DNA from: Diacronema lutheri
Lineage: Eukaryota; Haptophyta; Pavlovophyceae; Pavlovales; Pavlovaceae
Reading direction: 5' to 3'
Length of the DNA stretch: 61,996 bases
Assembly (NCBI GenBank): GCA_019448385.1
Contig: JAGTXO010000088.1
Coordinates: 1-61,996 of the forward strand
Below the pieces are notes generated by a model, which had not been told where the DNA came from, searched no databases, and saw only the letters and a list, made by a program, of their open reading frames with translations. Shown here piece by piece: positions 1 to 61,996 of this stretch (position 1 is its first letter; each line of letters begins with the position of its first letter). The translations under genes were made by a program, and so were the position numbers.

Positions 1-395
1 GTCAGCCAAATCCGATCAGGGGCACGATCGCGCCCCGAGTGCAGCGCGGGCCGTTCGGAAGGACGTCCTTGTGAGGGAGCTCTTCGCGTTTGGCGAGCGG
101 GGGAGCACGACGCGCAGCGTTGCTGCGGCGGCGTGCGGGCGGCGAGCAGCGGTCGGGCTGCTCGCGACGAGGCCGGAGCAGACGGCGCCGTGGCCGCCGG
201 CGCAGGTGACGCGCGCCGACGAGCCGTAGCGAGCGTCCGTGATCCGCACGGCGGTTGGAGCGGGCCGGCTGGTGCGGCGCGCTCGGCCACGGGTGGCGGC
301 GTGCACGGTCGTGCCGCGCGCGGCACGCGTCGCCAGCCGCGCGCGACCTGGGCAGAGCCCGCAAAGCGTCGACCGCTGCGCGGCTCGGCCGTGCG
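1..395. other. 3' flank of the Fanzor-bearing giant gene
   Basis: No gene is recognised here. It lies directly downstream (minus sense) of the Fanzor stop codon at 396-398. In TnpB/Fanzor systems the guide RNA usually derives from the 3' end of the gene and the adjoining element end, so this is where a guide-RNA scaffold and right end would be expected; that is an inference from the family. The only structure I see is a short perfect palindrome, AAGGACGTCCTT, at 59-70. The window edge prevents defining the element end. Confidence 0.3.
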
Positions 396-582
396 TCAAC
401 GCCGGCCGCGCTTCGGCCCGCGCGCGCTGCCGCCGCCGGCACTGGCGCTGGCAGCTCCGCGGGCGGGGGTGCGGGCGCGAGAGCCGCCGCCGCCACCGCC
501 GCCGCGCCCGCCGCCGTCGTCGCCACCGCCGTCGCCGCCGCCGCCTCCCCCGCCGTCATCGTCGTCGTCGCCGCCGCCGCCT

Positions 583-615
<33 letters not shown>

Positions 616-3130
616 CCGCCGCCGTCGCCGCTGCCATCGTCGTCGTCGTCGTCGTCGCCCTCGTCGTCGCCCTCGTCGTCGCCGTCGCACTCGTCGTCGC
701 AGTCGTCGCCCTCGCCGTGCACCATGCGCTCCTCACGCTCCCACACCTCGCCGCGCGCCCACCAGGCGAGCACGAGGGCAAAGCGCTCAGGCGTCGACGT
801 GGTGTCGCGCCCGGCCGCGTGCGCCGCCATGTCGTGCACGTCGTAGAAGATGTTGCGCGCGGCGTTGTAGTCGCGGTGCACGGGCTTCTTGCCGCCGTTG
901 CACGCCGGGCAGATGACGAGCGCGTGCACCGTGCGCGTGCCGCCCTTTGCCACGGGCAGGCGCGGGTTCTGCGCGAGCTCCGCGCCGCAGCGCTGCAGCC
1001 TGCCGCCCTTGGCGAGCCGCGGCATCGAGCAGTGCATCGACGTGTACGGCTCGGGCACGAAGACGGCCGCGACGCCGCGCCGCCGCAGCTCGCGCAGCAG
1101 CCCCACCTGGAAGGCGGGCGGCGCGCCCTTGGGCTGCGCGCCCTTGTGGTCGCGCAGCCACTTGCCCACGCACACGAGCAGCCGGTCGCGCGTCACGCCG
1201 TCGACACAGTGCGCCGCGATGAGCGCCTCGGCGACGCGCGCCGCGTTGGACCGCCCGCCGCTGTCGCGCCGCCAGCGCTCCTTCCGGCGCGCCGGCGCGT
1301 CGTACACGTGCTCGGCGGCGCGCTCGCGCACCCGCGCGCTCTCGCGGTGGAAGGCGTGGAACTCGCCCTCGCCGAGCACCTTGGCGCTGTGCGCCTCGCC
1401 AAGCCGCGCCTCGTCCGCCTCCACGCTGAACTCCTCGCCGCGCCCGTCCTTGCGCACGCGCCGCCGCGCCGCGTTGGTCTTGGCCGTCTCGCGCGCAAAG
1501 CCCGCGGCGCGCGCGCGCGCGCGCTGCGTGAACTGCCGCCAGACGGCCGCCCGCCCGACGTGCGCAGAGTAGGTGGTGATGTTGCCCATGTTCGGGTCGG
1601 CCGCGACGACGACCGCCGCCTCGACGTCGATCGCCCGCCGCAGCTCGGAGCCGAGCGCGACGGCGATGCGCCCGTCCGGCCGGCGCCAGCGGTGCAGGAC
1701 GCCCGAGCCGCCGGCCGGCGCCTGCGCCTTCGGCACGAGGACGGTCCCGACGGCGTGCACGGCGACGCCATCTGTCACCACCGACTTGACGGGCTGCCGG
1801 CCCGGGAGCGGCACGCGCGGCAGCGGCGCGAGGCCAACCCACGAGCGCCGCGCGTGCCACGGCAGATCGGCCGGCGGCCGCTCGCGCCCGGCGTAGTCGA
1901 AGACGCGGTTGGAGATGTCGAAGCGCGTCGCAAAGACCGCGTACCTGACGCGCACGTCCGACATCGGCGGGGTGTTGCCGTTTGTGCCTGTCCACTTGAT
2001 CGGCTCGCCATCGTGGTCGCGCAGGTCCAGCGCCTTGAGCCGCGCGCGCAGCTCCTTGCGCTCGTCATCCGAAAGCGTCACCCAGATGGCGCTCGCGGCG
2101 AGGCGCACGTTGCGCGGCACCTGCGCGCAGCGCGCGGCGCGCGAGCGCGCGGGCGCGTGACCAACCTGGCCGCGGGGCGGCGCGCACGGCGGCGGCGCGC
2201 GCGCTTGGGCGCTCGGCGGCGGCAGCGGCAGCCACGCCTCGCGCGCACATTGTGCGTGCGCAGCGGCGCCACATTGTACCGCGGCGGCCGTCCGGTCAGC
2301 TGCGTGTGGATGTGCGCGAGCCGGCAGAGCAGCGCCTGCCCCTCGGCCACGTGCTGCAGGGTGCGGATCTGCACGAGGAAGTAGCGCGTCGTGTGCCGGT
2401 CGTAGTTCCACCTTTTCGTGGGCGTGCACTTGTAGTCGATCTTGTGGAGGACCATGTCGGGCAGGTGGCGGTCGAGCGCGGCGGGGCAGCCGACGCGCGC
2501 GCCCTCCACGTCGCCGCGCAGCAGCCGCTCGCACAGCTCGCGCACGCGCGCGTTTCGCTGCATCTCGGGCAGCGCGACGAGCGCCTCGTCGCGCTCGACT
2601 GCCGCGCGGACGACGTCGCGGAGCAGCCCGTTCACGACGCGCGATGGGTGCATCAGGCACGCGGTGGACACCTGCGTCGCCTCCGCCTCGAGGATCTCCG
2701 TGAGGCCCACCGCGCAGACGGGCTGGACGCCCTCGGCCATCTCGCCGACGGCGCGCGCCGTCGCCGCCTTGGTCTGCGCGGCGGCTTGCTCGGCGGGCTT
2801 GCCTCGCGGCGCTGCACCGTACGTGCTCTCGTCCTTGTGCCAGCCGATGGCCGAGAAGATCGCACGGACGGATCCCTTGTCCATCGTGGTCGACGTGTGC
2901 ACGCTGGTCGACGGGCCGCCCGACGCCGCGCCGACGGCCTGCGCGCTCGCCACCGCAGCCTCGTCGCGCACCACCTTGTTGATGACGCGGTACGCCTGTG
3001 TCGTGAGCCTGTGCACGGCCGCCGCGATGCGCCGCAGCTCCTTCCGCGCACCGGGCTGCGCCGTCACCGCCTGCGGCCCCGCGTTGAGCGTCGAGCGCTT
3101 GACCACGAAGCCCGGGAGCACGCTGCCGCG
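396..3130 (-). CDS. Fanzor (eukaryotic TnpB-type) RNA-guided nuclease module, 3' end of giant gene
   Basis: Two coding parts, about 3130-2249 and 2120-396, join across a 128-nt phase-0 intron to give THN|VPRNVRL. The N-terminal part has the helical region typical of Fanzor (VLPGFVVKRSTL, RLTTQAYRVINKVVRDE). RuvC motifs: I, VVAADPNMGNITTYS (Asp 1596-1598); II, VFVPEPYTSMHCS (Glu 1050-1052); III, HRDYNAARNIF (Asp 870-872). The zinc ribbon supplies Cys in HCSMP, QRCGAE and ICPACNGG. The TnpB/Cas12-like catalytic set is therefore complete. After motif III comes an acidic Asp/Gly/Cys low-complexity tail encoded by GTC/GCC microsatellites (about 480-720) and a short basic end. TnpB/Fanzor proteins cut DNA guided by an RNA from the element's end. 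Fused in frame downstream of a chromodomain. It is eukaryotic, not a bacterial IS605 contaminant, because of the intron and neighbours. Confidence 0.85.
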
Positions 3131-6100
3131 CGTGCGCGCCGTCGCGCCGCCGGCGGCGCGCGCGCTCGGCGCAGCGGGCTCGTCCACGCGCGCGCGCTCG
3201 ACGCCGCGCGCGCGGGGAACGCTCGGCGCGCGCGCGCCCGCGGCGTCGCGCGCGCTCGCGGCGGCACCCGCCGCGGCGCGCTTGCCCGCGGCGCCCGACT
3301 CGCCGTGCGCGCGAAGCGGCGCCGACGCCAATGCCGACGCCGCGCCCGCGCCGCCGCTGCCGCTGCCCGATCCGCCCGCGCGCCGCTTCTGCTCGTCGCG
3401 CGTCTTGCGGAACTGGGCGACGAGGTCGCTGCTCACGTTGGCCTCAGGCTCCCACGTGTCGGCGCTCTCGTCGTAGCCCCGCCACCTGATCCGGAACTGG
3501 AACGTCACCTTCTTGCCCGCCTTGCGGCGCTCGTCGACGACCGCCTCGACCTCGTACGTGCGCGCCTCCTCGTCGACGCTCGCGCCCGCCGCGCTCGCGC
3601 CCGTGTCCGGCCACCCAGCGACCGTGCCGCCCAGCCTCTCGGCGGCCGCGCGCAGCTGCCGCTCGCGCTGGGCGGCCGCGGCGCCTCGCGCGACCAGCGC
3701 GGGCAGCATGCCCGCGCCGCCCGCGAGGCCGTGCGCGCCGACGCTGGCGGTCATCAGCGCGTCGAGGCACGCGAACGTTGCGAGCGCACGCGCGCCATCG
3801 TCGCCGCCGCGCGGCTGCGAGCGCACGACGGGCGATGGCCGCGGCTCCCCCTCGGCCGCGAGCAGCGGCCAGATCGCACTGGCCAGCGCGACGGCATGCG
3901 CGCCGACCGCGACGGCCACGTCCGCGTCGAGCGGCGCAAAGTCGTAGCGCACGAGCGCGGCCGGGCGCGAGTCGTCCGTCGGCCGGTCGGCGACGAGCAG
4001 CCCGACCGGGCGCGGCGGCTCGCCGGACGGCGCGGCGACGGGCACGCAGAGGAGCACGACGAGCAGGCGCGGCGTGCCGCCGAGCAGCGCGCGCGCGGCA
4101 TCCGCCCCGTCGGCTCCGCCGCGCGCGGCCGCGGCGAGCAGCTCGGCCGCGCGCGTCGGGCCCAGCGCCGTGCGCGCGTCCTTGCGCGCGCGTGCGCGGG
4201 CCGTGTACGCGGCGCAGGCGTCGTCGAGCACCGCCGCGCTGGGCGCGGTGCCAGTCGTCGCCCACGCGCGCAGCGCGTCGCGCACCCGCGTGACGATCGC
4301 CTGGTCGACCGCCGCCTCGCCGGCAGCGTGCGCCGGCGCGCACGCCGGCGGTGCGGCGGCAGGCGCGAGCGCGGGCGCGCCGTCGGCGCCGTCAACGCCG
4401 ACGGCGCCGTCGGCGCGCCGCCACGCGAGCTTCGCCTCGATCTGCTGCCGGACGGCGTGGCAGTGCCGGTCGATGCCGCGCGCGTCGTCGAGCGCGGCCA
4501 GCGCGTCCTCAGCGGCGGGACGGCCGCTCGCGTCCGCGACGGCCTGCAGGCAGAGCAGCGCGGCCGCACGCGCGTTGCACGCGCTCTGCGGCTCGGGCGC
4601 GAGCGCGAGCTCGAGCTCGAGCGGCGACGCGCCTCGCGCCGCGGCGATCGCGTCCATCAGCACGTCCAACCGCTGCACCAGCGCCCTGTGCGCGTCGCGC
4701 GGCGCGCCCGTCGACGGCGCGCGCGAGCGCGTCGCCACGAGCCCGAGCGCGCGCGCCGGCGCGCCCGCCGGCGTGTGCAGCACGAGCAGCGCCGCGCCCG
4801 CCAAGCTCGCGTTGCGCGTGACGAGCGCGAAGATGCGCGTCGCCTCGTGCGCGCCCACCGACGCCCAGATCGCAGCGCGATCGGCGTCCGTCTGCGCGTC
4901 GCACAGGTCGCGCACGTCGTCCGGCGCGAGCAGCGCGCCGCCGCCGGCGGAGCGCGCGACGATCGCCCGCGCCTCCGCCACGAAGACGGCCTGCGGCAGG
5001 TCGGCGTGGCGCGCGTCGACGATGGCGCGCGTCGCGTGCACGCCGAGCTCCACGCCGCGGTAGAAGGCGCGCGCGTTGGCCGCGCGCGCGTGCGCCGGCC
5101 GTCCGTCCGCGTTGCGCCTCGCGCGCGCCTGCTTGCTCGTGCGCGCGAGGCCGTCGCGTGGCGGTGGCGGCAGCGTGGCGAGGAAGCGCGCGGCGGGCGG
5201 CGGCGCGCGCACGCCGCGCTGCCGCCGTGCGATGGCCGCGAGCCGCCGGCCCGCCGCGCTGCCGCCCGCGCCGACGTGCTGCCGGCGGCCGAGCGCCGCC
5301 GGTGGCGGCGGCGGCGGCGGCGCGGCGGCGGGCGGCGGCGCGACGGCGGGCGGCGGCGCGGCGGCGGGCGGCGGCGCGGCGGTGGGCGGCGGCGCGGCGG
5401 CGGGCGGCGGCGCGGCGGCGGGCGGCAGCGGCGGCGGCGCGGCGGCGACGGCAGCACCAGTCGGCTTGTCCGCCCACGCACCCGAGACTCTGTCCCAGAC
5501 CTTGCCCCATGGCGCGCGCCCACGCGGCCGCGCGAACTGCCCCGGCTCGAGCGCCTGGCCGCGCTTGGCGGCGGCGGCGGCGGCAGGGGGCGGGCGGCCG
5601 GCGCGCCAGTCGAAGACAGGTGCAACCGTGGCGGCAGGCGCCGAGTGCCGCGCGTCGGTCACAGAGCGCGTGGTGCGCGCGGCGACCGTGGCACGCCTGG
5701 CGGGCGGGCGGTGAGCAGCGCCCGCCGGCGCGCCGGCGGGCGCGGCCGCCTCGAGCCCGGCGGAGGCGCCGCGCTTGCGCTTGCGCGTGCCGCCGCGCGT
5801 GCGCCTGCGCGCGCGCCCGCCGCGCGCCCGTTCGGCCTGCGCGTCGCCAGCCGCGTCGCCGGCCGCGTCGCCGCGCCGCACGTAGACGACCGCGAACGCC
5901 TCCTCGCCGGTCCCGTCGACGCCGCCGCGCGCGCGGCGCAGGACCGACCGCCACTGCAGCCGCCGCGCGCGGCCGGGCTCGCACGCAAACCAGCGCCCAC
6001 CGCGCCTGACGACGGCCACAAAGTCGTCGTCGCGCCGCCCGCGCCGGCGCGTGCGCAGCAGCACGCACTGCACGTCGAGCCAGCCCTCGTGCCAGTCGGC

Positions 6101-9100
6101 CGTGCTGGGGGCGACGCGAATCGACTGCGGGAGCTCGACGCCAAAGCCGGCGAGGCGCACGATGTGCGCGACGATGACGCTCGAAATGGCGGGGGCGCTC
6201 GACGGGTCGCCCGCTGCAGCGAGCACCGCCCCGCCCCAGTGCTCACGCGTGACGCAATCCGCGTCCTCGACGTGCACGTGCGCCACGCTCGCGCCGAGCT
6301 GGTGCAGCAACGCGCAGATGTCGGCGTCGACCGTCCTCTCCTCCTCGGCCGCCTCGGCCGTGCCGCGGGCGGCGGCGTCGCCTGCCGGCTGCCCGAGGTA
6401 CGCGATCGCCCGCTCGACGGCCGCGCGCTCCGCACGCGCTGCGCTGTCGATCGCCGCATTGCCGACGGGCGCGCGCAGCGCCGCGATCGCGTCTTGCAAC
6501 GCCGTCGCGTCGCCCGTCGCCGCCGCCGCCGTCACCGCCGCCGCGCTCGCGGTGCCGTGCGCGACGGCGTGCAGCGCGGCGGCGCGCGCGGCGGGGATGC
6601 GCCCGTCCAGCGCGAGCACGAGCGGCGGCCCGGCCGGCGTCTGCTGCCGCCGGTGCCGCCGGCTCGCAGCCGGGTGGTCGGCGCGCGCGCGCTCGAGCCG
6701 CGCGCGCCGCTCGACGACGCGCGCCCAGAAGGCCTGCACCCTCGGCTGCGCGAATGCAAGCCAGCCGGCGCCGCGCGTCACGACGTGCACGACGATCCGG
6801 TCCTCGTGCCTGAGGTACTGCACGTAGAGCGCTTTGCTCACGCCGAGGACGTGCATGCCGAGCTGCAGCTGATCGCGGTGCGGCTGCGGCGGCCCGTCCT
6901 CGTGCGCCGTGGCGCCCGCCTTGGTGAGCGTCTTCACCTCGACGAGGACCTGCTCGTTGTTTTCGGGGAGGATGGCGAGCCCGTCCGGCGAGAAGGCGAA
7001 CGGCGCGCTCTTGTCGTGCGGGTCCGCACGCACCATCGGCAGGTTGCACACGACGGTGATGCCGTACGCGGCCGCCAGCTTGCGCAGCGCGACGGCCTCG
7101 CCGAGGATGCCCGCGGTCGTCGCCTTGGTCCGCACCTCGCGCCGCCGCCGGTGCACGTACTCGTCGGTGAGCGTCTCGTGCGCGACGCCGGCGTTGTCGT
7201 TCACGACGTCGCCAACCTTGCTGCCCGTGACCTCCTCCCATCGCTCGTCGTGCCAGCGCGGGCTGCGCTGCGCGGGCGCGCCCGCGCCGACGGCGTCGAG
7301 CACGCGGCGCAGCGCTGTGCCGTCGGGCGCAGCAGGCACGCGCGCGCGGTCCTGGGCCTCGCGAGCGTCGAGGACGCGGCCCGTAGTGGAATCTTGGGGT
7401 AGGTCGAGCTTGCTCGCCTCGCCGTAGCGGCTCTCCAGCTGGCGCGGTGCGTCGGCAGGGCCGCCGTCCGTGCGCGCACCCGACGCGCCCGCCAGTGCAC
7501 GCGGCGCAGCGTCCGAGGCGCCCGCCGCGCCCGCGCCGCCGCCAATCGCGCCAGCGCACGCGCGCGCCGCGACCTGCGGACGGCCAGCCGCAGGGACCTC
7601 GTCCGCTCGGCCGGCCGCTGCGTCGGCCGTCCGCTTGGCCACCTCGCGCACGTCTCCGAGCGCGAGCGTGGCTGGCGCCGTCGAGCTCCCGTGGTCTTTG
7701 TCCCAAAATTTGAGCAGCCCGCCAAGGAAGGGCGTGCCCGTCGGGCGGTCCTCGGGCACCTCCGCCAGGATCGCGTCGACGCGCAGCGCGGCCGCCACAT
7801 CGCAGAACGCGCGCGCGGCGCGCGCCATCCGCTCGGCGCGCGCGCCGCCGTCGTCCGCCGCGCGGCGGATGGCGTGGCTCACGTGCGCGACGCGGAGCGA
7901 GACGACGGCGTGCGCCGGCGCGTCGGCGCCCGTGCCGAGCGTGTGCCGCCGGATGGCCAGCTGCCCATCGCCCATGCGCGGCGGCAGCGACGCGCACGCC
8001 GCGACGGTCGTCGTGCCGGCCGCGCTGTCGCACAGCCAGCTCGCCTCGCCGCCGCCCGCAAACTCAAAGGTCGCGAAGCCCTCGCGGCCGAAAAGCGCGA
8101 CGAAGTGGTCGAGCACCGCCTTGTTGATCGCGCGCGCCGCCGGCCGCGTCGATGCGCCGCGGGCAGCGCCACCCGCCGCGCCGCGCGCATCGCTGCACGT
8201 CGCAGGGCAGGTGCAGCCGGACGCGCGCACGCCGTCCGACCGCGTCCGCGGCAGCTCGAGCTCGCGCACCTTGGGGCAGAACCAGAGCGGGTTGGACGCC
8301 TCGAGGCACAGCACGACGAGCCGCCCGTCCGTGCCGGCCAGCGCGCGCGCGTCGCGCAGCAGCTCGACGGCGAGCTCGGACGTCGCCGCGTGCACCGCCG
8401 GCTCGCCCGTCGCGCGGTCGGGCGGGAAGAGGCCGCCGCCGACGAGCGGGCTGGGGCAGCGGCCGAGCATCACGAGCAGCGGCGGCGGCGGCGTCTGCGG
8501 CGCCTGCTGCCCGACCGCAGCCGCCGTCAGCCCGGCCAGGTCGGAGCTCGTGCGGAGGGCCTTGAGCGCGACGCGCGAGCCGGTGCCCGCCTGCTCGGAA
8601 AACGTGGCGAGCATGGCGCACGTGCTCGCCCTCGCGCCGCACTGCCAGCTGACGCGCGCGAGGAGGCCTTCCAGCGTGTCGTTTTCGCGCGGCCGCGTGA
8701 CCGCGTCGAGCGCCGCCGGGCCGAGCTGGAGGCTGCCGGGCGTGACGCACAGCACCGCCTCGTGGTAGGCGCGCAGCAGCTCCCTCGGCAGCTGCTCGGC
8801 GGGCGTCGCCGCCTGCCCGCCCACCCACCGTGCACCGTGGCCGCCGTCGCCCGCGCCCGCGAGCCGGACCGCCGGCCCGCCCGTGATCGCCGAGGTCGGT
8901 GGCGTGCCGAGCGCGTCGACGAGCGCGCGCACGGGCGCGACACGCCTGCGCGCAGCGTCCGCGCCGACGGCGAGCGCGGCGATCTGAGCGCCCTCCCATG
9001 CGCGCTCCCTCGCGTCGTCCCGCGCGGCCGCCGGCGCGGCGCCCGGCCGCGCGCCGTGCGGCACCGCGCACGCCGCCGCGACGACCTCCGCGCGCGCGCC

Positions 9101-10969
9101 GGCGGCGTCGGGCGCGTGCAGCTGCGCGATCGCGCCAAAGAGCGCGGCGGCCGAGCGGTAGCGGCCGTGCGCCGCGACGAGCGCGTAGAGCACGCGCAGC
9201 GCGGCCACGCCCGCCTGGTCGGGCGCGTCGCCAGCGATTTGCTCGACCTCCCACGTGCGCGTGGGCGGCGGGCTGCCGTCAGCCGGGTCCGGACGCAGCG
9301 CCCACGCGCGCTCGACGATCGCGTTGAACACGCCGTGCGCGGCGCCCTCGTCAAACTCGGCGGCGCCCGCCGCGTGCGCGCACCACCCGTGCACGCGCGA
9401 CGTGGGCGCGTCCACGGCGCGCTGCACGACGAGCACCGCCGGCCGGTCGACGCAGCCGAGGCTCACCGCCGCGTGCTTGCCCTCGAGCAGCGCCGCCGCC
9501 GCAGCCTCGACCAAGGCGTCATCAGGCGCGTCGCCGACGACGACGGCACAGCCGTCGCCGTACTCGGCCTGCATCGCGGCGACGCACGACGCGACAAAGT
9601 CGCCGCCCGCGGCCGCCGCGTGTCGCGCCGCCAGCATCCGGCGCGCGATGGCAAGCCAGACGTACTCGGCCGGCGCGCGCGCGGCGCGCGCGCGAGGCGC
9701 GCCGGCCGCGCCGCGTGCGCCAGCGCGTGCGCCTCCAGCGGCCGCAACGGCCGAGGCGGCTGGAGCGGCGGTGAGCGTGCGCCGCGCGCGCTTCGCCGGC
9801 CGCGTGATGGGCGATGCACCCGCCGTCGCACCGCCCGCAGCAGCCGGTGCGGCCGCCACAGCGCCCGCCGCGACGCCACTCGTCACGACGCCCGTGGCGG
9901 GCGGCGCGGCGTCGGACGCGGCCGCCTCGACGGGCGTCGCGCAACTACCGCCAGCGGTCGCGGACGCGCCCGGCGACGCGTCGGCGAGGAGGTGGCGCAG
10001 CACGCCGCGCGCGAGCGCGACTCGCACGGCGAGCGTCAGCGCGCGCAGGCGGTCGGAAGGCGAGGCGTCGCGCTCGGCGTCGGCGGACGTGGCGGCAGCA
10101 GGCGGGGCGGCGGGCGGCGCGGCGGCGGACCGGGCGGCCGCCGGCGCAACCTCGTCGGCCTTGGCCAGCCAGACGAGCCCGGCGACTGCGAGCACGACGC
10201 TGTACGCGCCGACATCGTCACCCGCAACGCGCGCCAGCCGGGCGTGGGCGTCGGCCTCGGACACGGCGACGCGGAAGAGCACGTCGTCGCGGGCAGCTTG
10301 CTCGGCAAACTGACGCAGCTGCTTGGCCATCGTCACGCCGGCGACGGACGCCTCGCCCGCCTCTGCCTCGACCTGCTCGTCCTGGCCGATGGCGGACGCG
10401 CCGGCCTCGGCGCCACCGTCGAGTGTCCGGCGGCGCTCGAGGGCGAAGCCACGCACACAGACGCTCTGGAGGCCGCCGAGCGCGCCCGCCTTCTCGTGCA
10501 GCGCGCACGACAGCTCGACCACCGAGTCCACGCGCCTCGCGGCGGCGCCCCCCCGCTCGCCGCGCGTGGCCGCGCGCACGACGAACACCGTGAATTGCGC
10601 GCGCTTCGCCGCGCGCGCCGACGCGCACGCGTGCTTCAGGAGCCGGCAAAGCGCGGGCCTTTGCGCCGCTGCGCCCCGCGTGCACAGCAGCAGTTGGCCG
10701 CGCTCGTCGCCCAGCTCCTGCTCGACGGCGGCCTCGAGCGCGTCGTCCGTCAAATCGCCGTGCTCCGTCGAGGCGAGCGCGCGCGCAGCCGCGAGCGCCA
10801 GCTCGCCTGCGCCCGCGCGCCGCCGGCGGCGCGCACCGGCGGGCGCGTGCGGCGCCGACGCGTGTGACGACGCCGCCGCGTCCGCGCGCGCACACGCGGC
10901 GCGCAACGCCTCACGCGCCGAGGCGGCCGCGCGCGCCCTGGGCGCGAGCTTCAAGAACGTGCGCGCGGC

Positions 10970-11042
<73 letters not shown>

Positions 11043-14000
11043 TCGCCCGCGTCGCCGGCCGGCGGCGGCGGTGGCGGCGGTGGCGGCGCGGCCACGGCGG
11101 CGGCAGCAGCGGCGGCGGCGGCGGTGGCGGCGGCGGCGGCGCCCAGCGCGGGCGGCGGCGGCGTGGCGGCGGCGGTGGCGGCGGCGGTGACGCCAGCGGC
11201 GGCCTTGGCGCCGCGCGTCTGCGGCGGCGTTTCGGCGCGATCGGGGCTGCCCCCGCCGCGCACCGCGCTCGTGACCGCGCAGACGCCGCCCGGCGCACGA
11301 TCGCTGGCCGCGCCGGTCAGCGCGACGCGGAGGCGCTCGCCGACAGCGTACATGTCCGCCACGCTGAACGTGCGCGGCGCGGACGAGCAGCCCGCCGCGG
11401 CGAGCGCGTCGTTGAGCGCGCCCACTATCGCGAGGCCGCACGTCGCGCCACGCTGCGCCGCCTCGTTGAGCAGCAGCGCGCGGCGCACGCGCGAAATGTC
11501 GAGACCCGCCGCGTGCAGCGTGGCAGTTATCGCCTTGGCGAGCATGAGCGCCTGCCTGCAGGGCGACGCGAGCGTGTCGACGAGCACCGCGTCGTAGCGA
11601 TGCTCGCCCGCGCGCGCGACGCGCACAAGGCGCAACGCGGTGAAATGGCCGGAGGCGAGCTGCGCGCCGTCGTCACCGCCCGCGCCGCCGCGCTCGTCCG
11701 ACGGGCTCCACACGCCGATGACAGCCTGCGTTGTCGCCTCGCTGCGCAGGCGGTGCAGCAGCGCGGCGCGCTCGGCGTCGTCCTGAAACACCGCGGGTTG
11801 CGCGGCGAGCGGCACGTGGCAGACATGCCCGCCGCCGGCCTGCCCGTGCACGCGCAGCACGACCTCGCAGCACGCGTCGACGGTTGAGGCGAGCATGTCG
11901 CCGCTGGCGATGCGCTCCACCTCTGCCTGCGGGAGGCCGGCGCTCGCGGCGGCGGCGGCCAGCCGGCGCGCAGCCGCGTCGCCCGCCCACGCAAGCAGCG
12001 CCGAGTTGGCGGGTTGGAGGGGAAGCTCAAGGGCGGCTGGTTCGGTGGCGGTAGCCTCGTTGGCAACGGGCACGTTGGCGGTGCGCGCGTTGGCGGCGGG
12101 CGCGGCGGCGATGGCTGGTGGGGCGGAAGACGCGCCCGCGGCGGCGGGCGCGGACGCGGCAGCGGCAGCGGCTAGTGGGGCGGGGAAAACGCCGTCGGTG
12201 GCAGGCGCGGAGGCGAATGCAGGAGCAACTAGTGGGGCGGGAAAATCGGCGGCAGGCGCGAAGGCGGATGCAGCAGCGGCTAGTGCGGCGGGGAAAACAC
12301 CGTCGGCGGCAGGCGCGAAGGCGGATGCAGGAGCGCCCAGCGGGGCGCAGAAAACACCGTCGGCGGCAGGCGCGAAGGCGACAGCAGCAGCGGCCAGTGG
12401 AGCGGAGGCGCAGGGCCACGCGCGCGCCAGCCGTGCAAGCCCAAGCCGCGCGCGAGCGACGCACGCGCCGATGGCCGAGGCGGCGGCGCAGGCCACGACG
12501 TGGCCTGGCACCGGTGTGGCCAGCCGCTCGCGGGTGTGCACGTCGAGCCGCGCCCCACGCCAAGAGCGGCGGCGCGCTGAACGGAGGCGCGCGACCCCGA
12601 TCGATCCGCCCGCGCACGCGCGCGCCGGCTCAGTGTGGCCAACGCGCGCCGCTATGCAAGGCGCGCGCGCGATAACGGCGGCTGTCGGCCGTGGCGTGCG
12701 CGTGGCGGCGCCGCGGCGACGGGCGCGGCACACGAGCCGCTCGGGCGCGCCGCCGCCGCGCGGCACGATGTCGAGCAGCACGGTCACGCCGCGCGCGCGC
12801 GCGACCGCCGTGCACGCGAGCCGCACGGGCAGCGGCGGCCCGTCCGGGCGCGCGAGCGCCGCCACCTCGGCGTCGGTGAGGCTGTGCAGCTCGCGGCGCG
12901 CGCGCGCGAACGCGGCGATGTCCGCGCGCAGCTCCGCGTCCGTGCCGAGCGCGGCACGCGCGTGCACGGGGAGCGACGCGCGCAGCGCGTGGAGCACGCC
13001 GCCGCGCGCGCCGCGCGGCGCCGGCGCGCGCTCGCGCTCAGCGCGCGCGGCGCGCGTGAGCTCGCGCACCGCGCGCGCGAGATTGCGCCGCGCGGCCGCG
13101 ACGGGAGGGCTAGGTGCGCGCGCGCGCCGGTTGTAGCGCGGCCGCGCCGAGTCGAGGGGCGGCGGACGCGGTGCGTACGCCGCGGCGCGGCCCGCGCGCC
13201 AAAAGGCCGGCGGCGGGCGCAGCTCCGTCGCGTCGACCGCGGCCGCGAGCGCGCCGAGCGCGGCGTCGCTGTCGCCCGCCGCGTCGGCCGCGTCGACGAG
13301 CACGAAGAGCGCGCCGAGCGCGCGCGACGCGGCCGCCTGCGCGGCGGTGGGGCGGGCGCAGGCAGCGACGCATGCGGCCGCCATGCCGCGCGCCGCGGCG
13401 AACGCCGGTGACGTGACGGCCGCGCCGATGGCAACGGCGGCGGCGGCGACGGTGGAGGCGGCAGCGCCGGCGATGGAGGTGGCAGCGGCGGCGGCGCTTG
13501 CCATCGCGCGGCGCGCGAGACGCGAGGCGCCACCGACCGCCGCCGCCGCAGCGCGCGCTGCGCGCGCGCCGGTGGCGCGCATCGTCGCCGCGCCAGGCGC
13601 CGCCGCGCCGACGCCGCCGGCGCCCGCGCCGTCGCCGCTCTCGGCCGTGCAGGGCTCCGATGGCGAACCCGGCGTGCGCTGGCGCGTGATGCGCGCGCCG
13701 AGGCGCGCGCTCCGCGCCGCGCGGCCGGCGACGTCGAGGAAGCGCCGTGCGCGCGCCGCGCGCAGGCCACGCGCGCGCGGCGGCGCACCGACAGGCGCCG
13801 AGCGCCGCGGCGCGCACGCCGGCGCGTCGCTGTCGGGTTGCGCAGCGCGCGCGCGGGAACTCGGCGCGGCGTGTGCGGGCGGCGGGCGCGCGCCCGCGCG
13901 GCGCAGAGGCGCGAGGCGCCGGCCGCAGACGAGGCGTGTGCGCAACCAGGACGGCGAGGGCCGCAGGGCGCCGTCGACGTCGCGCATCGGCGGGCCGCGA

Positions 14001-17000
14001 GCCCGCCGCGCAGCCGTGCGGCGCGCGCGAGGCGCTCGGCGGCGCGCGCGCCGCACGGCGCGCGCGGCGGCGCGCACGCCAGCGACGGCTGCGGCCACGC
14101 CGCGCGCCAACACGGCCGCGGCGTGCGCCATCGCACCGAGCACGGCGCGTGGCGCGCCGAGCAAGCGCAGCAAGCGCGACGCCGTCGCGCGCGCCGGCGC
14201 ACCGTGTGCAGGGGCCTCGCCAGCGCCAGCACCGACGCCGCCATCGCCGCAGCCGCAGGTGGCGTCGCCGCCGCCGCAGGCGTCGCGACGGACGCCGCCG
14301 CCGCCGAAACAACCGCCGCACACGTCGCCGCCGACGTTGCCACCCCAGCCGCCGTTGCGTGCGCAGGTGGCTGCGGCGCGTGCGTGCGGGAGGCGTGCCG
14401 TGCGGCGCGCATCACACGGGCTGCGCGACGCGAGCGACGCCGCCGGGGGCCCCGCTGCGCCAGGCGCGCCGTGCGCGCCAGCCTCGCCGGCCTCGCCGGC
14501 GCGCGGTCGCGCGCTCGCCTCGACGTGGCCGCCTCCGCCGCCATCGCCGCCGTCGAACCGGGCGGCGGAGGGCTGCCGCTCGAACCGCTCGTCGGCGTCG
14601 GCCGCCACCGCCGCCTCGCGCTCCGCCGCCGCGGCGGCCGCACGGCGCGCGTGGCGGAGCGCGCGGCCGCCGTCCGCTGCGCGGCGTGGCGGCGCGGGCG
14701 CGGGCTTCGGCGCGCGCGGCCCCTCGGCGCGCTCGCGGAGCACGGCGAGCGGCGTGCCCGTGGCGACGCTCGTGCAGACGCGCCGCAAGGCGGCGCTTAC
14801 GCACGCGTGGACGACGCGCGCCGTCCGCTTGTCGGCGGCGCGCGCGGCGCGGCGCGCGGCCTTGGCGGCGGCCTTTTTGGCGCGCCTCTGCTCCGCCTGC
14901 TCCGACAGCGCGCGCGCCTGGCGCTCGGCTGCGAGCGCGTCCTCGGGCGAAACGGTCGGCCTCGGCGGCCGCGCGCGCGCGCTGCGACGCTGCGCGCTGC
15001 GGCGGTCGGACGGCGGCTGCCGCGGCGGCGAGGACGGCGAGCGCGAGCTCGGCGTGGGCGACCAATCGCCGCTGACGGTTGCGAGCGGCGCAAACGGGTT
15101 GTCGTCCCCGCGACCCGCGGCGTGCGACAGTGCACGCGGCGTCGGGCGCCGGCCGACCGCTGGCGGGCCCCACTCGGACGGCGGCTCCGAGGGCGAGCGC
15201 GCCGTCGGCGCCGCGCGTTGCGCGGCCGGCGGCGCCTCCCGGTCCAGCGCCGCCTGCTCTCTCGCCGCGGCCTGCTCGTCACCCTCCGGCACGCCACGCG
15301 GCGCGAGCACCGCGGTGGCGCAGCGCGTCGCGTTGAGCAACGCCGCCTCCATCTGCCGCACGCTGGCCTTGGCGCACGCCACACCCTGTCTCGCCCGGCG
15401 CAGCGCCTCGTGCGCGCGGCGCACTTCCGCGTCGGCATCTTCGCGCATGCCAAAGTGCGCCTGTTGCAGCCGCAGGTCCGCAGGGCGCCCCTGCGCGCGA
15501 GGGGCACGGGCGCGGCGGCGCGCAGGTGACGGAGCTGGCGCGCCGTTCTGCGCTGCGCGCACGCCAATCGACGGGCGCGCGCGCGGCGGGGCGCGCGCGC
15601 GCGCGCGCGCGCGCGCTGCCTACCCAGCCGCCGGCCGGCTCGCGCGAGCGCGCCAGCTGCTCCGCCGCCTCGGCGTCGAGCACGCGCTGCTGCGCCTCCT
15701 CCTCGCCCAGTGCAGCGAGGTGCAGCCGGCGGGCTGCCTTGCGGCAGTTGCCCTCCGCCTTGCCCACGGCCTTGCGCGCCGCGTCGACGGGGTCGTCGTT
15801 GGCTCTGGCGCGCCTGCGCTTGCCCTTGTCGGCGGGCGGCGGCTCGGCGCGCTGCAGCGTGCCGAGCGCGTCGTCGGCTCCGCGCGCGGCCGCCCGCGGG
15901 CGGCGGGCCCCAAAAAGCGCACCGGTCGCCGTGCGCGCCGCGCAAGCAACGACCAGCGCTGACATGCCGGCGAAGACCGCACCGCCCAGCGCCACGGTTG
16001 CCACGATGCGCAGCGTCCCGTGCGCAGGCCGCGCTGCCTCCGCCGCTTTGGCGGCCTCGCGCGCGCGCGCATCGGCGGCTCTCATCTCGTGCAGCAGCCC
16101 GGCCGCGCCGCTCGCGCCGTCGCGGCCGCGCGCGAGCTCGCACAGCACCGCCGCCGCGCGCCGCGTGGGCTCGCGCGCGAGCAGCTGCGCGCCGCCGTCG
16201 GGGCGCAGCTTCTCAACGAACTCGACAAACGTCGCGTCGCGCCAGAGGGACATGCGGAAGGCCCCGTGCACCGCCCCCTCGTGCTCGCGCATCCGCCGTG
16301 CCGCCCGCCTGCCGTCGCGCGCGTGCGCGTGCGCGGCCGCGTCGACTCCCGCGACGCCGCGCTGCGCGTCGCGCGCGGCCGACGACGGCGCCGCCGCGCT
16401 GCCCGCCAAGGGCGCCGCAGCGGCGACGCGCGCGTGCGGAGCGACGGGATCGCCGGCGGCCGGCGGCTCGGCGCGCTGCGGCGTGCCGTTTGCTCCGCGC
16501 GCGGCCGTCCCGGGGGAGATGGCCGCGATGGCGCCGCCAGCCGCGCCGCGCGCCAGCCACGCGCATAGGCTGCCGACGAGCTCGCCGAGACCCCCGACGG
16601 TCGCCGCGGCGGCGAGTGCGCCGGGCTTGCCGGCCGACAGCGGCTCGCGAGCGTCGTCGTCGCAGCCGCCGGCACCCGTCTTGGCGAGTGCGTCGCGCTC
16701 GCCCTCGACGCCCGCCACGACCGCCGCCCCTCCGTCGTCCGCCGCGCCGGCCGCGCGCGCGGCCGGGCGCAGAGGAGGCGTGCCGGTGCAGCCGTCGCCG
16801 CTCGTCTTCGCCGTTTCCTCCACTTTGGTCACTTCGTCGCCACCTGCGCCATCTCCGACGCCGGGGCCCTTGGTCACGCTTGCCGCCATGCGCGCCGTGC
16901 CCGCCGGCCAGCCCGCCGACTGCTCGAGCGCGGCGGCGAGCGGCGCGACGCGCGTCGACTCGGGCGCGCTCTCGTCATCGGGCTCGAGCGCGTTGTGCAG

Positions 17001-19298
17001 GCGCGCGAGCGCGCGCTCGACGGCCGCGGCGCCACTGCCGGGGGCGCGGCTCGCCGCGCGCACCGCGCGCCGCCAGGCCGGCGCGAACATGAGCGCCGGC
17101 TCGAGCGCCGCGAGCGCGCGCGCCTCGCGCGCGTCGCTCGCGCCGAGGCGCGGCGGCACGCGCGCGGCTCCGCGCGGCGCGGTGCCTCGGAAGCGTGGGC
17201 TCAGCGTGTAGGCGAGGTGCTGCGGCACGCCGCGCGCCTCCGCGCGCGCGCGTCCGTCCTCGACCTCGCGCCGCGCCTTCGCGATCGCCGGCGTGGCGCG
17301 CGCGAGCCAGTCGGGGTCGGCGGGCAGGTGGATCACGACGAGAATCGGCGCCCAGTCCAGCCGCGGGTTCTTGTGACGGTCGGGCACGACCCACACGAGC
17401 AGCACCGTGCCCTCCGCGCCGCACGCCGCCTCGTAGATCCTGGGCTGCGAGCGCCAATCGGGCCTGACGCGCAGCGCCCGCGCGTGGTCGATGGCGGCGG
17501 CGCGGTCGCCATTGAAGTGAACCGTCGTCACCTCGCCGATGACGGACCGGCCGGACCGCCAGCAGAACACCGCGTCCGCCGACCCGCCGGCGATGGCCGC
17601 GAGCGATTCGGGCGCGGCGAGCCGCGGCAAGCCCTCGAAGGCGGCAAAGTCCTCGTGCGCATTGTACACGCCGCCCCAGCCGTCGTGCGCGTACGCGCGC
17701 GCGGCCGCTCGTACCGCGCGCGGCTGGTTCTCCACGCCCGACGTCATGTGCCATGTCGTCCCCGCGAAGCCGGGCTCGCCCAGCTCGGCCCGCACGACGG
17801 TACCGTACCCCGCGCCCTGCGTCGGGGCGGCGAGGTGGTGCATGCCCGCGCCGGTCACGCCCTCCGTGCGCTGCCGCGTGACGATCGTGCCCGTCGCGTG
17901 CGCGAAAAGCGTGTCGACCACGGCGGGCGCGCGCCCGCTGTTCGCCCGTAGCCGCGCCCTGCCCGCTTTTAGCTGCTCGGGGTCCTTGGCGTCGTACACG
18001 CGCGCGTCCGCGTCGCCCTCATCAGGCGCAGTGTAGACGCAGCGGCGTTCGAGCGGCGCCGAGCCACCGCCGTCCGCCGCCGCCGGCGAGGTTGGCGCCG
18101 CGCCCGCCGCCACCGCGCTCGTCGCCGCCGTGCCCGTCGCCACCGCCGCAGCCGCCGCGCCCGCGGGGTCGTCGTCCCCGTCCTCCGCGCCCTCCCCGTC
18201 GTCAGCGGTGGTGGCGTCGCCATCGTCCCCGTCGCCCTCGCCCCCGCCGAGGCTGCTGAATGGTCGGGGCCCCCACGCCGAGGCGGCGCGCCGCTGCGGC
18301 GCACGCGGCGGTGGCGCTCGCGACGGCGGCCTTGGCGCCGCCGCGCCGCGCGGCCTGGCCGCCGTCGACAGCGCGCGGCCTGCAGCGCCCGTGAGCGCGT
18401 CGAGCGCGGCCGTGCGTGCGATGCGGTCGTCGGGCGCGCGCAGCGCCGCCTCGACGGCCTGCAGCAGCCCGTCGGGCGCGGATCCGCCGACACTGGCATC
18501 GCACGCCTCGGCGAGCCGCGCGGCCTCGGCGAGCCGCGCGGCCTCGCGGGTGAACGGGCCGAAGCGCCTGGCGCGGTCGCCGAGCAGAGCGCCGATGGCG
18601 GCGCGGAGCGTGCGCGCGCGGGTCTCCTCGTACGCGGCCGTCGTGAGGCGCGCGAGGCGCGCGTCCAAAGCCTTCTTGATGTCGACAAGGACACTCGCGC
18701 GGCGGCCGTAGAGCGTCGATGCGCTCGCCACGACCTCGGCCGCGACTGTTGCCGCGGCGAAGCAACACGCGGCCCCACTCTGCGGGGGCGCCTTGAAGGC
18801 ATCGATGGGCGGCGCTGTTCTGCCGATGCGCTGCGCAAGCTTCTTGATGAGCACGCCGGCCGCCGTGGCGTACGCCGATTCGCCGTTGCCCAAGGTGCGC
18901 GAATCGGCGAGCAGGGCGAGCGCGGCGCCGGGCGGCGCGCCGCGCTGCGCGGGCGGCGCGAGGAGCAGGTACGCCGCCGTCCAGTGCACGAGGCCGCTGG
19001 ACGCGCGGAGGCAGAGCGGTAGCACGACCACGAGCACCTGCCCAAACCGGTCCGCATCCGCGCATGCTTTGCGCAGGTTGCGCAGCGCCACCTTGAGCGC
19101 ATGCTGCGAGCACCCCGTGTCGCCCACCCTAACCCTGCTCGTGCCGAAATCCGCGTAACGCAGCAGGGCGATGAGGCAAGTGGATGGGACCACGTGGGGG
19201 TGGGTATCTCCCGGCGACAGAATGGTGCTGAGGGCCAGCGAGAAACTGTCCGAGCCGCCCCGCCCGCCGGGCAAAGCGTCCTTCACGGAGTCCTCCAT
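396..19298 (-). CDS. Giant multidomain protein: Ulp1-like protease(s), YqaJ nuclease, USP-like tail, chromodomain, Fanzor nuclease
   Basis: Predicted three-exon gene: exons 19298-15624, 15490-2249 and 2120-396. Both introns (15491-15623, 133 nt, donor GTAGGC; 2121-2248, 128 nt, donor GTGCGC) end in CAG and are phase 0, giving about 6,213 residues. Order: Ulp1-like fold (residues about 90-190), Ala/Arg-rich sequence, a hydrophobic segment near 1095-1120, coiled coil spanning the first intron, second Ulp1-like fold (about 2490-2590), a poly-Ala/Pro stretch, degenerate Ulp1-like segments, YqaJ nuclease (about 3965-4165), USP-like tail (about 4280-4430), chromodomain (about 5196-5260), and Fanzor (about 5348 to the end). 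All middle-exon domains share one frame with no stop over 13 kb, so separate genes would need hidden introns around their stops. The start ATG is preceded by TCTGCAG, so it could instead follow a splice acceptor and more N-terminal exons may exist. Function as a self-processed transposon or virus polyprotein is inference. Confidence 0.6.
2121..2248 (-). other. Intron within the Fanzor module
   Basis: Donor AAT|GTGCGC, acceptor GCGCAG|GTGCCG. The recognisable Fanzor sequence changes frame exactly here, and removal restores one frame (phase 0). Length (128 nt) and donor match introns in the host genes. Confidence 0.7.
3385..3580 (-). other. Chromodomain (giant gene, preceding Fanzor)
   Basis: The sequence reads TYEVEAVVDERR ... 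FQFRIRWRGYDESADTWEP then EANVSSDLVAQFRK. This is a textbook chromodomain: the Y-x-V-E-x-I-x-D-x-R strand, the WRGY and TWEP aromatic cage residues, and the closing helix. Chromodomains bind methylated histone tails and in some retroelements direct insertion to heterochromatin. It sits about 85 codons upstream of the Fanzor N-terminus in the same open frame, joined by a Gly/Ser/Ala-rich linker. Confidence 0.9.
5870..6345 (-). other. USP-like C-terminal segment (giant gene)
   Basis: The segment resembles the C-terminal (His-box) half of ubiquitin-specific proteases: DDDFVAVVRRGGRWFACEPG followed by a region ending AFAVVYVRRG, like the family pattern H-Y-V-A-x-V-R ... W-x-x-x-D-D ... Y-x-R. The catalytic His position reads Asp or Phe and no Cys box was found in frame upstream, so it is likely non-catalytic or a coincidental similarity. 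It lies between the YqaJ domain and a Pro/Ala linker. Confidence 0.35.
6680..7280 (-). other. YqaJ / lambda-exonuclease-type nuclease domain (giant gene)
   Basis: The segment opens with RSPRWHDERWEEVTGSKVG, typical of the YqaJ N-terminus (R-x-P-x-W ... TGS). Active-site elements follow in order: Glu in ILGEAVALRK (7097-7099), Asp in FSPDGLAIL (6983-6985), the E-x-K pair in LVEVKTLT (Glu 6938-6940, Lys 6932-6934), and the Q-x-Q signature in RDQLQLGMH. All canonical residues are present, so the fold is probably active. YqaJ enzymes are 5'-3' dsDNA exonucleases that work with an annealing or SSB protein in phage, large-virus and transposon recombination modules; the PIF1/SSB-like gene upstream fits such a partner. 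Confidence 0.75.
10970..11200 (-). repeat. GCG/GCC microsatellites encoding poly-Ala and poly-Pro
   Basis: Near-pure trinucleotide repeats encode a long Ala run, then Pro and more Ala in the giant protein, separating the second Ulp1-like domain from the following segment. A similar (GGC/GCG)n Pro/Ala block lies at about 5300-5440. Confidence 0.8.
11400..11830 (-). other. Ulp1/C48-like cysteine protease domain 2 (giant gene)
   Basis: This segment reads in the giant gene's frame. A His lies in ASGHFTALRLV (codon near 11646), an Asp in AVLVDTLAS (near 11577), and a Gln and Cys in AAQRGATCGLAIV (Cys codon 11438-11440). Order, spacing and the CG dipeptide fit the Ulp1/C48 peptidase family better than domain 1. 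It lies downstream of a Pro/Ala repeat region and upstream of a poly-Ala tract encoded by a GCG microsatellite near 10970-11040. Confidence 0.6.
15491..15623 (-). other. Intron joining the two large exons of the giant gene
   Basis: Donor TGG|GTAGGC, acceptor GCGCAG|GGGCGC, phase 0 on both sides. Removal joins charged coiled-coil-like sequence (EEEAQQRVLDAEAAEQLARS) to more of the same (EVRRAHEALRRARQG), which supports one continuous gene. The intron contains a long CG dinucleotide run. Confidence 0.55.
18700..19050 (-). other. Ulp1/C48-like cysteine protease domain 1 (giant gene)
   Basis: Residues about 88-190 of the giant protein follow the C48 (SUMO-protease) order. A hydrophobic strand VLVVVLPL is followed by a His in LVHWTAAYLL (H105), an Asp in LLADSRTL (D132), and a Gln then Cys in PPQSGAACC (Q173, C178). 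This is the canonical His-Asp-Gln-Cys sequence order with HW and DS context. In mobile elements such domains are thought to process element or host proteins. The match is by motif only; the usual CG after the catalytic position is CC here, so activity is uncertain. Confidence 0.55.
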
Positions 19299-21207
19299 CT
19301 GCAGACTGTGGGCACGTCAGTGTCCGGATGGCGGCCCGGATGATACTTGGGAGAATTTACATGATGCCCTGGAGAATGCCCCGCTCTCCCACAACCAGGA
19401 CCCGCCAGCGCGCCGAGCCTACTCGTTTGCCCGCGCCGCCTCTCTTTGCGCGCCCGAGCGCGGCCTCCGAGCGCGGCCAACGTCCTCCGGGGGCGTGCAT
19501 CGTGGCTGCTCGGAGGGGCTGCGACGCGGCGAAAGCTCGCTGCGCTGCCGCAACGTGAGCGCGCGCGCGCGGCCGCGCGCCGGCCTGCGCTGCTCTGCAC
19601 GGCCGCGCGCCGGCCTGCGCAGCCTCGTCGCGCAGCGTGAGCGCGAGCGCGCGCGAGGCGAGCTCGGCGGATGGGTGCGCGGCGGCGTTGGCGGCGGGTG
19701 CGGCGGCAGGCTGGGCGGCGGGTTTGGACGGAGAGTGTCGGGGAAGAACGGGGCGCATCCTGGCTGGGAGTTGGACGGCGCCCACCACGCGCTGGCGGAT
19801 CCTGGTTGCCACCACCACCCCCCCCCCCCCCCCCCCCCCGGAGACGAGGACCAGGGGCATGGCCGACTCGCTGCGCCGCACAGCGCGCGGCGCGCGGCAT
19901 GCTGCGCGACCTCAAGCACATCCAGCCGCGCTCCGCCCACGCAACGCGCGCAATGCCGCGTTGCACTGCAGGTGTGCACGTGCGGCTCTCACGCGCACTG
20001 TGTTGCACGAACGGCATCACGCCACCGAGCTGCGTCCGGACCACGCGCCGCGCGCAGGCGACCACACAGGGGCGCGCCGCGCCGCGCGTGCGCGCCCTCG
20101 CAACCGTTGCAGCACGCTCTGCCTTGCACTGCGCCGAGCCGCCGCGCGCTGTGCGCGTGCATGCAGGGCGCACGCGTGCGACGAAGCGCGCGCGCGGCGA
20201 GGCGCGCGGGCGGCTCGCTGCGCGGGCGGCAACGCGCCCAGCTGCGCCCAGGCCAGGCGCGCGCCCGCGAGTGCCACCGGGACGCACTGCCCCCGCCGGG
20301 GTCGCCGCGCGCTCTGTGTGTGCGCTCGCGCGCTGCGAGCGCGGCGGAACGTTCGTGCATGGCGCGAAGAGCGCGGCACCCGAAGACGGCTGCCCCGAGC
20401 CCGCGCCGGGTGGCAGCGAGCGGCGGCACCTCCTCGGCGAGCCCGCCCCGCGCCTTCCCCTCCACGTGGCGTTTTGAGGCAGACGGACACGCGCCCACAC
20501 TGCGACTGGGCACGCTGCTCGAGGCAGACACGCACCCAACGCGCGCGCACCACGCGCCCGCGTCGGCGGGCCGGTGTGAACGAGCGAGAGCTCGGTGTCG
20601 CCAACGGGGGCACGGGCGCGACTTCGGTCCGCCTCTCGACGGACGCAGGCGACGCTGCCGGGAACTTCCCCGACGCCTGCACATCCAGGGCTTCGAGGTA
20701 CAGAGCTGGGCAACAGTGCCGCTCGTCACCGATGAGGCGGCCAAGCTCGCTATCCTTGCTGCCCTCGGCTCCACCAAACAGCCGGGCGACCCAACGGTTC
20801 GTGATCGCCTGGCCGCCAGGTGCGAACCGCGCCCGTGCAAGCGCTTCACCCGCATTCTCCGCCCCGCTGCGGACGTCCGCCTGCCGGCCGCGAACACGGC
20901 CGGTGCGCGTTGCCGCCTGGCCCAACACGAAAACCCGCCCGCCCCCGAGGCCGCAGGTCCTACCTGCCCAAGCGCAGCCCAACGGCACGCAGACAGCCCG
21001 CCTTGGCAACCGACTCGTGCGCGAGCGCTCCGCCCTCCACAAGAGCCTGCCCCACGCCACCGCCGACGCGGAGCCAGCGCAGCCGACGCCCCTCCGCGAC
21101 GCTCGCGCCGCAAGGCGCAAGGGCCCCGGCGAGACGGCGTCAACCAAGCCCGCCGCTGGCACAGCGCCGGCACCCGGAGCCCACCCCAAGCCCCCGCGCA
21201 CGCCTCG

Positions 21208-21239
<32 letters not shown>

Positions 21240-22234
21240 ATCGGCGGACCGATTGCGTTTTGGTGCGCCAGGCTCAATGCGCCATCGCAGTGGCGGGCCC
21301 GCAGACGCAGACGCTGACATGCCCAACGCTGGGCACTGAGGCCGCAGGCCGGCCCTCCTGGACCTGGCGGGCGAGCTGCCCGCGCAGCGGCCACGCGAGC
21401 CTCGCACTGACCGTGGCGGTCGCTGCCACCGTGATAGCTGCGGGTGCGGCGGCCTTGGCCCCAACCCCATCATCCGTCTTCATCCCCGCCCTGCTCGCGC
21501 TCGCGGCCTACGTCGGCAATCCCTGCACCGGGATCCGCCCCGCGAAGTCCACACAAGACTTATCCGTGCTGCACGCCAGCCGCGCGCGCCGACGCGCGCC
21601 GCTCCCACACGCTCACCTCCGTTTCCGCGGGCGGCCCAACGCCCCCCCCCCCCCCCCCCCCCTCCCCCCCCCCCCCCCCCGGCAGGCGGCCATCGAGCCG
21701 CATTAGCACACCCGCCCGGGGCCTCCCGCCGCACCCGCAGCGGCTCGGCGCCTTGAATCCTCCCGTCCCCCGGGGTGAGGCCTTCAACCCGGGCCCAGCG
21801 CGCTCCGACTGCCTCACGCGCGCCAGCGCCAACCTCGGCGGCATGGTAGACCCCGAGCGAAAAGCCGCACTTCTCGCCGTCCTCGTCAGGCGCAAGTACG
21901 TTATCCTGCTCCTACTGCCGACGCGGCTCCCGCGCGCGCGGACTACTACGCCGGGCAGATCGCCGCAGACGCACGTGAGTGCACACGTGCGGACAAGGCG
22001 CACACGCTCGACGTCCAGTTAGCGCACGTGCACGTGCGCGCCACTGGTCACATTTGAGCGTCCGTGCTCGCCCACAGCGTCGCCATCCACAAGATGCGCG
22101 CTGGAGCCATCCAAGCAGGGCTCTGCCTGCTCGGCTTCCGCAAGGCAATTTGGGCCGCGGACAGCGGACAGCGGACGGCGTGCGCGTGCGAGGTGCGAAA
22201 GGAGGAAGAAGGTAGGGAGAGTTGTGTGTGTGTG

Positions 22235-22269
<35 letters not shown>
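19299..22269. other. Unresolved region with three poly-C tracts
   Basis: No gene is assigned. Poly-C runs lie at 19818-19839, 21208-21238 and 21642-21680 (one T inside). Protein-like stretches occur on both strands. On plus: FEVQSWATVPLVTDEAAKLA near 20690 ending at an AG|GTGCGA donor-like site, a hydrophobic stretch near 21400-21510, and ADYYAGQIAADA near 21940 before a GTGAGT donor-like site at 21974. On minus: NRWVARLFGGAEGSKDSELG near 20780. In this GC-rich DNA I cannot decide the strand. It may hold upstream exons of the giant gene (minus) or a separate intron-rich plus-strand gene. Confidence 0.3.
22236..22264. repeat. Poly-G tract (poly-C on minus) next to a TG repeat
   Basis: An uninterrupted G run of about 29 is preceded by (TG)n. 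It lies beyond the last confident USP exon, where an intron polypyrimidine tract would be expected on the minus strand. Confidence 0.8.
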
Positions 22270-23693
22270 CGGCCGCCGGAGACGAGGACGCACTCATCGC
22301 TGTTGGCAATGCGCGCGTCACGGAGACAACTTGGCGGGCCTCGCACGCAGCTGGGCCGATCGCCGCCGTAGAGATGTCTGCAGCCGTCTCCGCGATGCCG
22401 ATCGTCGCATCTGTTGGCACCGCTGCCATCTGCCGCACCCGCGGCCAGGCTGCCGGCAAGGTCGGCGCGTCGGGCTCCGAGCTCGGCCACGCAGGCGATG
22501 CGGCCGACGGCGGTGACGCTGAGCCCAGCGCCGGGTCCAACGGCTCCACGTCCAGCCGGCTGTGAACGAGCATGCTCGCACCACTTGCCCACGCCAGCGC
22601 GTCGGACTCAGGCACGTTGTAGATCTGCGCGGGCAACGCGCGTGCGTGCGGCAGGCGCGCGCGCGAGCTTTCAGGCCACGCGCGCGTGCCGCGCGGGAGG
22701 ACGGGGCGGTCGCGGCTGCGCTCGACCGCCGGTCGCGGCACCGAGCGACCGTGCGCGCCGCCGCACGTTGTAGTCGTCGCACGGAAACCAAGCCTCGTTG
22801 CGGAGCACGATGGCGACAAGGTGCCCGCTCATCGGCCCCTCGCCCACGTGCACCACGCCGGCGACGGGGAGGTGGTCGCGCCCGCCGAGCAGCAGCCGCG
22901 GCGCGCACACGAGCGCGCGGTTGTTCTTGCACTGCGAGCCATTGCCGCGCGTCGTGCGCGGCGCCTCGACAGCAATGCTGGCTGGCGTGAGCACGCCCGA
23001 GTGGCCCGCGTTCGTGTGGCGATCCCGCGGCGGCCCAGCGGCGCCCCCCAGAGCGTGTGCAAGCGCGCGCGCCGCATCGCCGCCGACGCTGACGAGTACG
23101 GCGATGCCCTCGCCGGCCTCTGAAGGCACGGCGATCTGCTCGAGCACTGGCCCGACGCGTGTGTCGGCTTCAAAGGCCGCAGCGAGCCCGGGCACTCGGC
23201 CGAGCAGCAACCGGAAGAACTCAGCGGCATCCTGCGGCGTCCTTCGCGCGCCACGGCCCGAGATGACGTCGATGACGGACACAAGACACAGCCGTGTCGG
23301 CGCCCTGGTGTCCTCGATCAGCGTGCCAAAGTCCCGAAAACGCGCCCTCTCGACGCTGTTGGCACGGCGCGAAGCGGAGCGAAGCATCGCACGGAGCATG
23401 TTCAGGGCGAAGAGCGATTGCATAAGGACGGTCGTGTAGCACGCGCTGCCCTCGTTTTTCGCGCCTGCGCCGCGCCGCGCAGCGCCGGGTGTGCGGGGTG
23501 CGCACGCACGGTTTGCGGCGGGATGGAGGGAGGCTGGCTGGGCGCGCGCCGAGCCCGGCAAGCCGTGCAGGCGCTCACCACGCGGCACGCCGGGCACTCT
23601 CACCGGCCACATCGGGCCGTCAAACGCGTCTTCCACAGGCTGCCGACCGACGACGTAAAACTTGCTCAAGGCGCCGCGCCGTGCACGCGCCAT
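22270..23693 (-). CDS. Compact ubiquitin-specific protease (USP/C19-type)
   Basis: Cys box: AKNEGSACYTTVLMQSLF (catalytic Cys 23439-23441), matching the family pattern N-x-G-x-x-C-Y-x-x-x-x-x-Q. Next comes TPQDAAEFFRLLL, the usual Q-D-A-x-E-F helix. His box: GPMSGHLVAIVLRNEAWFPC followed by DDYN (His 22821-22823). An intron at 22625-22766 (142 nt, donor GTGCGG, acceptor CAG, phase 0) splits the His box; the next exon starts IYNVPESDALAWAS and continues ASMLVHSR, equivalent to the C-terminal strand A-x-x-L-x-Y-x-R. The start is uncertain: 23693 (MARARRGALS) is a guess and a short intron may precede the Cys box. A poly-C tract (minus sense) lies at 22236-22264, perhaps in a further intron. It is on the same strand as the giant gene and the helicase gene, so it may belong to the element. 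Confidence 0.6.
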
Positions 23694-25229
23694 GCGCGCG
23701 CTGTTGCGGGCTGCGCAGCAGGGACGACGGGGGAATTGGCGAGCGAGGGTTGGGCGCAGATCAGCGTGGTGGCGCGGCAAGACGAGCGCGCGCCGGGCGC
23801 CTGGCGCGGAGGCGCCCCGCGCGAGGACGCGAGCCGCTTCTCGCACCGGACGGGCGCCCACGCGCAAGCCGGCTTTCGAGGGCTGGTGGATGGTGGCAGA
23901 TGCCGAAACGGACACATGGAATGATGCGTCGGCGGCGCGAGCGCGGGACGATCTTGCCCGGGCAATTTTGCGCACGCTGCCAGCGCGCGTATGCGTGCGC
24001 ATGCAGCGGGCGGCGCGCACGTTGCGCGTGACGGGGCGCCGAGCGGCACACCGGCGGGGACGCGCTCGCCGCTGCCGTGGCATCGTACGCTGCCTGCGTG
24101 CTGGCCCGCACGCACGTTGCCGGCGCGAGGGGACGGCGAGTGCGCCTCGGCCGAACAGGCGCGAACGTTACGCCCGAGCGCGTGGCCGGGCCCCGCCGAC
24201 TGCACGCAGCGCCGGCCCAGGCGCGCATCCGCCCGACGCGGATTTGGACGACGCATCGACCGGCACGCCGAGCGTCTGCGCCCGCCTCGCGGCCGGTCGC
24301 GCCGGCCCCTCTTCGGCCCGAGGCCGCACGTCCGCCGCGCGCCGCTTTGGCGCGCGGCGCGGCGCTCCCGGAACGCGCATGGCACACGCGCGGTGCGCGG
24401 GCACGCCCGCAACGCGCCATTCCAGCGCGAGCAGTTCGGCAAGCTTGCAGCGCGCGAGCAGCCGGGCATGTGCCGCGGAAACACAGTTCGCTGTGTGCGC
24501 CGGCCGCGACGACACGGCGTAGCGGCGCGAGGCTGGCCGCCGGGGCCACGGGCGTACTGCCGTGGCGCGACGCCATGGTATGAGCATTAAATTCATCGGG
24601 GGGTGGGGTGGGGGGGGGGGGGGGGGGGGGCGCGTTGTGCGCACTTGGCGCGCGAGTAGTGCGAGTGGCGGGCGAGCCTCGTCGCCCACGGAGCCCGCCC
24701 CCGGCTCGGCGGCGCGCCGCCTGCTCGCCGGGTCGCGCACCGCCGTCGCCGCCGCTGCGCACTTGCCCAGCTTGCCGGCAGGCGGCAGGCGGCGGCGACG
24801 GCGGCGGCGGCGGCTGCGGCTGCGGCGCGAGCGCGACGCCGGGCGGCGGCAGCGCCGACGGCACGCGCGCAGCGGCGACCCACGCGGCGGCGGGCAGCGC
24901 GCCAGCGTGAGGCCCCTGCGCGCCGGCCGCATTGGCGCCGCCCTGCGCGCCCTAGAAGGGCGCGCAGGTACGCGGGCCGGTCGCGCGGCGCGCGGTGCTG
25001 GCGAGCACCCGACGGCTGCGCGTCGGCGCGAGCGGCGCGGCGGGCGTCGCGCCGGCGGGTGCTGGCCAGCACCGCGCGCCGGCGGCGCGCCCGCCGCCAG
25101 CGCGCCGCCCGCCGCCGGCGCCGCGCGCGCCGTCCGCGCCCGCCGCCACCGCGCGCCGCCGCCGCGCATTCGCGCGCGGCGGCGACGGCGGCCGCGGCGA
25201 GCGCCGCCGCCGCCGCCTCGCCACCGCTG
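23694..25229. other. Region between the USP and helicase genes
   Basis: No confident gene. It contains a G-rich run (24598-24630), a perfect hairpin at 24942-24968 and short inverted motifs around 24995-25080 (GGTGCTGGCGAGCACC and GGTGCTGGCCAGCACC). A minus-strand stretch beginning MASRHGSTPVAPAAS near 24570 has no recognisable relatives. Low-complexity Ala/Arg coding fades out of the helicase 3' end around 25230. Confidence 0.4.
24942..24968. other. Perfect 12-bp stem, 3-nt loop hairpin
   Basis: CCTGCGCGCCCT, then AGA, then AGGGCGCGCAGG. It lies about 260 bp beyond the last recognisable helicase motif on the minus strand. A Helitron 3' end would need CTRR within about a dozen bases after the hairpin; I do not see it, so the role is unknown. 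Confidence 0.6.
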
Positions 25230-27599
25230 ACCGCGCGGAGCACCTCTTTGAAGACGACGCTGCGCGTCACGAGGTCCGCGCCGAGCGCAAAGCGGACGCG
25301 CGACGTGTGCCCGACGCGCGAAGCGGCCACGTGGAGCTGGCCGTGCGTGAAGCACGGCTCGGCGAGCCACACGCCCGCGCACCCGAGCGCTTGCCCCTGC
25401 GCCTCGTTACGCCGGCCGCACCGGGGAACTGGCGGCGCATCCGCACAAGCGCGAACGTGCCGTCGTCGGGCGAGTGGTGGTCGACACGCGCGACGAGCAC
25501 GGTGCTGTCGCGCCCGGCGGCCGCGCCGGGGCGTGCGCACTCGAGCAGCCGGCCGCCGGCGCGCACGCCGCGCACGATCAGCCGCGTGCCGCCGCACAGC
25601 CCCTCGCCGGGCGAGAGGTTGCGCGGCAGCATCACCACCATCCCGGGCTTCAGGTCGAGGACGCGGTGCGGCATCTGCGCGTGCTCGAGCGAGTCGAGGA
25701 ATTCGACCGACGCCCGCGCAATCTGCTTGCCCGCCCCGTCGTCGCGCCAGCTCGTCCGCCGACGCGCACCTCGCCGCCGCGCCCGGGAAGCGGCCGATCA
25801 CCAGCCAGTTGATCCGCGCCACGTCCGTCTGCTTGGCGCAGAGCACCGCGCGGTCGCACAGCGAGCCGTCGTCGGTCCAACACGTCGCGCCGTGGACAAA
25901 GTCGTCACGAGCTCCGTCGGGTAGGCCGAGCCCACGCGGATGGGGACGCCGCCGACGGCCTCGGGCAGCTGCACGGGATCGAGCGGGAATGCGCCGGGCA
26001 TGGCCCCGGCCGCCGGCACCGCCGCGGGAACGGCGCCGTCGCCGGGGCTGCGCAGCAGCTCCGCCCACTCGCCCGCGCCGAGCGCGTCGCCCGTGTCGCG
26101 CGCCGCGCTCGAGGCGCGAACGTTCTCGACCAAGGCGTGCTGCCGATCGTGCTGCCACGGCGCCGAGTACTTGAGGCAGGAGCGCACGATCTGCGCGCGC
26201 GAGCCGCGCCGCACCACCGGCAAGCACTGGCGAAAGTCGCCGGCGAGCAGCAGCGTCTCGCCGCCGAAGCGCTCGTCGACGCCCGTCACGTCGCGCAAAC
26301 ACCGATCAGGCGAGTCGAGGTGGCACCGCGTCTGCATCGGCGCCTCGTCCCACACGACCAGCCGCCGCGGCGGCCAGGGAGCGCCCGCGCTCGGAGCGCG
26401 GCACGCCATTGAACGGCTTGCCCGTCGGAGTCGGCACCGCCGGGCACCTTGAAGGTCGAGTGGAAGGTGCGGCCGTCGGGCAGCAGCGTGGCGGCGACGC
26501 CCGAGGACGCGCCCACGACGACCGCGTGCCCATCCGCGCGCACGGCGGCGATAATGGCGCGCTCGACGAACGTCTTGCCCGTTCCGCCCGGCGCGTCGCA
26601 AAGATGCAGCCGGTTGCCCACGCCGCGCAGCGCCGATTTGACGACCGCGCCGTGGAGCGCGCACTGCTGGCCGCCCTCGGCCATCGCCGCGCGCGCCGCC
26701 GCCGCGCTCGCAGCCCGCTCGGCGCGATGGTAGCCCTGCGCGCGCGCGAGCTCGCGCCCGCCCGGCCCGGCCGGCGCGCGCGCCGTGCGCAGACCGGCCA
26801 CCGCCGCGAGCGCCGCCGCGCGCTCGCGCTCGTCGGGCACGTACAGCCCCGTGGAGTCGAACGTGTCGGCCCAGGCGGGCACGCCGTACGAGGCGAAGGC
26901 GTCCGAGCCGGGCTGCGGCCGCTGCTCGGCGCGCTTCAGGAGCATGACCCCGCACACGTTCCACTTGGTGCCAAACATCGAGCCCGTGAGCCCCGTGTAG
27001 ACGCGGTCGAGCTGCGTGGCGATGGCGCAGACGTCCTCGTGCCGGATCTCGTCGACCGGTTCGCGCCGCGCGTCGACGAGCGGCACGACGCGCTCGGAGC
27101 CCGCCCACGTGAACGTGCGCGTCGACATGTTCAGCCGCGTGTGCGCGAGCGTGTCGTCCTCGTACTTGGGCTTGACGGCGGGCGAGAGCTTGCCGCGCAC
27201 CTCCTCCTTCGAGAGGCCGCGCGTGTTGAGCAGCTCCTTCTGGCGCGCGTGCACCGTCTCGACGCGCTGATCGTCGATGGCGCGCAGGGCGCCAAAGTAG
27301 GCGTCCATCTGCGCGAGCGGCGCGCCTTCAATCGGCAGCTCCTTGTCGGTCACGCCGGCCGTGTACGCCGCCTTGTCGACGTCCGTCGGCCCGTACATGG
27401 TGCCAAAGTTGCCGTCGCCCGTGAGCTCGGGCCAGTCGACGACGCAGGGCGGCGAGACGAAGGCGAGCGCGCGGCGCGACGGCCCGTAGCTCAGCTTGTC
27501 GACCGTGCGCGCCTGCTCGCTCGGCTTGACCGGCCGCGTGCTCACGATCTCGCAGTTGACGAGCGCCGCGTCGAAGGCGCGCAGGTCGATGGCGGCCAT
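25230..27599 (-). pseudogene. PIF1-type helicase with N-terminal ssDNA-binding-like domain, several frameshifts
   Basis: The start MAAIDLRAFDAAL (27599) opens about 300 residues resembling single-stranded-DNA-binding proteins of algal large DNA viruses (ALAFVSPPCVVDWPEL ... FGTMYGPTDVDKAAY), a tentative match. In the same frame comes a PIF1 core: Walker A DAPGGTGKTF, FHSTFKVPGGADSD, Walker B LVVWDEAPM, LLAGDFRQCLPVV, AVLCAKQTDVARIN, GMVVMLPRNLSPGEGLCGGT, and the last motif FTHGQLHVAASRVG. To read these the frame must change near 26425, 26370, 25905, 25755 and 25430. The first fits one extra G in a GGG run. The segment before NEAQGQAL also seems to lack several residues of motif V. The gaps are too short for introns, so this is a decayed copy or contains assembly errors. 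PIF1 helicases unwind DNA 5'-3'; Helitrons and large viruses encode relatives, but no HUH Rep domain was found here. Confidence 0.65.
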
Positions 27600-27775
27600 G
27601 GTCGTTGTGCGCGGGAGATCACGCTGCAGGCGGCTCCACAGTAGGTTCGAGAAAAAAAAAAGCTGGGCCAACGGTCAGTCGAGCGCCACAAGCAATCCTC
27701 GGGAGCCGGTGGCCCAACCCAACCCAACGATCTTCGTCGCCACCCTTCGCGCGTTTTCCGTTCGCGCCCAAGCAG

Positions 27776-28074
27776 ACAATGAGACCACAATCTCGGTGCT
27801 GCTCGGCGCGATGATGGGCCTCAGCGGCTCGGTGGCGATCGTGCTCTACGTGCGCGCGCGACGTCGCGAGGTGCAGCACGGGCGCGTGGCGACGCCGCGC
27901 ATCATCCAGCGCCAGCTCGAGCTGCAGCTGCCGTGGGGCCGGCCGGACGAGGCATCCGTCGCCTCGCGTGCCGAAACGCCGGGCGTCGAGGCCGCGTCGC
28001 GCTCGGTGCGCGACGCGGCGCCCGAGCCGGACCCGGACGAGGGCTACGTGCGCGTGGCGAGCGCGGCGTTCTGA
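27776..28074 (+). CDS. Single-pass membrane protein, last exon (unknown)
   Basis: A probable 3' exon starts after an acceptor-like CAAGCAG at 27775. The frame reads NETTISVLLGAMMGLSGSVA, a hydrophobic helix followed by IVLYVRARRREV. A polar tail with acidic PDPDEGYVRVASAAF ends in TGA. One transmembrane segment with a basic cytosolic edge is predicted. Upstream exons were not found; the divergent helicase gene starts at 27599. The stop lies 82 bp from the MITE pair. Function unknown. Confidence 0.45.
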
Positions 28075-28155
28075 GGCGCGCACGACGTCGCCCAGCCAGA
28101 GCAGCCCGGGGCGGGGCGAGTCCGGCTGCGCGGAGGTCCGGCTCGAGCGGGCGGG

Positions 28156-28505
28156 CGCCATGCTCTGAGGCGCCGCCGCTTTCTAAAAGGGTGTAGGGTG
28201 TAGGGTGTAGGATGCAAAACAAGCCCTCCCCACATTTGGGCCCGACGTCATTCCTTCTTCGAAGCCGTGACGTTACTCACATACGAGTACTTTTACTTAG
28301 TGTAGGATGTATCTATTCTCTAAGTATTTGCATAGTGTAGGGTGTAGGATAAGTACGGTTACGAAAGTCCTACAGGGAGTGAAGGAATGACGCTGTGACG
28401 AAAGAAGGAATGACGTCGGGCCCAGATGTGGGGAGGGCTTGTTTTGCATCCTACACCCTACACCCTACACCCTTTTGAAAAGCGGCGGCGCCTCAGAGCA
28501 TGGCG
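28156..28505. mobile_element. MITE-like element, copy A
   Basis: About 350 bp with terminal inverted repeats of about 103 bp (28156-28259 and 28402-28505) differing at only a few positions. The arms begin CGCCATGCTCTGAGGCGCC and include GGGTGTAGGGTGTAGGGTG, three telomere-like TGTAGGG units, then GCAAAACAAGCCCTCCCC. The inside is AT-rich relative to the surroundings and has no coding potential. No transposase lies inside, so it is non-autonomous. Confidence 0.8.
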
Positions 28506-28706
28506 GCTCGACAGCATGGCGCCTATACAGCATGGCGTCGTCCAGCGTCACGCCGCGTCGTGGTCCTGCCGCTCCTCCGTGGCGCACGGATGGCGCTCCT
28601 CCGTGACGCAGCCGAACGACGTCGCGGCGTCACGGCCCGGGCGCAGTCGCCATCCTGGACGCCACGCTGGACGACGCCATGCTGTCGAGGCGCCATGCTG
28701 TCGAGC
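28506..28706. other. Spacer between inverted MITE copies, itself an inverted repeat
   Basis: The left side contains GACAGCATGGCG-type repeats and GTCGTCCAGCGT; the right side carries the reverse complement (ACGCTGGACGAC, CGCCATGCTGTC). The whole 28156-29042 block is thus one large imperfect palindrome with a unique centre near 28600. Confidence 0.75.
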
Positions 28707-29042
28707 CGCCATGCTCCGAGGCGCCGCCGCTTTCTAAAAGGGTGTAGGGTGTAGGGTGTAGGATGCAAAACAAGCCCTCCCCACATTTGGGCCCGACGTC
28801 ATTCCTTCTTTCGTCACAGCGTCATTCCTTCTCCCCCCTATGGGACTTTCATAACCGTACTTATCCTACACCCTACACTATGCAAATACCTAGAGAATAG
28901 ATACATCCTACACTAAGTAAAGGTACTCGTATGTGAGTAACGTCACGGCTTCGAAGAAGGAATGACGTCGGGCCCAAATGTGGGGAGGGCTTGTTTTGCA
29001 TCCTACACCCTACACCCTACACCCTTTTAGAAAGCGGCGCCG
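28707..29042. mobile_element. MITE-like element, copy B (inverted relative to A)
   Basis: Same terminal repeats as copy A and the internal sequence of A in reverse complement (for example TACTTATCCTACACCCTAC and ACTCGTATGTGAGTAACGTC). The right end has lost one GGC unit. Small substitutions and a short insertion (CCCCCCTATGGG region) separate A and B, so duplication is recent but not immediate. Confidence 0.8.
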
Positions 29043-29456
29043 AAGGTGGGAGGATGCCACCCGTATGCGCGCGTTTGAACGTGCGCGGACGGCCGTTGGC
29101 TTCGCGCCCTTTCGCCCACGGTTTGCGCGCCAACGGACCAGTCCTCCGCGGGCGCCGCGCATCGTCTCAGGGGCGGTCGGTGTGGTACGCCGCGCGCATC
29201 GTCAGCGCCGCGGCGTCGAGCTCGGCGAGCGAGGGCGCGTACGTGACGCCGCTCAGCACCTCGTCCGCGCCCGCCCTCGTCGCGCTCGCCGCCTCCGCAG
29301 TGCGCGCAGGCGGCTTCGTGACGGCACGCGAGGCCACGCCGCGCGCCGCAGGTGCCTTCGCGCGCTGCATCGTCTGTCTGCCGGTCCGACGCGCTCTGCT
29401 CTGAACGAACGGACGGCACGCCCGACGAGATCTCGTCGCGTGCACGCTCGCACAGC
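29043..29456. other. Intergenic segment, no feature seen
   Basis: Sequence between the MITE pair and the decayed coiled-coil gene. Ordinary GC-rich composition; no motif recognised on either strand. Confidence 0.4.
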
Positions 29457-30289
29457 ATGTACCCCCAGAACGTCTCCGAGCTGCTGCCCGACGAGATCTT
29501 CGGCGACGAGCTGCTCGTCGACCGGCACTACCGCGTGCGCATCCTTCAGCGCGTCGCCCGCCGCCGCGATGCGGCCGAGGCCAACTTTTGGCTCGACGGC
29601 GGGCCCGCCGACTCGGTCGTCGGCGCGTGCATGTGCGGCCGAATCTACGCGCTCAAGTGCATGGGCCGGCTCGTCCGCGGCGCCCGGATCCTCGCGCTGC
29701 TGCGCAAAAATGTGGCGCTCGCCACGTGCCGCGCACACCTCATGGGCCACATGCTCCAGCGCATCGTCGGCGACAGCGGCGTCGCGCGGCTGCTGCAGCT
29801 GGTTGCAGCTCGTTCGCGAGGATCACGACACGCTCAACGCCGAGCACCAGGCCTTGGAAGCACAGCATGACACCGGCCAAGTCATGCGACGGCATGTGCG
29901 CGCGCGCCGACGCGCTCTCCAAGGACCTCGCACGGGCGCACGAGCACGCTCACAAGCTCGATGGCTATCTGGTGTGGTGCAGCGAGCGCCTCGGTGAGAG
30001 TGACTCTTTCAACGGAGCGCTCGAGAACCTGAACACGCGGTGCAGCATGAGATGTGCTGGCTCCACGCCGAGATGTCGTCGCTCGTTGCGAGTTCGCCCG
30101 AGGCTTACGCGAACGACAGCGAGGCCACCGACTTCAAGGACCACGGCGTGTGCGTCGAGTTCGATGTCTTCAACCGCGACGGGGTCGAGGGCGCGCCCGT
30201 GCCCGCGACCGCGCCCACGAAGGCAGAGCCGGGCATCGAGTCCGAGTGCATCGCGCCCGCACAGGCAGAGCCGGGCAGCGAGTCCGAAG

Positions 30290-30322
<33 letters not shown>

Positions 30323-30499
30323 GGCAGAGCCGCGCACCGAGCCCAAGTGAGCCAACGTGCCGCCGAACTCGCCCAAGCTCTCGTCGGTCGACAGTCAGGC
30401 CACCGAGTACAAGACCTCCTACGCGAACTCACGTGCTCGCCACCTGCAACGCCTCGAGTTTACGCACGCGTTCGAGTCTGTGCAGGCCGAGGTCGCTTA
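29457..30499 (+). pseudogene. Decayed gene with coiled-coil segments (unknown family)
   Basis: It starts MYPQNVSELLPDEIFGDELL and runs about 115 residues. A 10-nt tandem duplication (29794-29803 and 29804-29813) then breaks the frame; deleting one copy restores LLQLVREDHDTLNAEHQALE. Further frame changes near 29875 (to ARADALSKDLARAHEHAHKL) and 30035 (to HEMCWLHAEMSSLVASSPEA) and an in-frame TGA at 30348-30350 follow. The last readable part (SSVDSQATEYKTSYANS) ends QAEVA and a stop at 30499. Heptad-like Leu/His/Ala spacing suggests a coiled coil. A Pro/Ala/Glu stretch with a repeated KAEPGIESE-like unit precedes the TGA. No family recognised. Confidence 0.55.
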
Positions 30500-31002
30500 G
30501 CCAAAGCGCGCCAAGGTTCCGGCCACCGGCGCATCCAGCCGCTGGCTGCGCAACACGGCGGTGCGCAACACCCGCAGCTCGGCCAACGGCAAGTAGCGCG
30601 CCGGCGCAGCGCACGGTATGCCGCGGCGAGCTCAGTCGCGAAGAGTGTCCGACTGGCCGCGCCCTCCACGGGGTGCACGCGCACTCGGCGCGGTCCGGTC
30701 AGTCAGGGGGCCTCAGCTTGCGCGATGCCAGTTGCGAGCCCCCCCGGAATCCGCCATTCTATTCTACTAGGCGTAAATCACCCAAGCCCTTCCGGTCGCC
30801 CGCATTCCGGGGTCGGACCCTCCGTCGGCCCGGCTCGGGCCCTCCGTCCGCCGCGCCCGCTCGACCCCGAATTCTACTCCAAATCGGCCGGTCAGGAGGG
30901 TGTCTCGGTCCTAGGCTCGTCATAAGCCTCGCCCCGACCCCTCGAGCGCTCATTGGCTGGCTTTTAACCCTTGATTGTACGACCCGGGTCGTACTCTCAG
31001 CC
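30500..31002. other. Intergenic segment with an 18-bp perfect palindrome
   Basis: No gene seen. GTACGACCCGGGTCGTAC at 30977-30994 is a perfect 18-bp palindrome, and a TATATA string lies near 31033. GC content is somewhat lower than in flanking genes. It lies beyond the 3' end of the minus-strand gene that follows. Confidence 0.5.
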
Positions 31003-31908
31003 TTACACTGGCCGGACCAGCCCGGACCGCGCCGTATATAGCTTCTGGTTTTCAAAAAGCGGCCTGTACACGTCGGGCAGGTAGGCGGACGTGCCGCCCG
31101 GGCTCACCTGCATGAGCCGCACGTCGCACTCGCCTCGCTCCCACGCCCAGCTGTCGTCCGACGAGCCCAGAGCCGTCGGGAACGACTCGGCGTCTGAGAG
31201 GAAGACACGAAGCCGCGCGCCTGGCACGAGCGCGGCGCTCGCGAGCAGCGACTCGTCATCGAGGGGCAGTCGCACGGTGAGGTATGAGAACCCATTCGCC
31301 AGCTCGGACGGCGCGTCCGCGAGCACCTCGGCTGCCATCTCAAAAGCCTTCTCGACGGGCACGAGGACTGCGAGCGGCTGGCAGCGTGCGCCGTCCGATC
31401 CGTCCGCGGGCGCGTCCGGCGGCGTCGGCGGCTGGACGTACGCGGAGAGGCGCATCTGCGCGATGGGTGTGTGCCGCCACGGCAGCCACGTCTTCGCCAT
31501 CGGCACCGAGCAGAGCCCGCGGTTGCGCCACTCGCGCCCGGCCGATGCTACGGTCGAGTCGAGCCCGGGCGCGACGTACCGTGGGGTCCCGTCCTTGAGG
31601 ACCAACGTGAGTGCGAGGTGGAAGCTTGGGAAAGGCAGGTCCTCCGGCAGCCACATGTCCTCAAACGTGAGCGGGTCGACCCACGATCCGCGCTCATCGT
31701 CGCCGTCGGCTGACGGGTTGACGCGTCGCATCGCGAGTCGCCCGTCGCCGACGGCTGACGTGCACCAGAGGGGCCACGACTGGCAATACGACAGCGGCAG
31801 CTTCTCCGCCATGAGCGAGCCACCTGCAATGGAGACGTAGCTCAGCGTTGAGGTTGAGGAAGCTGACACCATCCCCATCCCAAGCATCGGCACCAGCGAA
31901 GCCGCCAT
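31003..31908 (-). CDS. Uncharacterised protein
   Basis: Uninterrupted frame of about 301 codons from MAASLVPMLGMGMVSAS to a stop after SGLVRPV. I chose this start because upstream in-frame sequence is Gly/Arg low complexity encoded by a poly-C/poly-G tract. The protein is not low-complexity (for example VDPLTFEDMWLPEDLPFPSF and YLTVRLPLDDESLLASAA), unlike chance frames here, which supports a real gene. No signal peptide, membrane segment or known motif seen. It lies in tandem downstream of the SGNH hydrolase. Probably lineage-specific. Confidence 0.6.
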   Translation of the reverse strand: MAASLVPMLGMGMVSASSTSTLSYVSIAGGSLMAEKLPLSYCQSWPLWCTSAVGDGRLAMRRVNPSADGDDERGSWVDPLTFEDMWLPEDLPFPSFHLALTLVLKDGTPRYVAPGLDSTVASAGREWRNRGLCSVPMAKTWLPWRHTPIAQMRLSAYVQPPTPPDAPADGSDGARCQPLAVLVPVEKAFEMAAEVLADAPSELANGFSYLTVRLPLDDESLLASAALVPGARLRVFLSDAESFPTALGSSDDSWAWERGECDVRLMQVSPGGTSAYLPDVYRPLFENQKLYTARSGLVRPV

Positions 31909-32050
31909 CTTGTCTCGTGCCCGTCGCGTCGAGCAGATTGCAGCTGAGCTGAGGTGCTCGCGGACGCGCCGCGCCGTTTGGGTTCTCGAACCTCGCCATG
32001 TAGACGCATGTGCAGTGCACATGGCCGACCGTGTCCGATCCCTTCCCATC

Positions 32051-32085
32051 CCCCCCCTCCCCCCCCCCCCCCCCCCCCCCCCCCC
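32051..32085. repeat. Poly-C tract
   Basis: C run with a single T, between the SGNH hydrolase stop and the start of the next minus-strand gene. On the sense strand it is poly-G, so it cannot be a pyrimidine tract for these genes. Confidence 0.85.
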
Positions 32086-32119
32086 GGCCCCCTTCCCTCT
32101 CCCCACCAGAGGGCCTGCT

Positions 32120-32770
32120 CTATACGCGGTCAAACGTCCCGCGCGCGTGCTCGTACGCGAGCTCGGCAAGCCGATCGTACCCTCTGCCGCTCAAATGAAG
32201 GCCGTCGTCCCACAAGGAGGGATCTGAGTGAGGCAGCGCGGCCGCGATGTCGGCGAGCGCGTCGACGTCGCCCTGCACGGCAAGCGCGCGCAGGCCCGCA
32301 TTGATCGCCTCGCGCGCGTGGCGCACGCCCGCGCCGCCGGCCGCGCCCTCAGCGGGGTGCTCGGGCACGGTGAGCGCGACCGTCAGGCAGCCGCACCCGC
32401 GCGCCGACGCATGCAGCGCGCGCAGAGCCGCGACGACATCCTGCGGCCGCGATCGGCGCGCCATGACCTCGGCGAGGTCGTTGGTTCCCGCAAGGATCAG
32501 CACAAGCGCAAACGGCGCGCCCGCACTGGCCGCATCGCGTAGGTGCGCGCGCAGCCCACCGCGCCACGAGCGGCCGCACACGTCCTCGATCGGGGCGTGC
32601 GTGTCGATGATCTCAGCCATCCGGCAAGCGGTGAAGCCCGAGAGGCCGACGTGCTCGACGCGCCAGCGCTCGCCCGCAAGCAGCTGCAGGCGCTGCGCGT
32701 ACGGGCGGAACGTGTGGCCGCCCTGCAGGTAACCCGCCGTGAGGCTGTCTCCAAACGCGAGCGCACGCAT
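32120..32770 (-). CDS. SGNH/GDSL-family hydrolase
   Basis: Complete 216-residue protein. Block I is ALAFGDSLTAGY with the nucleophilic Ser; block III is LILAGTNDLAEV (the N of SGNH); block V is LWDDGLHLSGRGYDRLAE with the catalytic Asp and His. A Gly in GLSGFTA may be block II. No signal peptide, so probably cytosolic. SGNH enzymes are esterases, lipases or acyl-thioesterases; the substrate cannot be told. Length is typical of single-domain SGNH proteins. Start codons of this gene and mitochondrial uS3 are about 65 bp apart and divergent, implying a shared promoter. Confidence 0.9.
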   Translation of the reverse strand: MRALAFGDSLTAGYLQGGHTFRPYAQRLQLLAGERWRVEHVGLSGFTACRMAEIIDTHAPIEDVCGRSWRGGLRAHLRDAASAGAPFALVLILAGTNDLAEVMARRSRPQDVVAALRALHASARGCGCLTVALTVPEHPAEGAAGGAGVRHAREAINAGLRALAVQGDVDALADIAAALPHSDPSLWDDGLHLSGRGYDRLAELAYEHARGTFDRV

Positions 32771-32835
32771 CGTCGATTATAACGCGGGACCGGGTGCCAT
32801 CGCGAAAGCACAAAGCTTTCCAGTTCACCTTGGCT

Positions 32836-33744
32836 ATGCGCGTGCTCGCGTTGGCGCGCTCGCTGTCGAGCACGGCGGCGAGCGCGGCGAGCCGCACGGC
32901 TCGCCTCGCGCCACCGGCGCCGCCGGCCGGCGTGGCGCCTGTGCCACCGGCCATCGTGCCTGCGCAGGAGTACCTCGTCTCCAAGATCGTCGCCAACCAC
33001 CTCAGGCGGCCGCAAAAGCCCGAGCCGCGCGCCGTCGACGGCGCAGCGGACGCGGCGCGTGGGATGCGCGTGGGCGAGGCGAGCACGCGGGTAGGGAAGG
33101 CGAGCCGGGCCACGAAGCTGCAGTCGTCGCCGGATGCGCGCCCGCCAGCCTTCGAGCCCGACACGCTGCGCGTACCGATCGCGCACACTGACCGCGACAA
33201 GAAGGCGTCGGGGTCGGTGGAGAGCAGCTGGCCCGTCGCCGACTTCAAAGAGATGATCTCCGAGATGAAGACGACGATCGGGCGCTTCGCCGGCGTGCCG
33301 CGCGAGAACATTCGTTTCCGCGTCAACCTTGTCCCGCTCTCCCTCGACGCGAAGGACTGCATCACAAGCGCCGCGCGCCCGAACACGCCGCCAGCGTCGC
33401 TCATCGCGAATTACATCAGCGAGCAGATTGAGGGGGGCAAGCTGCGCGAGCTCGGGAGCATGCGCGGCGTCTCGGCGCTTACCAAGGAGATCTACGATGC
33501 CTACGGCCCGCACACCGGCCGCCGCCGCTATGTCAAGGGCGTCCGCCTTCTCATCAGCGGGCGGTTGGGGCAGGAGCGCGCAAGCGACGCGGGCGCGACC
33601 GAGGGGACGCTGCCGCTTTCGACGATCGACGCGGACGTGGACTACGCGACGCGGCGCGCGCAAACGCGCTCGGGCATGGTGGGCATCAAGGTGTGGGTCG
33701 TGAACGACGGCGTGCCGATGATGGACGTGAGCGAAACGGCTTGA
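32836..33744 (+). CDS. RPS3: Mitochondrial (organellar-type) ribosomal protein uS3, nuclear-encoded
   Basis: The C-terminal uS3 domain is clear: VKGVRLLISGRLGQERA, then EGTLPLSTIDADVDYATRRA, then SGMVGIKVWV, the bacterial-type S3 core. Upstream, PPASLIANYISEQIEGGKLR matches the S3 helix before it. The chosen start gives MRVLALARSLSSTAASAASR, an Arg/Ser/Ala amphipathic leader typical of mitochondrial targeting; a start 14 codons upstream is possible. Length (302 residues) suits an organellar S3 with extension. It is a small-subunit protein contacting mRNA entry and rRNA. In many algae this gene is still in the mitochondrial genome. Mitochondrion is favoured over plastid from the leader. Confidence 0.8.
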   Translation: MRVLALARSLSSTAASAASRTARLAPPAPPAGVAPVPPAIVPAQEYLVSKIVANHLRRPQKPEPRAVDGAADAARGMRVGEASTRVGKASRATKLQSSPDARPPAFEPDTLRVPIAHTDRDKKASGSVESSWPVADFKEMISEMKTTIGRFAGVPRENIRFRVNLVPLSLDAKDCITSAARPNTPPASLIANYISEQIEGGKLRELGSMRGVSALTKEIYDAYGPHTGRRRYVKGVRLLISGRLGQERASDAGATEGTLPLSTIDADVDYATRRAQTRSGMVGIKVWVVNDGVPMMDVSETA

Positions 33745-33803
33745 CCCCGGCGCATGCGCGACGTGCGTGCGCCGGCGCACTGAGAAGGGCTCTCATTGAA
33801 CCA

Positions 33804-33827
33804 CCCCCCCCCCCCCCCCCCCCCCCC
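33804..33827. repeat. Poly-C tract between convergent genes
   Basis: Uninterrupted C run in the short gap between the uS3 stop (33744) and the OvoA stop (33876). TCATTGAACC occurs on both sides of it (near 33793 and 33851), a short direct repeat. Confidence 0.85.
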
Positions 33828-33875
33828 TCAAAAAGAAGGTGCGGGCGTACTCATTGAACCGCTCACCGGACCTCG

Positions 33876-35441
33876 TCAACGCAGCGTGCGCGCCAGCCGG
33901 AAGCCGGCATGCTGGAAGAAGTGCGGGCGGAAGTAGTTGCGCGTGCGCGCCGAGCAGAAGGCGCCGCCTGTCGCGAACGAGCCGCCCGTGAGGATGAAGT
34001 GACGCCCGTCAAACATGGGCTCTGAGTAAGCTGGGTAGAGGCGGTGCGGTTCAAACCCGTCGAGCGGGGCGGCCTCGTCGGTGCAGTGCTGCCACACGTT
34101 GCCGAGCAGGTCATGGTGGCCGGTGCGCGCCGCGCGCATCGCGTCCACCGGTGCCTCGCTCGACCAGCGCAGACCGCCGTTGGCGTCGCCGAGCCCGTCG
34201 TCCGCCGCGCCGGCCGCCGCGGCCTGGGCTGCGTTCTGCGCACGCAGCAGCGCGAGCTCGGCCTCAGTGGGCGGGCGGTACGCGACGGGCGGCGCGAGGT
34301 CCTCCACCTCCGAGCGCCACGCGCAGTACGCCATCGCCTCGTGCCGATTCACGACCACAGGCCAGTCCCATTGCATCGGTGCCTTGCTCAGCAGCAGGCG
34401 CAACCCGCCGCCCGCCGCCCAAAACTGCGGAGCGCTCGCGCCGACGGCCTCGCGCCATGCCCAGCCCTCCGCGGGCCAGTAGCGCTCGCGCGCGTACCCG
34501 CCCTCCGCGACAAACCGGTGGAACTCGCCGTTACTCACGAGGCTATTGCAGATCTCGAACGGCGGCACGTCGACCACCCTGCGGCCATACTCCAGGTCCC
34601 AACCAAATTCAGGCTCGCCGCGCCGGCCAAGCTCGACGTGCCCGCCGCGGTTGGGCAAGAGCTGCGCTGGGCGGAAGTCGACGCCCTCGCGCGGCGTCGG
34701 CGACGCGCACGGCCGCTGCGCCGACGGGTGCACCGGCGCAAAATGCAGCGATGGCTGCAATAGGTGGGTGGGCATCTCGCGGAAGAGAACGGATGACGTC
34801 TCGGTGTGCACGCGCTGGTGCTCGATGGTCATCAGCAGCGCCCAAAGCGGATGCGCGCTATCGACGGGCGGCACGCGCGCGCCCTGCAGCGGGCCGACCT
34901 CGCGCTCGATCACGCGCGAGACGAGCGCGTGCACCTCCCGCCGGTACGCGAGCACGTCGGCGACGGCTGGCCATAGCGAGCGGTTGATCGACATGTCGTC
35001 GCCGGGCTGCTCGTCGACGCCCGCCTCAAAGATGCGCTCGAAGGACGGGTCGACGCGGTCCGCATCGGCGAGCACGCCGCCGCGCACGAGCACGTTGACG
35101 TAGAACGCCGCCGAGTGGCCATAGTAGAACACTTGCGGCCGGCGCAGGTCATGCCACGGTGGCGCGAGGAATGCCTCTTCGCCGTCGAGCGCGGCGAAGA
35201 GCGTGTCATCGGCGAGCCACGCATTGTCCATGTAGCGCTGCACCGATTCGCGCGTCAGCTTGGACACGTCCAGGGCCGGCAGCGCGCGCACGCGACCGTC
35301 ATCGCCGAATCCGGGCGCACCGGCGACGGGTTTGCGGGCGGTCCACCAGCGTGCGTCGCGCGGGCCCGAGAGCCACGATTCGCCGCGCAGGTGGCGCAGC
35401 GATGGGCGAAGCGCGGCGGCAGCGGCGGCTCGAACGGACAT
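33876..35441 (-). CDS. ovoA: 5-histidylcysteine sulfoxide synthase (OvoA-type), no methyltransferase domain
   Basis: About 521 residues from MSVRAAAAAALRPSLRHL; the frame is open upstream but this Met fits the family start best. The N-terminal DinB-like domain has MDNAWLADDTLFAALDGEEA, FYYGHSAAFYVN and MTIEHQRVHTETSSVL, whose His plus H-x3-H give the three iron ligands. The C-terminal sulfatase-modifying-factor fold ends GGSFATGG then FFQHAGFRLAR. IFEAGVDEQPGDDMS is an OvoA signature absent from EgtB. OvoA joins Cys to His C5 with oxygen in ovothiol synthesis; many OvoA proteins carry a third SAM-methyltransferase domain, which is missing here because the frame stops right after the second domain. 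Methylation would need a separate enzyme. Divergent from the eL22 gene with about 120 bp between starts. Confidence 0.88.
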   Translation of the reverse strand: MSVRAAAAAALRPSLRHLRGESWLSGPRDARWWTARKPVAGAPGFGDDGRVRALPALDVSKLTRESVQRYMDNAWLADDTLFAALDGEEAFLAPPWHDLRRPQVFYYGHSAAFYVNVLVRGGVLADADRVDPSFERIFEAGVDEQPGDDMSINRSLWPAVADVLAYRREVHALVSRVIEREVGPLQGARVPPVDSAHPLWALLMTIEHQRVHTETSSVLFREMPTHLLQPSLHFAPVHPSAQRPCASPTPREGVDFRPAQLLPNRGGHVELGRRGEPEFGWDLEYGRRVVDVPPFEICNSLVSNGEFHRFVAEGGYARERYWPAEGWAWREAVGASAPQFWAAGGGLRLLLSKAPMQWDWPVVVNRHEAMAYCAWRSEVEDLAPPVAYRPPTEAELALLRAQNAAQAAAAGAADDGLGDANGGLRWSSEAPVDAMRAARTGHHDLLGNVWQHCTDEAAPLDGFEPHRLYPAYSEPMFDGRHFILTGGSFATGGAFCSARTRNYFRPHFFQHAGFRLARTLR

Positions 35442-35564
35442 GCTCGCGCGAGAAGGATCGCCGGCGCTCCCGCGGAGGGGACGTCCTTGAAGTTCGTGTC
35501 GAGAATGCGAGCAGTCCGGTTGAGTGGGCGTCCGGACGGCAAGGCCCGTGGCGCGTGGTCCAAG

Positions 35565-36222
35565 ATGGTGAGGGCAGCGTTGGCCCACGGGGGCTTTGCG
35601 TCGGCCGCTGCGCTATGCGATTTTGGCGCTCACGGGGAGCTACGCCGTGGCGCGCGTGCTGCGACGTGCGCGCGGCCCGCGCAGGTCGCGAAGAAGGCGG
35701 CAAAGTCGTCCGCCAAGGCGGCGGCCGGCAAGGCGAAGACGCTCAAGTTCACGATCGACTGCACTGCACCCGTCGACGATGGAATCATGGATGCGGCCTC
35801 GTTTGTACGCGCGGCGCTCGTGCGTGCGCGCTCGTGTCGTCGCACCGAGGGAGCCTTTGTAAAGGGCCCCATAGCCGTTCATGCGCTGCCTCATCGCGCC
35901 TGCGCGCTGCCGGGCTTTGCTCACCTGGCTGCACCCGGCCCGGCCTGCCGCCGCGCAGGAGAAGTTCTTGATGGACAAGATCAAGGTCGACGGCAAGACG
36001 GGCAACATGGGCTCAAACGTCTCCATCAGCCGCGAGAAGACCAAGCTGACCATCTCCGCTGAGATCCCGCTCTCGAAGCGCTACTTGAAGTACCTCTCGA
36101 AGAAGTACCTCAAGAAGCAGCAGCTCAGGGATTGGCTGCACGTGGTGGCGAACACGAAGCAGTCGTACGAGCTGCGCTACTACAACATTCACGATACCGA
36201 GCAGGAGGAGGATGACGAGTAG
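35565..36222 (+). CDS. RPL22: 60S ribosomal protein eL22
   Basis: Three exons: 35565-35567 (only the ATG), 35685-35804 and 35959-36222. Introns are 35568-35684 (donor GTGAGG) and 35805-35958 (donor GTACGC), both ending GCGCAG and in phase 0. The product (128 residues) starts [17 protein letters not shown], then [57 protein letters not shown], and [18 protein letters not shown] with an acidic end EQEEDDE. Every block matches eL22 and the length is right. An intron straight after ATG is common in eukaryotic ribosomal-protein genes. Alternative: a start in a longer frame upstream, unlikely because it would add non-eL22 sequence. Confidence 0.9.
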
Positions 36223-37268
36223 GCTCGCCGCCTCGTCGCCCGCACCCGCCGCGAGCCGTGGGCGAGCTGGTGCGCACGTCGGGCGCGTGCGTGCCTGCGT
36301 GGTGTGCGCCAGTTGTGCCCGCACCCGGGAGCGGCAGGACGCCATCGCGCCAAAGCGGGTGCCGTCCCCACTCGAAGTGCTCTTGTGGGGGACGGCGCTC
36401 CGACGCCGTGGCTCACGTGCAGCGGGCACGCGGGATGGCCGCAGTCCGCCACTGCCGCGCTGCCAGCAGGGGTCGACGGCGACGCGCCCCTTCGCGGTGG
36501 GGCGCTCGGTGGCTGGGCGTGTCCGTTTGCTCGGCTGGGAGTGGGCTCACATACACACTCGGCAGGGCCCCGTCTGAACCAGTCTGATCGTATCGACTCA
36601 TTGCTCCTGTCGGCTCTCGCCCCGGACCGTACGGTTCTCCCCTGAGGCCCGGACCCGCGTGCCCGATCACCCGGACTCTGGCGCAGAATGGCGTCGCGGC
36701 GTCGCGCAGTGTGAAAAGCGCTTTCCCGGGTCCTCTTTGCGGGGGACGTTCGGCGGAGGAGGCGACACAGCGGCGCGCACCGCTCTTACCGCGCGAAGCG
36801 TGGGTCTGCGGATAGCGCGGGCGCCGCAGCTTCGTGCGCTCCAGTCCACAAGACCGCGATAGCCGAATCGCATACCGCACGTCGGAGATGGCGGACGACC
36901 GTGCGCCAGACCACGCGGCAGGTGAGGGAGCTGCCTGCCCATCGCAAGGCGCGTCCGCACGCCAGCGCATGCAGCCTCCGCGCAGTTTGCGCTCCAGTTT
37001 GTCAACGCCTCGACTTCCTCGCCCGAGGCAGAGGGCTGCATGCTGGCGCGCAGGGCCGTGCGACGGCCACGGCCTACGCCTGCTGCGCCGCGCCCGCGCA
37101 TGTCGGCCTGGCTGCCTGCTGGATGTTGCTCCCATCGCGCGTGGGGCGCGTGCGAGCGCACGCGCAGATTGAGCCTCCGCTTTCGCTCCTCCGCGCCCGT
37201 GCGCCTGCTCTCCGCCGCTGCGCCCCGCGCGACGTGCGTCACTTAGCCGCGCACCCGCGCCGTGCGTA
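36223..37268. other. Intergenic region between eL22 and the INO80-like gene
   Basis: About 1 kb with several chance open frames but no recognisable protein or RNA. Presumably the eL22 3' end and the promoter and 5' leader of the INO80-like gene; an untranslated first exon cannot be excluded. Confidence 0.4.
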
Positions 37269-40200
37269 TTGAACGCGGTCTTCGCGCACGCGCCGCGCCG
37301 TCCGCCGCACATCTCGCACCGCGCCTCGCACACGCTCCTCGCGCGCGCAGGAGGTCACGTGCCGTCACAACCATCAGCCATATCTCGGGCCCTGCTCCAA
37401 CAGCTCGCCCAGCCGATCCCATCAGATGCTACAGGGGGCGTGCCGCCGGCCGCGTTGACACATTCCGGCCACGCGCAATTGCCGTCGGCGACTGCCGCCG
37501 CGGCGTGCGCGCAGCAGTACGGGGTGGCGCAGGCGTTTGCGCAGGCGCAGGCGCAGGCGCAGGCGCAGCAGCAGGCGCAGGCGCAGGCGCAGGCGCAGGC
37601 GCAGGCGCAGCAGCAGGCGCAGGCGCAGGCGCAGGCGCAGCAGCAGGCGCAGCAGCAGGCGCAGCAGCGGGCGCAGCTGCAGGCGCAGCTGCAGGCGCAG
37701 GCGCAGCAGCGGGCGCGGTTGCAGGCGCAGGCGCAGCAGCAGGCGCAGCAGCAGGCGCAGCAGCAGGCGCAGCAGCAGGCGCAGCACGCGCAAGCCCTGC
37801 ACACCCACAGCCAGATGCTCGCTCACGCCACGCACGCCGCCGGCGCGCAGCCATCGCCGACGGTAACGGCTGCGCCCGGCCTGGCCGAACAAGCGGGCAG
37901 GGGCGCATGTGACTACACGCAGATGCAGATGGCGCAAGCGGCGGCTAAGCTGCAGGCGCAAATGCAAGCCGCCGCCGCCGCGCACCGTGCGCAGCTTGCG
38001 GCACAGCAGAGCGCGCATGCCGTCGCCGCGGCAGCCGTCGACGGCGCGCAACCGCAGCCGCAGCAGCCGCGCCAGAGTTTTGACTGTCATTACGAGCAGG
38101 TCGCGTGTCCGGCAGTTTCGTTCGGCGCGGCAAAGCCGCTCTCTGCGACTGCGCACGAGCGAACGGGCGCGAGCGCGCCGTTGGCGCACGCACACGTGAA
38201 CGCGGCGAACGGTAGCTGTGGCGCGGCGGGCGGCGCGCCGGCCGCGCCGGGCGGCGACTTTGCGCAATTCGCCGCGCAGCGCCAAGCAGCGCAGCAGTCG
38301 CCGATGCAGCACGCGATGGCAGCCGGCGCGTGCGCGCTCGGCGGCGCGCCGCCGGGCGGAGCATCTGTCGGTGCCGGTGCTGGGTGCACGTATGCGACGG
38401 CCCAGGCAATGTTACAGCGCATACAAGCGGCACAGCAGCAGCAGGCGATGCAGCAGCAGCAGGCGGCGCACGGCTGGTGCGATCAGGCAGCGGCGAATGG
38501 CGGCGGATGCTCCGTGGCGGCGAGCGCGGCGGCGGCCAGCGCGGACGCCGTCGGTGGCTGCCAGGGCAACGACGCTGTAGCTCCGCATACGAGCGGTGCC
38601 TCACCTGCGGCAGGCCTCGCGTATGCTGGCCGCGCACAGTCTCCATACCATGCGCAGGGACACGCCGTGCAGTACCACCTCGTGCAGCCGCCGTTGCACG
38701 CCGTTCACAGCTCGCATGCCGAGCTCGCCGCGCAGCAGCATCAGCAGCAGCGCGCTCTGGCGGCCGCGGCGTCCGGCGCGAGCGCGGCAGCCGGCGGCTG
38801 CAGCTGCGCGGTCGGTGCGCAGCCTCTCGCCGTCGGCGCAAGCGCCGCCCCGCTCTTCGCGTGGAAGCGCCCATACGAGGAGGGGACGGACAGCTCGGCC
38901 ATTGCCGCCGCTGGCCTCGACGCGCGCGGGCGAGGGCGTGGGCGCGGCGGCGGTGGATCGGGCGGCGACGGGCGTGCCGTCAAGAAGGCGCGCGGTGGCG
39001 GGATGACGATGATGGGCGCATGCGCGCCGGGGCCGACGACTGCGCCGATGGGTGCCGCCTGCGCCGGCGGATGCGCGCCGGCGTATGGCGGCGTGTGCTG
39101 CGCGGGAGGCGGCGGCTGTGTGGCCGGCGCGGGCGGCGCAAGCGGCGCAGGCGGCGGGGGCGACGGCGGCGGCGGTGGTGGCGCGTGCGCGACGAATCGC
39201 GTGCTCTCCCTGCTTGGCCCAGGCTCCGCTGGCTCCGCCATGCTGAGCATTTTTGGCGTCCCGATGCTCGTGCCTCCGAAATGGGCCGACCTCGACTTTG
39301 CCCAGCCAGCTGTGATGGGCAAGTTGGAGCTGCGCGCGCGCAAGGCTCGCGAGGCGAAGCAGCGCCTGCAGCACGCGATTCCCCTCACCGGACCGGGCTC
39401 GGAGGTTGAGCTCGACCTGGCCGGGCGCGTGATCCCGCCCGCGCCGCCCGCGCCGCCCGCCGACGGCGCCGCCTCGGGGGTCTCGCCGCTCGGTCTCGCG
39501 CGAGATGCGGCGCTTGCGCTCGCGGACGCGGGCGGCACGGCCGTCGGCGTTGGTCCGTACGATGGCGGCATGGCCGGCGCGCACGATCCGGGGCAGGAGG
39601 TGGAACTGCAGCGCCGGCGGCTGTGGCAGGCGCTCGCACGGCGTGACGTGCCGCGCGTCTCGCGCCAGCAGCAACAGGCGTCGCGCGACCGGCTGCACAA
39701 CAGCCGGCGCGTCGCGCAGGCGTGCCAGGGCCGAGTCCGGGCGCGCGTGCGCGAGTGCGCGCGCCGCGCCCTGCAGGCAGCCGCGCGCGCCAAGCGTATC
39801 GCGCGCGACGTCCTCCTCGGCGCGCCGGCGCCGAAGTCGGCGGTGCCGGCCAAGCGCGCGCCCGCTCCGCCGCGCGACGTGTGCCCCTTCGAGCCGCTCT
39901 TCTTCTTCTCGCAAGAGCGCAAGCGCGGCGACGACGAGGGCGCGGATCGGTCGAGGCTGCACGCCTTCCTCGGCGCTCAGCTGCTCGCGCTCGAACTCGG
40001 CTCGCATCTCGCTCTCGCGCGCGCCAGCGCCACGACCGCCCGGCCGTGGCGCGGCGCCGGCGTCGGCGTCGGCGCGCGCGCCGTCGGCGTGGCCGCGCCT
40101 GCTGGCGGCGGCGGAGCGGCGGAAGCAGCGGGTACGCCCGCGCCCACGGCCGTGCCCGCGCTCACGCCGACGGCGCTCGCGGCGAGCGCGCTCGGCTCCA

Positions 40201-43200
40201 ACGCGGCCTCTGTGGCGCGCCAGCTGCTGCAGCTGGGCGGCGCGGGCGACGAGAACGGGCGCGAGCTTGCGGGCGACGTGGCGCGCATGGCGAAGCTCAG
40301 CGCCCTCGCGCCCCTCCGCGCGCGCGCCGCGTACGAGGCTCGGCTAGCCGAGATCGCCTCGGCTGGCGGGCTGAGCGCGCGTGCGGGCGCGGGCGCCGCG
40401 CCGTCGCGCTCGCCGCCGCTCGACGCGGCGGCGATCGCGGCGGTCGAGCGCGCGCTCAGCTCGGCGAAGGGTTACGACGTGGCTGCACTTCGGACAGCGT
40501 GGCGTGCGGCCGCGCCCGCCGGCGGCGCGGCCGACGTCTCGCCGGACGCGCAGCCGGGCGGTCCGGACGCGCAGCCGGGCGGTCCGGACGCGCAGCCGGG
40601 CGGTCCGGACGCGGAGGCAGCGATCGCGGAGCATTTCTCCGGTTCGCTGCGTCCGTTTGAACATGCGGGCGTGCGCTGGTTGCTGCACCTGTGGGACGCG
40701 GCCGTGCCGTGCGCCGTCGCGGATGAAGTCGGGGTCGTCGAGCAGATCGCCGCGTTCCTCTGCGCGCTGCGCCTCGGCGCGCGCGGCGGCGCCGTCGGCC
40801 CGTCGGGCCCCGCGCTGCTCGTCGCGCCGCTGGCCGACTGCCGCGCGTGGTTGCATCAGCTGCGCCAGCTCTGCCCAGCGCTGCGCGTGCTGCCATACTG
40901 TGGCGACGCGAGCGCGCGCGCCGCGCTGCGCGCGCGCCTCTTCGGCGCCGCGCACTGCTCGGCGGGTGCGCTGGGCGGCGCGCAGCTCGCGGCCATGTGC
41001 GCCCTGATCGGCGACGCGCCGCCGGTGCACTGCGTCCTCGCCCCGTACGCAGCGCTCGCGGAGGACGAGGCCGCGCTCGCTGCCGTGCCGTGGTCCGTCG
41101 CGGTGTGCGACGAGCTGCACGTGCAGACCTCCGCGCATCGCGCGCCCGTCCTCCGCTTACGCACCGCGCGGCGCGTGCTTGTCGCGCGGCGCGCGCCGTT
41201 GAGAGCGCCGGCCGCACGGCTCGTCGCGTTCGCGCAGAGCATGGCGGCGCTCACGGACGGCGGCGGGCCGTCGGCTGCCGCCCTCCTCTCGGAGGGCGAG
41301 CGGCTGCGCCTTGTGCGCGCTCTCAGCCCGCTCGTCCTCGCGCGCTCCACCGCCGACCTCGCCGTCGAGCTGCAGCTGCCGTCGATTGTACGCGTGCGCT
41401 GCGTGCCGTGCGCGGCGCAGGCGGAGGCGTACGCGCGCGCGGTGCGCGACGCGCGGCGCGCGGCGCGCGCGCCGGACGCGGCGCTCGGCGCGGCGGCGCA
41501 GGCCGCGCTGCAGCGCGCGTGCGTGCATCCGCGCCTCGGCGCGCCCTTTCTGCTTGGCGCGCGGCTGCGCGCCGAGCGCGCGGCCGACGCGGGCTTCGCC
41601 GGCGCGCTTGCGCTCGTGCGCGCGCCGCGCGCACGCGCGCTCGGCGGCGCGGGCGGCGCGGGCGGCGCGCCCGAGTGGCTCGCGCGCGCCGTCGCGTCGG
41701 GCGCGATTGGCGTCGCCGTCGACCAGTCCGTCGGCGCGCCGATGCAGCAGTCGTGGCTTGATGCGTGGGCGGAGGGCGCCTCGCAGCACGCAGAGGCAGG
41801 CGGCGCGCTCGTGTCCGGCGTCGAGCCCGCGCCCGCCGGCAGCGAGGCGCGCGTTGCGTGCGAGACGCGCTCGGCGCGCAGACCGCCGCCAAGTACAGCG
41901 ACGATCGCGCTCGTGCTGCGCATGTGCGAGAGCCCCCTCGTCCGCTACGGCCGCGCCGCGCCGCGCGCCTCGCTTGAGCATGTCGGCAGCGCGGGCGAGC
42001 GCGCGCTGCTGCCGGCCGGCGCACCGTACAGCGGCGCGGCGCGCGCGGTCGAGCTGGACGAGGGCGTGAGCGCGATACCGCCATGGGTGCCCAACATTTG
42101 GACGACACGGCACATCGTCGCATCGGTCGCGGGCACGCCGCGGCCGCCCGACGAGCCGCGCGCGCGCGTCTCGGCGCACGCAGTCGCCGCGTCGGCGGTC
42201 GTAGCCGACGGCGCGCCGGTCGCCGAGCCGGTCGCCGCGTCCGCCGATCGTGTCGCGCTCGCGCACGGGCGGCGTGGCGAGCTCACGCATGACCGCGGCG
42301 CCTTCTCTTGGCTCCCATTCTGCGGGCTTGGTGCGTCTGACGTGGCGGCGCGCGCGCGCGCGTCGCGCGCGCTCGGCGCGCTTGTCGCCATGCTCGACGA
42401 GGGGTGCCTCCCGCTCGTCCGACCGCGCGAGATGGACCCGCTTGCCGCGCGCGCGCCCGCGGTCGCGGTCACGGCTGGCGCGGGCGCGACCGCGGATGGC
42501 GCGGGTCCTTCGGCCGCGGGCGCCGGCGCGCAGCGTGCCGGCGTGCCGGCGAGGCAGGGCGCGCGGCCGGCGGGCGCGGCGAGCACGGCCGCCGCCGCGG
42601 CCGCCGCGGCCGCTGCGGACGCGGCGGCCCAGTCAGAGGCGCGCGCGTGGCTGCGCTGCGCGCTGCGCGTCTGCCGCGCGCACGCGCCGCCGCGCGCGCC
42701 GGCGCTCGCGCTGCAGCTCTGCGGCGCGCAACCATGCCTCCTTGCCGGACGGCGCACGACGTGGAGTGAGCTTCTCCCGACGGCGGGCGGCGCCGGCGCA
42801 GCGGAGGGCGCGGCCGCAGTCGCGGCGGCCGCCGCGGCCGCGCTCGGCATGGGCGGATCGGACGGCTGGCCCGCGCCGCGCGTCGTCGCCGCGCCGATCG
42901 CACCCGCCGTCTCGGCGGCGCCGCGGCTTTTCGGCCGGCGCGGCGGCCTTTGGCCTTCGGCACGCGCCGCCGTGCTCGCGCACGCACGCGCGCACTGCCC
43001 GGCTGCGAGCCGCGTCGCGCCGCACAGCGCGTGGTCCATGGCGCCGTATCGCGCGCGCGCGCACCGGCCCGCGTCGAGCGGCGCGCTCGCGCGCGTGCCC
43101 GCCGCGTTGCGCATCGCGCTCAGCCGCGCGCTGCCGCCCGACTCGCACGCCGCCCGGCTGTGGATCCCGCCGCTCGGCGCGCTGCTCTCGGGCGCGGCCA

Positions 43201-44817
43201 AGCTGCGCGGCCTCGACGCTCTTCTCGCGCAGAGGCTTCTCGTACGCTGCGCGCGCGCGCGAGGCCCGCCCCGCGCCGTAGCCGCGCGCGCCGTCGCCGC
43301 GCGGCGCGCGTTGACCGTGCCGACAGCTCGTGCTCACGAGCAGTCCGTCTACTCGCGGCGCGCGCCCTTGCCCTGCCCTCTCCTTTCCTTCGCATGCGCG
43401 CGTCGCTCCGCGCCGCGCGCCGTGCGCGCAGCCGACGCGCGCGCACGTCGTCATCTGCGTGAGAACCGCGGAGTGCGCCGCGGCCGTGTGCGCGCTGCTG
43501 TTGCACCGCGCGCTGCCGCACTGCACGATGCACCTCGCGCCGCGCGGCGCCGAGCCGCAGCCGCCCGTCGGCAAGGCTGGCGTGGCCAAGGGCTCGAGCA
43601 AGGGCAAGGCCGCCGCAGTCGCCGCGGCCGTGCAGGCGGCGGCTGCGGCGGCCGAGGCCGCCTCCGCCACCGCAGCGCGGGCGGCGGCTGAGGTGGCCGC
43701 GAGTGGCACAGCGCGCGGATTTGCGGCCGACGCCGCTTTCGCGCACGTGCCGGCGGAGAGCGCGGCCGAGACGGCGGCTGCGTTTGAAGCCGCCAGGTGA
43801 GAGCGCTGTGCTGCTGCCCTTCACCCGCAGCTGACTGTCTGCATGGCGCTGTGCATGGCGCTGCCTCACGCATGGCGCTGCCTGCATGCACTCACGCATG
43901 GCGCTGCCTGCATGCACTCACGCATGGCGCTGCCTGCACGCACTCACGCATGGCGCTGCCTGCATGCACTCACGCATGGCGCTGCCTGCATGCACTCACG
44001 CATGGCGCTGCCTGCATGCACTCACGCATGGCGCTGCCTGCATGCACTCACGGCATGGCGCTGCCTGCATGCACTGCCTGCACGCCCATCTCAGCTCATG
44101 CCGTTCGCCTCTCCCCATTCCGTTTCAAGCGGCTCGATGGGCACGCCAGCCCCGCGTGACTCGCCGCGCATTACCATCCCTGCTGCAGAGTATGCCCTCA
44201 CACTCACGCACCGGCGCGCGCGCACATGCACCGTCCTCGCCCTGCGCTTTGCCGCGCCCGCGCCTGCCCGCGCAGCGCGATCGATCTGCCGTGCGCCTGC
44301 GTCCTCCTCGCGCCGCACGGCTCGGGGATGCCGCCGCGCCTGCGCTCGGTCGACGCGCTCATCTTCTTCGAGCTGAGGCCCGCAGCCGACGACTGCGCGC
44401 GCGCCGCGTGGCTCGACGCGCTGCTCGGCCCGAGCAAGGGGCGGCCGCCGGTGCGCGGCGCTGGCGCGGCGCGCTGCGGCACAGCGGCACGGCGCACGTT
44501 GCGCCGCGTCTCATCACAGCTGCCGCCGCGGCCTTTTGGCATTGCACTCACAGCAAGGGGCGCGTCCTGCGCCGTGCCTGTCCGTGCCCGCATCTCCGAT
44601 GCGTGTCCGCCCTCAGGTGCTGCTCTACCAGCTCGAGCTGGCGGGCACGCTCGACGAGAGGCTCGGCGAGTACCTTGCAAACGACAGCGCCGTGTCCGCT
44701 CCCGGCGCGCGCGGCGCGATCCGGCCTCAGGGCGGGCTCGAGATCGGCGAGAGCAGATCGTTGGCGCAGCGCGCCGAGCAGCTCGCCGCGCTCGTTGCCG
44801 AAGAGCTCGGCGTTTGA
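37269..44817 (+). CDS. INO80-type SNF2 family protein with degenerate ATPase motifs
   Basis: Four exons: 37269-43241, 43432-43796, 44276-44450 and 44617-44817 (about 2,237 residues); all junction phases agree (0, 2, 0). The N-terminal half is Gln/Ala-rich. A DBINO/HSA-like helix follows (LWQALARRDVPRVSRQQQQ ... RAKRIARDVL). The SNF2 N-lobe starts SLRPFEHAGVRWLLHLWD, and LLVAPLADCRAWLHQL with LRVLPYCGDAS matches INO80. Walker A reads ADEVGVVEQI instead of DEMGLGKT; motif II is CDELH; the LTGTP motif is replaced by VLVARRAP. The C-lobe survives in outline: GAAKLRGLDALL, HVVICVRTAECAAAV, VDALIFFEL, then VLLYQLELAGTLDERL, but the R-x-H-R-x-G-Q arginine motif is gone. Probably a non-hydrolysing scaffold relative of INO80. 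The exact N-terminus is uncertain. Confidence 0.75.
37530..37795 (+). repeat. CAGGCG/CAGCAG repeat encoding Ala-Gln tract
   Basis: Hexanucleotide GCGCAG and trinucleotide CAG units encode a long (AQ)n and QQ-rich stretch in the N-terminus of the INO80-like protein. Such tracts are prone to length change. Confidence 0.9.
40545..40612 (+). repeat. 21-nt coding repeat (DAQPGGP)n
   Basis: Three near-identical 21-nt units encode DAQPGGP repeats in the linker just before the SNF2 N-lobe of the INO80-like protein. Confidence 0.85.
43843..44090. repeat. 26-bp minisatellite inside an intron
   Basis: About eight copies of a 26-bp unit containing CATGGCGCTGCCTGCATGCA, with unit starts at 43871, 43897, 43923 and onward; the last copies are degenerate. 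It lies inside the 479-nt third-exon acceptor intron (43797-44275), which explains that intron's unusual length. Confidence 0.9.
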
Positions 44818-44947
44818 AAGTGCGTGAGACGGCCGACACGGTGATTGGGCTTGTCAGTCTCGAGCACAGCCGTGACTCAGCTGAAAAAGCGCGCGAAAAC
44901 TAAGGCTCCAGGCTCAGAAAGTTCAAACGCAGTCGAATTCGGTCGAG

Positions 44948-47900
44948 ATGACCGTGGACACACTCGACGCCGGGAGGCCACGCCCCTTCGTGCAGGCCGA
45001 GACGGAGGAGGAGGCGCGCGCGCGGCGCATGCATAACATGGCCGTGCGCATGAACACCGAGCCTCCGCGCGGCCACGCCAACCTCACGCAGATCGTGATG
45101 TGGCGCCGTTGCATACCGCGCGACCTCAAGCTTTCCGTCGCAGAGCTGATCGCGCGCGGCGCGCTCACGTGGGACGACGTCTTCCAGGATGGCAATGTCG
45201 TGTGGGCGATCCGCCCGATCATTGGGTGGCGCTTGTACGCGTCGCGCGCGCGCGCCTTGACTCTTGTGCCCTCCTGCGCATGCCGCTTGCACCGCGCCGA
45301 TCCAGCCTGATCTTCGCAGTGCAGTGCATGCAGGCGACGTGCGGCGCCGGACGGCAACCGGCCGCGCGCGTACCAAGCTGCGCGTGCAACGCGCGCGCGA
45401 CGCGCGCGCGCGCGCGAGGGTCGCGTGTGCGCGCTCTGAATCGTGCGTTCGCGCCGGCCGCCTGCCCAACCTGCGTATGTATTCCTTCATGCCCGCTGCC
45501 TTTTCGCCGCAACGTGGGCCGCCGTGAATCGATCGCCGCGCGCTTGCTGCGACCGCTGCCTCTCCGCCACACTGCGGACCGTTGTCGATCGTGCGCTGCG
45601 CGTTTGCCTCGACCGCCACGCAGCCTTCCCGAGGCGCAGGCCTATCTCGTCAAAGTGCAGCGCGCGTTCGAGGACATGGCCAAGGCCAAGGCGGAGGGCG
45701 TTGCAAACCTCATGCCGACGCACCGGATGGATGAGGTGCAGGCGGAGCATGTGCGCGCATGGGAGGCTGAGCTCGAAGCCGAGTGTGACGCGCACGACAA
45801 GGCGGACGCCGAGCGGACGGCGCAGGTGCAGCGCGCGCTCGCGGACGGTACGATCGAGGCGTTGATGCACGACCCGAGGTTGCGCAGCATCCGCCAGCGC
45901 TACGACGCGCGCTATGACGCCGAGCGGAAGGTCGACGCCGCCCTCGAGCTCGCACGCATGCCCGCCGCGCTGCACCGGGCGGTCGCGCACCAGCGCCAGC
46001 ACGCGCACTGCGCCGACCGGCAGCGGGTGACGATGCAAGACCTTGCCGTCGCGCACCTCAAGTGGCAGCCTGCGCGCGAGCAGCTCGTGCAGATGGCGCT
46101 CGGCGAACCCATCGCACTCACCGATGAGCAGCGCGCGCGGCGGCCGCTCGGCGCACAGCACGACGAGGACCACGACAGCGCGGCCGGCGGCGCGAACGAC
46201 GACACGGCCGGCGCTGGCGCCGATGCGGCCGTCGGCGCCGAGGGCCGCGTGGCTTGCGGTTCTGCTGAGGCGGCGCCAGCTGGCGCGGCCGACGGCGCGG
46301 CCACAGGCGGCGGCGGCGGCGGCGGCGGCAGCTCGCTCTTTGCCGAGCTCGACCTCGTGATGGCCGCGGCCGGCGTGGACGGGCTGACGCCGTATGAGGT
46401 GGCGCGCGCGGCGCAGATCAAGGCGAATCGGCTCAAGATGGTGCAGCTCGGCCTCGTCTCACCAGCCGAGCCGGGTGGCTCACTCCTCGTCGGCCAGCCC
46501 GTCAACGCCAAGCGCACCCGAGCGCAGCTGCACACTGGCGAGCGGCGCACAGCGGCGGAGGCGCGCAATGCGGCGCGTGAGCTTTTCACCGAGCTGCGCC
46601 GCAGCGGGCGGCCGACGGGCAAGCCGGTCAAGTACACGCCAAGCGTGTTCCCAAGCCGTGCCGCTGCGCCGTCGGACGACTCTGACGGCAACGGCTCAAG
46701 CGAGTCCGACTCGGAGGGCGGCGACGGCTCGGAGGCGGCCGCGCGGCGGCGCGGCACGCGCAGCTCGAGCGACGGCGATGGGACGAGCAGCTCGAGCGAC
46801 GGCGAATCAGACGACGACTCGAGCGAAGGTTCGGATGACAGCGCGGCGCAGCCGCGCCGCGGCGCGCGCGCCACGCGCATCGGCGGCGCGTCGGCGCGCA
46901 AGCGCGGTGCGGCCGCCTGCGCGACGTCCTCGGCGGCGCGCGCCGCCGCGGCGGCGGCGGGCGGCGGCGCGCGCGCGCGCGGCGGCGGCTCGGAGCGCAA
47001 GCCGGTGCTCGGCCGAGCACTGCAGTGCCCGCATCCCGGCTGCGCGTGGACCTTTGATATCAAGCACGTTCTCGAGGTGCGCGCCTGCGCGCGCGCGCGC
47101 GCGCAATGAGCCGACTGACGTCGCACGCGCGCGCGCGCGAGCGCGCCAAAGGGGATGCGCGACCTGTCGTCCGCCTTCTCGGCGCGGCACACCGAGAGCG
47201 CCCGCTGCGGCGCGTGGGGACGCTGACCTCTGTTGCTCGACCGACCTCCGCCCTTTGCGCCCAACCGCGTCGCGCGTTCACGGCCTCGTGCGGTGCGCCG
47301 CAGGAGCACATCCGCACGCACACGGGCGAGAAACCGTTCGCGTGCACCGTTGCGGGCTGTGGCCAGGCCTTTGCCAAATCGGGTGACCTGACGGTGCGCC
47401 GCAGCAGGGCCGGCGCGCGAGGCGGCTATGCACTGCAGCGCACGGGGCGCCTGCCCTCGTCGCCGACCACACGCCTCTCGCGCCCGCCCGCCGCGTGCCC
47501 ACACCGTGCAACGCGGGCGCGCGCGCGTAATGAGCCGGCGGACGACGCACGCGCGCGCGCGCGAGCGCGCCAAAGGGGATGCGCGACCTGTCGTCCGCCT
47601 TCTCGGCGCGGCACACCGAGAGCGCCCGCTGCGGCGCGTGGGGACGCTGACCGCTCTTGCTCGACCGACCTCCGCCCTTTGCGCCCAACCGCATCGCGCG
47701 TTCACGGCCTCGTGCGGTGCGCCGCAGACGCACATCCGCACGCACACGGGCGAGAAACCGTTCGCGTGCACCGTTGCGGGCTGCGGCCAGGCCTTTGCCA
47801 CATCGAGCCACCTGACGGTGCGCCGCAGCAGGGCCGGCGCGCGAGGCGGCTATGCACTGCAGCGCACGGGGCGCCTGCCCTCGTCGCCGACCACACGCCT

Positions 47901-49687
47901 CTCGCGCCCGCCCGCCGCGTGCCCACAACGTGCAACGCGGGCGCGCGCGCGTAATGAGCCGGCGGACGACGCACGCGCGCGCGCGCGAGCGCGCCAAAGG
48001 GGATGCGCGACCAGCCGTCCGCCTTCTCGGCGCGGCACACCGAGAGCGCCCGCTGCGGCGCGTGGGGACGCTGACCGCTCTTGCTCGACCGACCTCCGCC
48101 CTTTGCGCCCAACCGCGTCGCGCGTTCACGGCCTCGTGCGGTGCGCCGCAGGAGCACATCCGCACGCACACGGGCGAGAAACCGTTCGCGTGCACCGTTG
48201 CGGGCTGTGGCCAGGCCTTTGCCAAATCGGGTGACCTGACGGTGCGCCGCAGCAGGGCCGGCGCGCGAGGCGGCTATGCACTGCAGCGCACGGGGCGCCT
48301 GCCCTCGTCGCCGACCACACGCCTCTCGCGCCCGCCCGCCGCGTGCCCACACCGTGCAACGCGGGCGCGCGCGCGTAATGAGCCGGCGGACGACGCACGC
48401 GCGCGCGCGCGAGCGCGCCAAAGGGGATGCGCGACCTGTCGTCCGCCTTCTCGGCGCGGCACACCGAGAGCGCCCGCTGCGGCGCGTGGGGACGCTGACC
48501 GCTCTTGCTCGACCGACCTCCGCCCTTTGCGCCCAACCGCATCGCGCGTTCACGGCCTCGTGCGGTGCGCCGCAGAAGCACATCCGCACGCACACGGGCG
48601 AGAAACCGTTCGCGTGCACCGTTGCGGGCTGCGGCCAGGCCTTTGCCCAATCGAGCCACCTGACGGTGCGCCGCAGCAGGGCCGGCGCGCGAGGCGGCTA
48701 TGCACTGCAGCGCACGGGGCGCCTGCCCTCGTCGCCGACCACACGCCTCTCGCGCCCGCCCGCCGCGTGCCCACAACGTGCAACGCGGGCGCGCGCGCGT
48801 AATGAGCCGGCGGACGACGCACGCGCGCGCGCGCGCGCGCGCCAAAGGGGATGCGCGACCAGCCGTCCGCCTTCTCGGCGCGGCACACCGAGAGCGCCCG
48901 CTGCGGCGCGTGGGGACGCTGACCGCTCTTGCTCGACCGACCTCCGCCCTTTGCGCCCAACCGCATCGCGCGCCCACGGCCTCGTGCGGTGCGCCGCAGA
49001 AGCACATCCGCACGCACACGCGCGAGAAACCGTTCGCGTGCACCGTTGCGGGCTGCGGCCAGGCCTTTGCCACATCGAGCCACCTGACGGTGCGCCGCAG
49101 CAGGGCCGGCGCGCGAGGCGGCTATGCACTGCAGCGCACGGGGCGCCTGCCCTCGTCGCCGACCACACGCCTCTCGCGCCCGCCCGCCGCGTGCCCACAC
49201 CGTGCAACGCGGGCGCGCGCGCGTAATGAGCCGGCGGACGACGCACGCGCGCGCGCGCGAGCGCGCCAAAGGGGATGCGCGACCTGTCGTCCGCCTTCTC
49301 GGCGCGGCACACCGAGAGCGCCCGCTGCGGCGCGTGGGGACGCTGACCGCTCTTGCTCGACCGACCTCCGCCCTTTGCGCCCAACCGCATCGCGCGTTCA
49401 CGGCCTCGTGCGGTGCGCCGCAGACGCACATCCGCACGCACACGGGCGAGAAACCGTTCGCGTGCACCGTTGCGGGCTGCGGCCAGGCCTTTGCCACATC
49501 GAGCCACCTGACGGTGCGCCGCAGCAGGGCCGGCGCGCGAGGCGGCTTTGCACTGCAGCGCACGGGGCGCCTGCCCTCGTCGCCGACCACACGCCTCTCG
49601 CGCCCGCCCGCCGCGTGCCCACTTCGTCAACACCTCCGCCCGCCGCCGTCGCAGGCGCATGTCCGCCGCAAGCATACTGCGCGCTAG
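44948..49687 (+). CDS. C2H2 zinc-finger protein with exon-per-finger array
   Basis: Exons: 44948-45234; 45624-47076; 47304-47393; 47728-47817; 48152-48241; 48576-48665; 49000-49089; 49424-49513; 49655-49687. Every junction is phase-consistent, giving about 770 residues. The unique N-terminal part is charged and helical with a Ser/Asp-rich stretch ([20 protein letters not shown]); no known domain. The first finger starts [17 protein letters not shown]; each 90-nt exon then supplies [13 protein letters not shown] plus the next finger's TVAGCGQAF and helix; the last exon gives HVRRKH and a stop. Splicing recreates perfect C-x4-C-x12-H-x3-H fingers (the last with H-x4-H), seven in all. Each finger's helix position 6 comes from the next exon. 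Probably a nuclear DNA-binding protein. It ends 34 bp from the convergent P4-ATPase stop. Confidence 0.85.
47100..49625 (+). repeat. Tandem 424-bp exon-intron units of the zinc-finger gene
   Basis: Exon starts 47304, 47728, 48152, 48576, 49000 and 49424 are exactly 424 bp apart. Introns are nearly identical. Two marker sites alternate: introns 1, 3 and 5 have CACACCGTGC and ACCTGTCGTCC; introns 2 and 4 have CACAACGTGC and ACCAGCCGTCC. This shows an 848-bp two-finger higher-order unit. The part-unit before the first repeated exon starts near 47100. Confidence 0.95.
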
Positions 49688-49721
49688 ACAAGAAAGTCTC
49701 GTTTCTGTGCCCGCCACCGAC

Positions 49722-52700
49722 CTACCGAATCTTTGTTGCCTTCTCGGGCGCGAGCCGCTGCGAGAACACTTTGCCCACCCACACGGGCACGCACGAGACA
49801 GCAGTGATGGCGGACACTTTCCACAGGAACTCGACGGAGAGCATGAAGGGCAGATCAAATGTGCTCGTGCCGAGCAGCGTCGGCGACGAGAGCGCGAAGA
49901 TCGAGCCGGCGTAGACGAGGAGCGTGAGCACCTGCCGGCGGATGCGACGCGCGCGCACGCCTGCCGTCAGCGCGCGCGGCGCGCGCCGAGCCTCGGGGTG
50001 CCCCTGGCACGCCTGCCAACGCGCGCACCTCGCACGCGATCATGATCGTATGCCACCGCTTCACCTCGACGGCGACCATGACGAGCTCCGTGAGAATGAG
50101 CGACGTGAAGCTGATGCCGACGACGTGCACGAGCCGCTTGTCAAAGAGGAAGATCGCGCCGAGCATGATCACACCGCCCTGGTAGATCGCCTTCCATGTC
50201 CAGATGAGAAAGGTCTTGAGCGAGAGATGCCGCCGCTTCTGCAGCTCCTTGTAGAGCTCGGGGTACTTGAGCGCGTTCTCTTGCGAGATATCCTGCGCGC
50301 ACGGCCACACGGCGCGCGGGCGCGCCGTGTGAGCGACACACCTCCGCTGCGGGCGGCCGCATGGGCGCGCGCGCGCGCGCGCAGCGCACCTCGTCGAGCA
50401 CGAGCGAGAAGACGGGGCCGGTGGTGAAGATGGTGGCGTACCCAACGGTAAGGAAGCCATTGTACACGGCAATCGACGCGAAGAAGAAGAGCGACGAGAA
50501 GACGGCCTGGATCATCGCGATGATGAGGCCGCGGTGGATGACGAACTGTGCGAGAAGTGACGAGCGCAAATAGGCGTTGCGTCCGTGCCACAGTACGAGG
50601 CGCTGCAGGTGCGAGAATTCGAGCAACGAGAAGTCGGCGGCCATGCTCGCCTGCTTGCCCTCCTTGCCCTCGATGCCAATGCCGACGTGCGCCTCGCGGA
50701 TCATCGGGATGTCGTTGCCGCCGTCGCCTATCGCCGCCGTGCATTTGCCCGTGTGCGTCCGGATCAGCCGGACGATCTGGCCCTTCTGCGTGGGCGAGCA
50801 GCGGCAGCAGACGACGGCGGGCGCGGCGCACGCCACCTCGAGGAAGAGCACCTGGTGGTTCGCAAGGCACAACTCGAGCGAGGTGCCATCGACGAGTAGG
50901 CAAGGCGCATGCATTACTCCCTGTGGGTAGCCACGCAACTTTTGCAAGGCCTCGAGCGCCGTGCGCGCGACGAGCGGGTAGAAGGCGCCGCCGCGCGGCA
51001 CGAGCGACGCGTTCTGCGCAATTACCATCGCCGTCTCGAGCTTGTCGCCCGTGAGCATCCACGTGCGCACGTTTGCATTGCGCAGCTTCTCCAGTGTCTG
51101 CTGCACGTGCGGCTGCAAGAGGTCCTCGACTGCAGTCAGACAAAGGAGCTCCATCTCGACCTCAAGTCGCTCCACGCAGCCACGCACGCCCTGGTCGCGC
51201 AGCGCCGCCGACTTTGCCAGCCGCGCCGCCTGCAGCTCAGCCTCGAACTGGCGGTAGGCGGGTTCCGAGATGCGCCTGCGCGCGACGACGAGGGTGCGAA
51301 GTCCCTCACGCGCCAAGTTGCCCACCTCCTCCTCCAGCCAGTAGGAGCGAGCGACCTTCTCCGCCATCACCACGTCCGCGCCCTTGGCGTAGAAGCTGAG
51401 CTCGCCCGTCTGCCGCGAGCGCAGCACGATGCCCATGCGCTTGCTCTCAGAGCTAAACGGGAACTGGGGAGGTGGGAAGGGGGTTTGGGGGGGGGGGGGG
51501 GGGGGGGGGGTAAGGGGGCGCTAGGTTCGAGGAGCACATCGTGGCGCGTGCTGGGTCAGGAGCGGGCGCTGGGTGTGGCGGGTTTGGGACGCGTACGCGC
51601 GGACAAAAGCGCGCCGTAGCCATGATCCCAACAGCCAAAAGGCGAGACAGCACATTCGCGCAGGCACGCGCGCGCGCGCAGAGCGTCGCGGCCGTGCGGC
51701 CAAGCCACGCACCGCGCGCGCTGCGGCAGCGTGTGCGCACCTCCTGCAAAATCTCGTACGCGAGCTCGGCGCCGTCGGACACGCGGCGCAGCACAATGTG
51801 CCGTAGGTCGCGTGCGATGAGCAGCAGGCCGCACGAGGCTGCAAACATGACGAGCGCCAGCTCGTCGGGCGAGGCGCCCTGGTACGAATGGCCTCCCGCC
51901 ACTGGCGAGACGTTGTGACAGAGGGCGATGGCGAGGAGGGCGTCGCGCGCCTGCGCGGCGAGCGGCGGCGGCGCCTCGCCCGCCGCCTCGGCAAGCCACG
52001 CATCGCGGAGCAGACCGCTGACTTCGTCAAGCCCACTCGACGTCAGGCAGTGATTTCCGAGGTGAAGTTTCCGGAAGACCATCTCATTGCGAGTGAGCGT
52101 GCCCGTCTTGTCGGTGAGGAGGTATTCGATGCCACCGAGCTCCTCGGAGATGGAGGACGAGCGCACGATCGCGCCCTTCATCCCCTCGTCCTGAAACATG
52201 TGCAGCGCGTAGGTGACTTTGGCCATCTCGAGTGAGACGCGTAGTGAAATTGGCACGATGGAGGAGAAGAGGAGAACAAAGCGCGAGAAGGCGAGGGCCT
52301 TGAGCACGAGAGAGGGCGAGTGTCCGGGGGGCAGCAGGACCATGAGCGCGGCGAGCGACACGGTGAAGCAGAAGAGAATCTTTGCGAGGAAATTAATCTG
52401 CAGGTCGAGCCCCGCCACCTTGGTCGGGGTCGCTGAGGCGTTCATCATACAACGGGTCTTTGGGAGGGGGAAGGGGGAAAGAGGGGGGGGAGGGGGGGGG
52501 GGGGGGGGGGGGGGGGGTCAAGGATACAGGAGGCGTGCGGGGGTGCAGGGATCAGGGGCGAGCTGGGCTGTGTGTGCACAGAGGGGCGGTGCTGGGCTCG
52601 GGCGTCTACCTGCAGCCGAGCAAGGCACGCGCGCCATGCCGCGCGATGCCGCGCGCACCTCGTCGCCCGTGTAGACCACCGCGCCGATCGCCGTGCCCGA

Positions 52701-53603
52701 CGCGAGCACCGTGTTGCACCACATCGTGTTCTCTAGCCCGAGCGGCTCAGCGAGGGGTGCGGCCATGCCGCCGCCGCCTCCCCCGCCCGCACCGCCAGGC
52801 GACGCTTGCGCGTGCGCGCCGGCCGCGACCGCGGCGGCGGTGGCGCCGTCCGCCGGCGTGGACAGCTCGCCGATGAACTCGTAGATGTCCTTGGTCGGCG
52901 CGGCCGCGTAGAGCGTCGCCGCGAGGCTCTGCAATGCGTGGTTGGTGTCAAGGCGTTGGCACGAGGGCACGGCGACGCGAAGTTTCCAGTCCGTTTCGCC
53001 GTCGAGCTGATCGGTGCGGAGGAAGACCGTGCCCGACTGCTCCGTCGTGCGCAGCAGCACGAGGTCGGCGGGCACGCGCTGGTTGGTCTGAACCGCGATC
53101 AGGTCCCCGACCCGGATCTGGGATGACGGGACGCGCTCGACTCGTCCGCCGGCGCACAGCCGCTCGTATGTCTCGCCGTTGAGCTTGCGGTCGGAGAGCC
53201 AGCGCTTGAGGTCGTCGTGCGCCTCCTTCACCATCGTGATCACCAGCACGAACGCGAGCGGCGCGATGTAGGTGAAGAGAAAGCCAACCTTGAGCGGCGG
53301 GAAGAATTGCGAGATGGCGACGACGAGGAAGTAGAGGTTGAAGAAGAATTTGAACTGCTCGTAGAGCACCTTGGGGAAGAAGGTGAGCAGCGAGAACTTT
53401 TGGTTGTTGATCACGTTGCGGCAGTGCCGCCGCGTCGTCGGCCGCTTGGCGTTGAGCCGGATCACGCGGTGCTCGTGCAGCCCGTTGCCAAACACCCAGC
53501 CGAGCGCGCGGCGCACGCCGCCGCAGCAGCGGCGCGGCGGCAAGCCGTCGGAGGCGGACTGCGCCGCCGCAAGCTCCTCGTACCGCACGTAATTGTGCGA
53601 CAT
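49722..53603 (-). CDS. P4-type ATPase (phospholipid flippase), Neo1/ATP9 type
   Basis: Five phase-0 exons: 53603-52659, 52457-51741, 51463-50390, 50292-50029 and 49931-49722 (about 1,069 residues). It starts MSHNYVRYEELAAAQSASDG. N-terminal part: NVINNQKFSLLTFFPKVLYE and QFKFFFNLYFLVVAISQFFP (P4 signature and first membrane helix), then DQLDGETDWKLR (actuator DGET loop). Exon 2 has YLLTDKTGTLTRNEMVFRKL with the phosphorylated Asp. Exon 3 has KRMGIVLRSRQTGELSFYAK, MLTGDKLETA and AAIGDGGNDIPMI, plus C-terminal helices. ALKYPELYKELQKRR in exon 4 is typical of P4. Family members move aminophospholipids to the cytosolic leaflet of Golgi/endosome membranes; the RLHLG-type wording after DKTGTLT and short N-terminus point to the Neo1/ATP9 branch, which works without a CDC50 subunit. 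Introns 1 and 2 carry poly-C tracts before the acceptor. Confidence 0.92.
51487..51510 (-). repeat. Poly-C tract in P4-ATPase intron 2 (sense strand)
   Basis: On the sense (minus) strand this is C24 about 25 nt upstream of the CCCCAG acceptor at 51464, so it may serve as the polypyrimidine tract. Confidence 0.85.
52492..52517 (-). repeat. Poly-C tract in P4-ATPase intron 1 (sense strand)
   Basis: On the sense (minus) strand a C run and further C/T sequence precede the AAAG acceptor at 52458. Same arrangement as intron 2. Confidence 0.85.
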
Positions 53604-53963
53604 CTCCGTGGCGCAGCTGCGCGGCGCGGCGCGGCGCGGCGGTGCGGACGGCGCGCGCGGGCTCGTGGGTGCGCGCGCGCGGCGTGGCGCGTCGAGCCGA
53701 GCGCGAGGCGCGCACCGAAGCCCCTCGCCCTCCTCCGCCGGTCCCGCCCGCGTGGCCGTGGCCGTAGACGTGGACGCGTTGAGCCGGGTCCACGGCAAGG
53801 TCATGCGCTGCCCGACCGCACCCTGCTCGACCAGAGGACGAGCGGGGCCTCCGCCGCCGCCGAACCAAGTCCTCAAGTACGTAATGATGGCGGCCGCCGC
53901 CTTTCTCCGGAGCGGGATGGGCAATTTCAACGACGCGTGACGACGGGGGAGCAGAGAACGGCG
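53604..53963. promoter_or_regulatory. Bidirectional promoter region, P4-ATPase / TLDc gene
   Basis: The 360 bp between the divergent start codons holds both 5' leaders. No TATA box or clear motif seen; GCGCGGC repeats near 53620. Confidence 0.45.
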
Positions 53964-56933
53964 ATGCGACGGGTCGCGCTCGCGCTGCTGCTCGCGCTCG
54001 CACGCGTACCGATGACGCATCAAGCAGCGTTCGAGCTTCAACCGGCGTCGTCCTCCCCCGCACCGAGTCCGGAGCGCACGCCGGGCGGGACGCCGCCTTC
54101 AGGCGGCAAGCCAGACGTCGCGCTGCCGGCCGCTGGCGTGGCGGCCGCTGCCCTTGCCGCCGTCTCCGAGCTTCGCCCTCCTGCCGCGCCGCTCGTCCAG
54201 GCCGATGCGCCGGGCGCGGCGCGTGTGCCCGCGAACGGCACGGCGCGCGCGCAGCTTCCGCGCGCGCACACGCGCGCGTCGGCTGAGCCCGCAGGCGAGC
54301 ACACCGCGGTCGGCAGCGTGGGCGCGCCGGCTGGATCAGCCGCGACGCAACCTGTCGTCGTTGCCGCCGCAGCCGCGCCGAGCGCCGCCACATCCACCGC
54401 CGCGCTCGCACCCACGAGCGAGCGGCGCGTGTCCCCGGCCCAACGGCCATCTGCTGCGGCCCAACAGCCCTCGCCTGCGTTCCCGGGGCGGGAGGCGGAC
54501 TTTGCCGCTGAGCCGGCGGCTGTGTTCCCGCGGCCTGCGCACGGTTCTCCGCAGCTCGCATCTCCCGGCCCGGCCGTTTCCGCCGCCGGCGCGAACGGCG
54601 ATCCGTTGTCGGCCGCCGACGCGACCGTACACACAGGCGATGGCGCATTTCAAATGTCGGCGGCCGCACACGGCGGCGCGGCGCTTCAGCGCGAGGCGGC
54701 GTCGGGCGCGGTGCCGGACGACGCGCTGGCGCACGGCGCCGTGCACGCGGCTCTGGCCAGCGCGACGGGCGGCGGCGCGGGCGCTGCGAACGGCGCGCGA
54801 GGTGAGGGCGGCGCGCACGCACAATATGCGTCCGCGTCCGCGTCGGGTCCTGTCCCCACTGGACAGGCGCATGGCGACCCTTTGCAGCTCGAGCCGAGCG
54901 GCGGTGCGAGCGGCAGCGTCAGAGGCGGCGGTGGCAGCGGCGGCGGCGTCAGCGGCGCCAGTAATGGCGCCGACACTGCGAGCAAGGGCGATGCCAGGAA
55001 TGGATGTGGCGCAAGCGAAGGGCAGGCGTTCGCGGCATTTGCAGACGGCGCGGCGGCGCACGCACCGGAGCAGGCGGCGGACGCCCGGGTTGGCATTGGC
55101 GCGCCCGAGGCGCAGCCGGCAGCCGTTGCGCTGCTGACTGCGCCGGTTCCTGCAAGCGCGCACCTCGTGACGGTGTTGGCACAGCCGCGGGGCACTGGTG
55201 CTGCGGTGGCCGTTGGCAGGGCCGGCGGCGGCCCAGTCGGCGGTGCGGGCGACGAGGCGGCGGCTGCTTCGCTTCACGACGATGCAACCGGCGACACTCT
55301 CAGTGGCGCGGGAAGCGAGCCCGCCCATCCGCACGGCAGCACGGGCGCGCATCCCCCCGCAGAGTCCGGGCATGTTCCCGCAGAGTCCGGGCATGTTCCC
55401 GCAGAGTCCGGGCACGTTCCCGCAGAGTCCGGAGCACAACCTACGACCGCCGCGCCGCCTGATGTGCGCCGCATGCCCGCGGCCGCGCATGCCGACGCAC
55501 CGCGCGCGCCTGGCCTTGCGCCCGATTCTGCTGGGCCTTTCGATACTGAGCCAGGGTCGGCAAGCGTGCTCGCCCAGCGTCCCGCCAAGGCGCGGCATGC
55601 GGCCTCGGCGATTCACGCACAGCTCGCGCCATCGACCGAGCCCTCCACCGAACTCTACGCCGAACCCTCCGGCGAGGCATTCGCGGAGCCCTCCGCCCAG
55701 CCCTCCGCCGGGCCCTCCGCGGAGGCCTCCGCGCAGCCCATCGCCGAGCCCTTTGCCGAGCCCTTTTTTCTCCCGATCGATGCCGCGGCCAATTCCGCGG
55801 GCGAAGGCGACGTCGACACGACAGACAGCGACGCGGCGGCGAGCGGCGCGCTGCCCGCCGCTTCTGCGCTGCTCGCGCCCAGCGGAGATCACACGTTCGC
55901 GGCACGCGCGGCCCCGTCGAGCTGGGCGATGGCTACCTTGAGGCTCGTGCTGTGCGTGTTCGCGCTCATGTGCGCATCCCGCGTCATCGGCTGGCGCGGC
56001 ACGTGCGGCTGGCACAACCAGGCGTCGGAGCTTTGGGATGCTGCGCGCGACTCTCTGGAATCATCCGACGACGGTTCGTACCTGCCGCTCGTCGCTCACG
56101 CCACGCCGCGCGCCAAACGGCCGACCCGCGTCTGGCGCATTGCGCACGCCTTCGTTGCACGCGCGCGCGCGTTCGCGCGCATGCGCGGCAGCAAGTTGGG
56201 CGGAGGCGCGGCGAGCTCGGCAATGGCGCGCGGAGGCGCGGGCGCGAACGGCAGTGGCGGGAACGCGCAGCTCGAGATGTCCGTGAAGCGACGTCAAACG
56301 CCCGGCCGTTTGCCGGCCGGGCGGGACGGCGTGTGGGATTCGCCGCAGACCCTGCGCAACCTGTCGATGCCCGCACTCTCGCGGCTTGTGTCCGAGGTGT
56401 GGACCCCACGCCTACTCGACTCGACCTCCGACCCGCCCGCCCTCGTCTCCGGCGAGTTGCTCCGCGCGGTCTGTCAGCAGGTGCTGCCACGCAGGTACGG
56501 CATTAAGGATTGGCGGCTGGTGTTTTCGACGGAGCAGCATGGTTGCTCGCTGCAGACGGCGTATACGCGGCTCGCCGAATGCACCGGCGCAGAGCCGTGC
56601 GTCCTCCTGCTCCTCGATACATGCGGCCACGTCTTTGGCGCCTACTGCTCGACGTCGCCGCGGCCGGACGGGCAGTATCATGGCACGGGCGAGACGTGCC
56701 TTTTCAGTGCAAAGCCGCAGGTGCGCGTGTACCGCTGGTCGCACGCCAACGAACTCTTCGTGCTCGGCGGGCACGACTTTTTTGCGTTCGGCTCGGGCCC
56801 CGCCTTTGGGCTGCGCGTGGACAGCTCGTTTGAATTCGGCTCGAGCGGGACGAGCGACACATTCAAAAATGAGTGCGTGGCGAGTGCGTGCGAGTTTCGC
56901 ATCGTCAAGGCGGAGCTGTGGGGGTTTGTGTGA
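53964..56933 (+). CDS. TLDc-domain membrane protein with long disordered N-terminal region
   Basis: About 989 residues, single exon. The start MRRVALALLLALARVPMTHQ looks like a signal peptide. About 640 residues of Ala/Pro/Gly/Ser-rich low complexity follow, including ESGHVPA repeats (near 55360-55440) and Glu-Pro-Ser repeats (near 55635-55770). One membrane helix, MATLRLVLCVFALMCASRVI, lies near residue 660. The C-terminal TLDc domain: WRLVFSTEQHGCSLQTAYTR, PCVLLLLDTCGHVFGAYCS, GTGETCLFS, HDFFAFGSGPAFGLRVDSSF and FKNECV, ending KAELWGFV. That is the full OXR1/NCOA7-type fold; TLDc proteins protect against oxidative stress and bind the V-ATPase. The signal plus helix predict a luminal or extracellular disordered part and a cytosolic TLDc. 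The stop is 40 bp from the convergent channel gene. Confidence 0.85.
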   Translation: MRRVALALLLALARVPMTHQAAFELQPASSSPAPSPERTPGGTPPSGGKPDVALPAAGVAAAALAAVSELRPPAAPLVQADAPGAARVPANGTARAQLPRAHTRASAEPAGEHTAVGSVGAPAGSAATQPVVVAAAAAPSAATSTAALAPTSERRVSPAQRPSAAAQQPSPAFPGREADFAAEPAAVFPRPAHGSPQLASPGPAVSAAGANGDPLSAADATVHTGDGAFQMSAAAHGGAALQREAASGAVPDDALAHGAVHAALASATGGGAGAANGARGEGGAHAQYASASASGPVPTGQAHGDPLQLEPSGGASGSVRGGGGSGGGVSGASNGADTASKGDARNGCGASEGQAFAAFADGAAAHAPEQAADARVGIGAPEAQPAAVALLTAPVPASAHLVTVLAQPRGTGAAVAVGRAGGGPVGGAGDEAAAASLHDDATGDTLSGAGSEPAHPHGSTGAHPPAESGHVPAESGHVPAESGHVPAESGAQPTTAAPPDVRRMPAAAHADAPRAPGLAPDSAGPFDTEPGSASVLAQRPAKARHAASAIHAQLAPSTEPSTELYAEPSGEAFAEPSAQPSAGPSAEASAQPIAEPFAEPFFLPIDAAANSAGEGDVDTTDSDAAASGALPAASALLAPSGDHTFAARAAPSSWAMATLRLVLCVFALMCASRVIGWRGTCGWHNQASELWDAARDSLESSDDGSYLPLVAHATPRAKRPTRVWRIAHAFVARARAFARMRGSKLGGGAASSAMARGGAGANGSGGNAQLEMSVKRRQTPGRLPAGRDGVWDSPQTLRNLSMPALSRLVSEVWTPRLLDSTSDPPALVSGELLRAVCQQVLPRRYGIKDWRLVFSTEQHGCSLQTAYTRLAECTGAEPCVLLLLDTCGHVFGAYCSTSPRPDGQYHGTGETCLFSAKPQVRVYRWSHANELFVLGGHDFFAFGSGPAFGLRVDSSFEFGSSGTSDTFKNECVASACEFRIVKAELWGFV

Positions 56934-56973
56934 GCCCGTGTTGCCAGCTATAACGCCAAGAATTGGGCATGGG

Positions 56974-59900
56974 TCAGTCGTCCACGCTCGTCCTGCTTGC
57001 CGCATTGTCTGCGCCGACGGACGCGCGCCGGAGAGCGATCTGAGGTGCCTGTCGCTGCGAGCCGCCGCTCGCACTATCGCGTGGTGCCGTACGCGCGTTG
57101 GTCGCCGCGTTGCGCCCTGCCTCCGCGCTCGCCGCGCGCGCCGCGAACTCCGCTTGCGCGAGCCGCTCGAGGTGCTTGGCCACGCCGGCCGTCAACTCGT
57201 TCATGTGCGCCAGCTGTGCGGGCAGACATCGCGGCGCGCGCGCGGCGCGATGAGCGTGAGGCGCGGGCCGTGCGCGAGCCGTGCGGGCGCGCGCCGCGCG
57301 TTGCTCGGCGCGCGGCGCGCACCCTGCGCTCAGTGTCTGTAAACATGGGGATCTCGAAACGGTTGGATATGCCGAGCGCCATCCACGACGCGAGGCTCTC
57401 CTTCATGTCGACGCTCACCATCCGCAGCCGCGCCGGGTGCGCGTCGGCGTAGTCCTGCAACACGCGCCAAAACTTGGGCGTCGCGTCCGAGAGCACCTCG
57501 CCCTGGTCGTTCTCAAGGCGCAGCGCGGCCTCGACGGCCGCACACAATGCGCTCGCCGCGGCGCACTGCTCCTTGACCCACGCGCTGTAACGGCTCGCCT
57601 GGTCGGTAACGTCGCGCTGCACATCCGTCTGCTTGGCCTCGATGTCGGCCTTGAGCTCCTCAGCGTGCGTGAGCGTGGCGGCCATCGTCATCTCGTGCGA
57701 GCCGGTCGGCACGCCGCGCGTGCGGAGCAGCGCGCGCACGATGGGCTGGTCGGACCCGTTCTCGCGCTCGGCGTCGTCGAGCGCCGTGTTGCCGAAGAGG
57801 TCCTCCGCCGCCGTGTTGATGCCATCCTGCTCGAGGAGCAGCGTGCACGCCGCGACGCGCGCGTTGGACGCTGCGAGGTGGAGCGGCGTGCGCTTGTCGT
57901 AGTCGGCCACGTTCACGGACACCCTGTGCCTGATCAGGCGGTTGAGCGTGTCCAGGTCGTCGGCGGCCGCCGCGTAGCACATGTGCAGCGCCGCGTCGAA
58001 CGTGCCCATGTGCGCGCCGTGCGCGATCAGGATCTGCGAGCATGCGTCGTGCTGCTGCCGGTAGGAGTCGTAGAGCGGCGTGCGGCCGCGCCGATCGCGC
58101 GCGTTCACGTCCGCTTTCGCGTCGACCAGTAGCTGGACGGCGAGCACGTTGCCGACGCCCGCTGCGACGTGCAGTGCGGTGCGCGCCTCGTAATTGTCGA
58201 CGGTGAAATCGGCCTTGAAGCGCATGTGGAATTCGAGCTCCTCGAGGCGGCCTGAGTCGGCCGCGCAGTAGCACAGCTGCTCCGACAGGCCCGTCGTGTC
58301 GCGGAACGCGCCGTGTCGGTGGAGGAGCTCAGCGGCGGCGAGCTTGCGGTGGCGGATCGCGTCGGCGAGCGGCGTGCCCTCGAAGCGGTCCTTGACGTTC
58401 ACGTCCGCCTGCGCGGCGATGAGGAGCTCGATCACCTTGAGCTGGCCCTCGCACGCCGCGAGGTGCAGCGGTCGTCGCTTGTCGTAGTCGCCACCGTTCA
58501 CGTCGATCCGGTTGTTGGAGAGGATGCGCTGAATCTTCTCAATGTCGCCCTTCGCCGCAGCCTCGCACAGCCGCACGACATGCATGTTTTCGCGCCGCTT
58601 CTTCGCCGTCATAATCACCTGCGCATCAAGGGGGAAGGGTGCCGGTACGGCCAAGCACTCGCGTAAGCGCTCAGGGCGCCCGTCGATGGCAGGCTATGCG
58701 ACGCGGCGCGGCGCGGCGCGGCGCCGCGCGCGGACCTTTTGGATCGTCTCCTCCTCGGTCAGCGGCGCAGCGTTGGCCTGCGTGCCGACGGCCGAGCCCA
58801 CGGCCGATGCGGCATACTGCGACTCCGTGTCCGTCAGCGTCGAGCCGAGCGCGGACGATTTGCTCGACGATTTGGATTTGCCCGAGCGGCTCGTGAGCAT
58901 CCCTGCACGGCCACGCGCGCGTGAAAGGTGGCGCGATCGGAGGGGCGTGCGCGCGTGAGCGGGTCTCGCGCTGCGCGGCGTTGTGGAACGGGTGCGCGCG
59001 TCGAGTGCGCCCGCGGTGGCGTGCGCATACCGTCGTACTGCAGCATCGCGTTGTCCATCACCTTGTCCTCCTGCATGGGGAAGGTCTTGAGGAGGATGCG
59101 GTAGCTCTCATTGGAGAGGACGAAGACGCGCGTCTCCACGTCGGAGGCGGTGCGGCCGCTGTTGAAGTGGCGGATGCCAAACACGAAGGCGAGGTCGCCC
59201 ACCGTGTCGCCCGCCACTGCAAGCTGCAGGTCATCGTCGTCGTCGTCGTCGTCGGCACCGCCGCTGCCGCCAGGCGTGTCCGAGCCGTGCCACAGCTCAA
59301 CGGAGCCCGACTCGACGAGGAGCAGCTCCTTGCACGCCTCGCCCTCGCGAAAGAGCATCGTCTCGGGCTCAAGCGTGCGCTCGCGCAAAAAGGGACGAGA
59401 GGCGGTCGGCGAAGGCGTCGGAACAGCCGCGGAGCAGCTTGGCCTCGCCGACGAGGTGCCGGTTCGTGTGCCGGCTCACTTCAATTTGCAGCGCGATCGG
59501 CATCATGCCCGCGATGTCCTCGTCGCGCACCGACGAGAAGGACGCGTCGCGCAGCCGCGCGTGGAAGAAGCCCTCGACGTGCGCCTTGAGCTCGGCGGGC
59601 ACGTCGATGTGCGTGAGGTACGCATGGACGAGCTCGAGCTGGCTTCGCTTGCTCACGATCTCGTCGTCCTGCTTCATCACGAGCGTACTGATCTGGCCGA
59701 CAGTCCACGCGTACACTGTCATCGACAGGATGAGCATCCCAACGTACGCGGCGATCTCGACGTAGTTTGTTGGCAGGTGGTTGATGCCGAGGCCGGAGAG
59801 CATCGACAGCGACATGTACAGCGCGATCGAGTACCGCCGGACGCCAATCCACGCGTTCGAAAAGTCGGCCGAGAGGAAGTCATTCTCATCGGTTGCACCC

Positions 59901-61996
59901 CCCTCGTGGAACAGGGCCGTTGTACTGCGCGGGCCACGTGCGCACAAACGTTGGGTCGGCGGGCCTCCAATTCTGCAGCGTGAACGTGGCGACGCCATCA
60001 AACTGGAAGCCGAGCAGGTTCCACATGCACGCGCAGAAGTGGCCGACGACGACGAGGATTGAGAGGAAGCGCAGGATGCCGGTCACGAGGTCGTTGTCGA
60101 CCTGGCGCTTGCCCCACTCGGCGTACGCGCGCCATGCGTAGCGCGCGAGCCCGAGGCGGAAGAGGCGCAGCGCGTACGCCACCTGTGGCGGTGCCGAGAG
60201 CGCGATCGCGAACGCGTTGTGCGGCCACGTCATGAAGACGTCGAAGGCGAACTCGGTCGTGAGGTAGTGCGTGCGGATCTCGGCGGCATCGTAGATGATG
60301 GCCGACTTTGCGTTCACAAAGGAGGTGTGCAGCCGGATTGCGATGCGCGCAATGTAGAGCGCGTCGATCATGTACGACGAGAAGAAGAGCCACTCGAGCG
60401 TCTTCGCGTTCTCCCAGAAGCAGAGCGTTGCGGGCTGCGCGATCACCTCCCACGCGAAGAGCGCGAGGTAGAAGCGCGTCAGCGCGCGGTGCGTCGCGCC
60501 TCACGTGCGAGATCACGTACCACGGCTTGGCGATCCGCGTGCCGGCCCCTGGCTCTCGTCGGGCGAGCATTGCGGCCGTGGCGCCGCCAACGCCACCGGC
60601 CTCGCTGCCCGCGTCGGCATCGTCCGCTGCGGCCAGATCGGCGGCCGCGGCCGCGCCGGCCGCTCACAGCGCGCGCGTCGGGCGGCTTGAGGCCAAAGCG
60701 CGCACGCAGGCGATCGGTCCAGCCCGCCGCGAGCGGCGCGATCATCGAGGCGAGCGCGGCATCCGCCGCGCCAGATTCCTTGGCCGTTTGTCGCAGCTGC
60801 GCGCTCGTGGCGCGCAGCGCGGTCACCAGCTCACGCCAGCGCGCTTGCACGCGCGGCGCGCCTTCGGCGTTGGCGCCGAGCGCCGCGGACGTCGCGGCGT
60901 GCGGCTTGGCCGCGCCGGCTTCCGCAGAGTCGCGACGCGACCCGAGGCCGCTGTTCCGCCGCCCTTCGGCCTCACCATCCTTTCCGATGGCTGACGCGCG
61001 CCGGCCGCCGCCGGCCGCGCTGCTCTGCTCAAGAGCCGTCGCGGCCGCACCGAGCGCCGACTCGACGGACGCATGCCGCTCGGCCGGATTGCGCTGCTCG
61101 ATGGCGCGGTCGGAGATCTCAAGGCCGAGCGCATCGAACACCCACGCCTCCACATCCGCCTTGCGCACGAGCTTCGGGTTGACAGCGACCGAGTTTAAAA
61201 TGAGTGGAATGAGCGCTTCCGCCTCGACTGGCTGATCGCGCCGCAGCCTGCCGACGTCAATGCGCAGCTGCACCGCGTCGGCGAGCGCGGCGAGTAGCGG
61301 CGCCGAGGCGAGCTGCGCGCGCAGCGTGCGCTCGGCCGCCGTTGCCTCCGGCGCCGCGCCGTCGCCATCGTCGCTGTCGCGCGCGCTGTCCGGCCCCCGC
61401 GCCGCGCCGGCGGCTTGGCGCCAGCTCCGCCCGACACGGCGCCGAGCCTGAGCTTGAGCGCTGGCACGGCCTTGTTGCCACCGCCGCGCACGCCGCGCTG
61501 GTCGCTACCGCCACGGGAGGCCGGCAAGCCTGCGCTGTCGACGTCGTCGTCCTCGCCCTGCGCAAGGATCCACGAGGCAGCGCCCGCGAAGAACTGGACC
61601 TTTGTCAGCTGGCGCGGCTTGTGCTCGCCCGCGCTCATCACGTCGACAAGAGAGTCGCCGTACAGGCCCGACGACGCCTCGGAGAGGTGCGTGATGAGCG
61701 ATTTGATCTCATCACCGCCCATCTCGCCGAGCGAGCCCTGCAGCGAGCGCAGATGGCGCACCTTAATGATGCCGCGGTTGTTCGGGTCAAAGATGGCGAA
61801 GAGCCCGCCATCAGCTCGGCCGCCGGCGCAATTGCGGCTTTGATATCGGCGGACGCGCCGCCGCTCGGCAGCGTGGGCAGGCTGCGGCTTTCCGCCGTCG
61901 GCGCGCCGCGTCTCGACACTCGGATGCTGCGCGGCTCGCCTCCCGCGCTGCCCGTCGGTCGCGCGACGGAGGCGGTGGAGCGCCGTGTGGTCAGGC
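56974..61996 (-). CDS. CNG-type ion channel with EF-hand, cNMP-binding and ankyrin domains (5' end beyond window; frameshifted)
   Basis: The 3' exons are firm: 59031 and upstream (cNMP-binding), 58902-58736, 58618-57323 (ankyrins) and 57213-56974, with introns 58903-59030 (GTATGC), 58619-58735 (GTCCGC) and 57214-57322 (GTGCGC) in agreeing phases. N- to C-terminal: an EF-hand-like loop DPNNRGIIKVRHL (about 61780), linker, membrane helices (WLFFSSYMIDALYIARIAIR, GILRFLSILVVVGHFCACMW), pore MSLSMLSGLGINHLPTNYVE with a GLG rather than GYG filter, linker SQLELVHAYLTHIDVPAELK, cNMP-binding domain (LLLVESGSVELW, GDTVGDLAFVFGIRHF), and ankyrin repeats such as RRPLHLAACEGQLKVIELLI. Reading these needs frame changes near 61806, 60640, 60520, 59904 and 59395; two fit one extra base in a G6 or T5 run. 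Assembly error or a decaying gene cannot be separated from one sequence. Confidence 0.75.

Follow-up and report, generated by a model that had tools for sequence, protein, structure and literature searches.

A chromodomain ahead of a divergent Fanzor-like protein at the C-terminus of a predicted giant protein in a 31-kb mobile element of Diacronema lutheri

The closest described systems are the Fanzor1 proteins of eukaryotic transposons, which, according to the available sections of two studies (PMC3627910, PMC10432273), share with the protein discussed here the D-E-D triad, a glutamate just ahead of the first zinc-finger cysteine, a TNB-like C-terminus and the location in a mobile element. 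Unlike Fanzor1, the protein in our window (the whole stretch of 61,996 nucleotides that was analysed) forms the C-terminal part of a giant frame with a chromodomain ahead of it, and has DPN and CSMP in place of DPG and CxxC (PMC3627910, PMC10432273, same sections). None of the transposon groups named in the accessible text of PMC3627910 (Helitron, Mariner, IS4-like, Sola, MuDr) was recognised in the window element. PpFz1 is likewise a Fanzor carrying an extra domain, FRI, by which it contacts a second molecule; as far as the available part of that report goes, FRI is a RuvC insertion that binds cyclophilin, whereas the window encodes a predicted histone-mark reader ahead of the Fanzor (PMC11423790).

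Chromodomains are described as accessory domains on the integrases of LTR retrotransposons, which therefore also have a chromodomain in a mobile-element polyprotein (PMC6338049, in the part available). The partner there is an integrase, whereas the frames scanned in the window element gave no integrase match and the neighbour is a Fanzor. On LTR integrases, chromodomains have a targeting role. The preliminary description of this DNA, made from the sequence alone, had stated that chromodomains were not known on Fanzor; in agreement with this, the literature searched, with one large Fanzor survey outside its scope, contained no chromodomain-Fanzor or chromodomain-TnpB fusion, and nothing in it brought Fanzor together with PIF1 or YqaJ. 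The sections available of PMC10432273, PMC10711439 and PMC11423790 make no mention of a chromodomain.

In the window, PF00385 matches the chromodomain with E 4.4e-13 (49.4 bits, cut-off 25.1) in a 487-aa piece (3709-2249) and with E 5.7e-12 in the whole 4,513-aa frame, and the known-structure chromodomains of CDYL, CDY1 and HP1 align with it. All three cage aromatics are kept (Y 3554-3556, W 3482-3484, Y 3473-3475), at positions that we take to be those of the cage in HP1. Judged by these residues, the domain is apparently competent for methyl-histone reading and would bind histones. The earlier wording “canonical chromodomain” is thus borne out by the profile match and the three aromatics, and the profile searches proposed along with it placed both PF00385 and PF07282 above their cut-offs.

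Chromodomain and Fanzor N-terminus lie in a single minus-strand frame without a stop over 4,513 codons (15619-2081), against 34, 19, 9, 19 and 47 stops in the other five frames of this interval. The predicted protein exceeds 4,500 aa and contains, in this order, a RecE/YqaJ-type exonuclease, a conserved upstream region, the chromodomain, a flexible linker and the Fanzor, so that the chromodomain-Fanzor pair is the C-terminus of a larger predicted protein in a mobile element (Table 1). The exonuclease domain matches phrog_434 with E 1e-16, and TIGR03033 (E 1.4e-6) and PF09588 (E 0.0018) each below their own cut-off. Between the end of the chromodomain and the start of the conserved Fanzor part (3094) we measured 102 residues, not the approximately 85 codons given before. 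An in-frame ATG is present at 3709, ahead of the chromodomain, and the next one follows only at 2884, 70 codons into the conserved Fanzor part. The “same uninterrupted frame” of the preliminary description holds for the chromodomain and the Fanzor N-terminus, but not for the RuvC half, which is in another frame and is reached via a putative intron. We infer one polypeptide with both domains. AlphaFold, run without relatives on two pieces, returned poor models (mean pLDDT 36 and 44).

For the Fanzor part, PF07282 was found on the RuvC/TNB half with E 1.7e-6 (28.5 bits versus a curated cut-off of 26.3), and BLASTP of this half against L062, a Fanzor from the same genome, gave E 5e-9 and aligned D, E, YTS, Cys and RD. 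L062 (C1:153300-155300; PF07282 E 4.3e-10) belongs to a second family of more canonical Fanzors, which have DPG and, as the first zinc-finger pair, CSKC; it has approximately twenty relatives (84-100% identity). The three acidic RuvC residues, which had been described as kept, could be located as D (1596-1598), E (1050-1052) and D (870-872, within RD) and aligned with L062, as could the retained RD-NAARNI. Together with [TS][TS] (YTS) and RD, this triad follows the Bao-Jurka order of the Fanzor RuvC motif (PMC3627910, available sections). Six residues separate E from C (1029-1031), a spacing identical in L062; an alternative glutamate six residues ahead of the zinc finger is described in the accessible part of PMC10711439.

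Four zinc-ribbon cysteines remain (1029, 987, 909 and 900). The second CxxC is intact (CPAC), but the first reads CSMP, and the zinc ribbon is therefore altered despite its four cysteines; a Cys 14 residues past CSMP may stand in for the missing one. The earlier statement that the Fanzor keeps its zinc ribbon is consequently right for the second CxxC, with PF07282 above cut-off, and not for the first. At RuvC-I the protein has DPN where Fanzors usually have DPG; for this reason we describe it as Fanzor-like and divergent. The DPG of RuvC-I is usual rather than catalytic. It is reported to be near exclusive in Fanzors (PMC10711439, in the text available). In a PDB sequence search, no Fanzor there matched the window protein or L062. 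For the Fanzor part as a whole, RNA-guided cleavage would be the expected activity.

Table 1. Features of the window, with positions on the forward strand.
Feature	Position	Strand	Remark
Mobile element, ~31.0 kb	31038-1	-	5' end at about 31038; 3' end lies a few bases past the contig start
Imperfect palindrome, 878 bp	28171-29042	.	90.9% self-complementary; repeated 104-bp pieces
PIF1 helicase gene	27674-25801	-	PF05970 E 1e-24 and 1.7e-15
Ubiquitin-hydrolase (UCH) protease frame	24167-22674	-	PF00443 E 4.3e-8
1,345-codon open frame	19316-15282	-	no Pfam match
Giant open frame up to intron donor	15619-2249	-	predicted coding
YqaJ/RecE-type exonuclease domain	7255-6845	-	inside giant frame
Upstream region, function not assigned	4141-3683	-	common to C74 relative, 37% identity, E 4.3e-4 (genome search)
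Chromodomain	3556-3404	-	PF00385, cage aromatics
Gly/Ala/Ser/Arg-rich linker	3403-3095	-	without ATG
Fanzor N-terminal part	3094-2249	-	34% identity to C74 over 279 columns, E 7e-37
GT-AG intron, 128 bp, phase 0	2248-2121	-	inferred; joins Fanzor N-terminal part to RuvC half
Fanzor RuvC/TNB half with acidic, Gly-rich tail	2120-399	-	PF07282, L062 match
Fanzor stop codon	396-398	-	
3' non-coding region, expected guide-RNA site	395-1	-	position only
SNF2/DBINO remodeller	37173-43688	+	host-like, beside element
Phospholipid-translocating ATPase	50144-51520	-	host-like, beside element
TLDc protein	53127-56930	+	host-like, beside element
Ankyrin-repeat protein	57077-58693	-	host-like, beside element

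The 128-bp intron is supported by comparison with a diverged relative on contig C74, which continues through the intron point with no intron and whose sequence fits the 2248 donor; an alternative donor 24 bases further upstream is likewise in phase. A 2-base insertion in one copy of the element (copy4) falls inside the intron; the giant frame stays open despite its indels across a set of ten copies picked for long frames.

C74 has one 4,321-codon frame that contains the upstream region, the Fanzor N-terminus (40% identity in the genome search) and the RuvC half (29% to L062, E 1.6e-6). Its linker is Pro/Ala/Gly-rich, and neither Pfam nor phmmer detected a chromodomain in the stretch between upstream region and Fanzor N-terminus (L064, L065). 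Since C74 has the fusion without a linker chromodomain, the fusion of giant protein and Fanzor is common to both families, and the chromodomain was either gained in the window's family or lost in C74. As far as these sequences go, C74 supports the giant-protein fusion and the intron, and the chromodomain would be a feature of the window family's linker. The same arrangement of upstream region, Fanzor N-terminus and RuvC half is found in a 1,468-codon frame of C82, and upstream region plus Fanzor N-terminus in a 2,241-codon frame of C53; the frame at C9:1954304 is interrupted, and there are further fragments in the genome. At C70:103621-104385, one 819-codon frame contains a diverged chromodomain next to the upstream region, with no Fanzor adjoining among the matches listed, which is a weak absence. 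This locus is possibly a further family of such elements, and it suggests that the chromodomain is not very recent. A copy on C88 has the chromodomain, and a copy on C10 is without part of it.

Outside this genome, two protein-database searches with 7,995 scored candidates each, among which low-complexity words may crowd, found no relative (the first at E <= 0.01), and a further search gave a single match among 3,209 scored (P0001, 99% identical). No relative was confirmed in viral contigs, and none was found in phages.

The window is the start of contig C26 in the genome searched (43,492,796 bases, 103 contigs); the published Diacronema lutheri assembly is given as 43,502,671 bp in 103 contigs with 22.9% repetitive sequence, and three RNA-seq libraries went into its annotation (PMC8379373, available part). 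Ten copies of the element are 99.0-99.95% identical to the window across 19.4 kb. In all four copies with an aligned 5' end (three complete sequences and a fourth compared at both ends), homology stops at window position 31040/31041, and the element is therefore approximately 31.0 kb long, although the 5' end was not found in a fifth copy (copy7) and did not show at two of nine further places compared (L056, L059). The ends read TATA(C/G)GG and GACCATC. Immediately ahead of TATA(C/G)GG stands TA at every 5' junction (12/12, window included), and 17 of the 18 3' junctions are complete, 16 continuing with TATAC and one with TAACG. Such flanks (nTA|element|TATAC) suggest that the target-adjacent motif includes TA. 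BLAST of the two 1.5-kb ends revealed no terminal inverted repeat. The contig's opening 133 bases are found again at no fewer than 40 scored places (257 candidates), and a 24-base piece of the chromodomain has 237 genomic matches with up to two mismatches, as compared to 0 for the reversed control; if all of these were full-length, they would add up to about 7.3 Mb of 43.5 Mb, which is an upper bound, as many copies are short-framed.

Besides the giant frame, the element carries a PIF1 gene, which is probably spliced because it is spread over two frames, and a UCH protease. The 1,345-codon frame is perhaps not a true reading frame, because SNPs among copies fall on its codon positions 1/2/3 in the ratio 17/22/7 and position 3 is the least variable. 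The palindrome near the 5' end may act as a signal for replication or processing. The frames scanned gave no recognisable transposase. Inspection by eye had raised the possibility of C48/ULP1-like proteases and of a ssDNA-binding domain; these were dropped, as neither Pfam nor PDB sequence searches bore them out.

Helitrons are characterised by an HUH Rep domain joined to a helicase of PIF1 type, and Polintons by large size, a cysteine protease, PolB, an RVE integrase, a capsid and long terminal inverted repeats. The window element resembles the former in its PIF1 helicase and Polinton/Maverick elements in its size and cysteine protease. No match to Rep (HUH), PolB, RVE integrase or capsid was obtained in the frames scanned, where split exons could hide Rep. 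An assignment to Helitrons is unsupported: the ends differ from the 5' TC and 3' CTRR of Helitron1 (PMC3627910, available sections). Polinton/Maverick is likewise unsupported, with no terminal inverted repeat in the BLAST of the two ends. The 31-kb element fits no class tested.

In the genome search with the chromodomain, 150 of 260 candidates were scored, four of which are other genes and at least 146 belong to the element family. Frames reach at least 4,000 codons in 102 of these 146 copies and stay below 3,000 in 31. With the C74 Fanzor N-terminus as query, at least 141 matches were listed, 135 of them from the window's family; in 100 of 100 paired copies the frame is equally long around chromodomain and Fanzor N-terminus, and 35 of the 135 had no partner among the chromodomain matches listed. 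The 206 variable sites between 2300 and 15619 in ten copies are spread over the codon positions as 67/71/68, and in exon 1 the window and the copy L063 differ by 4 synonymous and 15 non-synonymous codons, in exon 2 by 6 and 8. Purifying selection since the spread is evident neither from the codon-position distribution nor from the window-L063 changes; conservation shows between families only. Heterochromatin targeting might be expected to leave the copies clustered, which was not seen: 60 copies, on 15 contigs whose length is known, have 6 gaps below 60 kb (12.3 expected) and 14 below 100 kb (18.8 expected), both against a control that ignores element length. Short gaps are, if anything, rarer than expected.

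Taken as a whole, we give roughly even odds (about 0.5) to the reading that this is a giant DNA transposon which spread recently in the genome and whose giant protein ends in a chromodomain-linked Fanzor with chromatin-held cutting. The C-terminal Fanzor would bind RNA from the element's 3' end, and the loaded nuclease would cut sites matching the guide, such as the empty donor site or its sister, with repair of the cut copying the element by analogy with TnpB. Copying by cut and repair is described for TnpB and suggested for Fanzors (PMC10432273, in the sections available). The chromodomain in the linker would hold the nuclease on methylated-H3 nucleosomes, the likeliest targets being silenced element copies and their neighbourhood. 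A tentative extension, which we consider rather doubtful, is that such elements make up a superfamily of giant DNA transposons of eukaryotes, as yet unclassified, with a polyprotein of approximately 5,000 aa ending in an RNA-guided nuclease, one family having become chromatin-dependent via its linker reader. Guide match and chromatin state would then jointly set where the element cuts and copies itself.

The main alternative to chromatin-held cutting accepts the giant protein as real and lets its domains work apart: the chromodomain would serve the upstream part, for example by integration targeting or anchoring, and the Fanzor would be released by a protease or transcribed separately. We regard this as possible, if on the unlikely side. 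It would fit the conservation of upstream region and Fanzor, but not chromodomain, between families, the C70 locus with its chromodomain and upstream region in 819 codons and no adjoining Fanzor among the matches listed, and the presence of at least one protease domain (UCH) in the element; on the other hand, an ordinary separate start of the Fanzor would find no ATG before residue ~70 of the conserved part, and in C74, C82 and C53, too, a single frame joins the Fanzor to the upstream region.

A Fanzor that no longer cuts, being degenerate or re-purposed as an RNA-guided binding module to which the chromodomain adds a binding or silencing role, seems unlikely to us: DPN for DPG, the change of the first CxxC to CSMP and the non-synonymous changes among copies point in this direction, but three acidic residues and RD-NAARNI are kept in alignment with L062 and the Pfam TNB profile is still above cut-off. 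Least probable is that two neighbouring genes merely appear fused by the rarity of stops in GC-rich DNA. GC is 77-83% across the first 6 kb of the window, which makes long frames common, and frames of 1,787 and 1,345 codons are also present. However, over its 4,513 codons the giant frame has no stop where the other five frames have 9 to 47, frames of at least 4,000 codons are retained by 102 of the 146 copies scored, the indels of the ten copies picked for long frames keep the frame, and the fusion recurs in C74, C82 and C53.

In eukaryotes, RNA-guided nucleases are hindered by chromatin. A methyl-histone reader naturally joined to such a nuclease would, if true, be an evolved answer to chromatin and a usable part. 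It also opens a test of whether elements aim their own nuclease at silenced copies, for which this genome, with families that have the chromodomain and families that lack it, offers a ready comparison. A guide RNA would be expected from the 3' non-coding region, whose predicted fold did not exceed that of shuffles (z -0.93, 15 of 100 shuffles equally good); Rfam gave no match in the window at the gathering threshold.

Around the element, several further observations were made. Nine contigs (C1, C5, C6, C10, C12, C26, C29, C80 and C83) begin with the element, approximately 3.4 kb before the chromodomain, and the assembly therefore seems to break at its 3' end. Three copies (L042, L054, L058) have 100-146 bp of 5' flank in common (91-98% alike) and different 3' flanks, reflecting either insertion next to a different repeat or carry-over of DNA from upstream. 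Beside the element lie host-like genes, among them the SNF2/DBINO remodeller, which we take to be INO80-like, and a tandem array of about six copies of a 424-bp unit, 95-98% alike, occupies window positions 47088-49631, outside the element.
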